Source: Armatimonadetes bacterium 55-13 (GTDB taxonomy: Bacteria; Armatimonadota; Fimbriimonadia; Fimbriimonadales; Fimbriimonadaceae). Taken from it: a stretch of DNA of 64,000 bases. The stretch covers positions 249,344-313,343 of the forward strand of contig MKRX01000001.1 in NCBI GenBank assembly GCA_001898035.1, given 5' to 3'. The position numbers and the translations under genes are program-made. Positions 1 through 64,000 of the stretch are shown piece after piece. How positions within the stretch are numbered: position 1 is the stretch's first letter; each line of letters opens with the position of its first letter. The notes beneath the pieces were generated by a model. The model saw only the letters and a program-made list of their open reading frames with translations, was not told where the DNA came from and ran no database searches.

Positions 1-770
1 ATGCGTCGCTCCGCGATGTCCAAGCCCGCCATCACTTTGATGCGGGAAATGAGGGGATGCTGCAAATCCCGCGGAATCGTCATCGTCTCCTGCAAAAGGC
101 CATCGATCCGCAGCCGAACCCGAACTTTTCTTTGTTGCGGCTCTATGTGAATATCGCTTGCTCGGGCATTGATCGCGCGAAGGAGAAGGGCGTTTGCCAG
201 TTTAATAATCGGCGCGCCATCCATTCCTTTCGCGAGGTCGATGACGTTAACGCCTTCGTTCTCCTCGAGGGTGACAACATGGACCTCTTCCACGTCGGAG
301 TCCTGCGCGGCCTCCCCAACGATTTCGCTCAGTTCGTCGTAGACGCCGTAGACACGGAAGATCGCGTTTCGAACGTCTTCTTCCGTTGCCAACATTGGGT
401 CCACTTCAACCCCCAACGCTTCCGATATCTCATCGATTGCATGGATGTCCGTTGGCCGAACCATTGCTACCGTGGCCGCCACTTCCGTCCGTTCCACCGG
501 AATGGCCAAACATCGACAGGCAATGGCGTGCGGCAAGGTCTTAACGACCGCGGAATCCAACTCAATGTGCGAAAGGTCAACGAAAGGAACTCCCATTTGA
601 AGGCCCACGCACTTCAGCTTCTGCTTCTCGGTGATGATCTTCTTGCGCTCAAGAAGGTCTCCAACCGACACCGTGGAATCCTCACGACCCTCAAGTATCT
701 GCTCAAGCTGATCTGAAGTAACGTAGCCCTCGTCGATCAAGATCTCGGCCAGAGTTCGGTCGTGAATCAT
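1..770 (-). CDS. pilB: Type IV pilus assembly ATPase PilB (GspE family), N-terminal part, cut by window edge
   Basis: Reading the minus strand from the ATG at 770 gives an open frame of 256 codons that runs off the window start. The first ~150 residues form a GspE/PilB N-terminal domain (MIHDRTLAEILIDEGYVTSD start). Further in are ASDIHIEPQQRKVRVRLRID and LISRIKVMAGLDIAERR, the conserved stretch ahead of the Walker A box in secretion ATPases. The Walker A motif itself lies outside the window. PilB powers pilus extension at the inner membrane. The start overlaps the secretin stop as ATGA, so it is the next gene of the same operon. Confidence in the family is high. PilB and GspE cannot be told apart from this part alone, but the PilMNO neighbours favour PilB. 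Confidence 0.93.
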   Translation of the reverse strand, partial: MIHDRTLAEILIDEGYVTSDQLEQILEGREDSTVSVGDLLERKKIITEKQKLKCVGLQMGVPFVDLSHIELDSAVVKTLPHAIACRCLAIPVERTEVAATVAMVRPTDIHAIDEISEALGVEVDPMLATEEDVRNAIFRVYGVYDELSEIVGEAAQDSDVEEVHVVTLEENEGVNVIDLAKGMDGAPIIKLANALLLRAINARASDIHIEPQQRKVRVRLRIDGLLQETMTIPRDLQHPLISRIKVMAGLDIAERR

Positions 771-2257
771 GGCGCCTTGCCCTCCATCACAATCGGCGTG
801 ATTGTGATCACGAGTTGGGTGCCCGTCTTGCTCTTTTTGCGCAGCTTGAAGAGTTCGCCCAGCAACGGAATATCACCCAAGATAGGAACCTTTTCCGTTC
901 GCTCTACTTGGTCGTCTCGCAAGAGTCCCGCCATCACCACGGTCTCCCCCGACTTAAGTCGAATCGTAGTTTGCGCTTCTCTTGTCGAAATCTGTGGATA
1001 GCTCGCGCCGTTGACGTTAAGGAAACCCGTGATCGTGGAGACCTGAGGATAGAGACTCAGCGTGATGTCCTTGTCCGTCGCTATGTTTGCCGCAACTTGC
1101 AAGTAGATTCCCACCCGATCCTCTCTCACATCGAATACCGGCGTATTCGCCTGAGAAAACGTCGTCACAACCGGATATTTGATGCGATCACCAATGAGAA
1201 CGTATCCGCGCTCTCCGTCAAGAACCGAGACGGTAGGCGAGGCAAGCAACCGAGCCTTGTTGGCGGTTTCTAGCGCTTTGATCGTGGCGGAGGCGCTCAA
1301 GGGATCGAAAGCTCCGCCGTTATCCACCGTCGTCGAACCTCCCCCGCCGGAACCGGTCGAAACACGTCGATCTCGGATTACCAGGTTGGAGAAATTCCAG
1401 CCGAGACCAAGCTCCTTGACCGCTTCATTTGTGACCTCATGAACGGTCACTGCGATCGAGACCTGGGGTCTTGCGATGTCGAATTTTTTGACGGCGGACA
1501 ACGCAGATTCAACCACGTCTTTGGCCCCGCGCAACAGAATCGTCTTTGCCGTCGATTCTGTCTCGGATCGTCCGGCTTCCACACCACCGCTGCTATTGTT
1601 TCCTCCCAGCATCGTCGCCTCTCCGCCGCCTACTGTGACCTTCTGGTCCTCCAAGGAAGGGGATTTTTGCTCGGGGCCCACGATGACCGAAAGCATATCG
1701 GCCGGATACATCTTCGCCAGTGCAGCGGCAACTTGTCCCGCTTTCACGTATTTCAGTTCGAGGGTTTCCGTGATCGTTTCCGGCTTTGGTTCAGCCTTAA
1801 CGGGGTGTTTCGACGCCCACTCTTCGGGATATCCGGATTTCAAAAGGTCTTCCGTGGCGATAACATAGGTATCGTCCACATCCAACATTGAGAGGCCCGA
1901 TAGGGCGCAAATGTGACGCAACATCGTTGGAAGCGTCACGTTGTCGAGCCGAATGGTGAGCCGAGCATCCTGCTTGGCCATCAGGATAATGTTGGTTTCT
2001 GTCTGATCGGCCAAGATTCGCACGATCTTGGCCAGGTCCATATCCGGCACGTTTAAAGAACAAACCTTCGCCACTCGCGGGGTATCCACTCCTCGTGTGG
2101 GCTGTGGCTCGTCGGACTCGACCACCGGTGAAGGAGACGAATCGGGCAGGCACGTTGCCATCTCGTTCGGTACGAGAGCGCTGGGCTCATATGAGTCCGA
2201 AGTCGATGAATTGGCTTGGGCCACGACGCAGAGCGCCACTAAACTGGTTACGTTCAT
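767..2257 (-). CDS. pilQ: Outer-membrane secretin of the type IV pilus (PilQ/GspD family)
   Basis: A 496-residue protein. The open frame extends upstream to 2563, but the ATG at 2257 is chosen because it gives a signal-like head (MNVTSLVALCVVAQA) and overlaps the previous stop as ATGA. Residues ~65-140 look like an STN/N0 domain (NVPDMDLAKIVRILADQT), followed by a NolW-like repeat (LELKYVKAGQVAAALAKMY). The C-terminal half is the secretin beta-barrel domain with the family signature GETVVMAGLLRDD and KVPILGDIPLLGELF. It forms the outer-membrane pore through which the pilus passes. A Gly/Ser/Asn-rich stretch sits between NolW and barrel. The protein is shorter than typical PilQ (~700) and lacks AMIN domains. 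Confidence 0.93.
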   Translation of the reverse strand: MNVTSLVALCVVAQANSSTSDSYEPSALVPNEMATCLPDSSPSPVVESDEPQPTRGVDTPRVAKVCSLNVPDMDLAKIVRILADQTETNIILMAKQDARLTIRLDNVTLPTMLRHICALSGLSMLDVDDTYVIATEDLLKSGYPEEWASKHPVKAEPKPETITETLELKYVKAGQVAAALAKMYPADMLSVIVGPEQKSPSLEDQKVTVGGGEATMLGGNNSSGGVEAGRSETESTAKTILLRGAKDVVESALSAVKKFDIARPQVSIAVTVHEVTNEAVKELGLGWNFSNLVIRDRRVSTGSGGGGSTTVDNGGAFDPLSASATIKALETANKARLLASPTVSVLDGERGYVLIGDRIKYPVVTTFSQANTPVFDVREDRVGIYLQVAANIATDKDITLSLYPQVSTITGFLNVNGASYPQISTREAQTTIRLKSGETVVMAGLLRDDQVERTEKVPILGDIPLLGELFKLRKKSKTGTQLVITITPIVMEGKAP

Positions 2258-2859
2258 ATCTCCACCTGCTGTCCCGCTGTCAGAACAATCTGCCGATTCG
2301 AGATCCGCACCGTCGCCTGGTCCATCCGGATCTCCACAATCGTTACTTCTGGGCATGGCTTCTGCCCCACCCCATACGGCGTCGGGTCCTCGCTGTTCAT
2401 CGAGAGGATGATCTTCGGCGTTTGGGCTGCGAGGAAGCCGCAAACGCTCAACACTTTTTTTGGTTTGAGTTTTTCGGGGCTCAGCGTCGCGACTTCGTTC
2501 TTCTGCGCTCTCGGTCTGAGGTCGGGAAGAGCGGTGACGTCGGGATGAATTGGCGGAACCCACATGGAATTTGTCGAACTTGCCGCTGGCAAGGACATGG
2601 ATGTGGGGGGGCGATAGCTTGTCGCCAATGTAGTCGGCTTGCGAAGATCCTTCGCTAACGCCGGATGCCAGAACACGTCGCGAACGACAACGGGTTCAGC
2701 GACTTTCTCATCGACTCCTCGCGAAGCAACCGCCGGCCGTTGAGGCAGAAGCTTAGGCTTCATCGAAGACTTGCCACCTCCCAGTTGAAGCCCGATGAGC
2801 AGCGCCATGAGGGCGGCGAGCCCGATAATGATAGCTTTGTTCTTCTGATCCTTTTTCAC
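2254..2859 (-). CDS. PilP-like inner-membrane pilus protein
   Basis: A 201-residue protein with a short basic N-terminus, one membrane segment (about residues 8-27, IIIGLAALMALLIGLQLGG), a low-complexity linker and a C-terminal ~70-residue beta-rich part. That part contains VEIRMDQATVRISNRQIVLTAG, reminiscent of the PilP/GspC homology domain that binds the secretin. The start is GTG at 2859. It overlaps the pilO stop as GTGA and is preceded by AGGAGGG eight bases upstream. Its position between pilO and pilQ is where pilP normally sits. The PilP assignment rests mostly on this context and the topology, since the sequence match is weak. Confidence 0.6.
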   Translation of the reverse strand: MKKDQKNKAIIIGLAALMALLIGLQLGGGKSSMKPKLLPQRPAVASRGVDEKVAEPVVVRDVFWHPALAKDLRKPTTLATSYRPPTSMSLPAASSTNSMWVPPIHPDVTALPDLRPRAQKNEVATLSPEKLKPKKVLSVCGFLAAQTPKIILSMNSEDPTPYGVGQKPCPEVTIVEIRMDQATVRISNRQIVLTAGQQVEI

Positions 2860-3440
2860 GAGGTTGTCCCTCCTGGAACCTCACCAACGACTCTGATTGC
2901 GGCCGTTGCGATAACATCGACTCCGTCCTCACGGATCTTTCCGCGCCGAAACGAAAGCGAATCGAACTCAAATGGAACTTCACCGGTCCCCACTTGTCGG
3001 ATCGCCGCAATAACGTCGAGTGTCCTGCCGGAAATCTCAAACCTCACGCTTCCCTGCGTAAGGTGGGTGGTCGAGGCGATCTTAGATCCCTGATCGGCGT
3101 ATGCTGTTGGCTCGCCTGCCACCTGAAATGTGGTAACCGTGCAGCCACGATAAGAAACCGCTTGCGAAAGTTCCTTCTGAAGGTCCTGGATTCGCTCATA
3201 GGCAGTTCGCACGGGATGGTTCTTCACCTGATTGGCCGACTCGACCTGACTCTGGATATTCTCCAGTTGAGGTCTTAAGGCAGCTAGCTCGCCTTGCAAG
3301 CCCGCCGACTTGGAACGGTAGGCTGCCGCTCCTCCACCGAGAACCAAAATGAACGCTCCCAGAACGAAGACTCCTATTCGAGTCCAGCGGTGAATTTGAG
3401 ACTCAAATTGCCGGTATTGAGCCATTGGCAGGTTGTTCAC
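2856..3440 (-). CDS. pilO: PilO-like pilus assembly protein
   Basis: A 194-residue bitopic protein with cytoplasmic N-tail, one TM (about 21-42, IGVFVLGAFILVLGGGAAAY), a coiled-coil segment (ELAALRPQLENIQSQVESAN) and a C-terminal ferredoxin-like domain. This is the standard PilO architecture. PilO pairs with PilN to form the inner-membrane alignment complex between PilM and PilP/PilQ. The start is GTG at 3440, supported by GGAGG seven bases upstream and a GTGA overlap with the pilN stop. An internal ATG at 3425 has no ribosome site. The family call is by architecture and order. Confidence 0.75.
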   Translation of the reverse strand: MNNLPMAQYRQFESQIHRWTRIGVFVLGAFILVLGGGAAAYRSKSAGLQGELAALRPQLENIQSQVESANQVKNHPVRTAYERIQDLQKELSQAVSYRGCTVTTFQVAGEPTAYADQGSKIASTTHLTQGSVRFEISGRTLDVIAAIRQVGTGEVPFEFDSLSFRRGKIREDGVDVIATAAIRVVGEVPGGTTS

Positions 3441-4033
3441 GGCTTCACCTCCGAAATCTTCACAAATTCGAAACGGATTCCGTTGGAGAACACATTCTCC
3501 TCTTTCGTCTGATTGGTCGTGAATGCGGCTAAGACTCGAGGCCCCCTTGAAGCCTGGGCCTCAAACAGGCTTTTCTGATCGGAATTCGGGGCATCGGCAA
3601 GGATGCGCATGGTGAGCTTGCCTTGACTCACTGCTCCCGAAACAGAACTGAGAACGACTTGGTTCGGAGTCGCTGCGACTACACCCAAAACTGAATTCAT
3701 CACTTGGATCGATCGATTCTCGATTCCTTCATAAAGTTGCGCTCGCTCAATCTTGGGTTGGGCAGACTCCATTCTTGCCTGGTCGACCTTCAGGTCGCGC
3801 TTGACCCGGGCTAGCATCGCTTCGGATCGCAATGCGCTATCGTGTTCGCTCTTGAAGAGCCAGATCACCATCGGTAACGCGATGATCGCCACTCCTGCGA
3901 AGCAGAGACTCCAAATTGAAGTCTTCACGAGCTTGACTCTCACTTCGTTTCTGGTTTTTAGCCAGCCGCGAAGCATATTGACGTGAGCAAATCCGCTACT
4001 AGGCAGCGTGTTGCTGCTGGTTCCGCCTTCCAT
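3437..4033 (-). CDS. pilN: PilN-like pilus assembly protein
   Basis: A 198-residue protein with an N-terminal cytoplasmic tail, one TM (about 38-58, SIWSLCFAGVAIIALPMVIW), a periplasmic coiled coil and a C-terminal alpha/beta domain. The ATG at 4033 (MEGGTSS) is preferred over an in-frame ATG at 4066 because AGGAGG lies eight bases before it. This start lies inside the 3' end of pilM, a 35-base overlap. In PilN families the extreme N-terminus docks into PilM. Here that tail is longer than usual (~35 residues) and Asn/Ser rich. Assignment rests on topology and the pilMNO order. Confidence 0.75.
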   Translation of the reverse strand: MEGGTSSNTLPSSGFAHVNMLRGWLKTRNEVRVKLVKTSIWSLCFAGVAIIALPMVIWLFKSEHDSALRSEAMLARVKRDLKVDQARMESAQPKIERAQLYEGIENRSIQVMNSVLGVVAATPNQVVLSSVSGAVSQGKLTMRILADAPNSDQKSLFEAQASRGPRVLAAFTTNQTKEENVFSNGIRFEFVKISEVKP

Positions 4034-5171
4034 GGTCCATTCCTCCTGTTTGTTCCGCCTCTTCAATCCCTAGAAGAAGGCACCCCGTCGCCACCGGGAA
4101 TTTGGCTTCGTTTGAATGAATAAAGTCGCGAGCTTTCGCATGAACGCCCATGTTCACTTCGTACAGGGGGCGCAATAGTTCTGCTCTGAAGCCGAGTTCG
4201 CCGGCGAAGTAGTCCAAGAATCCGGGCGTAGAACACATTTCGCCGCACGCCAGCATCGTGTCGAGCAGGCCGCGATAGCTGCGCTCGGGATGCATCGACT
4301 TGAAGTACCGTAACAGCCGACTAATTTCTTTGCTGAGCCGTCCGAGTTCGTCCCGAACGAGACATTGACAGTGCCTTCCTTCAAACTCGAACTCCAGCAC
4401 ACCCTCCTCCGTGAGTCGAGTCGTCGATTGACTGAAAACTTCCGAGAGATCAATCGATTCTCGACCTGTTGCCGTGAGGAGAGGAGCGCGAATATCGTCA
4501 ACCCCGAATCGAACGGTGCGCATAAACTGCAGTTTCCGTTCCCGAATCACATACATCGAAGTCGTTTGGCCCCCAACTTCTACTACCGTCAAACTCGAAT
4601 CTCGCTCCAGTGAGTCCAGCCGGCTGGCACGACGATGGATGACGCGAAGTATCGAATGAGCCTCCGTTTCTGCGGCGATCGGCTGTAAACCGGCAAAGGC
4701 AAGCATGTCGGCGCGAGAGTCGATGATGCCCTTAGGCGTAGCCATCGCCAAAACAGAGACATTGGAGTCGCCTGAGGGACCCAGCGTCACGGTCTCGATA
4801 TAGGCATCTTCAATTCGGAAGGGAAGAGACTTCTTGAGCCTGAATTTGGCCGCTTCCAATATCTCATCTGATGCCATCGCCGGCAGGGCGAACTCCGCCG
4901 CAACGGTATACGCGGCAGGCAAAGAAAATGCGCATGCTTTCGCATCCACGCCATTCACCAGTAATCGGTCGCGGATAAGACCGGCCACTTGGCGAGGAAA
5001 TCGAATGATTCCTTCATTGAGGGTCCCCTTCGGAAGGGGGATCTCTAGGGCATGCGTCACTTTAGCCAAGTCGGTCCGTCCCGCGGCTTGTAAGACCCGA
5101 ATGACGTCGCTGCGGACATCGATTCCCAGCGAAGAACCGCCTTCGAATGCGGTGATTTCGATTGAACTCAT
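3999..5171 (-). CDS. pilM: Actin-like pilus assembly protein PilM
   Basis: A 390-residue cytoplasmic FtsA/actin-fold ATP-binding protein. The start at 5171 is chosen because it overlaps the HD-GYP stop as ATGA; the frame stays open to 5225. The N-terminal MSSIEITAFEGGSSLGIDVR and the later SSLTVVEVGGQTTSMYVIRE are the phosphate-1 and phosphate-2 type motifs of PilM. KFRLKKSLPFRIEDAYIE is a typical PilM segment. PilM binds PilN's tail and couples the cytoplasmic ATPases to the envelope complex. Its 3' end overlaps pilN by 35 bases, suggesting translational coupling. Confidence 0.88.
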   Translation of the reverse strand: MSSIEITAFEGGSSLGIDVRSDVIRVLQAAGRTDLAKVTHALEIPLPKGTLNEGIIRFPRQVAGLIRDRLLVNGVDAKACAFSLPAAYTVAAEFALPAMASDEILEAAKFRLKKSLPFRIEDAYIETVTLGPSGDSNVSVLAMATPKGIIDSRADMLAFAGLQPIAAETEAHSILRVIHRRASRLDSLERDSSLTVVEVGGQTTSMYVIRERKLQFMRTVRFGVDDIRAPLLTATGRESIDLSEVFSQSTTRLTEEGVLEFEFEGRHCQCLVRDELGRLSKEISRLLRYFKSMHPERSYRGLLDTMLACGEMCSTPGFLDYFAGELGFRAELLRPLYEVNMGVHAKARDFIHSNEAKFPVATGCLLLGIEEAEQTGGMDHGRRNQQQHAA

Positions 5172-6472
5172 GCCGCGTGCTCTCCTACGGCGTTTGCCGC
5201 CGTTCCATAAAGGGCGATAAGCCATGGCTCGCCGAGCGATTCTTTGAGCTTCTCCACCACAACAGGATCAAATTGAGTACCAGCGTTCCGCGTAAGCTCG
5301 GCGATGACGCGATTCATTTCCATTGGGTCTCGATAGGCGCGGCGAGAGCACATCGCGTCGAATGAGTCGGCAACCGCCGCTATGCGCATGTACAGGGTCA
5401 GGTCCGAACCCGAAAGTCCATCTGGATACCCCGTCCCATCGAGATTCTCATGATGGTTCCGAACCACCTTAAGTACGCACTCGGGAAGCTGTACCGGACG
5501 GCACATCTCGTATCCGATTTCCGGGTGTTTTTTGATGACTTCGTAGTCTTCGGCGGATAGTTTTCCGGGCTTGTTTAGGATGTTTTCGGGGATAGCGATC
5601 TTGCCGATGTCGTGGAGGAGCGTTCCTAATCTCAAGTCCTCAAGCGACTCGTACCCCAGCCCAAGCTTGCGCCCCAAATTGACGGCGATTTCGCTAACCC
5701 GCTTGGAGTGTCCTTCCGAGTACTCGCAACGCCCTTCGAATACGTTCACCAGCATCTCCAGGGTTCGGGCGAGAGTCTGGTGAACTTGCCTTCGCTGTGT
5801 ATTGGGCGCCACGGTAAGTGCAGCGACTTGCGTAAAGTCCTCAATGCTCTCTTCCAATTCCTTGTCGATCTTTGTAGGATCGTCAAACAGGAGAACCACG
5901 GCTCCCACGCATTGTGCTTCGCCTCGGCGGATGTAGACCGTCAAAGGAAAGCCGACCAAGGAGCCTCTTTCTAACTCAAATTGCCCATCCAATATCGGTT
6001 GCCCGGGGGAGGCGTGCCATACAATTCGATTACCTCCCTGAATGATTTCGCGGTGTAGGGAACTGTGAACGCCAACGGAAGCCGGGATCTCAAACCCGTC
6101 TGTCACGCTGAACTGACACAGACCTTTAAGGCCGCGATCGCAATCGTCCGATCGGAGAAGAATCGCGCCGGAGTGAGCGCCTAGCCGACGAATTGCCGTC
6201 TTCAAGAGCTTCATCGGCAAGTCGATGGGTTCTCCGCCGGATACCAACGCTCGGGCAATCTCTTCCATCAGAACCGAGTGGCGACTCCGGTTCTCCCTTT
6301 TTCGCCTGGGCGTTGAGGCTGGCAGCGCCGCGATCGCCGTGACGATGATTGCCACGATTGCCGCTCCCAAGGGCCCAGGCAGAAATCGCGAAAGCGCGAT
6401 GCCAATAAACGTGATGGCTGTGCAAGGCAGCAGCCAGCGGGCATATCGCCCGCAATCGAAGTGGGTCATCAT
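5168..6472 (-). CDS. Membrane HD-GYP protein with GAF-like domain, probable cyclic-di-GMP phosphodiesterase
   Basis: A 434-residue protein with the start chosen at 6472 (MMTHFDCGRY) from its overlap with the previous stop. Two hydrophobic segments at about 12-52 are followed by a basic stretch (TPRRKRENRSRH). Then come a GAF-like domain (about 65-225) and a C-terminal HD-GYP domain with LLHDIGK (about 286-292) and HHENLDGTGYP (about 340-350). These are the metal-binding and GYP signatures of phosphodiesterases that degrade cyclic di-GMP. The embedding between prepilin genes and pilM, with 4-base overlaps on both sides, suggests that it tunes pilus assembly through the second messenger. The enzymatic activity is inferred from intact motifs. 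Confidence 0.88.
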   Translation of the reverse strand: MMTHFDCGRYARWLLPCTAITFIGIALSRFLPGPLGAAIVAIIVTAIAALPASTPRRKRENRSRHSVLMEEIARALVSGGEPIDLPMKLLKTAIRRLGAHSGAILLRSDDCDRGLKGLCQFSVTDGFEIPASVGVHSSLHREIIQGGNRIVWHASPGQPILDGQFELERGSLVGFPLTVYIRRGEAQCVGAVVLLFDDPTKIDKELEESIEDFTQVAALTVAPNTQRRQVHQTLARTLEMLVNVFEGRCEYSEGHSKRVSEIAVNLGRKLGLGYESLEDLRLGTLLHDIGKIAIPENILNKPGKLSAEDYEVIKKHPEIGYEMCRPVQLPECVLKVVRNHHENLDGTGYPDGLSGSDLTLYMRIAAVADSFDAMCSRRAYRDPMEMNRVIAELTRNAGTQFDPVVVEKLKESLGEPWLIALYGTAANAVGEHAA

Positions 6473-7524
6473 GGCCAGTACCCCGGTAGCTTCAGGCGAT
6501 AACCTTCCGATGGATCTTGCCAAATTGCGGGATCGTGGTTCAGGGTGACCGGAGCCTGAATCGAAACGGCATTGGCTACGACCGAACCGGTGTCCAGCAG
6601 CTTGGCACTGGATGCCTGAAACGTAATCGTTCCTCCTGCATACAAGTGGCCGACGAGGTGAGTAACACTGCCCGCGACCGTAATGTTGCCGTACGCGATA
6701 ATCGCGATTCGTGAGTTCGAATCGCCATAAAACATGTCGCCGACGACTGTAACGTCGCCAGGAAAGTAGATCGTCCCTTTGCCGGTGAACGTTCCCTTAA
6801 TCTGCGTCGCCAGGAGAGCGTAAGCCAGCGGGTATCCACTTCCCAAATTGAGCCCATCGATAAGAAGTCCGGGAAGCTGAAGAATCGCCTCAATCAGATA
6901 AGGGTTCAGGGCAGGGATCAAGATATAGGGAAGTTTCGTGAACGGAACCGCCGATACACCCTGCAATTTGCTTCCGGTAACGCTCAACGTAGCCGGATTG
7001 ATAGCGCCGGTTGCCTCAACATCTCCATTAATCTGGGTTGAGGGGTTGCTCAAGGTTAGGTTGCCATTGATCGACACGTCACCGGCCCAACTTGGTCCGT
7101 TTGTCACCACCGCCTGTGTTGAACTGAGAGACGAATTTGAAAAGAGCACGTAGAAAAACGGATTCGGCGTCCCCTTTCGACCAATGATTCGCGATTGTCG
7201 ATAAGTGAGCCCACCCACCGTCATCGTTCCTTCGACCAGATAGGAACCAGCAACGGCTCCGCCATTGTCGGTAACCGTAACGCTGCCCCCCACTGGATCT
7301 AACGCGATCGGACGAGTGCTGGGAACGGTGAGGACGCCAGCCGCGCTATCGGACAAAACTTGATCGACCATTCCATCAAATGCGGCTCCCGCCATCGCTT
7401 TGCGCTCGTCGCGTACCTCGGCGTTATGTCCGGAGGCGGCCAAATTGATCGTGGCCATCACGATGGCGCTCGTGGCAAGCGTCATCATGAGAACGTAGAG
7501 AAGGGCGCTTGCACGACGCTTCAT
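6469..7524 (-). CDS. PilX-like pilus-associated exported protein
   Basis: A 351-residue protein with a short basic head and one N-terminal hydrophobic segment (ALLYVLMMTLATSAIVMATI). It resembles PilX-type minor pilins, which lack a canonical FTLIE box. The body has Gly/Thr/Ser-rich beta repeats (DVSINGNLTLSNPSTQINGD; GNITVAGSVTHLVGHLYAGG), a pattern seen in bactofilin-like or PilX-type pilus proteins. It starts with ATG at 7524 (GGAGGA eight bases before) and overlaps the PilW-like gene as ATGA. The role as a minor pilin or initiation-complex subunit is inferred from the operon. Confidence 0.6.
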   Translation of the reverse strand: MKRRASALLYVLMMTLATSAIVMATINLAASGHNAEVRDERKAMAGAAFDGMVDQVLSDSAAGVLTVPSTRPIALDPVGGSVTVTDNGGAVAGSYLVEGTMTVGGLTYRQSRIIGRKGTPNPFFYVLFSNSSLSSTQAVVTNGPSWAGDVSINGNLTLSNPSTQINGDVEATGAINPATLSVTGSKLQGVSAVPFTKLPYILIPALNPYLIEAILQLPGLLIDGLNLGSGYPLAYALLATQIKGTFTGKGTIYFPGDVTVVGDMFYGDSNSRIAIIAYGNITVAGSVTHLVGHLYAGGTITFQASSAKLLDTGSVVANAVSIQAPVTLNHDPAIWQDPSEGYRLKLPGYWP

Positions 7525-8180
7525 GGAAGATTCCTCCAGCCGCGAACTCCCTTAAATCGGGCCCCTTGCCGATCTTCATTCGCCGATGGCGCAGAGTTCG
7601 TGCGAATCGATTGCTCGAACTGGATGGAGTAGGCAACGGTTCGATTACTTGCGTTGACGGAAAAGGTGCAAGATGAAACGGGACCCCGGCTAGGTTGGGT
7701 CGAGCCTGACAAATAGCTCCAGCCGGTATCGATGTCTCCCAATGTCGGGTTGTTATCGTCATTTCTGACCGCTCTGAAGAAGTAGTTGCCACTATTGCCA
7801 AAGGCGCCCTGAGAGTCGCTAAGGTAGAACCAAACTCTCTGTCCTTTGCCATAATGGACGACTCCTCTTTTGCTAATTCGAGTGGGAGTGAATTGATCCA
7901 GAGCGCCGTCAGAGTTGGAATCGACGCCGTTCAAGGGCATCGTGCAAACTAAGGCATCGCTGGAGCCGTTCGATACTTTTGAACAACTCACCGCCTGAGA
8001 AATCGTCTCCTCAACGCCTGACAGAGTCTGAGATCCGTCTCGAAGTGAAGCAAATCGAGCAATTCCGTGGAGATTCCTCTTCACGACAAATCCAAAGGCG
8101 GTGGTTGCTCCGGCCACAATGAGAACGAGCAGTGTCGTTGCGATCATGACCTCAATGAGAGTGAAGGCTCTTTTAGACAT
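7521..8180 (-). CDS. PilW-like prepilin-type N-terminal protein
   Basis: A 219-residue protein with a type III signal: SKRA then FTLIEVMIATTLLVLIVAGA. Glu is at +5, but Ala rather than Gly is at -1, a feature shared with the prepilin at 13516-14301. Type IV prepilin peptidases normally want Gly at -1 but tolerate Ala. The C-terminal part (beta-rich, two to three Cys) fits a PilW-type minor pilin. It starts at 8180 with GAGGG ahead and overlaps the upstream PilV-like gene by 8 bases. Confidence 0.72.
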   Translation of the reverse strand: MSKRAFTLIEVMIATTLLVLIVAGATTAFGFVVKRNLHGIARFASLRDGSQTLSGVEETISQAVSCSKVSNGSSDALVCTMPLNGVDSNSDGALDQFTPTRISKRGVVHYGKGQRVWFYLSDSQGAFGNSGNYFFRAVRNDDNNPTLGDIDTGWSYLSGSTQPSRGPVSSCTFSVNASNRTVAYSIQFEQSIRTNSAPSANEDRQGARFKGVRGWRNLP

Positions 8181-8574
8181 TGGGAGCCCTCACGAGAGAC
8201 TTGAGACTCAGAGACTGGCTCTTAGCATCTTCGTACCAAGTGGCGACTAGGCTAACCGAATAGAGATCGGAATAGCCTGCGACGAGGGAAACGGCTTGCT
8301 TGGCCGAGACCAAGTCGGAAGATGAGGGAAGTTCGATAGAAAATTCCGAACTTCCCTGGACCAACGATGCCGAGTCAGCTGTTGATCGAATCTCTGCCAG
8401 GCGAGATTGGAGGGCGGTGAGTACCGCGTTCCTTCGACCTGCCATTCCTGCCCGACGATTGGACTGGGAAACTCCTGTAAGGATCGCCAATATCACTGCC
8501 GCCAAGAAGGTCAGCGATACCAGGACCTCCACGAGTGTAGTGCCCACCACCTCATAGCTCCGCACCCGAAACAT
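8173..8574 (-). CDS. PilV-like minor prepilin
   Basis: A 133-residue protein, probably the first gene of the pilus operon. The N-terminus is MFRVRSYEVVG then TTLVEVLVSLTFLAAVILAI. This has the -1 Gly and +5 Glu of a type IV prepilin with Thr replacing Phe at +1, as in many PilV/GspI proteins. A small beta domain follows. No clear ribosome site is seen before the ATG at 8574, but the frame is closed soon upstream. The minor pilin role is inferred from the signal and neighbours. Confidence 0.7.
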   Translation of the reverse strand: MFRVRSYEVVGTTLVEVLVSLTFLAAVILAILTGVSQSNRRAGMAGRRNAVLTALQSRLAEIRSTADSASLVQGSSEFSIELPSSSDLVSAKQAVSLVAGYSDLYSVSLVATWYEDAKSQSLSLKSLVRAPNV

Positions 8575-9123
8575 AGTGCTAATATCGGCAAGAACTCACT
8601 GGGTATTAGTTCTTTTTACGCCATCACTCGCAATAAACTACATGTTAGTACTCTTATCATTGAACTTGAATTGAACCTGCCGAGGGTCGCTGCGAATGCG
8701 TGGATAATGGACTTTAAACTAGCAAAATTACGGATAGAGCGACTGTCGAGATTCTACTCGCTATTCTGAATTGTCAATATTTTGCGAGTGTAGTGATATT
8801 TTTCGATGATCTGGTGCCGTGACAGACAGAGTATTGCAATAAAGCGCGTCAATGAATTTCGCTGATTTGGGAATACGATGAGGGTGGGCGTTGAGAATCC
8901 CTGCCGACGACAACAAAGTTCTTAATGTATAAATAGGGTACGTTTGGGTTTCAAGAAAAGTACTTTTAGTTCGAATATTAAGAGTGCTGGCAATTGATAC
9001 ATATTTCATACCTGCGATTAACAGGTTCTTTTGATAATTGGTTTTGTGTCATACCATTTGCTATACACTCCTTCCCAATGGAGTTAATCGCCACGGATTT
9101 GGCAAAAACTGAAGGAGAATTGC
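8575..9123 (+). other. AT-rich intergenic region between divergent pilus operon and PEP-CTERM gene
   Basis: About 550 bases with no supported gene. The stretch is visibly richer in A/T than the coding DNA on either side. It must carry the promoter of the minus-strand pilus operon and that of the PEP-CTERM gene. An open minus-strand frame (8761-9009) has no ribosome site, no recognisable domain and a composition unlike its neighbours, so I do not call it. No tRNA cloverleaf or clear riboswitch was seen. Confidence 0.6.
9038..9067 (+). promoter_or_regulatory. Possible sigma-70 type promoter of the PEP-CTERM gene
   Basis: TTGGTT at 9038-9043 and TATACA at 9062-9067 are separated by 18 bases and lie about 57 bases before the start codon at 9124. 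Only 3-4 of 6 bases match consensus in each box, so this is a candidate only. AAGGAG at 9112-9117 is the ribosome site, six bases from the ATG. Confidence 0.35.
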
Positions 9124-9936
9124 ATGATTAAACGCAATCTATTTGCTGTCATGCTTGCAGTCGGAGCGACAGGAGTCGCAAGCGCTTATGATTTTGATGG
9201 CGCCGACTGGAAGTACAACTTTAGCGGCCACTATAGCATCGCTAATGTGGACGCCAACAACAATGGCCTGATTGGTAACGTGTTGGGTGTAGTATTCAAC
9301 TTGTCTGCCCAGCTCAATCTCATTAACGGGACAACGTCTGCTACTAACTACGGTACGACGATTAATCAGTCGGCACTGACCAACTTCTCCGTGAACGACC
9401 TTCATATGTCGGCCACGAACGGAGGCGGTCTTCTTCCCAGTCTCGGCAACTTCGTCTACAACCTGCTGGACTTCTCAAACGGAGTCTACATGGGAACGGA
9501 GGGCAGCGGCAACGTCACGCTAACCCGAGGATCGCTCCTCTCAGCTGACCTCTTCGCCCTGGTCGACACCCGTGTCATTGGAACGGGCGTCGTTCTTGAC
9601 CTGCGAGCTGCAATTCCAACCTCGACCCTCACCGGTACAGTAACCGGCGTAGACGGTGGACCTTCGGGACCTTACGGCGGAGGAAGAGCGAACTACATCA
9701 CGGGTGACAGTGGCCTGATGGACACGATCGCGATTCAAGCGCGAGCACGAGCCTATGTTGCGAATATCGCAACTCTTGACACGGGTTATCTCAACGTCGG
9801 TGCGATTGAGAACCGAGCGGATATGTGGAGTCTTTCCCGATCGCCGCAAGCGGTACCAGAGCCCGCCAGCCTTTTGGGTATCGGCGCGGGAATCGTGGGA
9901 TTTGTCCGACGACGACGAAAGAACAAGGCCATCTAA
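9124..9936 (+). CDS. PEP-CTERM sorting-domain exported protein
   Basis: A 270-residue protein with a signal peptide (MIKRNLFAVMLAVGATGVASA) and a C-terminal sorting tag: VPEPAS, a glycine-rich hydrophobic segment (LLGIGAGIVGFV) and a basic tail (RRRRKNKAI). This is the tripartite PEP-CTERM signal recognised by exosortase. The body is rich in Asn, Gly, Thr and Ser with little charge, as is common for secreted or matrix proteins handled this way. No exosortase gene is in the window. The gene stands alone on the plus strand and has a good ribosome site (AAGGAG). The function of the body is unknown. Confidence 0.85.
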   Translation: MIKRNLFAVMLAVGATGVASAYDFDGADWKYNFSGHYSIANVDANNNGLIGNVLGVVFNLSAQLNLINGTTSATNYGTTINQSALTNFSVNDLHMSATNGGGLLPSLGNFVYNLLDFSNGVYMGTEGSGNVTLTRGSLLSADLFALVDTRVIGTGVVLDLRAAIPTSTLTGTVTGVDGGPSGPYGGGRANYITGDSGLMDTIAIQARARAYVANIATLDTGYLNVGAIENRADMWSLSRSPQAVPEPASLLGIGAGIVGFVRRRRKNKAI

Positions 9937-10114
9937 AGAGATCGGCTAACCAGGGTTCCTGGCTAGAGATCAGGACCTTGGAAGTGAAAACAAAATAGCG
10001 TACGTCCTCTGACCGAGGCCCGAACTCTTTGGAGATTCGATCAATGACCTGGCGAGGGCGTAGCACGGAAATTTCGTCCTTTTGTGTCTACTGCACCCGA
10101 CGAAACTTACTTCC

Positions 10115-10690
10115 CTAGAGACCCTCTAAGACTTCAATCGCTTCTTGCAAACGCTTTACGGGACGTACCAGCCGCGAAAAGACGATCGAACGCTTTTCGA
10201 ACTCATCCGCCAAACTCTGCAAATACCAAAGAGAGTCCTCTTTGCTGGCCCTAAATCGATTCCAGTGTGCGTCGCCTAGCTCCCTCTGATCCTGAACAAG
10301 GGAATTCGCATTGTGGATCTTGTCGGATAACGACACAAGACACGCCGACTCACTCTTGTGAGATACGGCCGCTATGTAGCCTTCTTTCCGGATCCGCCAA
10401 GCGGGCTTGGGCGTCTCAAACGTATCCGAATTCTCCTCTACGATTCGCGCCACCGACTCCCCGAATTCTTCTCGAATCAATCGAAGAGTCTCAAAGCCAC
10501 CCTGGTCTTCTGCCGCATCGTGAAGCAAAGCGCCAATCGCCTCATCCTCATTGCCACCAAACTCCAAGGTCAGTGATGCCACTGCCAAGAGATGGCTGAG
10601 ATAGGGCACTTCAGTGCCTTTCCGAACTTGATTAGTGTGAATCTTTCGCGCAAAAGCGCAGGCTTGATCGAATCGGTTTGTGAGCGTCAA
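10115..10690 (-). CDS. HD-domain protein, probable (p)ppGpp hydrolase-like (RelA/SpoT HD / MESH1 type)
   Basis: A 191-residue single-domain protein. Its N-terminal half carries the SpoT hydrolase pattern: RKGTEVPYLSHLLAVA (about 23-38), LLHDAAEDQGG with the HD and ED pairs at 57-58 and 61-62, and SLSDKIHN further on. These are the manganese-binding and catalytic positions of the (p)ppGpp pyrophosphohydrolase domain. There is no synthetase, TGS or ACT domain, so it resembles stand-alone small alarmone hydrolases. The C-terminal third is helical. It could act on another nucleotide, since the motif alone does not settle the substrate. It lies just downstream of the sigma/anti-sigma pair on the same strand, 23 bases away. 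Confidence 0.75.
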   Translation of the reverse strand: MTLTNRFDQACAFARKIHTNQVRKGTEVPYLSHLLAVASLTLEFGGNEDEAIGALLHDAAEDQGGFETLRLIREEFGESVARIVEENSDTFETPKPAWRIRKEGYIAAVSHKSESACLVSLSDKIHNANSLVQDQRELGDAHWNRFRASKEDSLWYLQSLADEFEKRSIVFSRLVRPVKRLQEAIEVLEGL

Positions 10691-10713
10691 GGCGTCTTCA
10701 CCTCGCTCAGAAT

Positions 10714-10998
10714 TTACCCCTGCTCCGTCGCCGATTCAACGGCGCCCACTTCACGAACTAAAGCCGTCAGCCGGTCGACTGCGCCTTGATCGACGGGCGG
10801 TTGTTTCTCTCGACGCATCTGCTCGATCATGCGCGTCAAGTTATCAAGAAACTTTTTGCAGCCAGAGCAGTGAGCGGCATGAGCCAACGCGTACCATCGG
10901 GCTAAGCCCTTGGAACTGCCATCGGCGGCGCGGTTCAGAAGACCTTCCATGTGAGGGCAAGGTTCTCCTTCGTGATGACGGTGAAAGAAGAATCTCAT
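10714..10998 (-). CDS. Zinc-finger anti-sigma factor (small, soluble)
   Basis: A 94-residue protein with the zinc-binding anti-sigma motif H-x3-C-x2-C at about residues 40-47 (HAAHCSGC). It starts with an ATGA overlap on the ECF sigma stop, so the two are co-translated. No transmembrane helix is visible, so it is a soluble ZAS protein rather than a membrane anti-sigma factor. Such proteins hold the sigma factor inactive until a signal, often redox or zinc related, releases it. The family call comes from motif and context; the signal is unknown. Confidence 0.8.
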   Translation of the reverse strand: MRFFFHRHHEGEPCPHMEGLLNRAADGSSKGLARWYALAHAAHCSGCKKFLDNLTRMIEQMRREKQPPVDQGAVDRLTALVREVGAVESATEQG

Positions 10999-11549
10999 TC
11001 TGCACCTAACTGAATTGTTGCAAGCCGTTGACGAAGGAGCCTTCGTCCTCTAAAAAGTCGTGACTTTACGGTTCCGGTAGGAATTCCCATCGCTTCGCCC
11101 GCCTCTTCGTAACTTAATTCTTCGACATCGCACAGAGAGACGGCAAGTCGATATTCCTCTGGCAGTTTGTCCAATTCCTCATAAATATGAGCCTCGATAA
11201 TTCGACCAGACAATTCCTGCCAGAGATCTTCTCCCTGGGCGTCGTGATCTTCGATCGCAACCTCCTTTGGGCGACGGTTCGCTCTTCGAACGTCATGCCG
11301 ATAGGCGTTCTGCAGAATCCGAATGAGCCAACTTCTGGGGAACTGGCCGTCAAAAGACTCCCAAGCCTTCGCCGCTTGCAGGAGTGTTTGTCCAACCAAG
11401 TCCTCCGCCCATGCGTCGTTAAGGGTCAGCCTTCGGGCAACTCGGTAGAGAACTGGTATCTCGGCCACGGCGACCGCCTCAAAACTTGCCTTGCGATAGA
11501 TGCCCATGGGCTTTACAAGTGTATCGACGATAGGATTTCCTCCGGCCAC
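10995..11549 (-). CDS. ECF-family RNA polymerase sigma factor
   Basis: A 184-residue sigma factor. Region 2 is RRLTLNDAWAEDLVGQTLLQ...SWLIRILQNAYRHDVRRANR (two parts, about 40-95). Region 4 contains LPEEYRLAVSLCDVEELSYE and the recognition helix MGIPTGTVKSRLFRGRRLLR. It directs RNA polymerase to a specific regulon and is paired with the zinc-finger protein downstream. The start is uncertain: a GTG at 11549 gives 184 residues and an ATG at 11507 gives 170 (MGIYRKASF). Neither has a strong ribosome site. Confidence 0.9.
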   Translation of the reverse strand: MAGGNPIVDTLVKPMGIYRKASFEAVAVAEIPVLYRVARRLTLNDAWAEDLVGQTLLQAAKAWESFDGQFPRSWLIRILQNAYRHDVRRANRRPKEVAIEDHDAQGEDLWQELSGRIIEAHIYEELDKLPEEYRLAVSLCDVEELSYEEAGEAMGIPTGTVKSRLFRGRRLLRQRLATIQLGAE

Positions 11550-11617
11550 TAACTCGTGGCTGCAAGAGGAAATCCCAAGCTATGGGCAAAGGTTCCAGAA
11601 GAAAGGAAAAGTCCCGT

Positions 11618-13318
11618 CTAGCGATGATAAAATCGCCAGGAAGGCTTCAAATCAGGTGCCAGTTTTCGATTCTCCATCAGGTCGCGGAGCGTCTCGATAG
11701 GCATCTGGTTCTCATGCAGAATGCGATCATGAAAGTCCTTCTCCTTCATCTTGCCGCTATCCACCAGTTCATGCCGTAGCGAGTAGATCTGGAGGGCTCC
11801 CAACATATAGGCCGCCTGATAAAGTGGGGGATAGTCTCCCGCAAAAGATCGCCGTACTTCGCCTTCTGCCGTTGAGCGCTCGTGCCCAACCTTCTCAACC
11901 AGCATGTCGATGCACTCCTGAGGAGTCATCTGCCCCAGATGGAACTTGAGTGAGAAGATGATGCGGGCGCAACGGTGCATGCGCCAAAACAGCATTCCGA
12001 TTCGGTTTTCCGGCGTTTTGGGAAAGCCCTTGTCCCAAAGGACCATCTCCCAATAAAGAGCCCAGCCCTCGATCCAAAAGGGCGTGCCAAAGAGACCCCG
12101 GTAGGGTCGATAGCGGGCATTCATGAAGCCCTGCAAGTGATGTCCGGGAATGAGCTCATGATGAACCGTCGCCCGGGCAAAGTGGATGTTGTTTCCGCGC
12201 ATGCTCATGAGCTTCGCTTCATAGTCCATGGTGTCGGTCGGAAAGGAAACGATGATCGAGTCTCCACCCAGAAAGAACGGATTTACCTTTTGCCGCTCCG
12301 GAGACATCATAAACATCCTCCAGGTTTCCTCCGCCAACGGTGGAACCGTCACTAGATCGTTGTCTTTGACGTAGTTGATGGCTTCGAGCGCCAAGTCGCG
12401 AATCAGCTTGGGTTGCTGACCAGGTTCCACGTGTAGTGTCTTCACATGTTCCAGAGCCTTGCGCCAGTCGTCGCCGTATCCCAGTTCTCGAGACGCCTTC
12501 TTCATCTCGTTTTCGCACCAGGCGTACTCTTTCTCCCCTATTTCGATCAACTCTTCTGGGGTGTAGGCAATTCGCTCCGCCGCCAAGTCCGCCATCAAGC
12601 CTTCGCGACCGATCGGCTCGCCAATAATCGCGTCTTTATCGCCCGGCTTGACGCCAACAAGCTTTTCGCGAATCACTGGTGCGAGTTCGTCCAGCGCTTT
12701 GTTGACCCTGGCATACGGTTCGGAAACCCACCAAGTGAACATCGGATCGTAGCCCTTGAAGAAGCCAAACCATTCGGCAAGGTGGGACTTTAATCGATCG
12801 ATCGTGCGTGCCGCTCGAAACGCGCTTGACTTGTCGATCTTGATCTTGCTGCTCTCAATCTTCGATCGAGTGTCCGCAATCTGCTGCTCGACCTCATGGA
12901 TATCCTTCGCCGCCTTCTCCCCCTCCATCGGCTTCATCTGCTGACGATCCTCGCAAAGCTGAACGATGATCGAAGCGAAAGGAAGAAGCGCCTCGGTCTT
13001 CTGGTCCTTGACCGCGTCCAATTCCAATTGCCTCTTGTTCCTTTCCAAGTAGTTCTGAAGCAGAAGGAAGTCGGTCTTACCTTCCTGATCCAGCGATTCG
13101 AAAGGCGCCTTCCTCAGGTCGGTGAGCTGATCTTCGTAGTATTTGCGCAGCCGCTCTGAGCGATGCGGAGATACGTCGATATTGTAAAAGTGCTCAAGGT
13201 TATCCAGGTCTTCGCGGACTCGTTCAATTCGTTGCTGCATGGTTTCAATAGGAGCGGCCGGGGTGGAGGTCGATAAAAAGGATACTAAGCCGATCGCGGC
13301 AAGGCAGGCAGAGTACAT
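11618..13318 (-). CDS. DUF885-family secreted zinc-metallopeptidase-like protein
   Basis: A 566-residue protein with a signal-like head (MYSACLAAIGLVSFLSTSTPAA) and the DUF885 architecture. The conserved HELIPGHH lies at about 387-394 and FWIEGWALYWE at about 414-424. The HExxxGH-like arrangement with a downstream Glu is the probable zinc site of this gluzincin-like family. Members are often annotated only as hypothetical; peptidase activity is inferred. Length matches the family (~550-600). It stands alone in its operon, with a terminator of the upstream genes at 13358-13389. Confidence 0.85.
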   Translation of the reverse strand: MYSACLAAIGLVSFLSTSTPAAPIETMQQRIERVREDLDNLEHFYNIDVSPHRSERLRKYYEDQLTDLRKAPFESLDQEGKTDFLLLQNYLERNKRQLELDAVKDQKTEALLPFASIIVQLCEDRQQMKPMEGEKAAKDIHEVEQQIADTRSKIESSKIKIDKSSAFRAARTIDRLKSHLAEWFGFFKGYDPMFTWWVSEPYARVNKALDELAPVIREKLVGVKPGDKDAIIGEPIGREGLMADLAAERIAYTPEELIEIGEKEYAWCENEMKKASRELGYGDDWRKALEHVKTLHVEPGQQPKLIRDLALEAINYVKDNDLVTVPPLAEETWRMFMMSPERQKVNPFFLGGDSIIVSFPTDTMDYEAKLMSMRGNNIHFARATVHHELIPGHHLQGFMNARYRPYRGLFGTPFWIEGWALYWEMVLWDKGFPKTPENRIGMLFWRMHRCARIIFSLKFHLGQMTPQECIDMLVEKVGHERSTAEGEVRRSFAGDYPPLYQAAYMLGALQIYSLRHELVDSGKMKEKDFHDRILHENQMPIETLRDLMENRKLAPDLKPSWRFYHR

Positions 13319-13357
13319 GCTCAGAGTTTGTCCTAATTCGGTTCAGAAAGAATAAAA

Positions 13358-13389
13358 GATGCCGCCGAGGTTCGATCCTCGGCGGCATC
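13358..13389 (-). terminator. Rho-independent terminator after the 40-residue lipoprotein gene
   Basis: A perfect 13-bp inverted repeat, GATGCCGCCGAGG (13358-13370) and its complement (13377-13389), with a 6-base loop. Read on the minus strand, the stem is followed by CTTTTATTCTTTC, a T-rich tail. It ends transcription of the prepilin-lipoprotein pair and insulates the DUF885 gene. Confidence 0.85.
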
Positions 13390-13396
13390 GGATGAC

Positions 13397-13519
13397 TTAG
13401 TGGCCCGCCGGCGGAGGCGGAGGCTTGGGAGCCTTGACGTTTTCATTCATCGGATCGCTGGGACCAGATGAGCATCCAACCACGAGGAGAGCCAATAAAA
13501 GGAGGGCTAGTTGCTTCAC
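13397..13519 (-). CDS. Small lipoprotein, 40 residues
   Basis: A short gene found by reading the gap after the prepilin. GTG at 13519 overlaps the prepilin stop as GTGA and the frame ends in TAA at 13397. The product begins [16 protein letters not shown], a signal peptide II with lipobox VVGC (Cys16). After it come [16 protein letters not shown] and a run of five prolines. It has the size and form of the small lipoproteins that often trail prepilin-like genes in this phylum. The tight coupling and the terminator directly after it support a real gene. Function unknown. Confidence 0.8.
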
Positions 13520-14301
13520 TGAGTGCCGCTCCTGTCGCTGCCCCAGAACTTAATCCAGGGACTGTCCGGCACTGCTAGAGCATCCGTCCAATCGGTGTAG
13601 GTTCCGTCATACTTAAACACCCGACCTCCCTTAACCGTCTTGGAGTGCCCGTCGGCAAAGCCAACGACCAAGTTATCCGCGTGATTTTTGGTGGAGACCC
13701 AAGCGGTGTTGTTGTACCAATAGGCGCCATCGGTGGCATGCGTCGGGCTCGGTGTAGCTGCCAGATAGTTGGTGAACATGAACATGCCCCACTCCGGCGA
13801 AGTTGGATCGCGGTTGGTCATGATCGCCGCTCGCTCCGCAATGTTCTCCTGAGCAGAGAGGACGCGACTGTTGTGCCAATTCCAATTCGAACCATCCCAA
13901 TCCCACCAGCCAAACAATCCGCGCTCGTTGGCGCCGATCGACGTATAGCCGGTCCAATTAAATGCGCCGACGCCGGGAGATGTCGGGTTGTAGGGAATGG
14001 AGGTCGCAGCGTCGTGATAGATCCCTGTGTTCTTTACATAAGGGTGGGTAACGGTGACCCAAGTGAAAAAGTCCGTCCAATCTCCATACCAGGTTCCGTA
14101 GTAAATGGGTGGAGTGCCGTCGTCATAGTCGTTGGAATACATTTGGACGGCAAGAGCAAGCTGTTTCGTATTCGAAAGAGTTGAAGCGGTCTTCGCCGCT
14201 CGTTTGGCCTGGGCAAATACAGGAAAAAGAATGGCTGCCAAGATTGCGATGATCGCAATGACTACAAGAAGCTCGATGAGCGTAAATGCGCTGCGTCGCA
14301 T
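13516..14301 (-). CDS. Prepilin-like protein with C-terminal H-X9-DG-type domain
   Basis: A 261-residue protein. The head is [19 protein letters not shown], a type III signal with Ala at -1 and Glu at +5. It continues into [20 protein letters not shown] and QMYSNDYDD, a block typical of the large Armatimonadota/Planctomycetes pseudopilin families. Near the end is [18 protein letters not shown], matching the DG(H) motif of the DUF1559-like class. Such proteins are thought to be pilus-like surface subunits and are amplified in these genomes. The ribosome site GAGGAGG precedes the ATG at 14301. It is followed by the 40-residue lipoprotein with a GTGA overlap. Confidence 0.85.
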
Positions 14302-14338
14302 GATAAGAACTTCCTCCTCTAGGGGATTTCTAGTGCAC

Positions 14339-14367
14339 CGTGTTAACGGTTAAACCATATTAACACG
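14339..14367 (-). promoter_or_regulatory. Inverted repeat overlapping a putative promoter of the prepilin gene
   Basis: CGTGTTAA (14339-14346) and TTAACACG (14360-14367) form a perfect 8-bp inverted repeat with a 13-base centre that holds a further GGTTTAACC-like core. On the minus strand it lies 38-66 bases before the prepilin start and overlaps a weak -35/-10 candidate (TTGAAC, 17 bases, TTTAAC). It looks like an operator. A protein cannot be assigned; the MarR regulator encoded next door is one possibility. Confidence 0.5.
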
Positions 14368-14435
14368 TATCGTTCAATGTTTAATGAACTTTCTGCGCAA
14401 TGAGAGGCAAGCGACGTATCTTCGCCCAAAAAGGT

Positions 14436-14960
14436 CTAGTAAGCGGCAGAAGGCGTCCGTCCCTTCTTTTTCGGCTTGTCCGCTTCTTCGGACCGACCAT
14501 AGCAAAGGGGTTCGGCAGGGGAGGGATAAAGCTCTTCCAGTAATTCAGTGAGTTGATTCAGGCTCTTATCGGACAAGGCCGACATCACGCCCCGAATTCG
14601 GTCCAGGTGCGGACCATATACGCGGTCGAAAATCTGTTCGCCTTCAGGCGTGAGCTTGACAAAAACAATTCGCCGATCTTCCGTATCGCGAATCCGAACG
14701 ACCAGATTGCGATGCTCCAGATTGTCCACCACCACGGTGATATTGCCGCCCGTTTTGACCAGATAGTTGGCGATATCGCGTTGCGCGAGAGGACCGCGAA
14801 GCCGAAGGACTTTGAGGGCGCTGAACTGGCTCGCCGTCAAACCTTCGCTCGCTAATCCGCGACTCACTTCTGCATGGAGAGCCTCCGCGGAGCGGATCAG
14901 TTTCACGTAAGCGGCAATCGGCAAGTCCTGAATTTGTTGCTGGTCCTTCGTCGTTTCCAT
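14436..14960 (-). CDS. MarR-family transcriptional regulator
   Basis: A 174-residue winged-helix regulator. LTASQFSALKVLRLRG starts the HTH; the recognition helix region is AQRDIANYLVKTGGNITVVV, and the wing is VVRIRDTEDRRIVFVKLTPE. These are clear MarR features. The C-terminal tail is basic (DKPKKKGRTPSAAY), longer than usual. ATG at 14960 is preferred because GAGGG lies about seven bases before it; the frame is open to 14984. It faces away from any obvious target except the prepilin gene just downstream, whose promoter holds an inverted repeat. Ligand and targets unknown. Confidence 0.88.
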   Translation of the reverse strand: METTKDQQQIQDLPIAAYVKLIRSAEALHAEVSRGLASEGLTASQFSALKVLRLRGPLAQRDIANYLVKTGGNITVVVDNLEHRNLVVRIRDTEDRRIVFVKLTPEGEQIFDRVYGPHLDRIRGVMSALSDKSLNQLTELLEELYPSPAEPLCYGRSEEADKPKKKGRTPSAAY

Positions 14961-15058
14961 AGGCATCCCTCGAAATCCATTCAACTTTGAACGACCTCGA
15001 TTATACTTCTATTCTCTTGCGGTAGCCGAGCATGGGTTGCGTTTAAGCCCCCAACCTG

Positions 15059-17458
15059 CTAGTTCGAGTAGGCGAAGTCCCCAGAGTCCACTCCCCAGTC
15101 ATTCCCGAAATATCCTGCCGCCGAGATCCCAGCGGTGCCCTTTTCAAGCATGCTAGGGGAGAAAAACAGTAAGTCCGGAATCGCCGATCCAGAGGTGAAA
15201 ATGGGTACTCGGTCGGTCAGGCGGCAACCCGTCAAATCGGTCCCTCCTATCACGGCTACGGTTGCAATCTGACTCCCTGGTCGCGGTCTGACGAACAGGC
15301 ATGCCGTAGAAGTGTTGGAGACGTATCGACCCGCTACGCTGGCGTTTCCTGGAGCAACCCGGACGGGGCCATCTCCAATCAATGAGTGCCAAGCGGCATT
15401 GGTTGTTTCGTTGCCGTACAGGACCACGTTTCGATCTGGATCCTTCTTCGCATCAAAGTCCTTGTCCGCTACAACCTCAACCGATCCATTTCCACGGTAC
15501 CAAAAAGTCTCCGCATCGTAACGAGCTTTAGCTTTAGCCCAGGCACGATCTTCGATCGACCCCCGCGTGCCATATACGAATACGAATTCGTTTCGAAATA
15601 CGTCCTTGAATCCACCATATCGGAGCGGACTCTTCTCGGATAAGTCGATCGCCGCCGCCACTTCCCACACCCCCGATTGCTTTTTCAGTCGAAGATAGCC
15701 GTCCCGTGGCCAGGCGATAGAAGTCAATTTCTGCCCGTCGATATCCAAGTTGATCGACCCACTGGGAATCAGCGCGGAAGTGTCAAGACTCATCCGGGCG
15801 ACGTTTTGCGTCGTGCCAGAAAACTTACGGGAAACTGGATCGGCTCGTAATTGAACTCGACTTAACTCGAAAGGATGTTCTTGTTGCTCAAGTAAGAGCC
15901 AGCGCAGTTTGGACGATATTCCTGGCGATACCGTCGAAAAATCGACGAACCGAGTTTCCTCTGCGTACGGCAGCCGGTGGTGGGAGAACATGTCGAAGAT
16001 TGGCGCCCAATCCACCGCATCCGCCCCCGCCTCGTCCGAAGCGTCCCACCAGTGATTTGCGCCGGGCTGTTCATGCCATGAGAAGTCTTTATGGAACGAT
16101 TCAAGCTCTCTGCGCATGGCGCGCGCTTGATCGACCGGCACATTATCGTCAGCGTCCCCGTGCAAGATGTAAATCCCCTCGCTTGCATAGTTGTATTTCA
16201 GTTGAAGCGTATCGCTGGGAGAGCCCGCACGTTGCAACATCTTTTCCACCGGTGACGGATTCTCGTAAGTCACGCCTCCTGCGTAGCTCGCAAAACTAAT
16301 CCAACCAGCGCTAGGTGCGATCGCTGCAAAAAGATCGGGAAAGTGCGCGCCCATTTGCCATGTACCGTGTCCGCCCATCGAGTGGCCCGTCAAGTAAGTT
16401 TTCGCCTGAGCGGTCTGAAACATCTCCTTAGCAAGTTCTAGAACTTCCAGAGCGTCCAAACGCCCCACCTCTTCCCAGTCGAATCCATAAGGTCTCCGAT
16501 TAGTAGGAGCTACTAAGAATCCCCATTGTTTAGGAGAGTACGCCTCGGCTTGACCAATTGCTTCAACGCTCGCTCCATGCAAAGAAAGAAAGAGTGCCTG
16601 CCCACTGCCTTTTCGCGTCGAAGGATTAACGGCGAAGTACTGGACGCTACCGTCGATCTTGCTAACAAAGGTGCGCTTATACGGTTGTCCTGGTTGCCTG
16701 ACTCTGAGCTCCAGCGAGCCTTCGTCGACGCGTTTACCTTTATTGACCAATCGTATCTTGAGCTTCCCGGTAGGGGTGAGGGGCGCCTTGAAGCCCACCT
16801 TTCGCACCGCCATCTCCATCACATCGGGGCATTCCGTGGTAACCGTCTTGCCATCCCCAGAAGCCTCGATCTTGAGGCCCCTCAAGGTGGAGTTGGTGGC
16901 GTTCCGAATGACGACTGCGGCCCATGCTTCACCTTTCTCGCCCTTGATGATGTCCGGAGTGGTCGCGTCTCGAACGTCCAGAGAAATGGGGGCTTTGGGA
17001 TCGATAAGCTTGGCCGCTAAGCGACCTCGGCCGCATAGAAAAAGAAACTCATTGACGCCCGCTTTTAGCTCAATAGGCAAGGATACATACCCATAGCTGT
17101 AGGGATCGCCGGTACGAGGGACGCCATTGACGTACACCATGGTATGACCAGAAGCCTCAAGGATAACGGTCCTGGCCGTTGGCGATTGAACCGTTGTATA
17201 AACGTAGCCGCCTCCGAGTGGACGCCCACTAAAAACCCCGTCGCTGCCTGCCTCGATCTTGGTCCAGCCGTCAAGCCCGGCCTGAGGTTCCTGCCACGTG
17301 CCTTTCACCAGAGACAGTTCAATCGGATCGATATGAACAACGGATCGACGCGCCGGTGGAATCGTGCGGACCAATCCGCTCCGAATTACAATTTCCTCCG
17401 CCTGCGCGGTGACTGCCAGGACGCCAAGTAAGAGAATGCCGCAGGGTTTCATGCTCAA
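15059..17458 (-). CDS. Large secreted alpha/beta-hydrolase (prolyl-oligopeptidase/feruloyl-esterase-like)
   Basis: A 799-residue exported protein with signal MSMKPCGILLLGVLAVTAQA. Residues ~80-160 resemble a jelly-roll or carbohydrate-binding-like module. The middle part (~285-490) is an alpha/beta-hydrolase with nucleophile Ser360 in TGHSMGGHGTW, an Asp in ILHGDADDNVPV and His469 in PGANHWWDAS. This triad layout is common in S9-like peptidases and polysaccharide esterases of the PHB-depolymerase type. A ~300-residue C-terminal extension is of unknown fold. The substrate is not certain; an esterase acting on plant or microbial polymers is likely. It is a single gene with short gaps on both sides. 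Confidence 0.78.
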   Translation of the reverse strand: MSMKPCGILLLGVLAVTAQAEEIVIRSGLVRTIPPARRSVVHIDPIELSLVKGTWQEPQAGLDGWTKIEAGSDGVFSGRPLGGGYVYTTVQSPTARTVILEASGHTMVYVNGVPRTGDPYSYGYVSLPIELKAGVNEFLFLCGRGRLAAKLIDPKAPISLDVRDATTPDIIKGEKGEAWAAVVIRNATNSTLRGLKIEASGDGKTVTTECPDVMEMAVRKVGFKAPLTPTGKLKIRLVNKGKRVDEGSLELRVRQPGQPYKRTFVSKIDGSVQYFAVNPSTRKGSGQALFLSLHGASVEAIGQAEAYSPKQWGFLVAPTNRRPYGFDWEEVGRLDALEVLELAKEMFQTAQAKTYLTGHSMGGHGTWQMGAHFPDLFAAIAPSAGWISFASYAGGVTYENPSPVEKMLQRAGSPSDTLQLKYNYASEGIYILHGDADDNVPVDQARAMRRELESFHKDFSWHEQPGANHWWDASDEAGADAVDWAPIFDMFSHHRLPYAEETRFVDFSTVSPGISSKLRWLLLEQQEHPFELSRVQLRADPVSRKFSGTTQNVARMSLDTSALIPSGSINLDIDGQKLTSIAWPRDGYLRLKKQSGVWEVAAAIDLSEKSPLRYGGFKDVFRNEFVFVYGTRGSIEDRAWAKAKARYDAETFWYRGNGSVEVVADKDFDAKKDPDRNVVLYGNETTNAAWHSLIGDGPVRVAPGNASVAGRYVSNTSTACLFVRPRPGSQIATVAVIGGTDLTGCRLTDRVPIFTSGSAIPDLLFFSPSMLEKGTAGISAAGYFGNDWGVDSGDFAYSN

Positions 17459-17479
17459 GGCGAGATTAGCACGAAGCGG

Positions 17480-18982
17480 CTAGTCGCCGTCGTGAACGCT
17501 CGCCGGGCGAGTTCGAATCGACGCCCATTCCCGCAACTCTTGAATGTCCTCTCGCATCATCACGCTCAACGGCACCACCGCTTCCGCTTCCGCCACCAAG
17601 TCTTTCTGGTTCAAGTCGCGGCCAGCATCGAAAGCCACATAGAGAGCCCCCACGATAACCTGTTCGATCTCGGCTCCGCTAAAACCTTCAGTCAACTTGG
17701 CTAAGGCCTCCGTCTTAAACTTCTTGAGATCGCGCCCACGCTTCTTGAGGTGAATTTCAAAGATCTGCTTCCGCTCGGCTTTGTCGGGAAGATCGACGAA
17801 GAAGATTTCATCGAATCGCCCCTTCCGCAGCATCTCAGGAGGAAGCTGTGATACGTTGTTGGCAGTTGCGATCAAAAAGACCGGCGCTGTCTTTTCCTGC
17901 ATCCAAGTCAAAAACGTTGCAAAGACACGTGCCGTCGTTCCACTGTCGCTAACGCTGGCGCCAGAGGCTCCCGCAAATCCCTTCTCAATCTCATCGGCCC
18001 ACAAGATACAAGGCGCAACGGATTCTGCCACCTTGATTGCTTTTCGAATGTTCTCCTCGCTTTGACCCACTAAGGAACCAAAAATCCGACCGACATCTAG
18101 CTTGAGCATGGGCAGAGCCCAGTGCGCGGCGATCGCCTTCGCGATCAACGATTTGCCGCAGCCCTGAACGCCCAGAATGAGAACGCCTTTCGGAGCAGGA
18201 ATGCCAAACTCTCTCGCTTTGTCGGTAAAGCTATTGGTTCGCTTCTCCAACCACTCCTTCAGTAACTCCATGCCGCCTACGTCAGACATTTGGTTTTGGG
18301 CGGGGTAGTACTCCAGCAGACCGCTTTTGCGAATGATCTGTTTCTTTTCCTCAAGCACGATCTCAACGTCGAACTTCTTTTTCTCAACCAAGCTTCGTGC
18401 GAAGACTGACTCGATTTCGTCCATCGTCAGCCCTTGAGCCGATTTCACGATCACTTCACGGGTATGGGGATCAAGCTTGGTATCGACATTCGGATTTCCT
18501 TTGACGGCCTCTATCACTTCGTCGAGCTTCTTTTCGATCTCGCCGGATTCCGGCAACGCAAAGTCCACCACGGTAACATCCTTTTCCAAATCGGTAGGCA
18601 GGCTCAAGGATGGCCCCATAATGACCAGCGTCTGCGCCTTTCCGCGAAGCCGCAATGCCAAATCTCGGAGCAAGCGGACGACCCGGTTATCACGCATGTA
18701 AGGATGGAAGTCCTTCAGCAGGAACACCGTGAAGTCGCTCGACTCATGAACGAGCGCCAAAGCCTCCAATTCGCCGGGAAGCGAGGTTGGCTTAACGGGG
18801 CCGGAGGTGCGATTGACCGCGGGCCGCATGCCTTGCGTAATCGACCACGTGTGGAGCGTTCGATTCAAACCCTTGCAAACGTTCTGGAGGGTGGACTCGA
18901 CACGACTCTCCTCCCAACTCACGATGTAGAGAATCGGGTACTTCGCCCGGATCAGAATCTCGATCTCTTGCGCCGCGTTCAT
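17480..18982 (-). CDS. AAA+ ATPase, Ycf46-like
   Basis: A 500-residue protein. Its N-terminal ~230 residues match the Ycf46-type domain ([17 protein letters not shown] at the start). A FtsH/CDC48-class AAA module follows with Walker A GVQGCGKS at 271-278, Walker B ILWADEIE at 326-333 and an Arg-finger region ([16 protein letters not shown]). Ycf46 homologues occur widely in cyanobacteria and other phyla and are linked to stress and inorganic carbon use, but their substrate is unknown. It is not the CIS-type ATPase. It is divergent from the chemoreceptor gene. Confidence 0.85.
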
Positions 18983-19259
18983 CGGCGTGATGCTACCGCA
19001 GGTCTGTTGCTTTCTAGGTGAGAACGAGCCAAACGACCTTTCCCGCGCGCGTATCGGCGCATTCAGTCCGAAAGCTAGAGAGGAAAAACAGTGACATTTC
19101 CAAAAATCTGTGCGGGGCAGTTTGGTCCCGTAAAGCCAAAAACTTCAATGCGGAACACGGTTTAGTAACCGATCTTTCGTCGCCCTTGCTGTGGGATCGG
19201 CCAGGGTATTGAAAACCCCTGATATGACGGTTGTGGGGTTGTCCGGGGATACAGCACCA

Positions 19260-21200
19260 ATGAAGTTTCTATCGAATTTTTCGCTCGCAATGAAGTTCTG
19301 GCTTATTGTCGGGCTTTTCAGTGTCGGCATTGGAATCGTTGCGTGGAGCGGACTGCTGAGTGCAGCCCGATTGGGTCAGAACATGACGCAGGTTTCCAAG
19401 GGACAAGTTCCACGGCTACAGGTGATCGCCGAAATCGGTGTTCAGGCCCGAACCATGCGAACGCGTCACTTCCAGTTCTTGGCCGCGACGGCGCCCGACC
19501 GAAGAGCAAAACTTTGGGGAGAAATCCAGGAGTCCGACGAGAGCACCGAAAAGGCCATTCAAGACTACGCGAAACTCGCGACTGATCCCGCCGACAAAGA
19601 AAACGCGAAGCAACTTGAGATATTTTGGCGATCCTATGCGGATGGAGCCAAACCGCTTCAGTCAGTATTGGAAAAGCAAGGCGAAACCGCCGCATTCACG
19701 ATCGTCGATAAGACGATTCGTCCCCGCTTCGTGGACGACTTTATCCCGCTTCTTGAAAAGATGGGATCATGGAACAAGGCGGAAGCCGCGAGGTTAGACA
19801 AGGAAGGGAATGAACTCCAGACGAAGGCACGCACGCTGATCGGCGGCATGATGTTCGTCTGTATTGCCATCGGCATTGCTTTGGCTGCCATCACGGTTCG
19901 GGCGATTGTGCGCAGTGCAAATGTTCTGATGTCGAGTTTGGATGGACTGCAAAAGAACGAAATGCAGGGTCTCACCGATGCCATGGGCGCACTGGAGAAC
20001 GCGGATCTAACCCTCAGCGTTCATTCCAATTCAAAGCCCATCGAGGTCGAGGGCAAAGACGAGTTTGCCAAGATGTCGACCGTCTTTAATCAACTTCAAA
20101 GTCAAGTCCGAGACGCCGTCATTTCTTACGACGCCGCCCGTCGGGCTATGTCTGCCCTTGTATCTGACGTACGCGAAAATGCCGACGAGGTGTCCAATGC
20201 GAGCCGAGTCGTCGCCGATACTACGGATCAAAGCGGCCGGTCGGCAACGGATATCGCCACGGGCAGTGAGCGATTGGCTCGCTCGGCGACCGAGGCGGCC
20301 GAGGCGATGGAGCGATTCCGGCAGGCGATCGACGAAATCGAGATGGTCAGCCAAGATCAGGCGGCTGTGGTCGAACAGGCAGACGCCAGCCTGATGACCG
20401 CGCGAGGTGCGCTCGACCTCGTCGCCACTGCCTCCACCAAGATGGCTGAAGTTGCTCAACAGGGCGGTCAAGCCGTCAGTGAAACGATCGGTTCGATGGA
20501 GTCGATCCGAGACCAAGTTGAAGCGACCGCGGATCGGGTCCGCGATCTGGATGAGAAAGGTCAACAAATCGGACAAATCGTTTCCACCATCGAAGCGATT
20601 GCCGCTCAAACAAATCTTCTTGCCTTGAACGCCGCCATCGAAGCCGCCCGAGCGGGCGATCACGGACGAGGATTTGCCGTCGTCGCTGATGAAGTCCGTC
20701 AACTCGCTGAGCAATCGGGAGCGGCCACCAAGGAAATCGGAGCCCTCATCGAAAGTGTTAGAGAGACCGTGTCGAAAACGGTTAAAGCTATCGAATTGGC
20801 TCAGGAGTGCGTGGAAATCGGAACCGGTCAGAGCCAGACTGCTGGCGGGTCTCTATCGGAGATCGTGACGTCCGCCGAAGCCGTTGCAAGTCAATTGAGC
20901 GATATGACGACTGCGTCATCCGAACTTGAGGCGGCCATGCGAAGGGTGAGCGAGTCGACGACTCGAACCGCTAACTTGTCCGCCACCGTGGCGCGCGATA
21001 CCCAGTCGATCTCCGAAGCGATCGAATCCGTCGCCTCCATCAGCCAAGAAGCGGCGGCTGGCGCCGAAGAAATGAGCGCATCAACGGAAGAAGTTGCGGC
21101 TTCCGCATCAGAGCTAAACACCTTGGCTTCGAAACTAAGGGGAATGGTGACCTCTTTTGAAGTTGAAGAGCGCAACGAAGTAAGGCTGAAAGTCGCCTAG
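19260..21200 (+). CDS. Methyl-accepting chemotaxis protein 1 (four-helix-bundle sensor)
   Basis: A chemoreceptor of 646 residues. The ATG at 19260 ([15 protein letters not shown]) is preferred over 19191 because it aligns with the start of its paralogue at 22652. TM1 (about 11-31) and TM2 (about 190-212) bracket a periplasmic helical four-helix-bundle domain. Then come a HAMP-like region and the signalling domain with the hairpin tip [18 protein letters not shown]. No che genes are in the window, so signalling must go to a pathway encoded elsewhere. The ligand is unknown. Confidence 0.9.
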
Positions 21201-21225
21201 TTTTTACACTCGACACCACCACCAA

Positions 21226-21245
21226 AGCCCCTCCCAGGAGGGGCT
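21226..21245 (+). terminator. Hairpin after chemoreceptor 1
   Basis: AGCCCCTC, loop CCAG, GAGGGGCT: a perfect 8-bp stem 26 bases after the stop codon, followed by CCAATTTATT. The T tail is weak, but position and stem fit an intrinsic terminator. Confidence 0.6.
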
Positions 21246-21463
21246 CCAATTTATTGAGACGAATAGAGAATTTGTAATTTCATATTGTGCTATGGGCGGT
21301 AAGTACTTAGTGAAAGTAGCAGCTATCGGAATTTGATCGTCCGTTCTTTAGGTTGAAAAAAGTGAGAATTTCTACACAAAAAAACACCGGGTCTCGGGCG
21401 CGTTCAACCGACATGAAAATGGAACGATCTGTACAAGGAAGTAAGGTCATAGAGGGACTATAA

Positions 21464-22633
21464 ATGCCAATCTTTTTTGCGCTCCCGGCTCAGGCCGACT
21501 GGAGCATTAAACCAATCTTCGATCTTAGAGAGAGATTCGAGCGTCGTCTGGATAAGGATTTTTCGGAAGAGCATCAGGACAACAAGTCTGATCTTCTTTC
21601 TCGCTGGCGCGCTGGAATCGCATTTAGCTACAAAAAGCAATTCTCGGGTCAAATCGTCTACCAGTACGCCCACGATCTTTTCTGGACTGCCGCCAGCAAC
21701 GGATCTGAGGAGCGAAGCGATCTACTCCTAGGCTATGTCGATTTCAAGGCCATGGATGGCAAAGTTCGACTCGGACGTCAACAGTTGGTTAAAGGTAGTC
21801 AGCGGCTTGTCGGACCTGGTGAGTGGGGGAACACCGCTCGGTCATGGGACATGGCTCGCTATTCTGTCGGCCGATGGGATGCCTTCTTCGGCAAACTCGC
21901 CGTGAACTCCGCTCCAAGTCGAGACGCACTTCTTGGCGGTTTCTCTTACGGCAGCAAGTACGGCGAAACCATGATGCTTTATCGGCACGATAAGCACAGT
22001 GGAACTCAAGACGATATTTACACTTTGGATCACACCTATAAGTACAAAGTTGGAAAGTTCTCAGCCGATCTTGAAGTCGCCGGACAAGCTGGACGAACCG
22101 CTGACAGCAAACTTGAGGCATGGGCTTCCAGCCTCCGTGTGAATTATCAGCACGACGCCAAAACCAAGTTCTATGTCGAAGGCAACGCCGCCAGCGGCGG
22201 AACGCGAGGAGATACGAGCCTCACGTTCGACCAGTTTTATGCCACCAACCACACCAAGTACGGAATCTTGGACGCGCAGGGTTGGCGAAACATGAAAGGG
22301 CTCACCTTAGGCGTCAACTACAAACCTACTAAGGCTCTGTCGTTGAATGCCGAATACCACCGCTTTGGACTTTGGGCCGCCGATGACGCTTGGTACAGCG
22401 ATGGCGGAAAGCCCAATAAGGGCGATGGATTTACGTTTAAAGATGCTACGGGAAGCAAAGGAACCGATGTTGGCGGGGAAATTGACTTCTGGGGATCTTA
22501 CGAACTGGATAAGCACAGCGCGTTTGAAGCCGGTATCAGCTGGTTCAAGCCAGGCGCCTTTATTAAAGCGTTTGCCGGTGCCGGAAACCAGGATCAGGTC
22601 TACGGATACGTTCAGTATCGAATCAAGTTCTAA
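21464..22633 (+). CDS. Alginate-export-family outer-membrane porin-like protein
   Basis: A 389-residue beta-barrel protein of the alginate export (AlgE-like) family. It has alternating amphipathic strands, motifs such as KVRLGRQQLVKGSQRLVGPG, and ends in an aromatic-basic strand (YGYVQYRIKF) as usual for outer-membrane barrels. In this broad family many members are general solute porins rather than alginate exporters. The start at 21464 has GAGGG before it and an in-frame stop directly upstream. The apparent signal peptide is only MPIFFALPAQA, without basic residues and unusually short. It stops 18 bases before the second chemoreceptor, so the two are likely cotranscribed. Confidence 0.8.
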   Translation: MPIFFALPAQADWSIKPIFDLRERFERRLDKDFSEEHQDNKSDLLSRWRAGIAFSYKKQFSGQIVYQYAHDLFWTAASNGSEERSDLLLGYVDFKAMDGKVRLGRQQLVKGSQRLVGPGEWGNTARSWDMARYSVGRWDAFFGKLAVNSAPSRDALLGGFSYGSKYGETMMLYRHDKHSGTQDDIYTLDHTYKYKVGKFSADLEVAGQAGRTADSKLEAWASSLRVNYQHDAKTKFYVEGNAASGGTRGDTSLTFDQFYATNHTKYGILDAQGWRNMKGLTLGVNYKPTKALSLNAEYHRFGLWAADDAWYSDGGKPNKGDGFTFKDATGSKGTDVGGEIDFWGSYELDKHSAFEAGISWFKPGAFIKAFAGAGNQDQVYGYVQYRIKF

Positions 22634-22651
22634 CGGGAGGAACTACTAGGG

Positions 22652-24601
22652 ATGAATTTCTTGAACAAGATTTCGTTGGCGAAGAAGCTTTGGCTGGTTG
22701 TTGGGATGCTTCTCGTCTGTATCGCACTTAATGCGTTCGGCGGCATGGTCAGCACAGCGAAGCTTAGTTCGAACTTTGATCGAGTCACAGACGGGGCGGT
22801 TCCTCGCCTCGTCTCCCTCGGCAAAATCAGCATCGCCGCAAGACAGGCTCGTACGAGGCAATATCGCACTCTCGTTGCAAAAAATGAAGAGAAACGAGAA
22901 GGACTCGTCAAAGATGTGGACGAGAACTTGGGCCAAGCCACTTCCGAGATTGAAAACTATATCAAACTCGCGGCAGATGGCAAGGATGAGCAGAATGCAA
23001 AGAAGCTGAAAGATCTTTGGTCCCAATACGCTTCCTTGAGCCAGAACCTGTTGCCCATCTACAAAAAAGAAGGCAATAAGGGCGTAGCCGAGTTGTTGGA
23101 AAAGACCTCCCGAAGCGTTTTCGTGGAAGAGTTTATTCCTCTTCTCGAGAGCATGGGTGACTGGAATGCGGAAAGAGCGTCGACTCTCAACGCGGAAGGC
23201 AAACAACTCCGCAAGCAGAGCGAAACGCTGGCCTGGTCGCTATTAGTCTTTGCCGCCGTATTGGGCCTCGGGCTATCCTATATCATCATCCGAGCGATCA
23301 TCACTTCGATCGCCGACCTACGGCGAGCCGCCGAAAAACTCCAGTACGAGCAAATGGCGCGTCTCGGAGAAGCAATGGATGCCCTCGGAAATGCCGACCT
23401 GACTAAGGATGTTGTCTGCGAACTCGATCCGCTTCCCGTTCGCGGCACGGACGAACTCGCCAAAATGGCCGAGAGCTTCAATAGCCTTCAGCTGCAGGCT
23501 TCAGGCGCAATCGAATCGTACCAAACTGCACGCCACTCTCTGGCGAATCTAGTCGCTGAAGTTCGACTCTATGCCGACCGCGTCGCCTACGCTAGCCGAG
23601 TGCTGGCCGAAGCGACCGACCAGAGCGGCCAATCCGCGACGGAAATCGCCGCGGGAAGCGAAAAGCTCGCGAACTCTGCCACCAGCGCTGCCGAAGCAAT
23701 GGAGCGGTTCCGAAGCGCGATTCAAGAGATCGAAGCCGAGAGTTCTCAGCAGATCGCCTCGGTGAGTAACGCTCATGAGAACCTTGGAACGGCAAAGGGC
23801 GCGGTGGACATGGTTTCCATGGCCGCAAGCCAGATGGCTGAGGTTGCTCAAGGGGGTGGCTTGGCTGTCCAGGAAACCGTCGCGTCGATGGAATCCATCA
23901 GCGAGCAAGTGTCCATGACCGCCGAAAAGATTCGCGATCTCGATCAAATGGGTCAGCAGATTGGCCAGATTGTTTCGACAATCGAGGCTATCGCAGAGCA
24001 AACCAACCTCCTGGCGCTCAACGCTGCAATCGAAGCTGCGCGTGCCGGTGAACACGGTCGTGGATTTGCGGTAGTTGCCGATGAAGTTCGAAAGCTGGCC
24101 GAACAGTCCAGTTCGTCTACCAAAGAAATCGCCAGTCTTATCGAGCGTGTTCGTGACACGGTGAGCGGTACCGTGCAAGCGATTGAGGCAACTCAATCAC
24201 GCGTTCAGCAGGGAACTGAGCATAGTCAGCTTGCGGGAACGTCTCTCCACGAAATCGTGGGTTCGACTTCTTCCGTAGCCGACCAGCTTCAGCAAGTGGT
24301 GGACGCCGCCGCAGATCTTGAGCGAGCGATGTCGGAAGTCCAGAACGCTACCGAGCGAACCGCCCAACTGACCTCCACCGTCTCCAGCGACGCAATCGCT
24401 GTATCTGGAGCCATCGAGGAAGTCGCTGCCATCAGCGAAGAGACGGCGGCAGGTTCGGAAGAAATGAGCGCCTCGACCGAAGAGGTCGCCGCCTCAGCCT
24501 CTGAATTGAGGGGCCTGGCCGATAAGCTGCGGAATTCGGTTGCTTCCTTCCAAGTGGAGGATATGCCAGAATCGAGCAAGCCTGTACTGAAAGCCGCCTA
24601 G
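22652..24601 (+). CDS. Methyl-accepting chemotaxis protein 2, paralogue of the first
   Basis: A 649-residue chemoreceptor with the same design as the one at 19260: [19 protein letters not shown] start, TM1 about 12-32, helical sensor, TM2 about 195-215, HAMP-like segment and signalling domain with [18 protein letters not shown]. Both share the ending [15 protein letters not shown], so they arose by duplication. The sensor domains have diverged, which suggests different or shifted ligand ranges. Ribosome site GGGAGG lies 13 bases before the ATG. The gene follows the porin in one transcript, ending at a strong hairpin. Confidence 0.9.
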
Positions 24602-24625
24602 TCGGCAACGGTAAGCCCGTCAAAA

Positions 24626-24655
24626 GGCGCCTCCTTCCTAGAGGAAGGGGGCGCC
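24626..24655 (+). terminator. Intrinsic terminator after chemoreceptor 2
   Basis: GGCGCCTCCTTCC (24626-24638), loop TAGA, and GGAAGGGGGCGCC (24643-24655) form a 13-bp stem with a single G-T pair. It is followed by ATTCTATTT. It closes the porin-chemoreceptor transcript 24 bases after the stop. Confidence 0.82.
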
Positions 24656-24719
24656 ATTCTATTTGAGCAATTCAAGACAAGCAAGACCATAGGGAACTAC
24701 CGTACATTGCATATCATCG

Positions 24720-25616
24720 ATGCAGATGAAAGCTCAGATTGACTATGTGGACATCATTGACCAGACCGTTTTGGAAATCCAAAGACGACTGGATGATCCG
24801 CCCGGGTTTAGGGAACTCGCAGAGCGAGCGTTTCTGTCGCCATACCATTTCCACCGGATATTCGGGGCCATGGTTGGTGAGTCGCCTGCCGAGATGATCC
24901 GACGTCTGAGGTTGGAGCGGGCCGCAATTCAGATTAAAGCAACTGATGAGTCGATCACATCGATCGCTTTCGATGCCGGATATGCGACTCACGAAGCGTT
25001 TACGAAAGCGTTTCAAGCCGAGTTTGAGATGTCTCCATCGGCATTCAGAACAAGTGATCGAAACTGTATGGGAAAGTTAGCCCCCAGCCGTGTTCACTAC
25101 ACGGAGAGCGGTAGCTTTACCCGCTTCCATTTGATCGAGAGGAGAGAACTAGAAATGAACTTGAGCGTCGTAGAATTTCCATCGAAGAGATTGGCCGTCA
25201 TTCATCATAAGGGACCGTACCAAGACATCGGCGCGGCTTTCCAAAGACTTGCGCAAACGGCGGGGCCCATGGGCTTGTTCGCAAAGCCTGATGCAATGGG
25301 GGTGGCCGTATATTTTGACGATCCCGAATCCGTACCCCCTGCCGATCTACATTCGGTGGCTGGAGTTGTTGTCTCAGAAAGCGAGGCAATCGGTGACTTG
25401 ACAGAAGAGCACCTGGAAGGCGGCAAATTTCTAAGAGCCGAATACACAGGGCCGTACTCAGGGCTTGGCCAAGCTTGGTCCACGCTTTACGGAAAAGACA
25501 TCCCGAGCGGCGGGTACCAAATGAGGGATGGCGCCTGCTTTGAGGTCTATCTCAACGACTGCTCAAACACGCCTGCGGAAGAGTTGCGAACCGACATTTA
25601 CGTTCCAATCCAATAG
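24720..25616 (+). CDS. AraC-family regulator with GyrI-like effector domain (Rob/SoxS-like class)
   Basis: A 298-residue protein. The N-terminal ~110 residues are two HTH motifs of AraC type (FRELAERAFLSPYHFHRIFG; SITSIAFDAGYATHEAFTKA, ending with MSPSAFR). Residues ~140-298 form a GyrI-like/SOUL small-molecule-binding domain (VVEFPSKRLAVIHHKGPYQD; RAEYTGPYSGLGQAW). This HTH-then-GyrI order is that of Rob-type regulators of multidrug or stress responses. No obvious ribosome site precedes the ATG at 24720; an ATG two codons later is equally possible. It is monocistronic and ends at a shared bidirectional hairpin. Confidence 0.88.
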   Translation: MQMKAQIDYVDIIDQTVLEIQRRLDDPPGFRELAERAFLSPYHFHRIFGAMVGESPAEMIRRLRLERAAIQIKATDESITSIAFDAGYATHEAFTKAFQAEFEMSPSAFRTSDRNCMGKLAPSRVHYTESGSFTRFHLIERRELEMNLSVVEFPSKRLAVIHHKGPYQDIGAAFQRLAQTAGPMGLFAKPDAMGVAVYFDDPESVPPADLHSVAGVVVSESEAIGDLTEEHLEGGKFLRAEYTGPYSGLGQAWSTLYGKDIPSGGYQMRDGACFEVYLNDCSNTPAEELRTDIYVPIQ

Positions 25617-25622
25617 AAATTA

Positions 25623-25643
25623 GGGGAGCCCGTAAGGCTCCCC
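25623..25643. terminator. Bidirectional terminator between the AraC gene and aroF
   Basis: GGGGAGCC (25623-25630), loop CGTAA, GGCTCCCC (25636-25643). The hairpin lies 6 bases after the AraC stop and 9 bases after the aroF stop on the other strand. On the minus strand the tail is TAATTTCT. One hairpin probably serves both convergent genes. Confidence 0.72.
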
Positions 25644-25652
25644 GACCACGAC

Positions 25653-26693
25653 CTAGGCACGAATGGGCAAAGGCAATTCCCGGCCCACCGCGCTTGCTAC
25701 CATCGCTAGCTCAGGCATGAGCTTTTCGAACTGTTGGATCGTAATGCTCTGAGCGCCATCCTTAATCGCTTTGTCCGGATTCGGATGCACTTCGACGAGA
25801 AGGCCGTCCGCTCCGCATGCCACGGCTGCCTTGGTCATCGGTCCCACCAAATCGCGTCGCCCTGTTCCTTGGGAAGGATCGACGATCACGGGAAGGTGGG
25901 TTAAGGAGTTCAGCGAAGGAATCGCGGAAAGGTCAAGCGTATTGCGGGTGTAGGGCTCGAACGTTCGAATGCCTCGCTCGCACAGAATGATGTTCTCATT
26001 GCCCGCACTGGCGATATATTCTGCCGCCAACAACCATTCTTCCAACTTGGCGTTCATTCCACGCTTGAGAACAACGGGATGGCGTGTCATACCAACTTCA
26101 CGCAGAAGGTCGTAATTCTGCATGTTACGCGTTCCTACTTGTAAAATGTCCGCGTACTCACAGACCTCTTCCACTTTCCTAACGTGCATCACTTCCGTGA
26201 TCACCTTCAGTCCAAACTTCTGACTCGCTTCTTTGAGCAGTTGCAAACCGGGAAGCCCCATGCCCTGGAAGGAGTAGGGAGAAGTCGAAGGCTTATAGGC
26301 GCCGCCACGCAAGATCTTCGCCCCTGCCCGAGAGACTGCTTCGGCGGTCTGGAAGAGTTGCTTTTCCGATTCAACCGTGCAGGGGCCGGCCATCATGATG
26401 ATCTCGTCCCCACCGATCTTAACGCCCCCCACGTCGACGATTGTCTTGTTGGGGCGGAACTCGCGAGCCACGAACTTGTACGGCTTAGAAACGAAGATCA
26501 CTTCTTCGACACCGCTAAGGCCCTGGATTTGGTCGGCTGCCTCCAACTTGTCGTATTCCGGCACTCCAACTGCGCCGATAATTGTCTTCTCAACCCCAAA
26601 TATGGGGTTGATATCGTAGCCCATATCCTTGAGCCGATCAGAAACGGTTTGTACTTCTTCGGGTGTACATCCGCGACGCATCAGAATGATCAT
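25653..26693 (-). CDS. aroF: 3-deoxy-7-phosphoheptulonate synthase (DAHP synthase, AroF/type I-beta)
   Basis: A 346-residue enzyme condensing phosphoenolpyruvate and erythrose 4-phosphate, the first step of the shikimate pathway. Residues 1-70 are a ferredoxin-like regulatory domain ([20 protein letters not shown]). The barrel carries [42 protein letters not shown] and [15 protein letters not shown], all standard for the I-beta class. The N-terminal domain in this class binds feedback inhibitors. The start overlaps the hisC stop (ATGA), making a two-gene aromatic/histidinol-phosphate aminotransferase operon. Confidence 0.96.
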
Positions 26694-27802
26694 CGCGCAC
26701 CTACCCCCGCCATTACTTCAGTCAACGCTTTCACGAAAATATCGATCTCCTCTTCGGTTCCCACGCTAACCCGCAGACAGTTAGGGGCACCGAGTACATC
26801 GCCAGGGCGAACGATCACACCACGCTCCAACAGGGCCTGGAACACCGGTCGGGCGGGCTGTCCAAGGTCGGCGAACACGAAGTTCGCAAAGCTCGGATAC
26901 GGCTTCGCACCGATGGTCTCAAAAGCGCCGGCGAGGGTTTGCAATCCTCGCCGGTTGTTCTCCACCGTCCGTTGCACGTGCGCTTCATCGTCCAGCGCGG
27001 CGATCCCAGCGACTTGCGCCAAGGAGTTCACGTTGAAAGGCTCGCGTGCGCGATTGATCGCATCGGCGATCTTCGCGGGCGCAAAGCCGTAGCCCAGCCG
27101 AATCCCGGCCAGACCATAGGTCTTGCTCAGCGTTCGAAGGCCGACGACGTTGCGTCCCTCCAAGACGTAGTCAACTGAGCATGGAAAATCGGATTCGTTC
27201 GCGGCGAACTCGTAGTACGCCTCATCCAAAATCACGGTGACATGCTCGGGAAGGTCGCGAAGCATGGCGTCCACTTCCGCTTTCGTCACGAGCGTTCCGG
27301 TGGGATTGTTCGGGTTGGCAACGAAGAGGAGTTTCGTATTCTCCGAGACCGCCTTCACCATCGCCGGAAGATCGTGGCGATAGTCGGAATCAAGCGGAAC
27401 TTGAACAACCTTGGCATTCGCGAGATGAGCGGCCGCATCGTATCGAACAAATGATGGGTAGCCAACAATGATCTCGTCGTCTGCCGAATCTAGGAAGATC
27501 AGACCCAGCAGATGAATCAGTTCGTCGCTTCCATTGCCAACGATGACGCTCTCATAGGGAACGCCAAACCGCTCCGCCGCCGCGCTTCGAAAGTCGTGCG
27601 CTGCGCCATCCGGATAGATGTGGGCTTCTTCTGCCGCTTTCTTCAGGGCTTCAACCGCCTTCGGAGACGGCCCCAGCGGATTCTCATTGCTCGCCAGCTT
27701 TACCACACGCTCCAGCCCTAATTCTCGCTTCACTTCGGCAATCGGCTTGCCAGGCGAGTAAGGAGTCATCTTGAGCACATTCGGGCGAATCTGAGGATCC
27801 AT
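26690..27802 (-). CDS. hisC: Histidinol-phosphate aminotransferase family enzyme
   Basis: A 370-residue fold-type I PLP aminotransferase. LASNENPLGPSPKA near the start, FVANPNNPTGTLV, ILDEAYYEFA, and the PLP lysine in RTLSKTYGLAGIRLGYGFAP match HisC. HisC makes L-histidinol phosphate, but family members also act on aromatic precursors such as phenylpyruvate. Pairing with aroF by an ATGA overlap makes an aromatic amino-acid role plausible here. The sequence alone does not separate HisC from aromatic aminotransferases; the symbol follows the family. Confidence 0.9.
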   Translation of the reverse strand: MDPQIRPNVLKMTPYSPGKPIAEVKRELGLERVVKLASNENPLGPSPKAVEALKKAAEEAHIYPDGAAHDFRSAAAERFGVPYESVIVGNGSDELIHLLGLIFLDSADDEIIVGYPSFVRYDAAAHLANAKVVQVPLDSDYRHDLPAMVKAVSENTKLLFVANPNNPTGTLVTKAEVDAMLRDLPEHVTVILDEAYYEFAANESDFPCSVDYVLEGRNVVGLRTLSKTYGLAGIRLGYGFAPAKIADAINRAREPFNVNSLAQVAGIAALDDEAHVQRTVENNRRGLQTLAGAFETIGAKPYPSFANFVFADLGQPARPVFQALLERGVIVRPGDVLGAPNCLRVSVGTEEEIDIFVKALTEVMAGVGAR

Positions 27803-27874
27803 TGCTATCTATTTTGTCCGATGCTTCTCTCGTCGGCTGGGTATGTCTGACTCAGACCTAACAGAACGACTTGC

Positions 27875-30058
27875 TTAGGTCTCCGTGAACGTCGGTTGAT
27901 CGGTCAATTGCTCCGCCACGCCTACGATTTGTTTGACCCGTCCGTTTTCATCCCGACGGAACACGCTTTCTCGACCATGCATCCACTTCCAGGAGCCATC
28001 GGCGGCCAAAATTCGATATTGAAAGTCGATCATCGTCTTGTCGTCAAGCGCCCTCACCCTTTCAAGGTGCGCATCGATAATCTCTTCGTCATCGGGGTGA
28101 AACAGTTTTCGGATGGAGGCGCTTTCTCCGGCTTTCAGATTATCCGGCGAGTACCCCCAAATCTTTGCGACGGCGCTGTTTACATAAATCGTTCGACGTT
28201 CGAGGATGTCGTAAATGTAGACCATGTCGAAGTTGGCCTCGAGAACCTTTTCGATGAATCGCCTTTGCTCCTCTAGTTCGCCCTGGACAGCTTTTATCGC
28301 GGAGATATCCCGAATGACTGTCGACAGATAGGCGATTTCACCCTGAGCGTTCCGATGGGCAAGGATCGCCTGAGAAGTCGGCACTTCCTCTCCATTGAAA
28401 TTCACGATCGCCGATTCACCGGTCCAACTTCCTGTGCTGAGAGCGGTGGGAATCCCCTCTTCTTTGATCTTCTGGAGAGCCCAGTCGGGGTGAACTTTGC
28501 CAATCGTCAGCGAACCAAATCCTTCGCCCTCCGCTACGCCGAACAACTTGCGTCCCGCCGCGTTAAGCGCGATGACTTTGAGGTCGAGGTCGCTTGCGCC
28601 AATAATATCTGGCGTCGCATCGATGATCCCCAGCAACCGATCGCGCTCCGCCTCCGCCTGCTTACGTTCGGTGATGTTCTCGACGACGCCAACATAGCCA
28701 TGCGTCTCTTCATCGAGCTGGATCGCTGCCGCCTGCGCATAGACCCAACGAATTTCCCCGTCCGGCAGAAGAAAGCGAGTGCTTTCACGAAAGTTTGTTG
28801 CACGACCGGCCGAATCAAGCCAGTGATTGATCAACCGATCCCTATCTTCAGGATGCAGCGCCTTAACCCAGCCAAACCCCAAAGCTTCCTCCGCCTTTAG
28901 GCCGGTCATCGCCTGATACGTCGCGTTGGTGTAAAGAGTCTGACCGGACGAATCGGTCACAAAAACGCCGAGCGGGGAAGATTCCGTCATGGTTCGGAAT
29001 TGCTGTTCGCTCAATCTGAGAGCCCGGTTCGCTTCCTCCAACTGCGTCACGTCCTGCGCCGTTCCGATGAGTCGATCGGGCTTTCCGTCCTTGTATTTCA
29101 CCATCGCACGGGAATGGAGATACCGAATATCGCCCGTTGGCCTTTGAATTCGATACCGAACGTCGACTGCGGTTTGATCTTTGACCGCTGCCCAAATCTC
29201 ACTCTGTACCCTCTCCAAATCTTCCGGAACGATCATCTTGATCCAAACATCCGCATCGAACCATCCATGCCTTTCGGGAATGCTGAAAATTGCGAACAAG
29301 TTCGTTGACCACCGGCAAAGACTCGTAACAAAGTCAAATTCGTAGGAGCCAATGTCGGCCGCCGCCTGAGCCTGTTCCAGCATCGCTTGGCTGGTTTCCA
29401 GCTCTTCCCGGACCTTCTTGATGTCATGAATATCAGTCAGGGTTCCGTACCACCGCGTAGCCTGACCATGCTCGTCCAGATAGGCAGCGGCGCGGTTGAT
29501 GTGCCACCGGTAAGCGCCATCGAATCGGCGCAGCCGAACCTCCATCTCCATCGGCTCAGCTGTGATGAGGCAGGACTGAATCCTGAGGTGCATGTCCGAC
29601 AGATCTTCTGGATGCACGTATTCCAGAATCCAATCCGCCGGTGACCGGTCCTTGGAGGCGCCGGTGTACTCGTAGAACCGCGCATTGAGATGAAAAATCT
29701 TGCCGTCGCCATCCGCCGCAAAAACGATCTGGGGCATCGAATCTGCCAGCCTGCGCCATTCGATTTCGCTCGCTCGTAACGCTCGCTCGATGGACTTTCG
29801 ATGGGCGATCTCCTGCCTGAGTTGATCCTTTTCGCTTTCGACCACTTCAAGCGCCGCCGCCGCTTGCTTATCGCCAAGGGTCGCCACAATCTCCGCTCGC
29901 GTCGCCGCTCCCACCTTTTGGCGAATCCGCTGCCAATAGGTGCGCACGGTATCCGTGCTAAGTTGAAGCTGCTGCGCTATCTGCTTGTCGCCAAGCCCCT
30001 GTCGAGCGAGATTGAGAACCCGCTCTTCTTGGGCTGAAAGCGATTTGATACGCGACAT
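27875..30058 (-). CDS. LuxR-type HTH protein with five PAS domains
   Basis: A 727-residue soluble protein. A LuxR-type HTH is at the very N-terminus (LSAQEERVLNLARQGLGDKQ, then LSTDTVRTYWQRIRQKVG; residues 7-50). After a short coiled coil, five PAS/PAC units follow at about 95-215, 215-345, 345-465, 465-590 and 595-720. Examples are MPQIVFAADGDGKIFHLNAR in PAS1 and DMVYIYDILERRTIYVNSAV in PAS5. There is no histidine kinase, GGDEF, EAL or receiver domain, so DNA binding seems to be the output. The usual order in LuxR regulators puts the HTH last. The signals are unknown; PAS domains bind haem, flavin or small ligands. Monocistronic; start ATG at 30058. Confidence 0.88.
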   Translation of the reverse strand: MSRIKSLSAQEERVLNLARQGLGDKQIAQQLQLSTDTVRTYWQRIRQKVGAATRAEIVATLGDKQAAAALEVVESEKDQLRQEIAHRKSIERALRASEIEWRRLADSMPQIVFAADGDGKIFHLNARFYEYTGASKDRSPADWILEYVHPEDLSDMHLRIQSCLITAEPMEMEVRLRRFDGAYRWHINRAAAYLDEHGQATRWYGTLTDIHDIKKVREELETSQAMLEQAQAAADIGSYEFDFVTSLCRWSTNLFAIFSIPERHGWFDADVWIKMIVPEDLERVQSEIWAAVKDQTAVDVRYRIQRPTGDIRYLHSRAMVKYKDGKPDRLIGTAQDVTQLEEANRALRLSEQQFRTMTESSPLGVFVTDSSGQTLYTNATYQAMTGLKAEEALGFGWVKALHPEDRDRLINHWLDSAGRATNFRESTRFLLPDGEIRWVYAQAAAIQLDEETHGYVGVVENITERKQAEAERDRLLGIIDATPDIIGASDLDLKVIALNAAGRKLFGVAEGEGFGSLTIGKVHPDWALQKIKEEGIPTALSTGSWTGESAIVNFNGEEVPTSQAILAHRNAQGEIAYLSTVIRDISAIKAVQGELEEQRRFIEKVLEANFDMVYIYDILERRTIYVNSAVAKIWGYSPDNLKAGESASIRKLFHPDDEEIIDAHLERVRALDDKTMIDFQYRILAADGSWKWMHGRESVFRRDENGRVKQIVGVAEQLTDQPTFTET

Positions 30059-30179
30059 AGCAGCTTGGACTGAAGGCCTGGAGATTTTGTTTTCGTTGGA
30101 GTGGGAAGAGAAATTTGTTAACTTAACACCCGGCCACCACTCCGGAAGCTAAATGAAAACCATAGGTTAGTAACATATC

Positions 30180-30815
30180 TTACAGCCGTTCTGATTTACC
30201 GACAACCGACTCTAGATAGGTTTTAACCTGAGGGACGGTATTCCTTGCGGGATCGATACGGAAAGCATGCCAACCAAGTGCCTTTGCCGCTTCCACATTC
30301 ATGGTCGAATCATCGAAAAAGGCCACTTCGTTACCGGTAACGCCCATGGCCTTCTCAAATGCTTGGAAAATCTCTGGCTGGGGCTTTAGGAGGCCCATTT
30401 CATGGGATGCAAATCGATGTCCGAGGGCAAGATGTGCAGGAAATCTTCCTGATTCGCTCATCTCTCGCCAATGCGGTTCATTGGTATTAGATAGACACGC
30501 GGTCGAATAACCCGCATCGTTAAAATCTCGAATCATGGCTTCCACTTCTGGATAGGGTTCAACCAAAATATGTCGATGAACACGCTCTGCCTCCAGCGTA
30601 GTGGCCAACCCTAAAAAATCTCGAAGCTGTTCGTAAAAATCTTCGTGAGAGATTTCTCCGCGTTGATAGGCCGGGAAAAACGGCGCTGAGTCAAGCTCTG
30701 TGTGCGCTTCAAAACGGCTCGGAAGTTCAATCCCTGCCACGCGCGCTGCCTCGGACCAAAGAGGAGTGATGCGGATCAATACCCCTCCGATGTCGAAACA
30801 CAAGACTCTTACCAC
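30180..30815 (-). CDS. HAD-superfamily phosphatase
   Basis: A 211-residue hydrolase. GTG at 30815 is chosen because it starts the HAD motif I at once (MVRVLCFDIGGVLI, with the nucleophile Asp). The frame stays open to 30935 but would then overlap the divergent gene. Motif II is ACLSNTNEPHW. The downstream Lys is in MGLLKPQPEIFQAFEKAMG and motif IV is VAFFDDSTMNVEAAK. This is an IA-type HAD phosphatase (YihX/GS1-like). The substrate is unknown, but the divergent carbohydrate gene hints at sugar phosphates. It shares a 41-base control region with that gene. Confidence 0.85.
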   Translation of the reverse strand: MVRVLCFDIGGVLIRITPLWSEAARVAGIELPSRFEAHTELDSAPFFPAYQRGEISHEDFYEQLRDFLGLATTLEAERVHRHILVEPYPEVEAMIRDFNDAGYSTACLSNTNEPHWREMSESGRFPAHLALGHRFASHEMGLLKPQPEIFQAFEKAMGVTGNEVAFFDDSTMNVEAAKALGWHAFRIDPARNTVPQVKTYLESVVGKSERL

Positions 30816-30822
30816 GTTCTTA

Positions 30823-30848
30823 CAGTATGACCTTTTGTGATCATACTG
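30823..30848. promoter_or_regulatory. Palindromic site between divergent HAD and ApnL-like genes
   Basis: CAGTATGA (30823-30830) and TCATACTG (30841-30848) are a perfect 8-bp inverted repeat with a 10-base centre. The site sits in the 40-base gap between the two divergent start codons. The position is ideal for a dimeric repressor controlling both genes. The regulator is not identifiable here. Confidence 0.55.
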
Positions 30849-30855
30849 AGATGGA

Positions 30856-32295
30856 ATGAGCCAAGAACGACCAATTCGCTTACACGCCGGGCCATGGAGT
30901 CTGGAGTTCGAACGCTGGACGGGATGGCTTCGCAATATTTGCCTTGGCGACGACTTGGTTTTACGGGCCGCCTACGTCGCCGCCCGTGGCGAGGACTGGC
31001 GAACCTTTCGATTCCACACGATCACCCATCATGTTTGCCAAGAGCAAAATGGTTTCCAGGCAAGCTGGACCTCCGAGTGCGAAGAATTGGGATTCCGCTG
31101 GACGATGGAGTGTCGCGCCGATAGCCAGTCACTCAATATCGTCTACCAAGGTCGCGGAACTCGGGAGTTTAAAACCAGAAGGACGGGCATGTGCTTGCTT
31201 CACCCACATGAGCAGCAAGGACAGCCCATTCGCATTCTTCATCCGGATGGCTCCCACCGAGACGCCACCTTCCCATCCACCATCGCTCCCGATCACCCGT
31301 TCACCGAGATTGTCGGCTTTCAACTTCCCCTCAAGAGCGGAATCGAGGTGACGGCCAAGCTCGACGGAGAAATCTTCGAAACGGAAGATCAGCGCAATTG
31401 GACTGACGCCTCATTCAAAACCTATTGCCGTCCCCAAAACCGTCCGGCGCCTTACGAAGTCCAACCTGAGCAGGTCATTCAGCACGCGGTCAGTCTCGAC
31501 TATCGCGGAGACGTTGTAACGTCAACCCCTGCCACCACGACGCATCTCTCACTGAAAGACACCGCCTGGAAGATCCCCATGTTGGGAACTCAGCATGACA
31601 GCGAGGTCGATGGCTTTGACTTCGTACTTTGCCAGGATCCCGACTCCAAGGTCTGGCGCACCATTGGCGGCCATCCCGATACCGTCTTTTCGCTAGACAG
31701 GTCTTCTCTGGATTTCATTCGAGGCCAGTTCTATTACGGTCTCGGTGAAAATTTCGTCAATGTCAATACCCGCCAACCGGACATGGAGCAATTTGATGGA
31801 ATTGGCTTTGGGGTGAACCCACAAATTCACGCGTTTGACGATCGATCCGTCATGGAAAACATCCACGCACAATCCGACGTCGTCAAATCTGCCTTGGAGA
31901 TATCCCAAACCAAGCCCGTCTTTGTGGGACCCATCCATCTCGATGATGATCGCTTGAGCCAACCGATCGGCATGGCATGGTTCGCCGCCTCATTCGCTAC
32001 ACTCGCCTCCTCTGGCGCGAATGCGCTCTCATTCTTTGAAGCACGACATTTCAACGGCCCGCTCGACGAACTCTATCAGTCCCTGCGAGAGTTTCGCGAA
32101 GAAGAGATCACGTTGATGACTTCAACTGATCCTTACCGTGCCATAGGATTCCGATTGCACAGTGCGGAAAGGCAACAAGACTTCTTTGTCAACATGACTC
32201 CCTACTTAGAGGAGATTGCCTTTGAAGGACAACGTTTAACGCTCGACCCGTATGAAGTGAAAATCATGTCCATGAGCGAGCGAACAAAACAATAA
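30856..32295 (+). CDS. D-apionate lactonase-like / sugar-acid catabolic protein (family match tentative)
   Basis: A 479-residue cytoplasmic protein. It contains GIEVTAKLDGEIFETEDQRN followed by WTDASFKTYCRPQNRPAP, a block I associate with the family that includes the D-apionate lactonase ApnL and related TIM-barrel proteins with a beta-sandwich head. HPHEQQGQPIR and PFTEIVGFQLPL are further recognisable elements. No signal peptide is seen. The next gene is an AraD-like epimerase/aldolase, and a sugar importer is adjacent, so a role in pentose or branched-sugar acid breakdown is plausible. The exact substrate is unknown, and the protein is shorter than full-length ApnL as I remember it. Confidence 0.5.
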   Translation: MSQERPIRLHAGPWSLEFERWTGWLRNICLGDDLVLRAAYVAARGEDWRTFRFHTITHHVCQEQNGFQASWTSECEELGFRWTMECRADSQSLNIVYQGRGTREFKTRRTGMCLLHPHEQQGQPIRILHPDGSHRDATFPSTIAPDHPFTEIVGFQLPLKSGIEVTAKLDGEIFETEDQRNWTDASFKTYCRPQNRPAPYEVQPEQVIQHAVSLDYRGDVVTSTPATTTHLSLKDTAWKIPMLGTQHDSEVDGFDFVLCQDPDSKVWRTIGGHPDTVFSLDRSSLDFIRGQFYYGLGENFVNVNTRQPDMEQFDGIGFGVNPQIHAFDDRSVMENIHAQSDVVKSALEISQTKPVFVGPIHLDDDRLSQPIGMAWFAASFATLASSGANALSFFEARHFNGPLDELYQSLREFREEEITLMTSTDPYRAIGFRLHSAERQQDFFVNMTPYLEEIAFEGQRLTLDPYEVKIMSMSERTKQ

Positions 32296-32360
32296 GACAC
32301 AATCTTTAAGATATCTAAATATATGAGCATAGGAGCTCATCACCCCCAAGGAACCCTTAA

Positions 32361-32999
32361 ATGACCCTCCGAGAATCTGTCTGCTGGGCCAACCGCGCCC
32401 TCCGAACTGAAGGACTTGTCACCATGCACAGTGGCAATGTAAGCGCCTATGATCCCGAGACCGATACGGTCTACATTAAGCCGAGCGGCGTCGACTACGA
32501 CACGATGATTCCTGAAATGATGGTGGCGGTCTCGCTCACAACTGGAGAAGCCGAAGGAAAAATGCGTCCCAGTGTGGATCTTCCGCACCACTTGTTCCTG
32601 TACCGAAACGATCCCAAGATCCGAAGCGTCATCCATACCCACAGCAACTACGCCACCGCGTTCGCTGCCGTGCAAAAGCCCATTCCCCTGGTCCTGACCG
32701 CGATCGCCGATGAGTTCGGCGGGGAGATCCCGTGCGCCCCGTACATTGACAATGAGGGCGACCACATCGGACAAGGAATTCTGAAGTATCGAACCCAAGC
32801 CCCCGCCATCTTGCTAGGCAATCACGGAGTCTTCGCCTGGGGCGCCACTCCCAAGGACGCGCTCAAGGCCGCCATCATGGTGGAGGACGTGGCAAAAACC
32901 GTCCATCTCGCCCATCAACTCGGCGACCCCATCCACCTCGATCCGGCCGAAGCCGCCAAGTGGTGGGACCGTTACCACAACCGCTACGGCCAAGGCTAA
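32361..32999 (+). CDS. Class II aldolase / L-ribulose-5-phosphate 4-epimerase (AraD family)
   Basis: A 212-residue zinc-dependent enzyme. SGNVSAYDPETDTVYIKPSG binds phosphate, SVIHTHSNYATAFAA gives two His ligands, and LLGNHGVFAWG gives the third. The tail WWDRYHNRYGQG resembles AraD/UlaF more than fuculose aldolase. The likely reaction is interconversion of L-ribulose 5-phosphate and D-xylulose 5-phosphate. It follows the ApnL-like gene with a 65-base gap, and its stop codon overlaps the stop of the convergent permease gene by two bases, leaving no terminator between. Confidence 0.85.
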   Translation: MTLRESVCWANRALRTEGLVTMHSGNVSAYDPETDTVYIKPSGVDYDTMIPEMMVAVSLTTGEAEGKMRPSVDLPHHLFLYRNDPKIRSVIHTHSNYATAFAAVQKPIPLVLTAIADEFGGEIPCAPYIDNEGDHIGQGILKYRTQAPAILLGNHGVFAWGATPKDALKAAIMVEDVAKTVHLAHQLGDPIHLDPAEAAKWWDRYHNRYGQG

Positions 33000-33823
33000 C
33001 GCCCGCCCAAGCCACTCAGGTTGATTCCCTTCATAAAGTAGCGCTGAGCGCAGAAGAAGAGAACAATGGTGGGAAGGATATGAATCAGCGAGGCCGCCAT
33101 CAACTGATTCATATCGCTTCCGTAGCTGTCCTGGAACATGCGCAGTCCCACCGAGACCGTGTACTTTTCTGGCGAGTTCAAGTAGATCAAGGGCCCGTTG
33201 AATTCGTCCCAGTGGCTAATGAAACTCATAACCGCTACCGTGGCCAGCACCGGCCCTGAAAGCGGCAAGAGCACTCGCCACCAAATCTTGAAGTGACTCG
33301 CCCCGTCCAGCATTGCCGCTTCGTCGAACTCGCGTGGGATCGTCAGGAAGAACTGGCGCATCAAAAAGATATTGAACGCGCCTCCGCCAAAAAACGACGG
33401 AATGATCAGCGGATAAAACGTGTCGATCGCACCCAACCAACGCCAGATCATGAAGACGGGGATCATCGTGACCTGCCCCGGCAGCATCATCGTCGCCAGC
33501 ATCGTGTAGAACATGGCATTCCGGCCCTTAAACTTGAACCGTGAAAAGCCATAAGCCACCAGCGAACTCGTCAAGACCGCGGCGGTCGTGGTGATCACCG
33601 TGATGAACAGGGTGTTCAAGACCCAGTTCGTAAACGGCAACGCCGTCCAAGCTTTCGGGAAGTTCTCCCAATGCGGGGGCTTGGGAATCCACTCCGGCGG
33701 AAACTTGAAGACGTCTTGATTGTCATGCAGCGCCGTGGAGACCGTCCACAGGAATGGCACCAAGAAAAGAGAACTGAAAGCAATCAGCACCACGTAGGTC
33801 GGCAAGTCCCGCAGTTTCTTCAC
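32996..33823 (-). CDS. Sugar ABC transporter permease 2 (MalG/UgpE family)
   Basis: A 275-residue inner-membrane protein with six predicted membrane spans. It carries the EAA loop FDEAAMLDGASHFKIWWRVL that contacts the ATPase. The start is GTG at 33823, overlapping the previous stop as GTGA; the frame is open to 33913. It is the last gene of the importer operon (binding protein, permease 1, permease 2). No ATPase gene is present, as is common in CUT1 systems that share an MsmK-like ATPase. Confidence 0.92.
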   Translation of the reverse strand: MKKLRDLPTYVVLIAFSSLFLVPFLWTVSTALHDNQDVFKFPPEWIPKPPHWENFPKAWTALPFTNWVLNTLFITVITTTAAVLTSSLVAYGFSRFKFKGRNAMFYTMLATMMLPGQVTMIPVFMIWRWLGAIDTFYPLIIPSFFGGGAFNIFLMRQFFLTIPREFDEAAMLDGASHFKIWWRVLLPLSGPVLATVAVMSFISHWDEFNGPLIYLNSPEKYTVSVGLRMFQDSYGSDMNQLMAASLIHILPTIVLFFCAQRYFMKGINLSGLGGR

Positions 33824-34719
33824 GACTTCGCCTCCCCTTCGTAGTAGACCCAGCGTTTCGAGCCCCAGAATTGAACGGCGGTGATGATCAGGAGTATCAC
33901 AAACAGCACCCACGCCATCGCGCTCGCTTTGCCCAGCTTGAAGTACTCAAAGGCATTCCGGAAGATCGACAATGCATAGAACAAGGTCGCGTTGTTCGGA
34001 CCACCACCCGTCATGATGTAAGCGGTCGTAAAGACCTGAAACGCTCCGATAATCCCCAAAATCAGATTGAAGAAAATCACCGGCGAAAGCTGGGGAATCG
34101 TAATAAACCGAAACTGCTGCCAATGCGATGCCCCGTCCAGACGTGCCGCTTCATAGTAGGTATCCGAGATTCCCTGGAGACCCGCCAAGAAGATAATCAT
34201 CCTGCCGCCACCCGCACCCCACAGGGACATGACGATGAATGCCCCCAGCGTGTACTTCTCGTCCATCAACCACTCGGCGCCCCCAATCCCAAACAAGCTT
34301 AAGGCGTAGTTGAGCAAGCCATAGTCCGGATTGAAAATCCAGATCCACAAGAGCGAGGAGGCAACCGCCGGAACAAGGGATGGCAGATAGAACAGCGTGC
34401 GAAAAACCCGTTGTCCGCGCACCTTTTGGTTGAGCAAAATGGCAAGGCCAAGGGAAGCTGAGATTCCAAGCGGTACCGAAAAGATTGCGTAGGTGATCGT
34501 GACTTGAAGCGACTTCCAAAACAGCGGCTCTTCATAAAAGAGGCGATGGTAATTCTTGGTCCCGACAAACTGAATGGTGTTCAGGTCGTACTTGGTGAAG
34601 CTCAGGTAAAGAGAAGTGAGCATCGGCCCCGCGGTAAATACCAGAAACCCAAGGAGCCAGGGCAACACGAACAGGAATCCCCAATAAGAGGGCTTATCGA
34701 CCAAGCGACGCTTCGTCAA
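33820..34719 (-). CDS. Sugar ABC transporter permease 1 (MalF/UgpA family)
   Basis: A 299-residue inner-membrane permease with about six spans, starting with SYWGFLFVLPWLLGFLVF, and the EAA loop YYEAARLDGASHWQQFRFIT. TAYIMTGGGPNNATLFYALS is a typical UgpA signature. It starts with an ATGA overlap on the binding-protein stop. It pairs with the UgpE-like subunit downstream to form the channel of a CUT1 sugar importer. Confidence 0.93.
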   Translation of the reverse strand: MTKRRLVDKPSYWGFLFVLPWLLGFLVFTAGPMLTSLYLSFTKYDLNTIQFVGTKNYHRLFYEEPLFWKSLQVTITYAIFSVPLGISASLGLAILLNQKVRGQRVFRTLFYLPSLVPAVASSLLWIWIFNPDYGLLNYALSLFGIGGAEWLMDEKYTLGAFIVMSLWGAGGGRMIIFLAGLQGISDTYYEAARLDGASHWQQFRFITIPQLSPVIFFNLILGIIGAFQVFTTAYIMTGGGPNNATLFYALSIFRNAFEYFKLGKASAMAWVLFVILLIITAVQFWGSKRWVYYEGEAKS

Positions 34720-36011
34720 AATCCAGGCTCCTCGCCCAAGAGTTTGTTCACCGCTGCCGTCGTCGATTTCATGGATTCCGCGGCGTTTTTCTCACGCCCG
34801 GCAAACAAATTGTCCAACTCAGAACCCGCTACCTGCATCACTTCCGGCCACCTCGGACCGATCGGGAGCTTGGTCCCTTCCTTGACGGTCATCGAAACGG
34901 ACTCCATATTAAACGGTGGCGTCTTGGGATGCAAATAAGCATCGGAGAATGCCAGCGCAATTCTCGACGGAGACTGCCTTCTCTCCCTCACATACAAAAC
35001 CTGTTCCGCCTCTGGACCAGTCAGGAACTTCATGAGCCGCCAAGCCTCCTTGGGATGCTGCGTCTCCTTGTACATGATCAATTGGTTGCCTTTAACAAAG
35101 AGAGAGTTGCCCTTCGGTCCGTCCGGCAGGGGACAGATATCCCACTCGAATTTGGTGATCATCTGCCGGTAACGTGCCGAGGCGCCGACATAGTTGAATT
35201 CCAACGCCAGCTTTCCCGTCTCAAACGCGAAGGCCGAGTTTGCACCCTGGGCTGGCGTTGGACAGCATTTGTCCTTCCAGCGCAAGTCCGAGAGGAACTG
35301 CATCGCCTCAATCGCCTCCGGAGAGTCCAGCAGGCACTTGTCCAAAGTCTCGTTGAGAAACCGACCCCCAAACGCCTGGATAGTCGCGAAGTAAAACGGC
35401 ATGGTCGCCATATTCACACCAAACTGCTGGGCGCGACCGCTCTTGTCATACTTGGTCGTCTTGATCGCGTACTCACGCATCTTGGCGTAAGTCCACTCCC
35501 CTTTCTTATAGAGCTCGAAAGGGTCGTCTAGACCCGCCTCGTTCAGCAACTTCTTGTTGTAGAACATGATCCCGCCCCCGAACAGCACGTTCAGGCCCTG
35601 CATCTTCCCATTCACTTTGCATTCCTCAACGGCGGCGGGAAAAAAGTCGCTCAGCTTGAACTCGAGATCGCCTTGAATGAACTCGTCAAGCTCGTGAAAG
35701 TAATTCCGCTCGGCGAGTTGGGGAAAGTCGTAGTGATCGACTCGAACCACGTCCGGCGATGTTCGCGAGGCGAACATCAAAATCATCTTGTTCTTGTAAG
35801 CCGATTGCGGGACTTTGAACAACTCCACGTGCAAATCGGGATTCTGTCGATTGAACGAATCCACCAACTGTTGCTCAAGAGCAAGTTGCTCCACATTGCC
35901 CCACGCCATATAGCGCAAGTGCACCTTCCCGTCATCAGGCGATTTACACCCAACCAGGATGGCCAGTCCCATCAACGCGAGTCCCCAGCGAATCACAGCT
36001 CCCCGTAGCAT
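34716..36011 (-). CDS. Sugar ABC transporter substrate-binding lipoprotein
   Basis: A 431-residue extracytoplasmic binding protein of the family-1 sugar class. It has a lipoprotein signal with lipobox LVGC (MLRGAVIRWGLALMGLAILVGC). The mature part reads VHLRYMAWGNVEQLALEQQL and then LVDSFNRQNPDLHVELFKVP, with later GGGIMFYNKKLLNEAGLDDP and ETQHPKEAWRLMKFLTGPEA, all typical. It lies divergent from the GH89 gene, 50 bases apart, so the importer may take up the sugar that GH89 frees, namely N-acetylglucosamine or a glycan fragment. The substrate is inferred only from this context. Confidence 0.92.
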   Translation of the reverse strand: MLRGAVIRWGLALMGLAILVGCKSPDDGKVHLRYMAWGNVEQLALEQQLVDSFNRQNPDLHVELFKVPQSAYKNKMILMFASRTSPDVVRVDHYDFPQLAERNYFHELDEFIQGDLEFKLSDFFPAAVEECKVNGKMQGLNVLFGGGIMFYNKKLLNEAGLDDPFELYKKGEWTYAKMREYAIKTTKYDKSGRAQQFGVNMATMPFYFATIQAFGGRFLNETLDKCLLDSPEAIEAMQFLSDLRWKDKCCPTPAQGANSAFAFETGKLALEFNYVGASARYRQMITKFEWDICPLPDGPKGNSLFVKGNQLIMYKETQHPKEAWRLMKFLTGPEAEQVLYVRERRQSPSRIALAFSDAYLHPKTPPFNMESVSMTVKEGTKLPIGPRWPEVMQVAGSELDNLFAGREKNAAESMKSTTAAVNKLLGEEPGF

Positions 36012-36061
36012 ACAACCTGCGCTAAACCGTTGCTTTAGAAACCAAGCATAATCTCCAATCT

Positions 36062-38665
36062 ATGCGTATCTGGGCTGGGGCATCATTACTGCTCTTATCC
36101 GTCGCCGCTCATGCCGACCTGGCAGGAGAAAAAGCGACTCGTGGTCTCATTGACCGAATCATTCCAAAGCACTCAAAGCAAATCGTGCTGGAGTCCATCC
36201 CAAAGGATCCTAAGGGCGATGTCTTCGAGGTCGATTCTCGCGACGGCAAAGTGGTACTTCGTGGCAACAACGGCGTATCTCTCGCTTCCGCGTTGAACTG
36301 GTATCTCAAATACACCTGCAATTGCCAGCTCTCGTGGGGCGGCGATCAATTGGTGCTACCGGCGACTCTGCCCCCACCCCAGAAAGAGCGGCGAGTTGGC
36401 CCGTACAACTTCCGCTACAACTTCAACTACTGCACGTTCAACTACAGCATGTCGTGGTGGGATTGGAAGCGGTGGGAGCGAGAGATCGACTTCATGGCGC
36501 TTAACGGCATCAACATGCCCCTCGCCATCACCGGACAAGAGGCCGTCTGGCAGCGCGTTTATAGAAAGATGGGCTTCACCGATGCCGAACTCTCCAAGTT
36601 CTTCTGCGGCCCTGCTTATTTCGCGTGGTTCTGGATGGGCAACCTTGACGCTTGGGGCGGTCCGCTTCCGCAGAGTTGGTTTGATTCCCATGCCAAGCTC
36701 CAACAGCAGATTCTGAAGCGAGAGCGCGAATTCGGCATGACCCCGGTTCTTCCCGCTTTTACCGGCCATGTCCCGCCCACCTTTGCGAACAAGTACCCGG
36801 CCGCTAAGACGAAGAAGATCAATTGGGGATTGGACTTTGCCGATACCCTCGTGCTCGACCCCACCGATCCACTCTTCCCGAAGATCGGTGAGGCGTTCCT
36901 GAAAGAGCAAGAGGCCATGTACGGCTCCGATCACTACTACTCGGCCGATACCTTCAACGAGAATCGCCCTCCCACCACCGACCCGGTCTACCTCGGCCAA
37001 GTCTCCAAGGGAATCTATGACACCATGGCTAAGATCGATCCTAAGGCCGTCTGGGTCATGCAGGGATGGATCTTCTTCAATGACCAAGCCTATTGGAAAG
37101 ACCCCCAGATCGAAGCCCTCCTCACCGCCGTCCCTCAGGGCCGACTGATCGTCCTTGATCTATTCTCCGACGTTTCCCCTCAGTGGAAGCGCACCAAGTC
37201 CTATCACGGCCAACCCTGGATCTGGTGTTTCCTCCACAATTTTGGCGGCCGAATGAATCTGTTCGGCTCCTTGGAAAACACTGCGAAGGCGCCAACCGAA
37301 ACCCGACTCGACCCGACTAGCGGCAACCTCCAAGGCATCGGCTTCACCCCCGAAGCCATCGAAAATAATCCCGTCATTTACGAATTGATGGGTGAGAACG
37401 CATGGCGATCCGAACCCGTCGATGTCCAAGACTGGATCAAGGGCTATGCCCATCGCCGATACGGCAAAGTCGATCCTCGCACCGAGCGCGCCTGGGAACT
37501 CCTCGCCGAGAAGGTCTATAACGACCGCTCCGGCGCCGATAACGCTGAAACCTCCATCGTCGCGTCCCGCCCCACCCTCAGCGCCAGTGGCCACTGGGTA
37601 GGCACCAGCCGAAACTATGACCCCAAGGACATGCTCGAGATCTGGCGACTGATGGTCGAGGCTGCCCCCTCATTCAAGGGTGTCGACACCTTTGAGTACG
37701 ATCTTGTCGACATCACTCGACAAGCTCTTGCCGATATCGCCAACGCCAAGCAGCAAGAGTTCATGGACTATGTGGAGGACAAGGATCTTCCCAAGATCAA
37801 ACTCGCTCGAAAAGACTTCCTCGGTCTCATTGCCGACTGGGACAAGGTCATGGGGACTCGCAAAGAGTTCCTGCTCGGAAAATGGATCGCCGATGCCCGA
37901 AAATGGGGCACGAACACCTCCGAGAAGAACCTCATGGAGCAAAACGCTCGCGACCTCCTCACTCTCTGGGGTGGCCGAGATAGCGGTCTGACCGAGTATT
38001 CCACTCGCCTTTGGTCCGGCCTTCTCAATGGCTACTACGCCATGCGATGGGGCATGTTCTTTGATCGGCTCGAATCCGACCTTGCTGCCGGCAAGCCAGT
38101 GGATGCCGCCCGATTTGCAAAGGAAGTCAGAGATCGCGAATGGGAATGGGTCAACAAGATCGGCTCGTATCCTTCAAAGACTTCTGGCAATTCAATTGAC
38201 GAGGCAACCAAGGCTTACAAGAAGTACTCCCCCAGCGCCGCCGCCCTCTTCCCAACACCACCGCCCCTCGGCCTGGAACAAGGCGCCAAAGCCACGTCAA
38301 GTTCCGTCCAAGCTGGCCACGGCCCGGAGGCGGTCATCGACGGTAGCGTCACCCTTGGCAGCGCTTGGTGGGGAAGCCCCTATCCCCAATGGGTTCAGCT
38401 CGAACTCAAGCAAGTGGAGACCATTAAGGTCGTCCACATCTGGCCCTATTGGGGTGGAGGTCGCTACTACCAATACACCGTCCAGGTGTCTGAAGACGGA
38501 CAAACCTGGAAGACGGTGGTCGATCGCTCCACCAACCAAAAACTGGCCCGCCCTAAAGGCGACCGAGTAGAAATCCCCGCCACCAAAGCAAAGTTCGTCC
38601 GAGTCAACATGCTCAAGAACTCCGCCAACGAAGGCGTCCACCTCGTAGAGATTCGACTCTACTAA
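36062..38665 (+). CDS. Alpha-N-acetylglucosaminidase (GH89) with C-terminal F5/8C module
   Basis: An 867-residue exported glycosidase with signal MRIWAGASLLLLSVAAHA. The GH89 core is clear: RYNFNYCTFNYSMSWWDWKR, MALNGINMPLAITGQEAVWQ, YYSADTFNEN with the probable acid/base Glu300, and GIGFTPEAIENNPVIYELM with the probable nucleophile Glu431. These match human NAGLU Glu316 and Glu446 with a constant offset. Residues ~735-867 are an F5/8 type C (CBM32-like) module. The enzyme removes terminal alpha-linked N-acetylglucosamine from glycans such as mucin or heparan. It is divergent from the sugar importer. Confidence 0.92.
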   Translation: MRIWAGASLLLLSVAAHADLAGEKATRGLIDRIIPKHSKQIVLESIPKDPKGDVFEVDSRDGKVVLRGNNGVSLASALNWYLKYTCNCQLSWGGDQLVLPATLPPPQKERRVGPYNFRYNFNYCTFNYSMSWWDWKRWEREIDFMALNGINMPLAITGQEAVWQRVYRKMGFTDAELSKFFCGPAYFAWFWMGNLDAWGGPLPQSWFDSHAKLQQQILKREREFGMTPVLPAFTGHVPPTFANKYPAAKTKKINWGLDFADTLVLDPTDPLFPKIGEAFLKEQEAMYGSDHYYSADTFNENRPPTTDPVYLGQVSKGIYDTMAKIDPKAVWVMQGWIFFNDQAYWKDPQIEALLTAVPQGRLIVLDLFSDVSPQWKRTKSYHGQPWIWCFLHNFGGRMNLFGSLENTAKAPTETRLDPTSGNLQGIGFTPEAIENNPVIYELMGENAWRSEPVDVQDWIKGYAHRRYGKVDPRTERAWELLAEKVYNDRSGADNAETSIVASRPTLSASGHWVGTSRNYDPKDMLEIWRLMVEAAPSFKGVDTFEYDLVDITRQALADIANAKQQEFMDYVEDKDLPKIKLARKDFLGLIADWDKVMGTRKEFLLGKWIADARKWGTNTSEKNLMEQNARDLLTLWGGRDSGLTEYSTRLWSGLLNGYYAMRWGMFFDRLESDLAAGKPVDAARFAKEVRDREWEWVNKIGSYPSKTSGNSIDEATKAYKKYSPSAAALFPTPPPLGLEQGAKATSSSVQAGHGPEAVIDGSVTLGSAWWGSPYPQWVQLELKQVETIKVVHIWPYWGGGRYYQYTVQVSEDGQTWKTVVDRSTNQKLARPKGDRVEIPATKAKFVRVNMLKNSANEGVHLVEIRLY

Positions 38666-38803
38666 AGATAGAGGTAGGGCCAAAGCAACCCGCCACGGCC
38701 CTATCTCCACAATTCTCCCAGAAACGCCCAACGCCCAACGCCCCTCCCGAAGGGAGCCTAACACCTAGAGCGCGAAGCGCCCTAATACCTAACACCTGCC
38801 GCC
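38666..38803. repeat. Convergent intergenic spacer with tandem 7-mers and hairpins
   Basis: The 138-base gap between convergent GH89 and the caspase operon contains three structures. A long-loop hairpin lies at 38671-38707 (GAGGTAGGGCC / GGCCCTATCTC). Three tandem copies of AACGCCC occupy 38723-38743 and are followed by CTCCC-GAA-GGGAG (38744-38756). CCTAACACCT occurs at both 38757-38766 and 38788-38797. The hairpins probably act as terminators for one or both strands. The short repeated words may belong to an interspersed family of the genome, which one window cannot show. Confidence 0.55.
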
Positions 38804-41416
38804 CTAGCGAAGCGCCTCAACCGAAACAAACTGCAGCCCGTTCGCCGTCGGAATCAGTGCCCATCGGCCGTTCTCACTCAGCCAAGGTCGAGCGCTCTTC
38901 TGAGCGCCCAGGCTCGCTCCGGTTACGGCATCCAGAAGCTCCACTGTTCCACCCTGAGCCTCTGACCAAGCCATCAGCTTGCGGCTGTCCCCCACAAACC
39001 CGATCGCCACGTGCTTGTTAGAAGCGAATCGCAGCTTCCCATTGTTAGCCTGGAATACTTTCAGTCCTTTTTGGGTTTGGGTCGCGCCATTTCGACGTCC
39101 TGAGTTAAGAGCGACCACGTCGCCGTCCGGCGAGAAGTAGAGGTGCTGGCCGACATTGCTGTCGCTAATCGGAATCCGCTGCTGGTCATCTCGATTCGCA
39201 CCGCGCATCAACAGAAGATTTGTCTCAATCCCTGCCGCCACAGCATCGCGGAAGACCGCCACGCTTTGACCATCCGCCGAAACTGTCGCCCCTTGTAGCT
39301 TCCCGCCGATCGCAAATGCGTCCGACTTGCCCGTGGCAAGGTTGACGATGGCGATAGAAGCCCCGTCCGGAGACTGACCGCAGAGCACCAAGACTCCATT
39401 CTGAGCGACCGCATAGTTCACGGCGGTGGCCGAACCCAGGGGAGCGGCAAAGCCTCGCCCCGACTTAGGATTATCGAAGTCTTGAGCAAGCACCGAGGCG
39501 TAGCTGCGTCCCTGGCTAAAGTACACGGAGATAAAGATCAAGCTCTTCCAATCGGAGCTCAACCGGACAAATTGGGACTCCGATTCCTTAACCGCACGAA
39601 TTTCCGTTCCGGTCGCCGAATCGAAGATGTGGATGGTGTTGTCCCGATCCGTCAGCGCAAGCTTGGATCCGTCCGGACTAAACTGAACGTTGACCGGTGT
39701 TCCGTTAAACGCCAACTTGGACCGAACTCCAAATCGAACCCCCGCCGAAACGGGTGGTACCACCACCGCGTTCTTCTTCAGTTTGAAGGCTAGCGTTCCT
39801 GGCTGATTTGGATCAAGCGTCCCCGTCTGCTCTTCCGACTGGTATCCCGTCAGCGCCACTTTCACCGCCAGCGTGGAGACCCCAACGATCTCCTTTTCAA
39901 CTGTGTAAGGCGTCTTTCCAACCTCGATGCCATCCACAAACACTCGGGCTCCCGTAGGTTCACTCGTGATGGTCAGGGTCGCCTTTCTCGGCTTCTCGGG
40001 CTCTTTCACCAGATCGAAATGAAGAGTCGACTCTTTGGTCGGAACGACTTCCACATCTTTCGTCTGAGGCTCAAATCCGGCCAATTCGAGGCGAACCGAG
40101 AGCTTACGTTTATCGTTCCCCTCGTAAGTGCCACTAAAAGGAGTCGTCCCCGCCTCGTCACCATTCACAAAGACCTTGGCCCCGCTCGGGAAACTGGTGA
40201 CCTTAAGGAAGGCCTGCTTCGGCTTCTCGGGCTCCTTTTTCTTCTTGAGCTTGAAGTCAACTTTCGCCTCTTTCTTCGGCTTAAGATCGACTTGCTTCTC
40301 CATCGGTTCGTAGCCATCCATTTCGGCCCGAACCTTGACCTTCTTGTTCTTTTCTAAGTCGAATTCGTGGCTGAGCGGAGCCGTACCAATCTCCTCGCCA
40401 TCAACCAAGATCGTCGCCCCTTGCGGATCACATTTCACCGTCAACTTGGCGGGATTGGTCTTGACCGGCGGCTTGTCATCGGGAGGTTTCGGAGCCACGA
40501 CGGGCTTGTTGCCACTCGCAAAGAACAGCATCTGTCCTTCAGTAAAGAATGGGCTGTACTGAGGAATCTGCCGTCCTTTGGACATGCGCACCACCGGATC
40601 TTGGATCGACGCAAACAGGTCGATCATCGAGAACACCCGCTGTTTATCCTTCGCCCGGTTTCGCAACTCATTCAGCAGGTTGTAGGTGAAGACGCCGTGC
40701 TTGTATTCGTCCGTCTCCCAAGTCTTTTGCCCACGTCCGCCCGCACTAATCGCCTGACGAGCCGACATCGTTAAGTAGGCAGAAAGAGACTCGTCGGCAT
40801 CCAAAGCGCGAGGACGGGTGAGGAGTCCGCTGAAACAAGCGTCCGCAATGACCGCTATGTGCTTCGCTGGGCTTGGATCGAGACGATTCCAAACTTCCTG
40901 CATGGGCAGACAGGTTTGCTCGTAGGGAGTGATGTCGGAAGGGTCCTCTAATTTCACCCTCCCATCGCTCGGAATCAAAAATCCTCGGTCATTGCCAGAC
41001 TTATCGCGTACTGTCTGCCCATGTCCGGAGAAGTAGACCAGGATTCGGTCATCGGACTTTACGGACTCTCGACTCGCGAGCTGATCCAAGGCGGTGCGAA
41101 TGTTTGCCAGAGTTGCCTTGTCGTCCAGCAAAATAATGACGTCTGACTCGGCGAACCCATAGTAGTCCACCAAGACGTCGCGCATCTCTTTCGCATCGTT
41201 GACCGCATACTTAAGCTGAACTTCTTTCGGCAGGTTGGGATATTTGTTGATACCCACAATCAGCGCGTGCGAGCCGGTGTAAACGGGAAGCCCGGGGGTC
41301 TCTACCGACCGAGCCATCACCAAGTCTTTCGACTGCTGGGCGTCGCCCACCGCTACGAACAGCGAAAGGCTCAACAGCAAGACGCGAAGGAAGGCGGTCA
41401 ACCCAAATTGCTTCAC
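38804..41416 (-). CDS. Secreted caspase-like protease (peptidase C14) with three PEGA domains and a C-terminal beta-propeller-like region
   Basis: An 870-residue exported protein. GTG at 41416 is preferred over ATG at 41440: AAGGAGG lies six bases before it, and it yields a clean signal peptide (MKQFGLTAFLRVLLLSLSLF). The caspase domain (~45-300) has the dyad His132 in VYFSGHGQ and Cys194 in IADACFSG. Three PEGA beta-domains follow at about 323-390, 401-469 and 478-547 (TSEPTGARVFVDGIEVGKTP). The last 300 residues hold WD40/TolB-like repeats (VQFSPDGSKLALTDRDNTIH). It is the last gene of the long CIS-caspase gene run. The substrate is unknown; bacterial C14 proteins usually prefer Arg or Lys. 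Confidence 0.88.
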   Translation of the reverse strand: MKQFGLTAFLRVLLLSLSLFVAVGDAQQSKDLVMARSVETPGLPVYTGSHALIVGINKYPNLPKEVQLKYAVNDAKEMRDVLVDYYGFAESDVIILLDDKATLANIRTALDQLASRESVKSDDRILVYFSGHGQTVRDKSGNDRGFLIPSDGRVKLEDPSDITPYEQTCLPMQEVWNRLDPSPAKHIAVIADACFSGLLTRPRALDADESLSAYLTMSARQAISAGGRGQKTWETDEYKHGVFTYNLLNELRNRAKDKQRVFSMIDLFASIQDPVVRMSKGRQIPQYSPFFTEGQMLFFASGNKPVVAPKPPDDKPPVKTNPAKLTVKCDPQGATILVDGEEIGTAPLSHEFDLEKNKKVKVRAEMDGYEPMEKQVDLKPKKEAKVDFKLKKKKEPEKPKQAFLKVTSFPSGAKVFVNGDEAGTTPFSGTYEGNDKRKLSVRLELAGFEPQTKDVEVVPTKESTLHFDLVKEPEKPRKATLTITSEPTGARVFVDGIEVGKTPYTVEKEIVGVSTLAVKVALTGYQSEEQTGTLDPNQPGTLAFKLKKNAVVVPPVSAGVRFGVRSKLAFNGTPVNVQFSPDGSKLALTDRDNTIHIFDSATGTEIRAVKESESQFVRLSSDWKSLIFISVYFSQGRSYASVLAQDFDNPKSGRGFAAPLGSATAVNYAVAQNGVLVLCGQSPDGASIAIVNLATGKSDAFAIGGKLQGATVSADGQSVAVFRDAVAAGIETNLLLMRGANRDDQQRIPISDSNVGQHLYFSPDGDVVALNSGRRNGATQTQKGLKVFQANNGKLRFASNKHVAIGFVGDSRKLMAWSEAQGGTVELLDAVTGASLGAQKSARPWLSENGRWALIPTANGLQFVSVEALR

Positions 41417-41440
41417 CCGAACCTCCTTCGCGCGTTTCAT

Positions 41441-42550
41441 TTACGACAGCTTCTTGAGCTTGGCGCTCAGTGTCGCCTTCTGGTCGGCAGACATTTCTTC
41501 CACCGCTAATCCTTGTTTCAGAATCTCCTGAGCGGCGACCTTATCACCCTTTGAGGCATACAGGTCCGCTAATCGAACATACGGAACGGCATAGGTCGGA
41601 TCGTTCCCAATCGCTGATTTATACTTCTCTTCGGCCTTGGCCTTCGAAGTCGCGTAGAGCGCGTCTCCTTCTTGCCGAAGATCGACCGCCGCCACGTGCA
41701 TCTCTTCCGGAGAGAAGTCTCGTCCTCCGAACGACTCGGATTTCTCGGGATCGAGCGAAGATCGAATTTTTAGGATCAACTGTTTGGCAAGTTGAGAAGG
41801 AGTCAGCCCCCATTCTTTGGCAAATGCGGTATCGGCCGTAATCACGAAATTGGAACCGCCCGTCCCGACGACGTATTGTCCTTTGACTTGCGAAACCTTC
41901 AACATCGCCCACCAAAGCCGATTCGACTTCGAAAGTGCTTGCATGCGGTCGGCCACCACTTTGGCGCGCCGCTGAACGTCCAGTTTCGAGGTCCCTGAAA
42001 GGACTTCGACCACTGTCTTGGACCGTCCACCAATCGAAAGCATGACCGCGCCAATCGGCTTGCCACCAGGAGCCGTCCGAGACACCGCGCTAAACGTAGC
42101 CTTGGCGTGAATACCCGGGATCTTATGCTTGACCGTCACCTTAGGAGGTGTCGGCGGCTTCACGGGAGGCTTATTGCCGCTCGTTTTCTTGGGCGGAGTC
42201 GGAGCTGGTTTTGCGGGCGCGCCAAGCAAGGACTCGAACTTGCGCATTTTGTCCATCGATCCACCTCGTCCGCCTAAGTCGTCGTCGGAAGGCATGGTGT
42301 CCAAAAACGCCACCGCGATCTCTTCCTCGCTCGCCCGAAGCGAGTCCGGCTCGTTGAAATAGCGACGCAAAATAGCTTCCAAAGCCGGCACGTCTTTCTT
42401 CACCGTCGGGTCCATGGACGGCTGAACTTTCTTCAGCCACGCTAACGCTTCCGACAACGTGTGCTGACCACCCTGAGCAAATCCTGCCGAGAGGCTGCCA
42501 CCCAAAACTAATACTGCTGCCGCAAACCGAATCCAACGAGCTCTCATCAT
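41441..42550 (-). CDS. Secreted TPR-like protein of unknown function
   Basis: A 369-residue exported protein (signal MMRARWIRFAAAVLVLGGSL, with AFA-like cleavage at GFAQG). The middle holds a Pro/Lys linker (about 110-145, PPKKTSGNKPPVKPPTPPKV). A central domain of unknown fold (about 150-290) follows. The C-terminal ~80 residues look like two TPR units (EEKYKSAIGNDPTYAVPYVR). Its stop touches the preceding frame of the caspase gene (no gap) and it lies 33 bases after the pseudo-caspase. It is probably an adaptor within the caspase set. I do not recognise the central domain. Confidence 0.7.
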   Translation of the reverse strand: MMRARWIRFAAAVLVLGGSLSAGFAQGGQHTLSEALAWLKKVQPSMDPTVKKDVPALEAILRRYFNEPDSLRASEEEIAVAFLDTMPSDDDLGGRGGSMDKMRKFESLLGAPAKPAPTPPKKTSGNKPPVKPPTPPKVTVKHKIPGIHAKATFSAVSRTAPGGKPIGAVMLSIGGRSKTVVEVLSGTSKLDVQRRAKVVADRMQALSKSNRLWWAMLKVSQVKGQYVVGTGGSNFVITADTAFAKEWGLTPSQLAKQLILKIRSSLDPEKSESFGGRDFSPEEMHVAAVDLRQEGDALYATSKAKAEEKYKSAIGNDPTYAVPYVRLADLYASKGDKVAAQEILKQGLAVEEMSADQKATLSAKLKKLS

Positions 42551-42583
42551 CTCAATCTACCGTCCATTGTAACGTCGTGTCTT

Positions 42584-44266
42584 TTATCGCACGCGAATAT
42601 TAATCGTCTTTGCCGTCCAGGGAAGTTGATTCTTCTCAAGCGCCTCCACTACCGTTCGAAGTTGCCGAATGAGGGAAGCCCGAAACTTGACCGGATCCTT
42701 CATGTCGACATCCGGAATCCTAGGACCACCTTTCGTCGGAACCACGATTGCCCGAAGCATCAGTCGGCCCGTAGAAGTATCGTTCTCAATGCGTCCCCCC
42801 ATTTGAAGGGAACCGTTCAGTTTCTGGGCGAACGGAGCTCCTGGCTGAGGGAACGCAAATTGGAGAACCCCGTCCGCATCGTCCCGATTCAAGACAAAGA
42901 GCATCGCCTCTTCTGGACTCGTCAGACCAAGGATAAAATCATCGCCTCGGGAAACCGCAATCTTGTCCGATTGCATCCGGAACTCGTTCTTCCAAGTCGG
43001 CTGCTCCGTGGCTGTGATTCGATACAACCGCATCACCAGCGCCCGAAGGTCAAGAAACGCCCCCAAACCCGCATCCAACGTCTTGCCAAGATCCTTGCCC
43101 GAAAAGGTCTGCACACGTTCCTTATCGAGATCGTCACCTTTAACCGAGGCATCGAAACCTTTCTCGGTTTTCTTCAGATGAACGATCACATCGGGGGGCG
43201 CCCCCGTCGGCGCGAATTCGGCGTTGGGAATCTTCGATTTTAAATAAGCCGTCATGTCCGCTGCCGCCTTGTCGTAAAGCGCCGGATCTTCAACCTCGAC
43301 CGCCACTCGCAATCGCTTTTCCCGCTCGACCCGCAACCGCTCCATCGCCGCAATCGCAACTTTGCTATCCGCCGGAAGCGCCGCCAAATCCAAGCCTCCG
43401 AAAACAGGTTGCCCGTATCCTGACTGGTCGTTGAGTAACGCCTCCATGTCAGGTTGAGGAGCCAGTCCCGGCATGTAATCGGCCCGAACTTTGTCCTTAA
43501 AGTAAGCCTGCACCTCTCGCATCGCGTCCACGTAGGAGGGATTCTCGCCGCGGTTCAATCCTGCGACCACGCTGTTGACCAACTGATCGGTAAACGCGCC
43601 CGACCACCGGCCCTGGGCGGAGTTTTGAAGCCACTCATAGGCCGCGCCCCTGGAGGGAGCCGCACTCAAGAAGATTCCCGGGCCGTCATAAATCTTGTCC
43701 CGAACCTCACCCGCCGCTGTCGAGGGCCGCTGAAATGATCGGGGGATGGGATGGTACTGTCGCCCAAACTCGGCTCGCGTTAGACTCTGGAAGCTGCAGT
43801 CCAAAATGATGGTGACGTGAACTCCGCGAATGTCCAGTTGCTTCGCCCAATCTTCAATCCGTCGCATGCGAATGTCGGGATCAAGCGCCGTCGCGCTGGC
43901 ATCGAACGGGGCGAGCACCGGTTCAAAGTCGGTCTTGTTGTTGGGCGCCTCGACGTTCGGCTGAATCGTTCCCCGACCGCTGAAATAGAACACGGCTTCG
44001 TCGCCTGATTTCGCAGCTTTGCTCAGCAAACTCATCTCTTCCACGATTCGTTTGCGGGTCGCATCGCTACGGAGCAAGACGGTTGACTTGAATCCGTACA
44101 GGTCCAACATCCGCTTCATCAGGTTGGTGTCCGTTTCCGCGCCTTGTAGCTGCCGCGTCGGCTCCGTGATAAAGCTGTACTTGTCCACCCCCACCAGAAC
44201 CGCGAACCGATCTGCTGACGCCGCAGAACTCAAAGCCAGGGCCAAGAGCAGTCCGTACCGTCTCAT
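42584..44266 (-). CDS. Caspase-like protein with substituted catalytic His (probable pseudo-protease), DUF4384-like C-terminus
   Basis: A 560-residue exported protein (signal MRRYGLLLALALSSAASA). The N-terminal ~290 residues align with the caspase fold of its neighbours: ADRFAVLVGVDKYSF, then VFYFSGRGT where the dyad His is Arg98 (codon CGG), and IILDCSFQS with Cys157 retained. His to Arg needs at least one base change, and the reading frame is intact, so this is not decay by frameshift. The C-terminal half includes a DUF4384-like stretch (VSRGDDFILGLTSPEEAMLF). It may bind substrates or regulate the active paralogues. It starts with an ATGA overlap on the NlpC/P60 gene. Confidence 0.82.
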   Translation of the reverse strand: MRRYGLLLALALSSAASADRFAVLVGVDKYSFITEPTRQLQGAETDTNLMKRMLDLYGFKSTVLLRSDATRKRIVEEMSLLSKAAKSGDEAVFYFSGRGTIQPNVEAPNNKTDFEPVLAPFDASATALDPDIRMRRIEDWAKQLDIRGVHVTIILDCSFQSLTRAEFGRQYHPIPRSFQRPSTAAGEVRDKIYDGPGIFLSAAPSRGAAYEWLQNSAQGRWSGAFTDQLVNSVVAGLNRGENPSYVDAMREVQAYFKDKVRADYMPGLAPQPDMEALLNDQSGYGQPVFGGLDLAALPADSKVAIAAMERLRVEREKRLRVAVEVEDPALYDKAAADMTAYLKSKIPNAEFAPTGAPPDVIVHLKKTEKGFDASVKGDDLDKERVQTFSGKDLGKTLDAGLGAFLDLRALVMRLYRITATEQPTWKNEFRMQSDKIAVSRGDDFILGLTSPEEAMLFVLNRDDADGVLQFAFPQPGAPFAQKLNGSLQMGGRIENDTSTGRLMLRAIVVPTKGGPRIPDVDMKDPVKFRASLIRQLRTVVEALEKNQLPWTAKTINIRVR

Positions 44267-46323
44267 TTGCCACTCCGGACGCTAAAGCGATAGATGTTCC
44301 AATAATAGCGACTCGTCAAACTTCCCACCGTCACCCCACGACTGGAAGACGCGTGAGCAAAAGCAAAGGGAATCTCCCCAAACTTCTGCCGCCACTTGGC
44401 GGGCACCCTTCCCAAGTAGATCCCGGTGTGTCGAGAACCTGAAGCGTCGGTGTTGCCCCGCTGGAAGATGATTCGATCACCCGGTCTAAGCTTCTTGATA
44501 TCGGTCGTGCCCAACTTGTACTTCACCGGGTTCGGTAGCACAATCGTCTGTCCCGAACGCCGCGCCGTTCCCGGCTTACAGTGAACCAAGTCACCAATCG
44601 TCTCCTGGATCACCACCGGCGGAGAAGGGCTCTTCCAACCAATTCGGCTGAAAATTTGAGCCACATAGTGAGAGCAGTCGATTCCCTGCGTCAGACTGTT
44701 TCCGCCCCACAAGTAAGGCGTGCCCACGTATTTCAAAGCCTCGCGAGCCACGATATCGTCGTTCGCATCGGGGCCGTCCGCAATCGTGACATCGCGCAAT
44801 CGCAAGCCTGACCCCGGCACAAAGCCCATCAAGGCGTCAAATCGAACTCGGTACGAGTCCGTAGCTTCAACCTTGCCCAAAACTTCAATAAAGCGGTTCT
44901 TCGGAATCCGACCGAGGATCGGCGAATCCGGCCGAGACGTTTCGTGAACGTCCACCTCGTCCAGAGTTACCGCCGTTCCCGAGAGGGAAGTGTTTTCTTG
45001 ATCGGCAGGCTTAACATCCGGCGCCGTCGTCTGCTTACCATCCTTCGAGGCAATGATATTGAGAAGGTCGCCAGGCATCGGATCGCCCCCCGGTGGGACT
45101 ACTACGTTGGTCGCATAGATATCGTCAGGCGAGACGCTCCATGCATCCGCTAACGCCTTCGTCGTGTCGCCAACTTGAACCTCGTAGAGCCCTTTGAACT
45201 CATAGCGTGACTTCTGGTTCTGCGCGATCATCTCCTCGCTCATTCCCACCATCACACATAGCTTAGTGCCCGGAGCCACGTTGGCCCCCTGTCGCAAGCC
45301 ATTGAGAACCCTAACGATAGAGGGGGAGTTCCTATTCCTTTCGGAGAACGACGCCACGTCCTCGCCTGGGTTCACGGGCCGGTTTTCAAAGACCACCGGC
45401 ATGTCGTTTACCCGCTGTCGAATCCCAACGATAGACCACTCGTCGTCTTTCAACTCGCCCGCATTGATCGCCTTGACCGGGTCGCGATCTCCTAGATTCT
45501 TTGTCGTGACCACCGCTACAAACGACACCGTCTTCCCAACCGAGCTTCCGTAGTTGTAAGTCTCAAACCGCAGCGGCTGTTGACCCGTCGCCTGCCGAGC
45601 CTTTGGCGTGTCTCCCGGTGTAATGACCTCAATCGGATCGCCTAACGCATTCACGCCCACAATGGGATCGATCTTTCCGTCGCTTAACCGGTACGCCTGG
45701 GCATAACTCGTCTTCGCCGGTCGAACCCACCCCAAAATCGTTCGAGCAGGGGGTGAGATTCCGAACTCGGGAAGATTCTCCAAGTTCTGTAGCACCCGAT
45801 CGCCGACCCTGTTCGCGGAGATACCCACCTGCCTGCACCAGTACTCTGGCGTCAGCATAGACATCTTCGCCCCGTTGATATCAAACGACACGCCAAGTGC
45901 TGAACAAAGCAGTTCCGCATCGATGAACGAGGTCGGAACGCCTCCCTTGGGCGTGATCTCGTATGGGTAGCTTTCTATGTCGAGCAGTTTGGTTGACCTC
46001 GGCGGTCCCTCTTTACCGAAGACCTCCACCTGCTTGCCCACCTTCGTGGAAATGGGAATGCGAACCCGGACCTGGTCGTGAATCAAGATATCGAACGAAG
46101 TCCCAGGCAGCACCCGCAGCTTGCCCTCGCCTTTCGTCAGCACCCTCACCGTCTCCCGCAGGGGAACCAGATAGGTGTTTAGCTCCAGCATCACCGGCTT
46201 CAATTCCACCGTCTCGCCGTCCAGGTCCACCACCAAGTTCGGCAACGGCTGCTGTGCGATTGCCCCGGCCGTAAGGCCAAGCAACGCTACCAGCCCGAGA
46301 AATCTATTTCTTTTCCGCGTCAT
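44263..46323 (-). CDS. NlpC/P60 peptidoglycan hydrolase with N-terminal copper-amine-oxidase-like, LysM-like and SH3-like domains
   Basis: A 686-residue exported protein. ATG at 46323 is preferred (GAGGTG seven bases before; another ATG two codons earlier). After the signal (LGLVALLGLTAGAIAQ) comes a Cu-amine-oxidase-N-like domain (about 30-155). LysM-like repeats follow, clearest at YEVQVGDTTKALADAWSVSP, then an SH3-like domain (about 450-515). The C-terminal NlpC/P60 domain has Cys in QGIDCSHYVAQIF, His in SGSRHTGIYLG and a third His in AFAHASS. Such enzymes cut peptide bonds in the cell wall. Its place between caspase-like genes suggests wall opening as part of the same programme. Confidence 0.88.
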   Translation of the reverse strand: MTRKRNRFLGLVALLGLTAGAIAQQPLPNLVVDLDGETVELKPVMLELNTYLVPLRETVRVLTKGEGKLRVLPGTSFDILIHDQVRVRIPISTKVGKQVEVFGKEGPPRSTKLLDIESYPYEITPKGGVPTSFIDAELLCSALGVSFDINGAKMSMLTPEYWCRQVGISANRVGDRVLQNLENLPEFGISPPARTILGWVRPAKTSYAQAYRLSDGKIDPIVGVNALGDPIEVITPGDTPKARQATGQQPLRFETYNYGSSVGKTVSFVAVVTTKNLGDRDPVKAINAGELKDDEWSIVGIRQRVNDMPVVFENRPVNPGEDVASFSERNRNSPSIVRVLNGLRQGANVAPGTKLCVMVGMSEEMIAQNQKSRYEFKGLYEVQVGDTTKALADAWSVSPDDIYATNVVVPPGGDPMPGDLLNIIASKDGKQTTAPDVKPADQENTSLSGTAVTLDEVDVHETSRPDSPILGRIPKNRFIEVLGKVEATDSYRVRFDALMGFVPGSGLRLRDVTIADGPDANDDIVAREALKYVGTPYLWGGNSLTQGIDCSHYVAQIFSRIGWKSPSPPVVIQETIGDLVHCKPGTARRSGQTIVLPNPVKYKLGTTDIKKLRPGDRIIFQRGNTDASGSRHTGIYLGRVPAKWRQKFGEIPFAFAHASSSRGVTVGSLTSRYYWNIYRFSVRSGK

Positions 46324-47986
46324 CGGCATTCACCTCGTTCGGGAAGAGTTGAGCGAGAATCGAGCGGTTGAGCGCAATCAGCGCATCGCCACTCGGTGGC
46401 TTCTTCACCTTGCCCATCACGTCCTTGCTGAGCTTGACTCCCTTGAAAGCGGGCTCGTCGTAAAGCAAACCGGCTTGCATCGCCAGGTTCAGCAACGTCA
46501 TAAACGTCTCTCGGTCGGAGAGTTCGGGCTTCTGCGTAGGATCGAAACTGACCACCCAGTTGTCGCCCTTCGGATATCCGGTGCAAGCCAGACGCAGCTT
46601 GGAGGCCAAGAACTTGGAGATCTCATCTTCTTGCTTCATCACCTTGACGAGCAAGCCGTCCAAGTCCTTCAGTCGAAGCCCGCCTACCAGCGAGTCGCCA
46701 ACCGCAATCGATAGCCGCGAGGTAAATGCCGGCTCGCTCACCGCTCTCGCCAGCACCAAATCTCTTGCTTTCCCTTGCGATTCCATGAGAGCGTCCATCA
46801 CCCCCGCCGCTTCTTCCGCCGTCGAGAACAGCATCGCCTTCAGGTGGTCCGCTCCGAACGAGTCAAAGAACAAGCGATCACGGCCGGTAGGGAAGTTGAT
46901 CGTGCCTTTGGAAACCTTGGCGTCCTCAGCTTTCTCGCTGGCGGGGAAGAACTGATAGATTCGATCACCGACTTGTCCCAAGATCACCAAGTAACCGTCC
47001 TGTCCAACCTTGACTTCCAGACCGATCTCCTTGCCCACATCCTGCACATCCCGATCCGGTTTGATCTTCAAACCAATCTTTCCCGGATTAGGATTGTCCG
47101 CATTCCAGATGTCCAACAGCGTTTTGCCCGGAGGTGGCTTAGGAGCGCCCTTCAGGATGTTGTCCATCGCCGGAGTCGGCATGTAAGCCGTGGAGATCAT
47201 GGGATTCTGCTGTCGACCGGAATTCTCCAACCGCTTGGTCATCTGCTTCTTGATGTCGTTGTGAACTTCGCTCCACAGCTTCCCATTGCGAAGGTTCTTG
47301 ATGAGCCCGTAGGTGAAAAGGCCATGTCGCTTCCCATCGTCCATCGTCGCTTCTAACGCCTGCTCGCTGTCCAGGGAAGCCGCGTAGTAGCAAATGCCCG
47401 GCGCCGTCTCCAGCTTTTCGGGGGTGTCCTTATTGCTCGCCGAGGTCTTGACTGGACCAAACGTAACGCTTCGAGCCTGCTCGGGGTCGAAGTAGCGAGC
47501 CTTAAAGTCATCCAGTCCACGAGACATTTCACCCGCCGCCATACCACCGGAGAAGCAGGAGTCGAGCAAAACCGTCCTCGACCGTGCCTGAACCTTCAGG
47601 ATGGCGGCGTTCAATTCCTTCGGCTCGATGTCGTTCCCACTGATCGTGGCATCGCTTGGCATCAACGCAAACCGGGGGCTCCGCCGACCGTGACCGGCAA
47701 AGTAGAACACAAACCGTTCGTCTTTCTTCGTCTTTTCGGCAATCTGCGCAATCGAACCCAGGATCCCCTGTTTGGTCGCCTTTTCATTGAGAAGGAGCGT
47801 GACCACAAACCCCTGCTCCTTCAACACTTCCGCGACGCCGTTGGCGTCATTCATACAGCCCTTTAAGGTGCTGGCCGCCACCAAAGGCGAATACTCCTGA
47901 ATCCCAACCACCAGGGCTTGGTCTGCTCGCGCTGCTGGCAAAACTGCCAGGATGCCGAGCGTCAGGACGGTTCGTATTCGCATCAT
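46304..47986 (-). CDS. Secreted caspase-like protease (peptidase C14) with DUF4384-like C-terminus
   Basis: A 560-residue exported protein with signal MMRIRTVLTLGILAVLPAARA. The caspase domain runs to ~270 with intact His99 (FVFYFAGHGRRS) and Cys144 (VLLDSCFSGG). The C-terminal half holds a DUF4384-like beta domain (EVKVGQDGYLVILGQVGDRI, then YQFFP), common in bacterial caspase-like and TIR-type surface proteins. Its 3' end overlaps the NlpC/P60 start by 20 bases. It is the first caspase-like gene after the two membrane proteins, 51 bases downstream. The signal peptide implies action outside the cytoplasm. Confidence 0.88.
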   Translation of the reverse strand: MMRIRTVLTLGILAVLPAARADQALVVGIQEYSPLVAASTLKGCMNDANGVAEVLKEQGFVVTLLLNEKATKQGILGSIAQIAEKTKKDERFVFYFAGHGRRSPRFALMPSDATISGNDIEPKELNAAILKVQARSRTVLLDSCFSGGMAAGEMSRGLDDFKARYFDPEQARSVTFGPVKTSASNKDTPEKLETAPGICYYAASLDSEQALEATMDDGKRHGLFTYGLIKNLRNGKLWSEVHNDIKKQMTKRLENSGRQQNPMISTAYMPTPAMDNILKGAPKPPPGKTLLDIWNADNPNPGKIGLKIKPDRDVQDVGKEIGLEVKVGQDGYLVILGQVGDRIYQFFPASEKAEDAKVSKGTINFPTGRDRLFFDSFGADHLKAMLFSTAEEAAGVMDALMESQGKARDLVLARAVSEPAFTSRLSIAVGDSLVGGLRLKDLDGLLVKVMKQEDEISKFLASKLRLACTGYPKGDNWVVSFDPTQKPELSDRETFMTLLNLAMQAGLLYDEPAFKGVKLSKDVMGKVKKPPSGDALIALNRSILAQLFPNEVNADDAEKK

Positions 47987-48037
47987 TTTTTCCTTAGGCC
48001 TTCACTATCCGACGTCTCAATTTCGTGAGCGGCTCCT

Positions 48038-50305
48038 TTAGCCGCCCACTTGTTTCAGCATTCGATTGATCGCGGTGCGTTCTGCCGCCGTCGGGCCCTT
48101 CTTCAGGGCATCCTGTAGAATCACTTTCGCTTCGAACTTGCTGTTTTGCGACATCTTGAATCGGGCGATGACAATGTCCTTGAACACAAAGCCAGGGGCA
48201 ACCTTGTCCACCTCGCCGTCCGCTTGGGCGTAGCCCGCCACCGCATTCGCCGGATTCGCGTTCTCAATTGCCTTGGAGAACGCCAGCATACAGAGCGCCA
48301 CATCGTTCCCCGAATCTCGATCGCCCATCGCCTGCGTCGCCTTGTTGATCGCCGTCCGGGCTTCATCAACCCGGTTCAGAGCCGCCAACGCGTAGGCGCG
48401 AACGGCAAGCGAGCCAGGATCCTTCGCCGAGCGTGTGTTGTTAGCTGCTTTCACGTAGTCGGCTCGATTATCAGACAACAGCAACTGGTAGGAGGACGTC
48501 GGAAGGGCTCCCGTCGAGCCCGTGGGCCGCGTACCTCCACCCGAGGTCGAACCACTCGTTCCAGACCCGCCACCAGTTGCTCCCGTGGTCCCACCAGAGC
48601 CGCCGCCGGAAGTCCCTCCACTGCCGCCACTCGTCGAGCCCGTGGTGTCAGGGATCGAGCCCGTTGAACCATCCGTCGTCTCGTCCGGCGGCATGGATAC
48701 GTCTTTGACCATGCAAATGTTCGGATTCAAAGTGACCACCTGGTTATCGGCCGAGTACGCCGCCACCGAGAACGAATCGCCCGGCACGATCGTGTTCGGG
48801 ACCTTGACCTGAACCGTCTCGTCCGCCCAGCTAACGACCTTCGCTGGCTTCCCATTGATCAAAACCCGGCCCTGTTGGTCGCCAAAGTTCTGCCCGCCAA
48901 TTGTCAGCGTGCCGTTCATATCGACCGAGGCGGGAATCGTTCCCGAAGGCGCTCCCTTGGGTTTATCGGGAGCCTTTCCAATCTGAACTGAGGTTGGATC
49001 TTTCGTGACTGGCAAGAAGCGTCCAAGAATGGTGAGTGTTCCCAACCGCTGGGCGCCCACGATGACCTTCTTGCCATCCAAATCCTTGTCCGTAATCGTC
49101 GCCACCACGTACTCCAACGTTCCGTGCGATTCAACTTTCGGAGTGATCGGCTCGCCAAGCTGTTGCTTGGTTACCGGATCGAACAAAAGGATCTGAGCTC
49201 CAATCAGGTTCTTTCCCCGAATACGGAAGGGTTCGCCAATCTTAACGCTCGAACGTGTCACGCGTACTTCCATGATGTTTTTGAAGTACAGCTCGTAAGC
49301 GTAAACCGCCACCTGGAATGCCACAAAGGCGCCCACAATCGCAAAGAAAAACCCCTTGGCATTGCGAACGATTGCTTCGATAAACGCCGTAAACGTGTCC
49401 GGGATCGGCGGGCAGTAGACCAGCTTCGCCGGAGTCTCTGGCACGCCCGTTTCATTGGTATCGTTAGCTGTCACCGCTGCGCCAAGATTGGCGCTCGAAG
49501 GTCCATAGGTCGCTTCTTCCGGCAACGGCGGCACCGTGGGTGCATCCAGTCGCTGAATCTGAAGTGGCAAAGGCGTCGGGGTGTGCGATCCCCGAATCAT
49601 CTTTAACCGGCTGATCGCCCGAATCGGCACCGTTCGGACCGAATCGCCGCCCGGTTCGGGCGGCGGAATCGCAATCCTCGACACCGGAGTGTCCACCAAG
49701 ACGTTCTGCGGTCGCGGCAGTTTCAGATCGCAGTAAAGCCAGTCGTTCCCCTGGTTATCGATCGCCAACTCGTACGAAGAACCACGTCGCAAGATGCCCA
49801 CGCGTCGAATCTCTGGCGAGAAATTGACCTGCCACTTATAGAACGGTCGGACGATGATCGAAACCGGAATCTCGGTGATGCGTTCTTGACGCGCCAACTG
49901 GGGATCGTCGCTGACGATGCGAGTCTCGACAATCACTTTCGCCCGATAAACCCCTGCCCGGCACTCCGATTTCTCCGGCACAAAGAAGCTCAACAACACA
50001 TCGCGAGCCCCTCCATCCTTGATGAAGACGGTCAGCGATTGATTGCGAGGTCCGGCTTGATCGGGCTTGCCCGAAGGCGGCGCATTCTCAGGACCACCTG
50101 CCGGTGGAAGCGCCGCCACCGTGTACCAGGCATCCTGCCAGTAGGCGTCTTCGCACTTCAGCTTGATCGTATAAGAGTTCTGCCGTGGGGTCGTATTGAT
50201 CAGCCGAAGGGTCGCCACGCCCGTGCCCACAAACCCCTCGGGGAGGGGCTGCTTCTGCGGTTTTCGACCTGGGACGACATCGACTTCGCTTTGAAGTAAC
50301 TTCAT
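48038..50305 (-). CDS. Single-pass membrane protein with IPT/TIG-like domains, Gly/Ser/Thr linker and TPR-like tail
   Basis: A 755-residue protein. Residues ~1-300 are beta-rich with immunoglobulin-like elements and no signal peptide. One TM lies at about 319-338 (FFFAIVGAFVAFQVAVYAYE). It is followed by two IPT/TIG-like units (SSVKIGEPFRIRGKNLIGAQ; GTLTIGGQNFGDQQGRVLIN). A low-complexity Gly/Ser/Thr segment lies at about 550-612 and a helical TPR-like tail follows. By topology the N-domain is probably cytoplasmic and the IPT part periplasmic, or the reverse. It starts with an ATGA overlap on the 812-residue gene. I know no named family for the whole; a structural anchor for the CIS is an inference. 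Confidence 0.7.
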   Translation of the reverse strand: MKLLQSEVDVVPGRKPQKQPLPEGFVGTGVATLRLINTTPRQNSYTIKLKCEDAYWQDAWYTVAALPPAGGPENAPPSGKPDQAGPRNQSLTVFIKDGGARDVLLSFFVPEKSECRAGVYRAKVIVETRIVSDDPQLARQERITEIPVSIIVRPFYKWQVNFSPEIRRVGILRRGSSYELAIDNQGNDWLYCDLKLPRPQNVLVDTPVSRIAIPPPEPGGDSVRTVPIRAISRLKMIRGSHTPTPLPLQIQRLDAPTVPPLPEEATYGPSSANLGAAVTANDTNETGVPETPAKLVYCPPIPDTFTAFIEAIVRNAKGFFFAIVGAFVAFQVAVYAYELYFKNIMEVRVTRSSVKIGEPFRIRGKNLIGAQILLFDPVTKQQLGEPITPKVESHGTLEYVVATITDKDLDGKKVIVGAQRLGTLTILGRFLPVTKDPTSVQIGKAPDKPKGAPSGTIPASVDMNGTLTIGGQNFGDQQGRVLINGKPAKVVSWADETVQVKVPNTIVPGDSFSVAAYSADNQVVTLNPNICMVKDVSMPPDETTDGSTGSIPDTTGSTSGGSGGTSGGGSGGTTGATGGGSGTSGSTSGGGTRPTGSTGALPTSSYQLLLSDNRADYVKAANNTRSAKDPGSLAVRAYALAALNRVDEARTAINKATQAMGDRDSGNDVALCMLAFSKAIENANPANAVAGYAQADGEVDKVAPGFVFKDIVIARFKMSQNSKFEAKVILQDALKKGPTAAERTAINRMLKQVGG

Positions 50306-52740
50306 TCGCCCGCCACCTTCAACTTAATTCTAAGGAGCTGCATCTTCCCATCCGTGGTCAGGAGTTCCCATGTCGATTCACCATCGGTCGGCAGGTTCTC
50401 GGCATCCGTTACCGAAATCTTCGCGGTAACCGCCGCGTTCGGGTTGATCACCTGGTTGTCCCCTTGCTTCACCAAAAAGTCGGTGATCTTAAATCCTTGC
50501 GGAGTGCGAATTGTCCAAGCCACGATGGTCTGGCCATTCACCCGACCTGCTCCCGTCAAATTCCTAAAGGTCAACGGCACAATTCCAGACCTGGGAACGA
50601 TGATCGTGACGTCTCGAACGGTGATCGGTACCTTGTCCTCTCCTATTGCCTCCTTGCTATCGCTCCCCTGCAGAACCGCGTTCGGCCCACTCAATAACAG
50701 ATCAAGCATCCCGTTAGTTCGGATTGGTACAAACCGGACATCCGTCTTGAGCCCGCCTCCGAAAAACTTCGAGGCTAATTCATAGGTCACCTTTTGGGCT
50801 TGGGCGTAATCCACGATCTGCGCGCTATCGTTCGCCGCGTGTCCTTCCATCTTCATCGGCTCTGCGCGCTGGCCCTCGAACTTGCTCAGTTTCAACATTG
50901 CATAGCTCGGCGCACTCCATTTCAAATGAACGTCGAGTTTGGACTGATTAGGCTCGGAGCCCACGACATAGAATGCACCGCCATCGCCTTGAATCGCGTT
51001 CGTGACTCTCAGGCTGTCCCCGTTGCTGCCCAGCAGAACCAGGGCGATCAGGAAGAGCGGAATCATGATGAACATCGGAAGCGGGAAAACTCTCCAACGC
51101 GATCCGGTTAGCGTAACGGAGTTTCCGGTCTTGGCTCCGTTTCCCGCATCCGTTACCGGCATCGCCGTAACCTTGACCGTGTGTTTCTCCCGCCAACCCA
51201 GCCACCAAGTGCCCTTTCGCTGAAGTGTGAACTTGTGCGGCACCGGAACTGGCGGCCTTCCCGCGCTCGGAGAAACCAAGTTCTCGACTTCCTTATCGAA
51301 AAGATAAGTCCAATGCGGGGTTTCGTACATTGGCGCGGGTTCCTGAGGCGATCCATCCGCCGCTGGCGACTCGTCCATAACCGCAATTCGATAGGCGGTA
51401 TCTGCATTGCCTCCGCTTTCCACTTCCAACTCAAAGGGAATTGCTTTGGAGAGAGGTCCGACTTTCGCGCTGTTCTTCTTCGCCGTCAAGGCGACGGCAG
51501 GCGCCGCTTGTACGGTCAGGGTCAAGAAGCAATTGCTGAGCGGCTTACCAAGAATCCCAAAGGAAACCGCGAACGGGTAACTCGCCGGTTCCGCATGGAT
51601 CGGTGGCTTCAGCAAAAATGCCACATCGCCGGAGCCTCCAGGGGTGATATTCACCTGATCGCGAACCAAACTGATCCACTCGGAAGGCAGCGAGCGGTCT
51701 TCTTGTAACACATAGGTGCGGACCCCCGACTGGTCGTTGTTGACGCCAAACCTAACCAGAATCGTCTCACCCGGGCGGGCATAGAGCGTTGTCCCTTCTT
51801 TCGGATTGCTCACGACATGGTCGGCGGGGTAGGCCGCCGCCACGTCCTCGATCTCTTCAGGCTCCTCCTCCGGAATCCCAAAGTCCACCACCTTGGGAGT
51901 TGGCGGTTCAACCGGCTTGGGTGGCTCCGGAATTGGAACGGGTATGGGTTCGGGTTCAGGCGTTGGTTCGGGTTCCGGATCCGGTTCTGGCTCAGGAATT
52001 GGATCAGGCTCCGGCGGCGTTAGATCGATGATCTTCGGACCTGCTGGAGGAGGAGTCTGAACCTTGGGTTCTTCGGGCGTCCGCGGCGGTTCGGAAACGA
52101 CGGGCATGGTCGCAACCTCAATCTCCTTAACGGGTTCCGCCTCGACCGCCTGTTCTTCAAGCGAAACTTCTTCGAGAACAGGTGCTTCCACCGCCACGGG
52201 AGTCTCCACCGGAATAACCGGCGCAACCTCCTCTTTGACTTTCTTAGGGCGTTCTTTCTTCGGCTTAACCGGCGGCTCTTCCGGTGGCGTTTCTTTCTTG
52301 GGTGGTTGGCTAGCTTTCTCTGGCTTCGATTCCGGTTCGGGCTTGGCTCCAATGACGGGCTCTGGCGCCGGCGGCGTCGGAGGCTCGGGCGTCTTGGCTG
52401 CGGCCAACAGGCGCATCACCAGTTGGATAACTCCATTCGGCTCAACTGGATCGCCATTTAGAAAGAGCTTAACGGTAAACGGATAGTCGCCCGCTTCTGC
52501 CCCCTCGGTACTCTGTACCGGCACTAAAATCGAACTTGACTCGAACGGGACCACCGGCAGCTTGGGTTCCTTCTGAGGTCCCCAAGGTCCGAGCCCGTCC
52601 ACCTCTGCCGTAAACGTAACCACCTTGTCGGCGGAGTTCTGGCAGGTGAACAAGAGTTCCAGCGGCTCCCCCGCGGGAACCGTAATGACCGAACCCGGTG
52701 CCGGGTCTTGCCAAGTTTTTTGATACGAGACGTTTGCCAA
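50302..52740 (-). CDS. Single-pass membrane protein with long Pro/Glu linker and Ig-like beta domains
   Basis: An 812-residue protein without signal peptide. The N-domain (about 1-115) is a beta-sandwich-like unit (TVPAGEPLELLFTCQNSADK). Residues ~116-300 are almost only Pro, Glu, Lys and Val, with a PEPDPEPEPTPEPEP run. A second beta domain (~310-415) repeats the pattern of the first (YARPGETILVRFGVNNDQSG), and a third follows. One TM is at about 551-571 (VFPLPMFIMIPLFLIALVLL), then ~240 residues of beta-rich C-domain. It lies directly after the DUF4159 baseplate-associated gene and is coupled to the 755-residue membrane protein. It could tether the tail to the envelope with an extended linker. 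No family recognised. Confidence 0.7.
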   Translation of the reverse strand: MANVSYQKTWQDPAPGSVITVPAGEPLELLFTCQNSADKVVTFTAEVDGLGPWGPQKEPKLPVVPFESSSILVPVQSTEGAEAGDYPFTVKLFLNGDPVEPNGVIQLVMRLLAAAKTPEPPTPPAPEPVIGAKPEPESKPEKASQPPKKETPPEEPPVKPKKERPKKVKEEVAPVIPVETPVAVEAPVLEEVSLEEQAVEAEPVKEIEVATMPVVSEPPRTPEEPKVQTPPPAGPKIIDLTPPEPDPIPEPEPDPEPEPTPEPEPIPVPIPEPPKPVEPPTPKVVDFGIPEEEPEEIEDVAAAYPADHVVSNPKEGTTLYARPGETILVRFGVNNDQSGVRTYVLQEDRSLPSEWISLVRDQVNITPGGSGDVAFLLKPPIHAEPASYPFAVSFGILGKPLSNCFLTLTVQAAPAVALTAKKNSAKVGPLSKAIPFELEVESGGNADTAYRIAVMDESPAADGSPQEPAPMYETPHWTYLFDKEVENLVSPSAGRPPVPVPHKFTLQRKGTWWLGWREKHTVKVTAMPVTDAGNGAKTGNSVTLTGSRWRVFPLPMFIMIPLFLIALVLLGSNGDSLRVTNAIQGDGGAFYVVGSEPNQSKLDVHLKWSAPSYAMLKLSKFEGQRAEPMKMEGHAANDSAQIVDYAQAQKVTYELASKFFGGGLKTDVRFVPIRTNGMLDLLLSGPNAVLQGSDSKEAIGEDKVPITVRDVTIIVPRSGIVPLTFRNLTGAGRVNGQTIVAWTIRTPQGFKITDFLVKQGDNQVINPNAAVTAKISVTDAENLPTDGESTWELLTTDGKMQLLRIKLKVAGE

Positions 52741-52743
52741 ACC

Positions 52744-53910
52744 TTAAACTTTTGTTAGCTCGGCCCGACGCTTCCTCCGCGCCGCGAACGCTGTCACGTT
52801 CAAACCGAACTCGACCGCCCTCCTAATGCGATCTCGACTACCTTCGTCGTCTGGCTTTGGAACATTGCCTTGCCAGGCTCCGCCGTAGTCGTGTGTGCTG
52901 AGAAGAATCCCTTTCTCTAAATCTCCCGTCAATGTTCCCTTATCGGCTCCTCCCGGAGGTGCCGAAGCAAACAAATGGTGCGCTCGCAGAACCGGCGAAT
53001 CTTTGGCGATTGGCTTCATCGTCGCGCCAACTCCCTTCGCAATTTCCGCAAACGACTTCACAAATCCATCGCTCCCTTTGCTGGCTTCCGCAAACAGCGT
53101 CCCCCCATTCTCAAGGTATCTGCGCAGACCATCAAGTTGATCCTTGTTGATCGCCTGAAAATCCCCTTCGCAGGAGACATACAGCAAGAGAGGATCGGTT
53201 GCCTCACCGGCTGCCCGCAGGTTAAACAAGCCATCGAAGAACAAGTGGAACCCCAGGCCGTTCGCCTCGCGGATCATGTTGTAAAGCCCCGCGCGGTTTG
53301 GCTTCCAAGCCCCCGGATCGGCCGTTGGCAAGAAGCAAAGCTCACCCACCCCGCCGTCGGCATAGCAATGGGGGAACGCAAGCACTCGGTAAAGCTGATT
53401 AAGCTCATCCTCCGCCGGATCGAACGGATTCTTCGCATCCTTGATCGGCTTGTCCTTGCCAGAACGGTCGACTCGCGCCAATTCCAAATGCGGCGTCTTG
53501 GGCAACTCTTTGGTCGCCACGACCTGACGGCCTTCCACCAGCCGGAAATACTTCTTACCGCCGCCCACCGTCACCGCCGAGCGGCTGTCGTAGTTGTCTT
53601 CGTAGGCAATGGTGATGTAGGTCTGTCCCTTTTCCTCCAAAACGAAGGAGGCAGGCTCCGATAAGAGTAGGGTGCGCCCCTCTTGGTCGATGCCCACGCC
53701 CGGAGCCACCACCAAGGTGCGCTCCTGCTTTGGCGAAACGAACACCTCCAGCCCATAAACGATGCCCGGACGGTGAGAGCCTGCCGCATGCAGGAACCGG
53801 TGGGTCGTGTGCTGAGCGTGCGCCTCCCGCCACACATCCGCGTCGATCGGAAGCTCGTTAAACGGCTCAATTCCCGATATCCGTCGTGCAATCAGTTCTT
53901 CGATTGGCAT
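52744..53910 (-). CDS. CIS-associated protein with baseplate/tail-fibre-like N-domain and DUF4159-like C-domain
   Basis: A 388-residue protein. The N-half has HAQHTTHRFLHAAGSHRPGI, VYGLEVF and VVAPGVGIDQEGRTLLL, a pattern I associate with tail-fibre-like proteins in eCIS loci. The C-half, from PLLLYVSCEGDFQAINKDQL through LRRYLENGGTLFAEASKGSD, matches DUF4159, a flavodoxin/GATase-like fold. The gene is one base after the tail protein I-like gene. Function within the particle is unknown; the beta-rich N-part suggests a surface or baseplate role. Confidence 0.72.
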   Translation of the reverse strand: MPIEELIARRISGIEPFNELPIDADVWREAHAQHTTHRFLHAAGSHRPGIVYGLEVFVSPKQERTLVVAPGVGIDQEGRTLLLSEPASFVLEEKGQTYITIAYEDNYDSRSAVTVGGGKKYFRLVEGRQVVATKELPKTPHLELARVDRSGKDKPIKDAKNPFDPAEDELNQLYRVLAFPHCYADGGVGELCFLPTADPGAWKPNRAGLYNMIREANGLGFHLFFDGLFNLRAAGEATDPLLLYVSCEGDFQAINKDQLDGLRRYLENGGTLFAEASKGSDGFVKSFAEIAKGVGATMKPIAKDSPVLRAHHLFASAPPGGADKGTLTGDLEKGILLSTHDYGGAWQGNVPKPDDEGSRDRIRRAVEFGLNVTAFAARRKRRAELTKV

Positions 53911-53911
53911 G

Positions 53912-54988
53912 TTACGCGCTGGTTCTCCTCAAAATGCGAAGGGAATACGCCGTATGCGCCGGCTTCTCCCAAGTAATAATGTCGTGCACCACTTGCTCGT
54001 TGATCTTTGAAGGATCTGTCAGAGCGATGCTGACCACAAAGGTATGCGCGGGCACGTCGCCCAGCTTCGTTTCGGGCGCGCCCATCTTCGTCTCCGGTCC
54101 CAAGCGCATGCCCCGAACCGGAAGATCGTTGATTTCAGGCTTCACGCCGGTGTAAATCTCCAAGTATCGAGAAAGCCCACGATGAGTCCCCCGCCATCGA
54201 TACAATTCGACGGCTTCTCGGATCAAGTGCCGCCGCTGCATTTCCGACCAGTTTTCGTCAAGCGGAATGCAGACCCAAGCCCCTAGCCAAATTAGAAACT
54301 CCGAAGGAGCCGAAAATGGCCCAAACAGCGAATCCATCCGATCCAAGGTCCGCTGCAAGGGACGCAAACTGTCTTCAAATCCCAGCAGGAATCGCTCAAA
54401 GAAGGGCGTGTCTCCATTCTCTTCTTCCCGAAGCTTGTCCATCTCTTCGAGATAGACCGAAGGAAGCATATTCAGCAGGCGACTTTGCGGGTGGGTTAAC
54501 GTGAGAAATCCCGGTCGTCGGATCTCACCACCTTCCTGATCTCGAACCACGACGTCGAAACCGTACGTCCCTGGTACAACTCCGTCATCCAACTTGGCCC
54601 TCAGTTCCAAGCTGAACATGCGAGTCTCACCCGCCAAGATCATCGCCGTCAGCGTCTGCCCATCGCCGCTGACTTCGTCCTGAGCATCCAAAGCGTCGCC
54701 ACCCTGAAGTTCACGGGCCTTTCTTTGTAAGTAGGTCCATCCCGCCCAAGACTTCCGCCAAGCCCCATGATCCGGCTCGATGGTCAAGGTCACCTTGACC
54801 GCCCGATCTGCCGGAGCGGTGACCGTAACCATGGCCGATCGTTTCGGCTCCGCCTTGTGCCACAGCGCCTCGTACCGATCAAGCGCTAGTTCCGGATTCT
54901 GCGGAATAAGTTCAAGCGTGACGAAGTCGGGTCGAAGGTCGACATCCAACCCCGCGATCTCCTTAGCCGCTTGAATCGCCTGCGCCAC
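53912..54988 (-). CDS. Phage tail protein I-like baseplate subunit (Afp12-like)
   Basis: A 358-residue protein, GTG start at 54988 directly adjoining the stop of the J gene. The N-part is beta-rich. From ~170 on, SRLLNMLPSVYLEEMDKLRE, FFERFLLGFEDSLRPLQRTL, WLGAWVCIPLDENWSEMQRR and YRWRGTHRGLSRYLEIYTGV match the TIGR02242-type tail domain of P2 gpI-like/Afp12 baseplate proteins. Together with J it builds the wedge of the tail baseplate. The order J then gpI-like is the usual one in CIS clusters. Confidence 0.85.
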   Translation of the reverse strand: MAQAIQAAKEIAGLDVDLRPDFVTLELIPQNPELALDRYEALWHKAEPKRSAMVTVTAPADRAVKVTLTIEPDHGAWRKSWAGWTYLQRKARELQGGDALDAQDEVSGDGQTLTAMILAGETRMFSLELRAKLDDGVVPGTYGFDVVVRDQEGGEIRRPGFLTLTHPQSRLLNMLPSVYLEEMDKLREEENGDTPFFERFLLGFEDSLRPLQRTLDRMDSLFGPFSAPSEFLIWLGAWVCIPLDENWSEMQRRHLIREAVELYRWRGTHRGLSRYLEIYTGVKPEINDLPVRGMRLGPETKMGAPETKLGDVPAHTFVVSIALTDPSKINEQVVHDIITWEKPAHTAYSLRILRRTSA

Positions 54989-57151
54989 CTAGACCCCGCT
55001 CCCGTTTAACGGGGTGTACTCGTCATTGCCCACCGAAGTGATCGGAACTACCCGAATCGTATGTTGACGGGTGCAGAACAACTCGCCTTCACCCAACCGC
55101 ACGCCTTGCTCGTTCGATGCCTGCTCCTCGGGGCCAAGAAGGCCTTCGTCCCGGTTCACCAACCGAGAGACAAAGATCTTAGCGTCGAGCAGGAAAGCCA
55201 CACCTCGGACGGAGCCAATCTGGGCATAGATATCGGCCAAGGTCAAGGAACGACGGAACGGCCACCCTTCGCCCGCCGGGCCTCCGTAGAGAGGGTGAAG
55301 GAAGTAGTTCAAACGCTCCCGCACCCGGGCCGAGACCTCTTCTGCATTCGCTCGTGGGTCCGCCACCAACCGAATGTCAAGCGACACAAAAACGTACTCC
55401 GGCTCGGCCACTTCTACAATGGTTGTCAAGAGTCGGTGCTGATCGAGGTAAGCCAAAACTTCTTCGATGGTCTTCTCGCTCACCTGAAGATGTTCGGGAC
55501 GTGGGACCTCGATATTGCGGCCCAACGCCGGAACGATCAGCATCCGCACCGTGCCCGGATTCGGTAAATTCTGACGACTGTCGGCCGGATGTTGGAGTGG
55601 CTGAATACATCTCGCCCGCCCCACGCTGCCCGATGCTTTCTGGGCCAAGAACTCGAAATCGTCTGAAGTCACCGCCCGATTTCGGATCTTCAGGATCTCT
55701 TTGGCCCGCATGATCGCGTGATCCAGTGTCTCTTGGTCGCGTCCTCCAATCGCCGGGCGAGGATTCGAAACGCCTGAAATGTACGGATAGGAACCTTTGA
55801 GCACCGTCACCTTGTTCTCCCGAACGTTCCCATGGACGCCTCCGCCCGTTCGGTAGGAGGACATTCCCACGATCAAACCCTGCTCGGGGATCGCCCCATA
55901 CTGAGTCGTTGTTCCATCCGGGTTGCGCAACACTGGACCGAACGCGATTGCCCCGGTCAACTCGTCGTAAGTAAAATGCCGGTCCCCCGCCGCACTCTCC
56001 GAAAAGTCTTGGACCCGCTTCCAGGGAATCCAACCATCCATGTCGTCGGGCGCATCCCCCAGAGCGCCTACCAAAACGGTATCCGCTTCTCTCAAGGCAA
56101 GCGTCGGCGGATACTTGACAGTGAATGTCTGCCCCGGAATCCCATCGCTAATTCCCAACGGCTCGTTCCGAACAACGGAGCACTGCGTTGAAGAGACGGT
56201 TCCTCCCACCGTTCGCGCCGCCAAATAGGTAACTTCCGGCGGTTTCTGATAAGGGTCCGGCCCTTTCTGTTCCGGTCCACGCGGAGGAAGGTCGGCGGCC
56301 AAAGTCGTATACCGAACGCGAAGCCAATAGGCCTTGACGCCCGCAACCTGCGAATCCACCATCCCATCCGGCATCGCCAACTCCACGTATCCGGTACGGT
56401 TGAAACCATAGGTTCGATCCTCGGTGACTTCCAAAGGACGCCAACTTGCCGATGCTCCGTGCCAAATCTCCCAAATCTGCGCAGGATAGCTCTCGTTCAA
56501 TCCCGTCGCGGCCGCCGTGAGACACTCGGCATATATCTGGACGACGTTGCCCGACACATCGTTTTCAAAACCCAGATAAAAGCAGTCGCCCTGCCCGGGA
56601 GTGGCGCTGAAGACGGGAAAAGCGATGTTAGATTCGCTCGGCTCTGAGGGTAAATCGAACGTACGGGCATCCGCCGCTTCACGTTCTCCGGTCCCTGCTT
56701 CGCGGCGGGGCAACGCAAACGCATGGCGCAGCTTGGGTCTGACCATCCGCAAGTCCCGATCTGTCACAAATTCGATCGCATCTTCCGTCTCTGTGCGAAC
56801 GGTGGCCGCCGCCGTCTGACCGCCCTTCAGTTGGACTTCGTTCTCTTCCGCACCTTCTTCGTCCTCAATCCATCGAGAAAGTCGGAATCGCAGGTCGGTG
56901 GTTGCCGCTTCTGCGGGCTCGAGCCTGACGCCCAACATGTCCAAAAACCGGATGTGATTCTTCTCCGGCACCTGGTTCATGCGGAAAAGCATCGTTTCCG
57001 TCAAATAGGCGAACAACTCAAGGAGAGTGATTCCGGGATCGGAAACGTTATGGTCCGTCCACTCCGGGCATCGCAGCCCGATCATCCGCTTGGTATCGTC
57101 TACCAGTGACTGAAAGCTGCGGTCGTCCAGATTCGGCGAGGGAAGTGGCAC
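54989..57151 (-). CDS. Baseplate assembly protein J-like (Afp11-like)
   Basis: A 720-residue protein. The start MPLPSPNLDDRSFQSLVDDT and WTDHNVSDPGITLLELFAYL, with TETMLFRMNQVPEKNHIRFL, are the signature of the putative baseplate assembly family TIGR02243. The C-terminal part contains AVTSDDFEFLAQKASGSVGR and RLNYFLHPLYGGPAGEGWPF, as in baseplate J. It forms the wedge that joins the hub with outer baseplate parts. Length and domain order match Afp11-type proteins. Three bases separate it from gp25. Confidence 0.9.
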   Translation of the reverse strand: MPLPSPNLDDRSFQSLVDDTKRMIGLRCPEWTDHNVSDPGITLLELFAYLTETMLFRMNQVPEKNHIRFLDMLGVRLEPAEAATTDLRFRLSRWIEDEEGAEENEVQLKGGQTAAATVRTETEDAIEFVTDRDLRMVRPKLRHAFALPRREAGTGEREAADARTFDLPSEPSESNIAFPVFSATPGQGDCFYLGFENDVSGNVVQIYAECLTAAATGLNESYPAQIWEIWHGASASWRPLEVTEDRTYGFNRTGYVELAMPDGMVDSQVAGVKAYWLRVRYTTLAADLPPRGPEQKGPDPYQKPPEVTYLAARTVGGTVSSTQCSVVRNEPLGISDGIPGQTFTVKYPPTLALREADTVLVGALGDAPDDMDGWIPWKRVQDFSESAAGDRHFTYDELTGAIAFGPVLRNPDGTTTQYGAIPEQGLIVGMSSYRTGGGVHGNVRENKVTVLKGSYPYISGVSNPRPAIGGRDQETLDHAIMRAKEILKIRNRAVTSDDFEFLAQKASGSVGRARCIQPLQHPADSRQNLPNPGTVRMLIVPALGRNIEVPRPEHLQVSEKTIEEVLAYLDQHRLLTTIVEVAEPEYVFVSLDIRLVADPRANAEEVSARVRERLNYFLHPLYGGPAGEGWPFRRSLTLADIYAQIGSVRGVAFLLDAKIFVSRLVNRDEGLLGPEEQASNEQGVRLGEGELFCTRQHTIRVVPITSVGNDEYTPLNGSGV

Positions 57152-57154
57152 GTC

Positions 57155-57562
57155 TTACTCTTCCCCCGGAATCGTGTAGAAGGGAAACACAAGGTTCCGT
57201 TGAGAATTCGTCGCGATGATCTGATATCGAATGTCCAACACTAAGGCGCTCTCCCCACGTGGATTCGGCAGCGTCTTCACGTCCAACACGTCGATCCGAG
57301 GCTCCCACATTGAGAGCGCTTCGATCACATACCGGCGAGCCAAGCCGCTCGTCGCCGGATCGTTGGGTGCGAAGACAAGACTGTGAATCTCACAACCAAA
57401 TTCCGGTCGCATGGGCCGTTCACCTTTGCGGGTCATCAGGATGAGCCGAATCGCTTCTTCCACGTCCTGCTCCTCATGAACGAGCTCAATGCGTCCCCGA
57501 TTATCGAGCCGGGGCGGAAACTTCCACCCCGAGCCCAAAAAATTCTTCGTTGAATCCCTCAT
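57155..57562 (-). CDS. GPW/gp25-family baseplate wedge protein (Afp9-like)
   Basis: A 135-residue protein. ELVHEEQDVEEAIRLILMTR, KGERPMRPEFGCEIHSLVFA and RRYVIEALSMWEPRIDVLDV match the gp25 lysozyme-like fold family of phage T4, P2 gpW, T6SS TssE and Afp9. It initiates sheath assembly at the baseplate. The presence of a gp25 protein implies that a contractile sheath is encoded nearby, although none is in the window. Confidence 0.92.
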   Translation of the reverse strand: MRDSTKNFLGSGWKFPPRLDNRGRIELVHEEQDVEEAIRLILMTRKGERPMRPEFGCEIHSLVFAPNDPATSGLARRYVIEALSMWEPRIDVLDVKTLPNPRGESALVLDIRYQIIATNSQRNLVFPFYTIPGEE

Positions 57563-57608
57563 AAAACAAATGCACTCCCCTGGTCATTCTACAAGGATTG
57601 CAATTGTA

Positions 57609-58094
57609 TTAACCACCGATTATCACGCTCATACAACCTGCGGCGATTGTATTGACGGATGTAACCTCCTGAATCGTATCTCCCATACGGCAAGCGGGCT
57701 TGCTATTGAACTGCACGGTGGCGCTGGGAGTCGTGTCGATTCCTGGGCCGTCTGGGATCAAGACCTTGACAATGGCGCACATATGAATACTTGCTCCCGT
57801 ACTTCCAAAGGCGTTCGCCACGTTCGCGACCGATGACGCTGCCGTGGCCACCAAATTGGCGTCCGCCGCCCCTGATGCCGGAGTTCCTTTTGCCGCTGCG
57901 GAAGCTGCCGACGCTTGCGCAATATCTGACGCAGCCGCTGAAACCGCCGCCTGGATCGCCGCAAGTGCCGCCGCCGGACACCCAAGCCAAGCGGGCTGTC
58001 CGCCGATGATCACCGTCGGGCTGGGAGGCCCCGGCGCCAGTGGGTTTCCGTGCGCCGTCGGATCGCCCATTCGGGCCGCCGGTCCGGTCGGCAT
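57609..58094 (-). CDS. PAAR-like spike-tip protein with an Ala-rich helical insertion
   Basis: A 161-residue protein. It starts PTGPAARMGDPTAHGNPLAP and has VIIGGQPAWLG, and ends CRMGDTIQEVTSVNTIAAGC then MSVIIGG, which are PAAR-type metal-binding repeats. Between these, residues ~42-100 are an alanine-rich stretch (AALAAIQAAVSAAASDIAQA and on) predicted helical and absent from ordinary PAAR tips. PAAR proteins sharpen the VgrG spike and can carry effectors. The start overlaps the previous stop by one base (TAATG). Confidence 0.85.
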   Translation of the reverse strand: MPTGPAARMGDPTAHGNPLAPGPPSPTVIIGGQPAWLGCPAAALAAIQAAVSAAASDIAQASAASAAAKGTPASGAADANLVATAASSVANVANAFGSTGASIHMCAIVKVLIPDGPGIDTTPSATVQFNSKPACRMGDTIQEVTSVNTIAAGCMSVIIGG

Positions 58095-58351
58095 TAGTTA
58101 ATCCTCACCATCTTGCCCTGAATGATCGTCTCTTCCGGGCTCTTCATTTCAATGCCCTCCTTTCCGGCCAACCGAAGGACTCCCCCTGCTTCTAAAGAGA
58201 TGTCTCCCCCAGAAGTAATCCGAATCTGGTCGTTCGCCAAATCGATCACGATGCAAGACCCTCCGGTCTGCCGCTCCACCACCAACAGATCCTGCTCTGC
58301 ATCGTAAGAAACCAAATTTCCTCCTCTTGTCTGAAAACTTTGAATGCTCAT
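58094..58351 (-). CDS. Small beta-repeat protein resembling the VgrG/gp5 spike tail
   Basis: An 85-residue protein. Its short alternating hydrophobic repeats (GGDISLEAGGVLRLAGKEGI, then EMKSPEETIIQGKMVRIN) resemble the C-terminal beta-prism of VgrG/gp5. The VgrG gene directly upstream ends in similar repeats, and the two genes overlap as ATGA. It may extend the spike as a separate subunit between VgrG and PAAR. No named family is known to me for the isolated unit. Confidence 0.72.
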   Translation of the reverse strand: MSIQSFQTRGGNLVSYDAEQDLLVVERQTGGSCIVIDLANDQIRITSGGDISLEAGGVLRLAGKEGIEMKSPEETIIQGKMVRIN

Positions 58352-60207
58352 TTTTTGGGCGCCTTGTTCTTCATGTCCGACTTAGTATTAGGTTTGGAAG
58401 CCCCGCCTCCGCCACCGCTATTGATATTCACCATCGTTCCCGTAATATTCATCACTCCCGAGGAAGTGATGTTCAGAGCCATATTGCTCTTCAGCGTTAT
58501 GGTCTGAGACTTGGAGTCGATGGAGATGATGTTTCCCATCTCATCTCCCATCGCAATCGACATATCCTTGTCGCTTGCCGCCAGGAACTTGCCCATCTGC
58601 GTGACCGCGACCACCCGGCCATCGTCCGTCACAAAGATCTCCTGCCCGGTCTTAGACTTCAGGCGAAGTCCCTTGCCGTCCTCAAGCAAGACTTCTTCCC
58701 CCTGGGCTGTCATCAAAACGATGTCGCCATCGTCGTCGAACTCCAACGTATGGCCATACCGTGTGGTAATTCGCCTTCGTCGTACCTTCGCGCTTGCTAC
58801 CGTGTCGCCCGTGCTAATCGGAGGCGAATCTTTGCCGTTCCACAAACTGCCGATTACATAGGGACGATTCACGTCACCGTGCTCGAAGGCCACCAGGACC
58901 TCATCGTTGACTTCCGGTGTAAACAGAAAGCCGCGGTCCGGCCCTGCCATGGGTGCCGCCACCCGGGCCCAATCGCTCTGGTCTTGGTCGCTCAGCCACG
59001 GATACTTCACCTTCACCCGTCCCTGATTCAAGGGATCGTTGTTGTCCGTCACCAAGCCCACCACAATATTTCCCGCGTTAGGAGACCCCTTGGACGGAGA
59101 ACTCGCCTGGGTGCCGCTCCCGCCACCGCCAACCCCGCCTAGAAGAGACAGTAGAGTCGCCGGATTCTTGCCGCTGATGACGAATTGAGTGGAAAGGCCC
59201 TCGGCGGCCGAAAGCGTATGGGTCGTGGCGGTAACGATGTACTTCCCGTTAAACCGTTGCCCGATGTTCGCCAACTGCACCGTCATCCCCGGCTTAAGGG
59301 TTGGCTGTTGGTAGCAAAGCCCATCCGCTTCGATAAACGAAGTCCCAATGTCGTCGATAATCGACTGCGCCATCGTGGTTGCCTCCGACTGCGAAGAAAT
59401 GGGGCGGTCAACAACCACCATTTTCGCCGCTCCAAAGGCCTGTTTGGCCACGCTCCCACCGTCCCCCCGCTGACCGATTTGGGCGGCTCCCTCCGCGCGC
59501 TTTGCCGAACCGATGATGACCTGCTTCTTTGCTGGGTCCCAACCGCGAACCGTCACCTCGTCGACCTGGCGGGAACTGCTCGTGCGAATGCGGAACGACC
59601 GGAGCTCCTTGCCCCACTCCAGGCGAATCGTGGAAGGGGTTGAGTTCGAAACCTTTTTAAAGCATAGAGTCTCTTTGCCCTCCAGATAGAGCCGATACCC
59701 ATTCCTTTGGGCCAGCATCGTCAAGAATTCCCAGTTGGTCTGATTGTTTTGAAGCACCCAAGGATGGATATGAGAAGTGGTATCCGCCTTAATCTGGAAT
59801 CCACCTTCGGACCCCACCTTCTGAACGATATCGCTATCTTTCACATTCAGAAACGTCCGTCGCTCGCGGCCTCGGTGGAGTCGATGCGCCTTATCCATGC
59901 ACCGAACCGTCAGCATCGGCACACCCATTCCTGCCAAGTCCAACTCAAGCGTAGATATCTCACCCTGAAAGATGGTCTGAACCGGTTTCTGCTCTTCGCT
60001 GACCAAGACTTCGACTTGTTTGCCTTCCTGAAACAAACTGTGATCGAGCCATTTAAAGTCCGAGTCGTGAATCCGAATCGCGCAGGCGTCCGGAAGATGC
60101 AAGCTGCTCTCAATGACTGTTTCCAAGACCGCCGTGGCCGCTTCCGGTGGAATTGCCGAACCGTTGATCTTGATGAGAATCTGAGGGATACCCGACTGAA
60201 TTTCCAT
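58348..60207 (-). CDS. VgrG-like spike/hub protein (Afp8-like)
   Basis: A 619-residue protein combining a gp27-like hub (about 1-340; VRCMDKAHRLHRGRERRTFL, VLQNNQTNWEFLTMLAQRNG) and a gp5-like OB domain (about 385-475). The OB domain contains VGLVTDNNDPLNQGRVKVKY, DQSDWARVAAPMAGPDRGFL and DEVLVAFEHGDVNRPYVIGS then LWNG. A beta-prism tail follows. This is the fold of VgrG, Pvc8 and Afp8, the central spike of contractile systems. The C-terminus is Gly/Lys rich (GGGGGASKPNTK), with no obvious effector domain. It adjoins the LysM gene with no gap. Confidence 0.92.
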   Translation of the reverse strand: MEIQSGIPQILIKINGSAIPPEAATAVLETVIESSLHLPDACAIRIHDSDFKWLDHSLFQEGKQVEVLVSEEQKPVQTIFQGEISTLELDLAGMGVPMLTVRCMDKAHRLHRGRERRTFLNVKDSDIVQKVGSEGGFQIKADTTSHIHPWVLQNNQTNWEFLTMLAQRNGYRLYLEGKETLCFKKVSNSTPSTIRLEWGKELRSFRIRTSSSRQVDEVTVRGWDPAKKQVIIGSAKRAEGAAQIGQRGDGGSVAKQAFGAAKMVVVDRPISSQSEATTMAQSIIDDIGTSFIEADGLCYQQPTLKPGMTVQLANIGQRFNGKYIVTATTHTLSAAEGLSTQFVISGKNPATLLSLLGGVGGGGSGTQASSPSKGSPNAGNIVVGLVTDNNDPLNQGRVKVKYPWLSDQDQSDWARVAAPMAGPDRGFLFTPEVNDEVLVAFEHGDVNRPYVIGSLWNGKDSPPISTGDTVASAKVRRRRITTRYGHTLEFDDDGDIVLMTAQGEEVLLEDGKGLRLKSKTGQEIFVTDDGRVVAVTQMGKFLAASDKDMSIAMGDEMGNIISIDSKSQTITLKSNMALNITSSGVMNITGTMVNINSGGGGGASKPNTKSDMKNKAPKK

Positions 60208-60858
60208 CTAGTTTAAGCTGGGGATTCCCAGGATTTGTCCAGGCTGAATGCTCAGCGGATCGTCGATTCGGTTCGCCTCTGCAATCTGTCGCCAAAGCGC
60301 CGAGTTGCCATACTCCTCGTAAGCGATCGCCGCCAGCGTGTCCCGTGGTTTCACCATCCGCCGTTTCATCCCCGGCTCGGCATAGCTCGTAGGATTCGTG
60401 CCCGGCTTGTCGTTTTCGTCGATCGCCTCCATCAACGTAATGCTCGCCAAAGCCCGTACCGGCACGCCGTTATGCCGGAAGAGCGTGAACCGGATCGATA
60501 AACTCGTAATTGCTGCCTTGAAGTGCCAGTTATCTCCCCACTCGAAGAGGATGTAAGGAGGTCGTGCCTTCTTCGTCGAAGTGTTCTGCTTACTCGGATC
60601 GGTCAAGAGCAGCTTCCACAGTTTGTCGGTATGGTTCCGAACATCCCCAAGAGGATCCTCGAAAACGTCGAAGAGCAATTCCACCGTCATACTTCGCGCG
60701 CCGCCGCCAGTGAACTCCATCTTCGGAACGTTTTTCCCCACAACCGGCTTTGCCTGCCAGTTGTTCGTCTTGGCGATGGTGTACTCCGTCGGGTTGAACA
60801 GGCAGGCGATTTTCTCCTTGTTGTTCAGGTTGGTGATAGTAGCTTTGGTTAGGCTCAT
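60208..60858 (-). CDS. LysM-containing tail adaptor (Afp7-like)
   Basis: A 216-residue protein. The N-domain (LNNKEKIACLFNPTEYTIAK, LLFDVFEDPLGDVRNHTDKL) is that of Afp7/gp53-type baseplate-tube adaptors. The C-terminal ~50 residues are a LysM unit (MVKPRDTLAAIAYEEYGNSA, then NRIDDPLSIQPGQILGIPSL). In eCIS and phage tails these proteins sit between the tube and the VgrG-like hub. The position just upstream of VgrG matches the Afp7-Afp8 order. Confidence 0.9.
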   Translation of the reverse strand: MSLTKATITNLNNKEKIACLFNPTEYTIAKTNNWQAKPVVGKNVPKMEFTGGGARSMTVELLFDVFEDPLGDVRNHTDKLWKLLLTDPSKQNTSTKKARPPYILFEWGDNWHFKAAITSLSIRFTLFRHNGVPVRALASITLMEAIDENDKPGTNPTSYAEPGMKRRMVKPRDTLAAIAYEEYGNSALWRQIAEANRIDDPLSIQPGQILGIPSLN

Positions 60859-60873
60859 GTCTCTCCGTATCCG

Positions 60874-63345
60874 TTAGCGACCCATGCGCTGTGCCTCATC
60901 GGACAGCCGTCGCTTCAATAAAATCCAAACTTCATTGGCCAGTAGATTGATTTCGCTCCCTGGCAATCCTTGCTCTCGCTTCTCCGCGACCTCCGCCGCC
61001 CGGCCCGTACCTGAATCCGTCGTAGTGCCGGTCGGAGTAGAAGTGGATGTCTGAACCGCCAACGATCCCGGCTCGGACGAAGGACCCTGAACCGGTTTAT
61101 GAGGAGCAATCAACATCTGTGGCGGTCTCAAAGTCGAAGTCGGCGCAACGCTTGAGGGTTCCGGCCCCATTGACCGTTCCGTTTTCACCGAATCCATCTT
61201 CGGCTTGGCCATGACTTGCGGCGGAGAAATGGGGCGGGGCGTGATGGGCTGTGGCGAGAGGGAAGGCCGTGTTGGTTTTGGCCCTTCCATCGGCGGCTGA
61301 GAAACTGGCGTTGGTGAGGCCGCCGATTGCTTAGCCGGAGCCGAGGGTGCTCGAGAACTCGGCTTCTCTGGAGACACGGTGATCTGTGGTCTGATATGAA
61401 TGTCGCCGCCCGGACTGAACGGCTTCGGCGCCGTTGCCCCTTGCGCTGCGGGAGCCGTCTCCATCTGGCTCATCGCTGGTATCGTTGGCCTGAAATTTGA
61501 AACCGGAGCTGTGGCTCGAGGCTGGTGACGAATAAACCGAGGAACGTCGGACTGCGCAATGTTGCCCACCGCAGGAGGGGGCATCGAAGGTGGAGTGAAC
61601 GGGCTCACTTGCAGGGGAGCCCGGGCCGCTACGGCGGAGCCAGGAACTTTCGGCAGTGCCGCTGGTCCCAGTGCGCGCCCCATTGCACCCACCGCAGGAA
61701 GAGCCGCCGAGCGCGGAACCGCGGCCAAGGGAGAAGAGACGCCATCTCCCATTCCTCCCATACGCAAGCGATTCGACAGCAAGCCTGAAATCGATGACCC
61801 CGCGCGCTCGTAATCGGGCGAAGCCTGCCGCCAAACTCCCAACTCGGGCCGCGCTTCCACCCCATAGAACCCACCCAGCAAATTGCGTCGCAGGTTCGCA
61901 AACGACTGTGGCGACATCAGCGGAGCCCGAGGCATGAATTCGGTAGTAACACGAGCCCGCGTCTCTTGCTCGAGGTCGGGGCTGGTATTGAATTGAGGCG
62001 AAAGGTAGATGGGCAGCCCCAGATAGTCGATAAAACGCATCCGCCGCGAAGGATCTTCCGCCGGTCCAACCGTGTTCCCCTGAGGCAACTCGTCTGGAGA
62101 CATGCCCACGCCTCGTCGCCCGGGTCTTGCTAGGGGCGTCAAGGTTCCAGGCAGCAAACCAACCGGAGGCGTGCCTCCATAGTAATCCGCCGCCATCCGC
62201 GCCGATTGCCTTGCGTTAATTCGTTCTGGTGTGCCATAGCCCTTCGCCACTAGGCCCTGGGCCACCCTCGGCTCAAGTCTCAAATTAACCGCGCCGCCCC
62301 GCAATTTGCGTGGATCGATCGCTGGATACAAAACCTGGGTGCCTTGCGGCAAGGTCTTCGCCAAGGTTGCCAGCGTGGGGAAGTCCACCTCGTCAGCGCC
62401 CTTCGCCATATCTTTCCAGTCAAAGGTCAACGCCGCCGCCGCGCCTTGTCCGACATTCGGGGACACCTGAATGGGAGGAGCAACCAACGTAATCTGCGCA
62501 TAGAGAGGATCTGCCACCGGATCGGCGGAGCCAAACGCGGCGTCCTTAAGCGCAAACGTCGGCGCACTGAGAACTCCCGAAATATCTCGCCGTACCGGCT
62601 CGTTCCAAACTGGCCCACCTCCATCCGCCCTGTCTGCCACTGCCTGTCCAAACGCCTGAGTCGCCAGTCCCTGGGTGATATAGACCGGACGAATGACTTC
62701 CTCGGAGTCCGCAAGAGCCTGCAAAGGAGTCGCTTCACCCGCCGCCGGCAGAATCATCCCCGGCAAATAAGGCAAACCCGGGGAGCCGATCCCCGAATGG
62801 GTACGCGCGGCGGGTGATGACGCCAGCGTCAACGCTAAATTCGCCAGCAGGAAATTCCGGTTATATCCATGGGCGAATTGCCCGGCTCGATCCCCGACCG
62901 CAATGCCATTTCGTTCCGCCGCTTCCCGCCGACTCTTTTTCTTCTCCGGCTTAACGATCGTTCGCCAGAGCTTTTCTTCTCGAATCGCTTCTTCCGAGAG
63001 CGATTCGACTTCTCGCTGAATCTCTCGATCTCCTGCGTCCGAGCTCAACTCCTCGACCAAAACCTGAGTCGTCTTATCCTCCGGTTCTGCCTTCGGCTTC
63101 ACAAAGCTTTGCTCGGGCCTCTTGTCTACCTCCGCATCCTTTGGCGGCATGACGAATCGGTCGATATGCAGCCAACCCAAGAATCCGTCTACGTGGTTAA
63201 CCGAGATATCGTGCTGATCCCAAACGGCCCCGATGTCAACCGGCCCAACTAATTGCTGCCGAGCCCGAATATCCGCCAGAAAGCCCGCGATCTTCATGAC
63301 CGAAGAGGGAGCTTTCAAACCGGCGATGTCCGAGCGAAGAGCCAT
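60874..63345 (-). CDS. Large proline-rich protein of unknown function in CIS locus
   Basis: An 823-residue protein between the tube protein and the LysM adaptor. The N-terminal ~90 residues and a charged helical part (PEDKTTQVLVEELSSDAGDR and on) give way to a Pro/Ala/Ser/Gly-rich middle and end with little regular structure. The last ~25 residues form a helix (LLANEVWILLKRRLSDEAQR). This kind of tail, with a conserved amphipathic helix ending in acidic/basic residues, recurs in my experience in eCIS accessory proteins. It could be the tape measure, a tube cargo or a scaffold; none is proven. No membrane segment or enzyme motif was seen. Confidence 0.6.
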   Translation of the reverse strand: MALRSDIAGLKAPSSVMKIAGFLADIRARQQLVGPVDIGAVWDQHDISVNHVDGFLGWLHIDRFVMPPKDAEVDKRPEQSFVKPKAEPEDKTTQVLVEELSSDAGDREIQREVESLSEEAIREEKLWRTIVKPEKKKSRREAAERNGIAVGDRAGQFAHGYNRNFLLANLALTLASSPAARTHSGIGSPGLPYLPGMILPAAGEATPLQALADSEEVIRPVYITQGLATQAFGQAVADRADGGGPVWNEPVRRDISGVLSAPTFALKDAAFGSADPVADPLYAQITLVAPPIQVSPNVGQGAAAALTFDWKDMAKGADEVDFPTLATLAKTLPQGTQVLYPAIDPRKLRGGAVNLRLEPRVAQGLVAKGYGTPERINARQSARMAADYYGGTPPVGLLPGTLTPLARPGRRGVGMSPDELPQGNTVGPAEDPSRRMRFIDYLGLPIYLSPQFNTSPDLEQETRARVTTEFMPRAPLMSPQSFANLRRNLLGGFYGVEARPELGVWRQASPDYERAGSSISGLLSNRLRMGGMGDGVSSPLAAVPRSAALPAVGAMGRALGPAALPKVPGSAVAARAPLQVSPFTPPSMPPPAVGNIAQSDVPRFIRHQPRATAPVSNFRPTIPAMSQMETAPAAQGATAPKPFSPGGDIHIRPQITVSPEKPSSRAPSAPAKQSAASPTPVSQPPMEGPKPTRPSLSPQPITPRPISPPQVMAKPKMDSVKTERSMGPEPSSVAPTSTLRPPQMLIAPHKPVQGPSSEPGSLAVQTSTSTPTGTTTDSGTGRAAEVAEKREQGLPGSEINLLANEVWILLKRRLSDEAQRMGR

Positions 63346-63819
63346 CTAGCGATTTGACCTCGTCACTAATCCCTCGTGGGCAAACTCCAAACTCTCAATG
63401 GCAACCGCGCCCGTGCTGGCCTTTAACTCCGGCCCCGTCCACTTAACGGGATAGGCGTTCATGAGGTGATACTTCATCACTGGCTTCCTTGCTGGATCGT
63501 AGACCGTGATCGTCACGTTCTTCCGCTTATGGGCGCCGTTCGAACCCTGCGCATACCAGTCCATCGTGTCGCAGTACCATTTAAAAAGATCCTGTCCAGG
63601 GTCCAGTCCACGCTTGAGCGTAATGTTTGAATATTTCGTTCGAACCGGGAACTTGTGGGTATAGGTGTTCAGTCCCCCTTCGGCGTATTCATAGGTCTCC
63701 GTCTCCATGGTAATGGCCGAGCATTCGTCGAAGGATGCAACTTCCAATCCATCGATCTCGACCCAGAAGCTGAGCCCGATAAACGCGTCTTTACCTTTTC
63801 TTTCGTCCTGTCCCGCCAT
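63346..63819 (-). CDS. Tail tube protein (TIGR02241/T4 gp19-like, Afp1/Afp5-like)
   Basis: A 157-residue protein. AFIGLSFWVEIDGLEVASFD starts the family pattern. YEYAEGGLNTYTHKFPVRTK and YSNITLKRGLDPGQDLFKWY follow, with AYPVKWTGPELKASTGAVAI and ESLEFAHEGL at the end. These are the strands of the gp19/Hcp-fold tube subunit of contractile tails. It polymerises into the inner tube of the particle. Ribosome site AGAGGAG precedes the ATG. Many CIS loci have two or three tube paralogues; only one is seen here. Confidence 0.92.
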   Translation of the reverse strand: MAGQDERKGKDAFIGLSFWVEIDGLEVASFDECSAITMETETYEYAEGGLNTYTHKFPVRTKYSNITLKRGLDPGQDLFKWYCDTMDWYAQGSNGAHKRKNVTITVYDPARKPVMKYHLMNAYPVKWTGPELKASTGAVAIESLEFAHEGLVTRSNR

Positions 63820-63828
63820 GCTCTCCTC

Positions 63829-64000
63829 TTACGGTTTAGCCGCTTCCTTCTTTGCAATCATGTGATTCTGCATCAATCTGTCTCGTGTTCCATCAAAACA
63901 CTGGTCGTGAAGCTTCCTAGCCTCAGCTTGGTCGGTGGTCTCGGTGATCGCCGCCGTGTTGTAGAAGTTCACCGGCTTCCAGTGGCCGTCCGCCGCCACA
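63829..64000 (-). CDS. C-terminal fragment of an unidentified protein, cut by window edge
   Basis: The last 56 codons of a minus-strand gene end in TAA at 63829, only 9 bases before the tube gene. The visible tail contains HWKPVNFYNTAAITETTDQA and CFDGTRDRLMQNHMIAKKEA, charged and likely helical. It does not resemble the usual end of a tail sheath or tube protein. Its position makes it part of the CIS operon, but the family cannot be named from the fragment. Confidence 0.6.
   Translation of the reverse strand, partial: VAADGHWKPVNFYNTAAITETTDQAEARKLHDQCFDGTRDRLMQNHMIAKKEAAKP

Follow-up and report, generated by a model that had tools for sequence, protein, structure and literature searches.

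Two adjacent genes that follow the baseplate genes of a CIS cluster in Armatimonadetes bacterium 55-13 encode large single-pass membrane proteins, and we consider it probable, though far from certain, that they form a CIS-specific two-protein membrane adaptor of the CisA kind, which would dock a cytoplasmic CIS. Both genes are located on the minus strand of the window (the whole stretch of 64,000 nucleotides that was analysed; G000:C1:249344-313343 of a 4.5 Mb genome that is 99% complete), at positions 50302-52740 (812 aa) and 48038-50305 (755 aa). Position, topology and co-evolution of the pair fit such a role. As to how CIS particles built in the cytoplasm reach the membrane and fire, CisA is the sole tested adaptor. 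If our reading is right, a whole phylum gains a named, testable adaptor pair, membrane proteins that are unrelated or rearranged occupy one and the same gene slot in several phyla, and the N-terminal extension of Cis12 is suggested as the docking surface.

The CIS itself is complete and encoded on the minus strand. It begins outside the window with the Pvc16-type cap, sheath, tape measure and a second tube gene (L028) and continues within it with the tube protein (63346-63819), an 823-aa protein, Cis7 (CIS_tube plus LysM, 60208-60858), the VgrG-like spike Cis8 (58348-60207), the PAAR tip (57609-58094), Cis9 (gp25, 57155-57562, E 1e-24), Cis11 (baseplate J, 54989-57151), Cis12 (gpI, Tail_P2_I, 53912-54988), a Cis13-like protein with a DUF4159 domain (52744-53910) and finally the pair. 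Comparison of Cis11 with solved structures identified chain 9gtp_1K as by far the closest (E 3.5e-114; next best E 2e-9), and the sheath is closest to 8bky_A, which is also found in 9gtp (E 4e-130). By sequence, baseplate J and sheath are thus closest to the cytoplasmic CIS type of Streptomyces. The argument of the original prediction that extracellular CIS need no membrane anchor, whereas thylakoid CIS (tCIS) and T6SS do, is not supported in this form, as it omits the cytoplasmic CIS of Streptomyces, the firing of which needs CisA (PMC12237407). The 823-aa protein (60874-63345) is rich in proline and has no family match; relatives encode a counterpart at the same position, of strongly varying length (about 600-1300 aa) and sequence. 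Next to the cap gene, divergent genes (L028:14492-18002) encode a metallo-beta-lactamase-like protein and a 704-aa protein that has an HExxH motif and weakly matches Peptidase_M13.

Cis12 carries an N-terminal extension (approximately 54533-54847) that matches the first Ig-like domain (Ig1) of the 755-aa protein (hhalign 96%) and Ig1 of a standalone protein family of the same phylum described below (95%). The neighbouring gene had been described as a DUF4159 baseplate gene. It does adjoin the pair, but its product is not a classical baseplate subunit: a Cis13-like N-terminus (NCBIfam CIS13 family, sub-threshold at E 3.4e-5) precedes a C-terminal DUF4159 half (E 9e-10), and no hydrophobic segment exceeds a KD value of 1.6. 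This protein may have a fibre-like role; no tail-fibre family was recognised among the scanned cluster proteins. Among the papers searched, none dealt with a CIS with DUF4159 or with eCIS in Armatimonadetes.

Past the pair, a caspase-like protein with a signal peptide (46304-47986, minus strand; Peptidase_C14, E 4e-21), an NlpC/P60-LysM-SH3 protein (44263-46329, minus strand), a second caspase-like protein (42584-44266, minus strand), a TPR protein and a caspase-PEGA-WD40 protein are encoded. Throughout the region 38804-47986, the three caspase-like, the NlpC/P60 and the TPR proteins have signal-peptide-like N-termini, and the order caspase-NlpC-caspase is retained in several Fimbriimonadaceae relatives.

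The two genes of the pair overlap by 4 nucleotides (ATGA), and an NTGA overlap of this length is kept in all seven close relatives, the window counted, which is consistent with the translational coupling originally predicted. The first gene starts with TTG 3 nt past the previous stop codon; this start position is uncertain. Each protein has one strong internal hydrophobic segment, at residues 551-569 (51034-51090; KD 2.64) in the 812-aa protein and 318-336 (49298-49354; KD 2.04) in the 755-aa protein, and both segments are retained in relatives. An internal segment above KD 2.0 was not observed in any other protein of the CIS cluster. A signal peptide, which the original prediction had named as evidence against itself, was looked for and is absent from both N-termini. 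Since the N-side flank of the transmembrane helix is richer in Lys/Arg than the C-side flank (2-4 versus 0-2) in 12 of 12 members of the 812-aa family, an N-in/C-out topology of this family is well supported by the positive-inside charges. For the 755-aa family the flanking charges favour neither orientation, which weakens the case for an adaptor. In one relative (G014), the 755-aa protein ends in a YARHG domain instead (E 1.7e-15). YARHG is an extracytoplasmic domain, and its presence tentatively favours a C-out orientation of the 755-aa protein as well.

The domains of both proteins were delineated with AF2 models based on seven-sequence alignments (mean pLDDT 68-70); because of the low pTM (0.36-0.37), single domains were used and not their arrangement. 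The 812-aa protein starts with an Ig-like domain (aa 8-113; 52402-52719; pLDDT ~87) that belongs to the family of the later Ig1 (hhalign 99%). A disordered linker (aa 117-302; 51835-52392; pLDDT mostly below 50) with 30% Pro and 21% Glu (residues about 113-300) separates it from Ig1 (aa 308-410; 51511-51819), which adopts a PapD-like/WxLIP fold (Z 10.9, rmsd 2.2, 101 residues aligned), and from Ig2 (aa 415-548; 51097-51498) with a conserved KGxWWxGWxE motif and a 93% hhalign match to Ig2 of non-CIS paralogues. Behind the membrane helix follows a beta-rich region (aa 576-809; 50314-51015; pLDDT ~85) that is predicted to be periplasmic. The Ig-like domains, the Pro/Glu linker of ~180 residues and the single membrane helix had all been anticipated for this protein. 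In the 755-aa protein, two Ig-like domains (aa 1-255; 49541-50305) precede the membrane helix and, according to alignments and the AF2 model, represent its best conserved part, aa 1-153 showing a PapD-like fold (Z 10.1, rmsd 2.4, 109 residues aligned). They are followed, beyond the helix, by a beta domain with a TIG domain (aa 346-530; 48716-49270; Pfam TIG E 1.5e-6), a linker of 38% Gly, 25% Thr and 20% Ser (aa 541-601; 48503-48685) and a helical, TPR-like tail (aa 603-754; 48044-48499). The layout first proposed for this protein was correct as to the single membrane helix and the linker; it missed both Ig-like domains, and of its several TIG units one is certain. The TPR match of the tail is sub-threshold in the window (E 0.08), but the model is all-helical and a relative has TPR at E 9e-9. 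Pfam, NCBIfam and PHROGs assigned no family to the 812-aa protein, and a PHROGs match of the 755-aa protein was discarded as falling within the Gly-rich linker. Searching the PDB by sequence with the pair retrieved low-complexity or TIG matches only. Foldseek and VIA-align on the single domains returned generic Ig-like repeats and PapD-like/WxLIP folds, with no functional lead.

To which extent the pair is tied to the CIS was analysed in 291 Armatimonadota genomes, the named relatives belonging to Fimbriimonadaceae, Chthonomonadales and others. Profiles of both proteins picked the same 13 genomes (E <1e-100), all of which are among the 21 that encode the cap domain Pvc16_N; co-occurrence of this extent has a hypergeometric probability of 1.5e-17, with four families represented and phylogeny not corrected. 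The pair was present in none of the 270 genomes lacking the CIS cap, although its discovery in CIS-less genomes had been named as a possible refutation. Weaker genome matches (E 1e-4 to 1e-8) were rejected as copies, the examples being the standalone proteins treated below. Wherever contigs permit reading, the order gp25-Cis11-Cis12-Cis13/DUF4159-pair is fixed. The distance matrices of Cis11, Cis12 and both pair proteins correlate at 0.91-0.97 in nine genomes, the pair proteins co-varying with the baseplate at r 0.95-0.97, a correlation that owes part to shared descent. These findings support that the pair belongs to the CIS.

Most Pvc16_N genomes without the pair appear to encode a CIS of another type, because their J is only distantly related (G130, G137, G018, G097, G208) or no J match was found (G144, G119, G079). 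Four loci of such other-type CIS could be read sufficiently far beyond J, and none of them shows a strong single-TM protein there. Other Armatimonadota (L172-L179) encode a distant second type of CIS, which has two J-like proteins and lacks a strong TM protein after them. In one genome with a window-type J (G039), the slot is filled by a single 422-aa Ig1-Ig2-TM protein. Another genome (G079) has a 755-like remnant (L169, G079:C56; L170) together with a broken Pvc16_N gene and no baseplate J, and probably represents a decayed CIS, not a counter-example.

Profile comparison joined the N-terminal modules of both pair proteins into one family, in which two Ig-like domains in fixed order stand just before a single membrane helix (Ig1-Ig2-TM). 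Domain by domain, the pair matched standalone non-CIS proteins of the phylum at 93-99%; the hhalign E-values derive from single comparisons with no database behind them, and among 60 control proteins three matched above 50%, all three from CIS loci. The standalone proteins (Ig1-Ig2-TM-Ig, NPCBM_assoc/FixG_C-type Ig, about 505-560 aa) have the same domain order as the pair but are encoded away from CIS genes and possess extra Ig-like domains past the membrane helix. They are widespread in Fimbriimonadia (L037-L042, dozens of genomes) beside varying genes, e.g. purH or dnaE. Since the family also exists outside CIS, the Ig module alone does not mean CIS docking, which counts against an adaptor, and the match between Cis12 and Ig1 could be explained by shared ancestry without contact.

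Besides G039, CIS clusters in other phyla also encode Ig1-Ig2-TM proteins. On three Deinococcus plasmids (L188:16088-21963, L193:16067-21903, L181:19794-25615) the slot holds a protein of ~1600 aa with Ser/Thr kinase, FHA, Ig1-Ig2 and TM (matches of 97.6-98.2%), and Deinococcus Cis12 starts with an FHA domain (E 4e-13 and 7e-12 in two of them). This arrangement suggests phosphorylation-dependent docking. In Pseudanabaena and Kovacikia, Cis12 and Cis13/DUF4159 are followed two genes on by an Ig-TM-WD40 protein (profile match of 96% in Pseudanabaena, a weak 52% in Kovacikia). Some cyanobacterial plasmid CIS, those of Brasilonema and Oscillatoria, show no such protein nearby, a further point against the adaptor, and a direct search for the 755-aa protein on plasmids found none. 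Several proteins encoded after the Brasilonema plasmid CIS (L184:16441-25880) have a common N-terminal portion with similarity to a stretch of the tape-measure protein of the window's CIS; these are probably effectors. Judged by domain content, Cis12 and the membrane protein share a domain class in two phyla, namely Ig in Armatimonadota and FHA in Deinococcus. We raise, tentatively and with somewhat less than even confidence, the idea that Ig1-Ig2-TM proteins are a docking family of Streptomyces-type CIS across Armatimonadota, Deinococcota and Cyanobacteriota that matches a swappable N-terminal domain of Cis12, the matched pair setting docking and firing. If this holds, docking and firing in Deinococcus are possibly under phosphorylation control.

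For the pair of the window, we propose that both proteins would cross the cytoplasmic membrane once, with their N-terminal Ig modules in the cytoplasm, where these would dock the free CIS particle via its baseplate. The most likely partners would be Cis12, with its own Ig1-like extension, and the Cis13-like/DUF4159 protein, and the Pro/Glu linker might serve as a flexible tether, extending the reach of the membrane protein to the particle. The C-terminal parts, which vary (TIG/TPR, YARHG or beta domains), would be periplasmic and may sense a signal or bind partners in the envelope; possible candidates for such partners are the secreted proteins of caspase-like and NlpC/P60 type encoded in the same run of genes. 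Docking would permit or trigger contraction of the sheath, directed at the membrane of the cell itself. The pair may also have some link to the caspases or a role in cell death. The original idea of an envelope anchor retains CIS membership, membrane proteins and an adaptor-like position, but had overlooked CisA. Permanent tethering would be one possibility, and an adaptor that acts transiently, like CisA, accounts for the findings no less well; what had been suggested as an envelope-tethered CIS with new anchors reduces to a two-protein version of the CisA type, the pair as such being new.

It is rather unlikely that the pair is instead a transmembrane sensor which anchors nothing, its periplasmic parts reading a signal and its Ig parts licensing firing or controlling the caspases. 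Conservation across the family is high on the cytoplasmic side (44-50% identity in the Ig domains before the membrane helix) and low on the periplasmic side (21-28% behind it, with a mean of 28% in the C-terminal region of the 812-aa protein). Such a pattern counts in favour of the adaptor, as it fits a constant machine inside and changing inputs outside; it speaks for a sensor too, as does the kinase-FHA protein in the Deinococcus slot, and CisA itself has been proposed as a sensor as well (PMC12237407). However, Pfam and NCBIfam scans of the Armatimonadota pair detected no enzymatic or signalling domain, and the fact that Cis12 carries Ig or FHA domains matching those of the membrane protein points to contact with the particle.

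Unlikely, too, is that both proteins are membrane-acting effectors, i.e. cargo of the CIS, for which Sco4256-4258 of Streptomyces provide a precedent: these single-TM proteins associate with the CIS and are toxic to E. coli (PMC10066040), so that an adaptor function does not follow from a membrane helix and a place in a CIS cluster. By their published description, they resemble the pair in the single membrane helix, a shared N-terminal module, variable C-termini and their location in a CIS cluster, but are shown effectors encoded outside the slot after the baseplate genes. Effectors usually turn over, whereas here both genes stay together in the same slot in 13 of 13 genomes and co-vary with the baseplate. 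Moreover, big Ig arrays and a disordered linker of 185 residues would make an improbable tube cargo.

We regard as very unlikely a T6SS-like or tCIS-like machine that is permanently anchored in the envelope and fires outward through it. Two bitopic proteins at a baseplate, a cluster in which no tail-fibre family was recognised, and, in parallel to tCIS (PMC8894136), an extended Cis12 encoded next to a Cis13-like protein would suit such a machine, but the Cis13-like protein has no transmembrane helix of the kind that anchors tCIS, Pfam matched no TssJ/TssL/TssM-type membrane complex among the scanned cluster proteins, and the closest solved particles lie free in the cytoplasm (PMC10066040). That the two are envelope proteins unconnected to the particle, which happen to be encoded in the CIS operon, is hardly credible: the Ig1-Ig2-TM family does occur outside CIS in the same phylum and the next genes do encode secreted peptidase-like proteins, but the pair is confined to CIS genomes, co-varies with the baseplate and occupies a slot that is used in other phyla as well.

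Among known systems, the proposed adaptor most resembles CisA (SCO4242) of S. coelicolor. This bitopic, N-in protein, encoded in the slot following Cis12, is required for contraction and is not found in the purified particle (PMC12237407); an earlier description gave it a TM segment and a sugar-binding domain (PMC10066040). Like CisA, the pair follows right after the baseplate genes, here with the Cis13-like/DUF4159 gene between; each protein has one membrane helix, and for the 812-aa protein the N-terminal side, which includes a long flexible stretch, is predicted to be cytoplasmic and the C-terminal domain extracytoplasmic. The surrounding clusters agree in their Streptomyces-type Cis11 and sheath and in having no recognised tail fibre. 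In contrast to the single protein CisA, the pair comprises two, which have folded Ig1-Ig2 domains before the membrane helix and different C-terminal domains. Three Streptomyces plasmid CIS encode a TM protein in or near the slot after Cis12, with a zinc ribbon, one hydrophobic segment and, in two of them, an F5/8-type C-terminal domain (Pfam). Between the pair and three Streptomyces slot proteins, CisA not among them, no sequence homology was detected, which speaks against the adaptor reading. The CIS of Roseiflexus lie free in the cytoplasm with no close CisA homologue (PMC12998442). In tCIS of Anabaena, the anchoring helix is located on Cis13 itself and the addition to Cis12 in its C-terminal part (PMC8894136). 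The cluster described here shares with tCIS an added Cis12 domain, an adjoining Cis13-family gene and, as proposed, an anchor that is not part of the core baseplate; it differs in that the Cis12 addition is N-terminal and that the Cis13-like protein ends in DUF4159, the membrane helices being carried by separate proteins.
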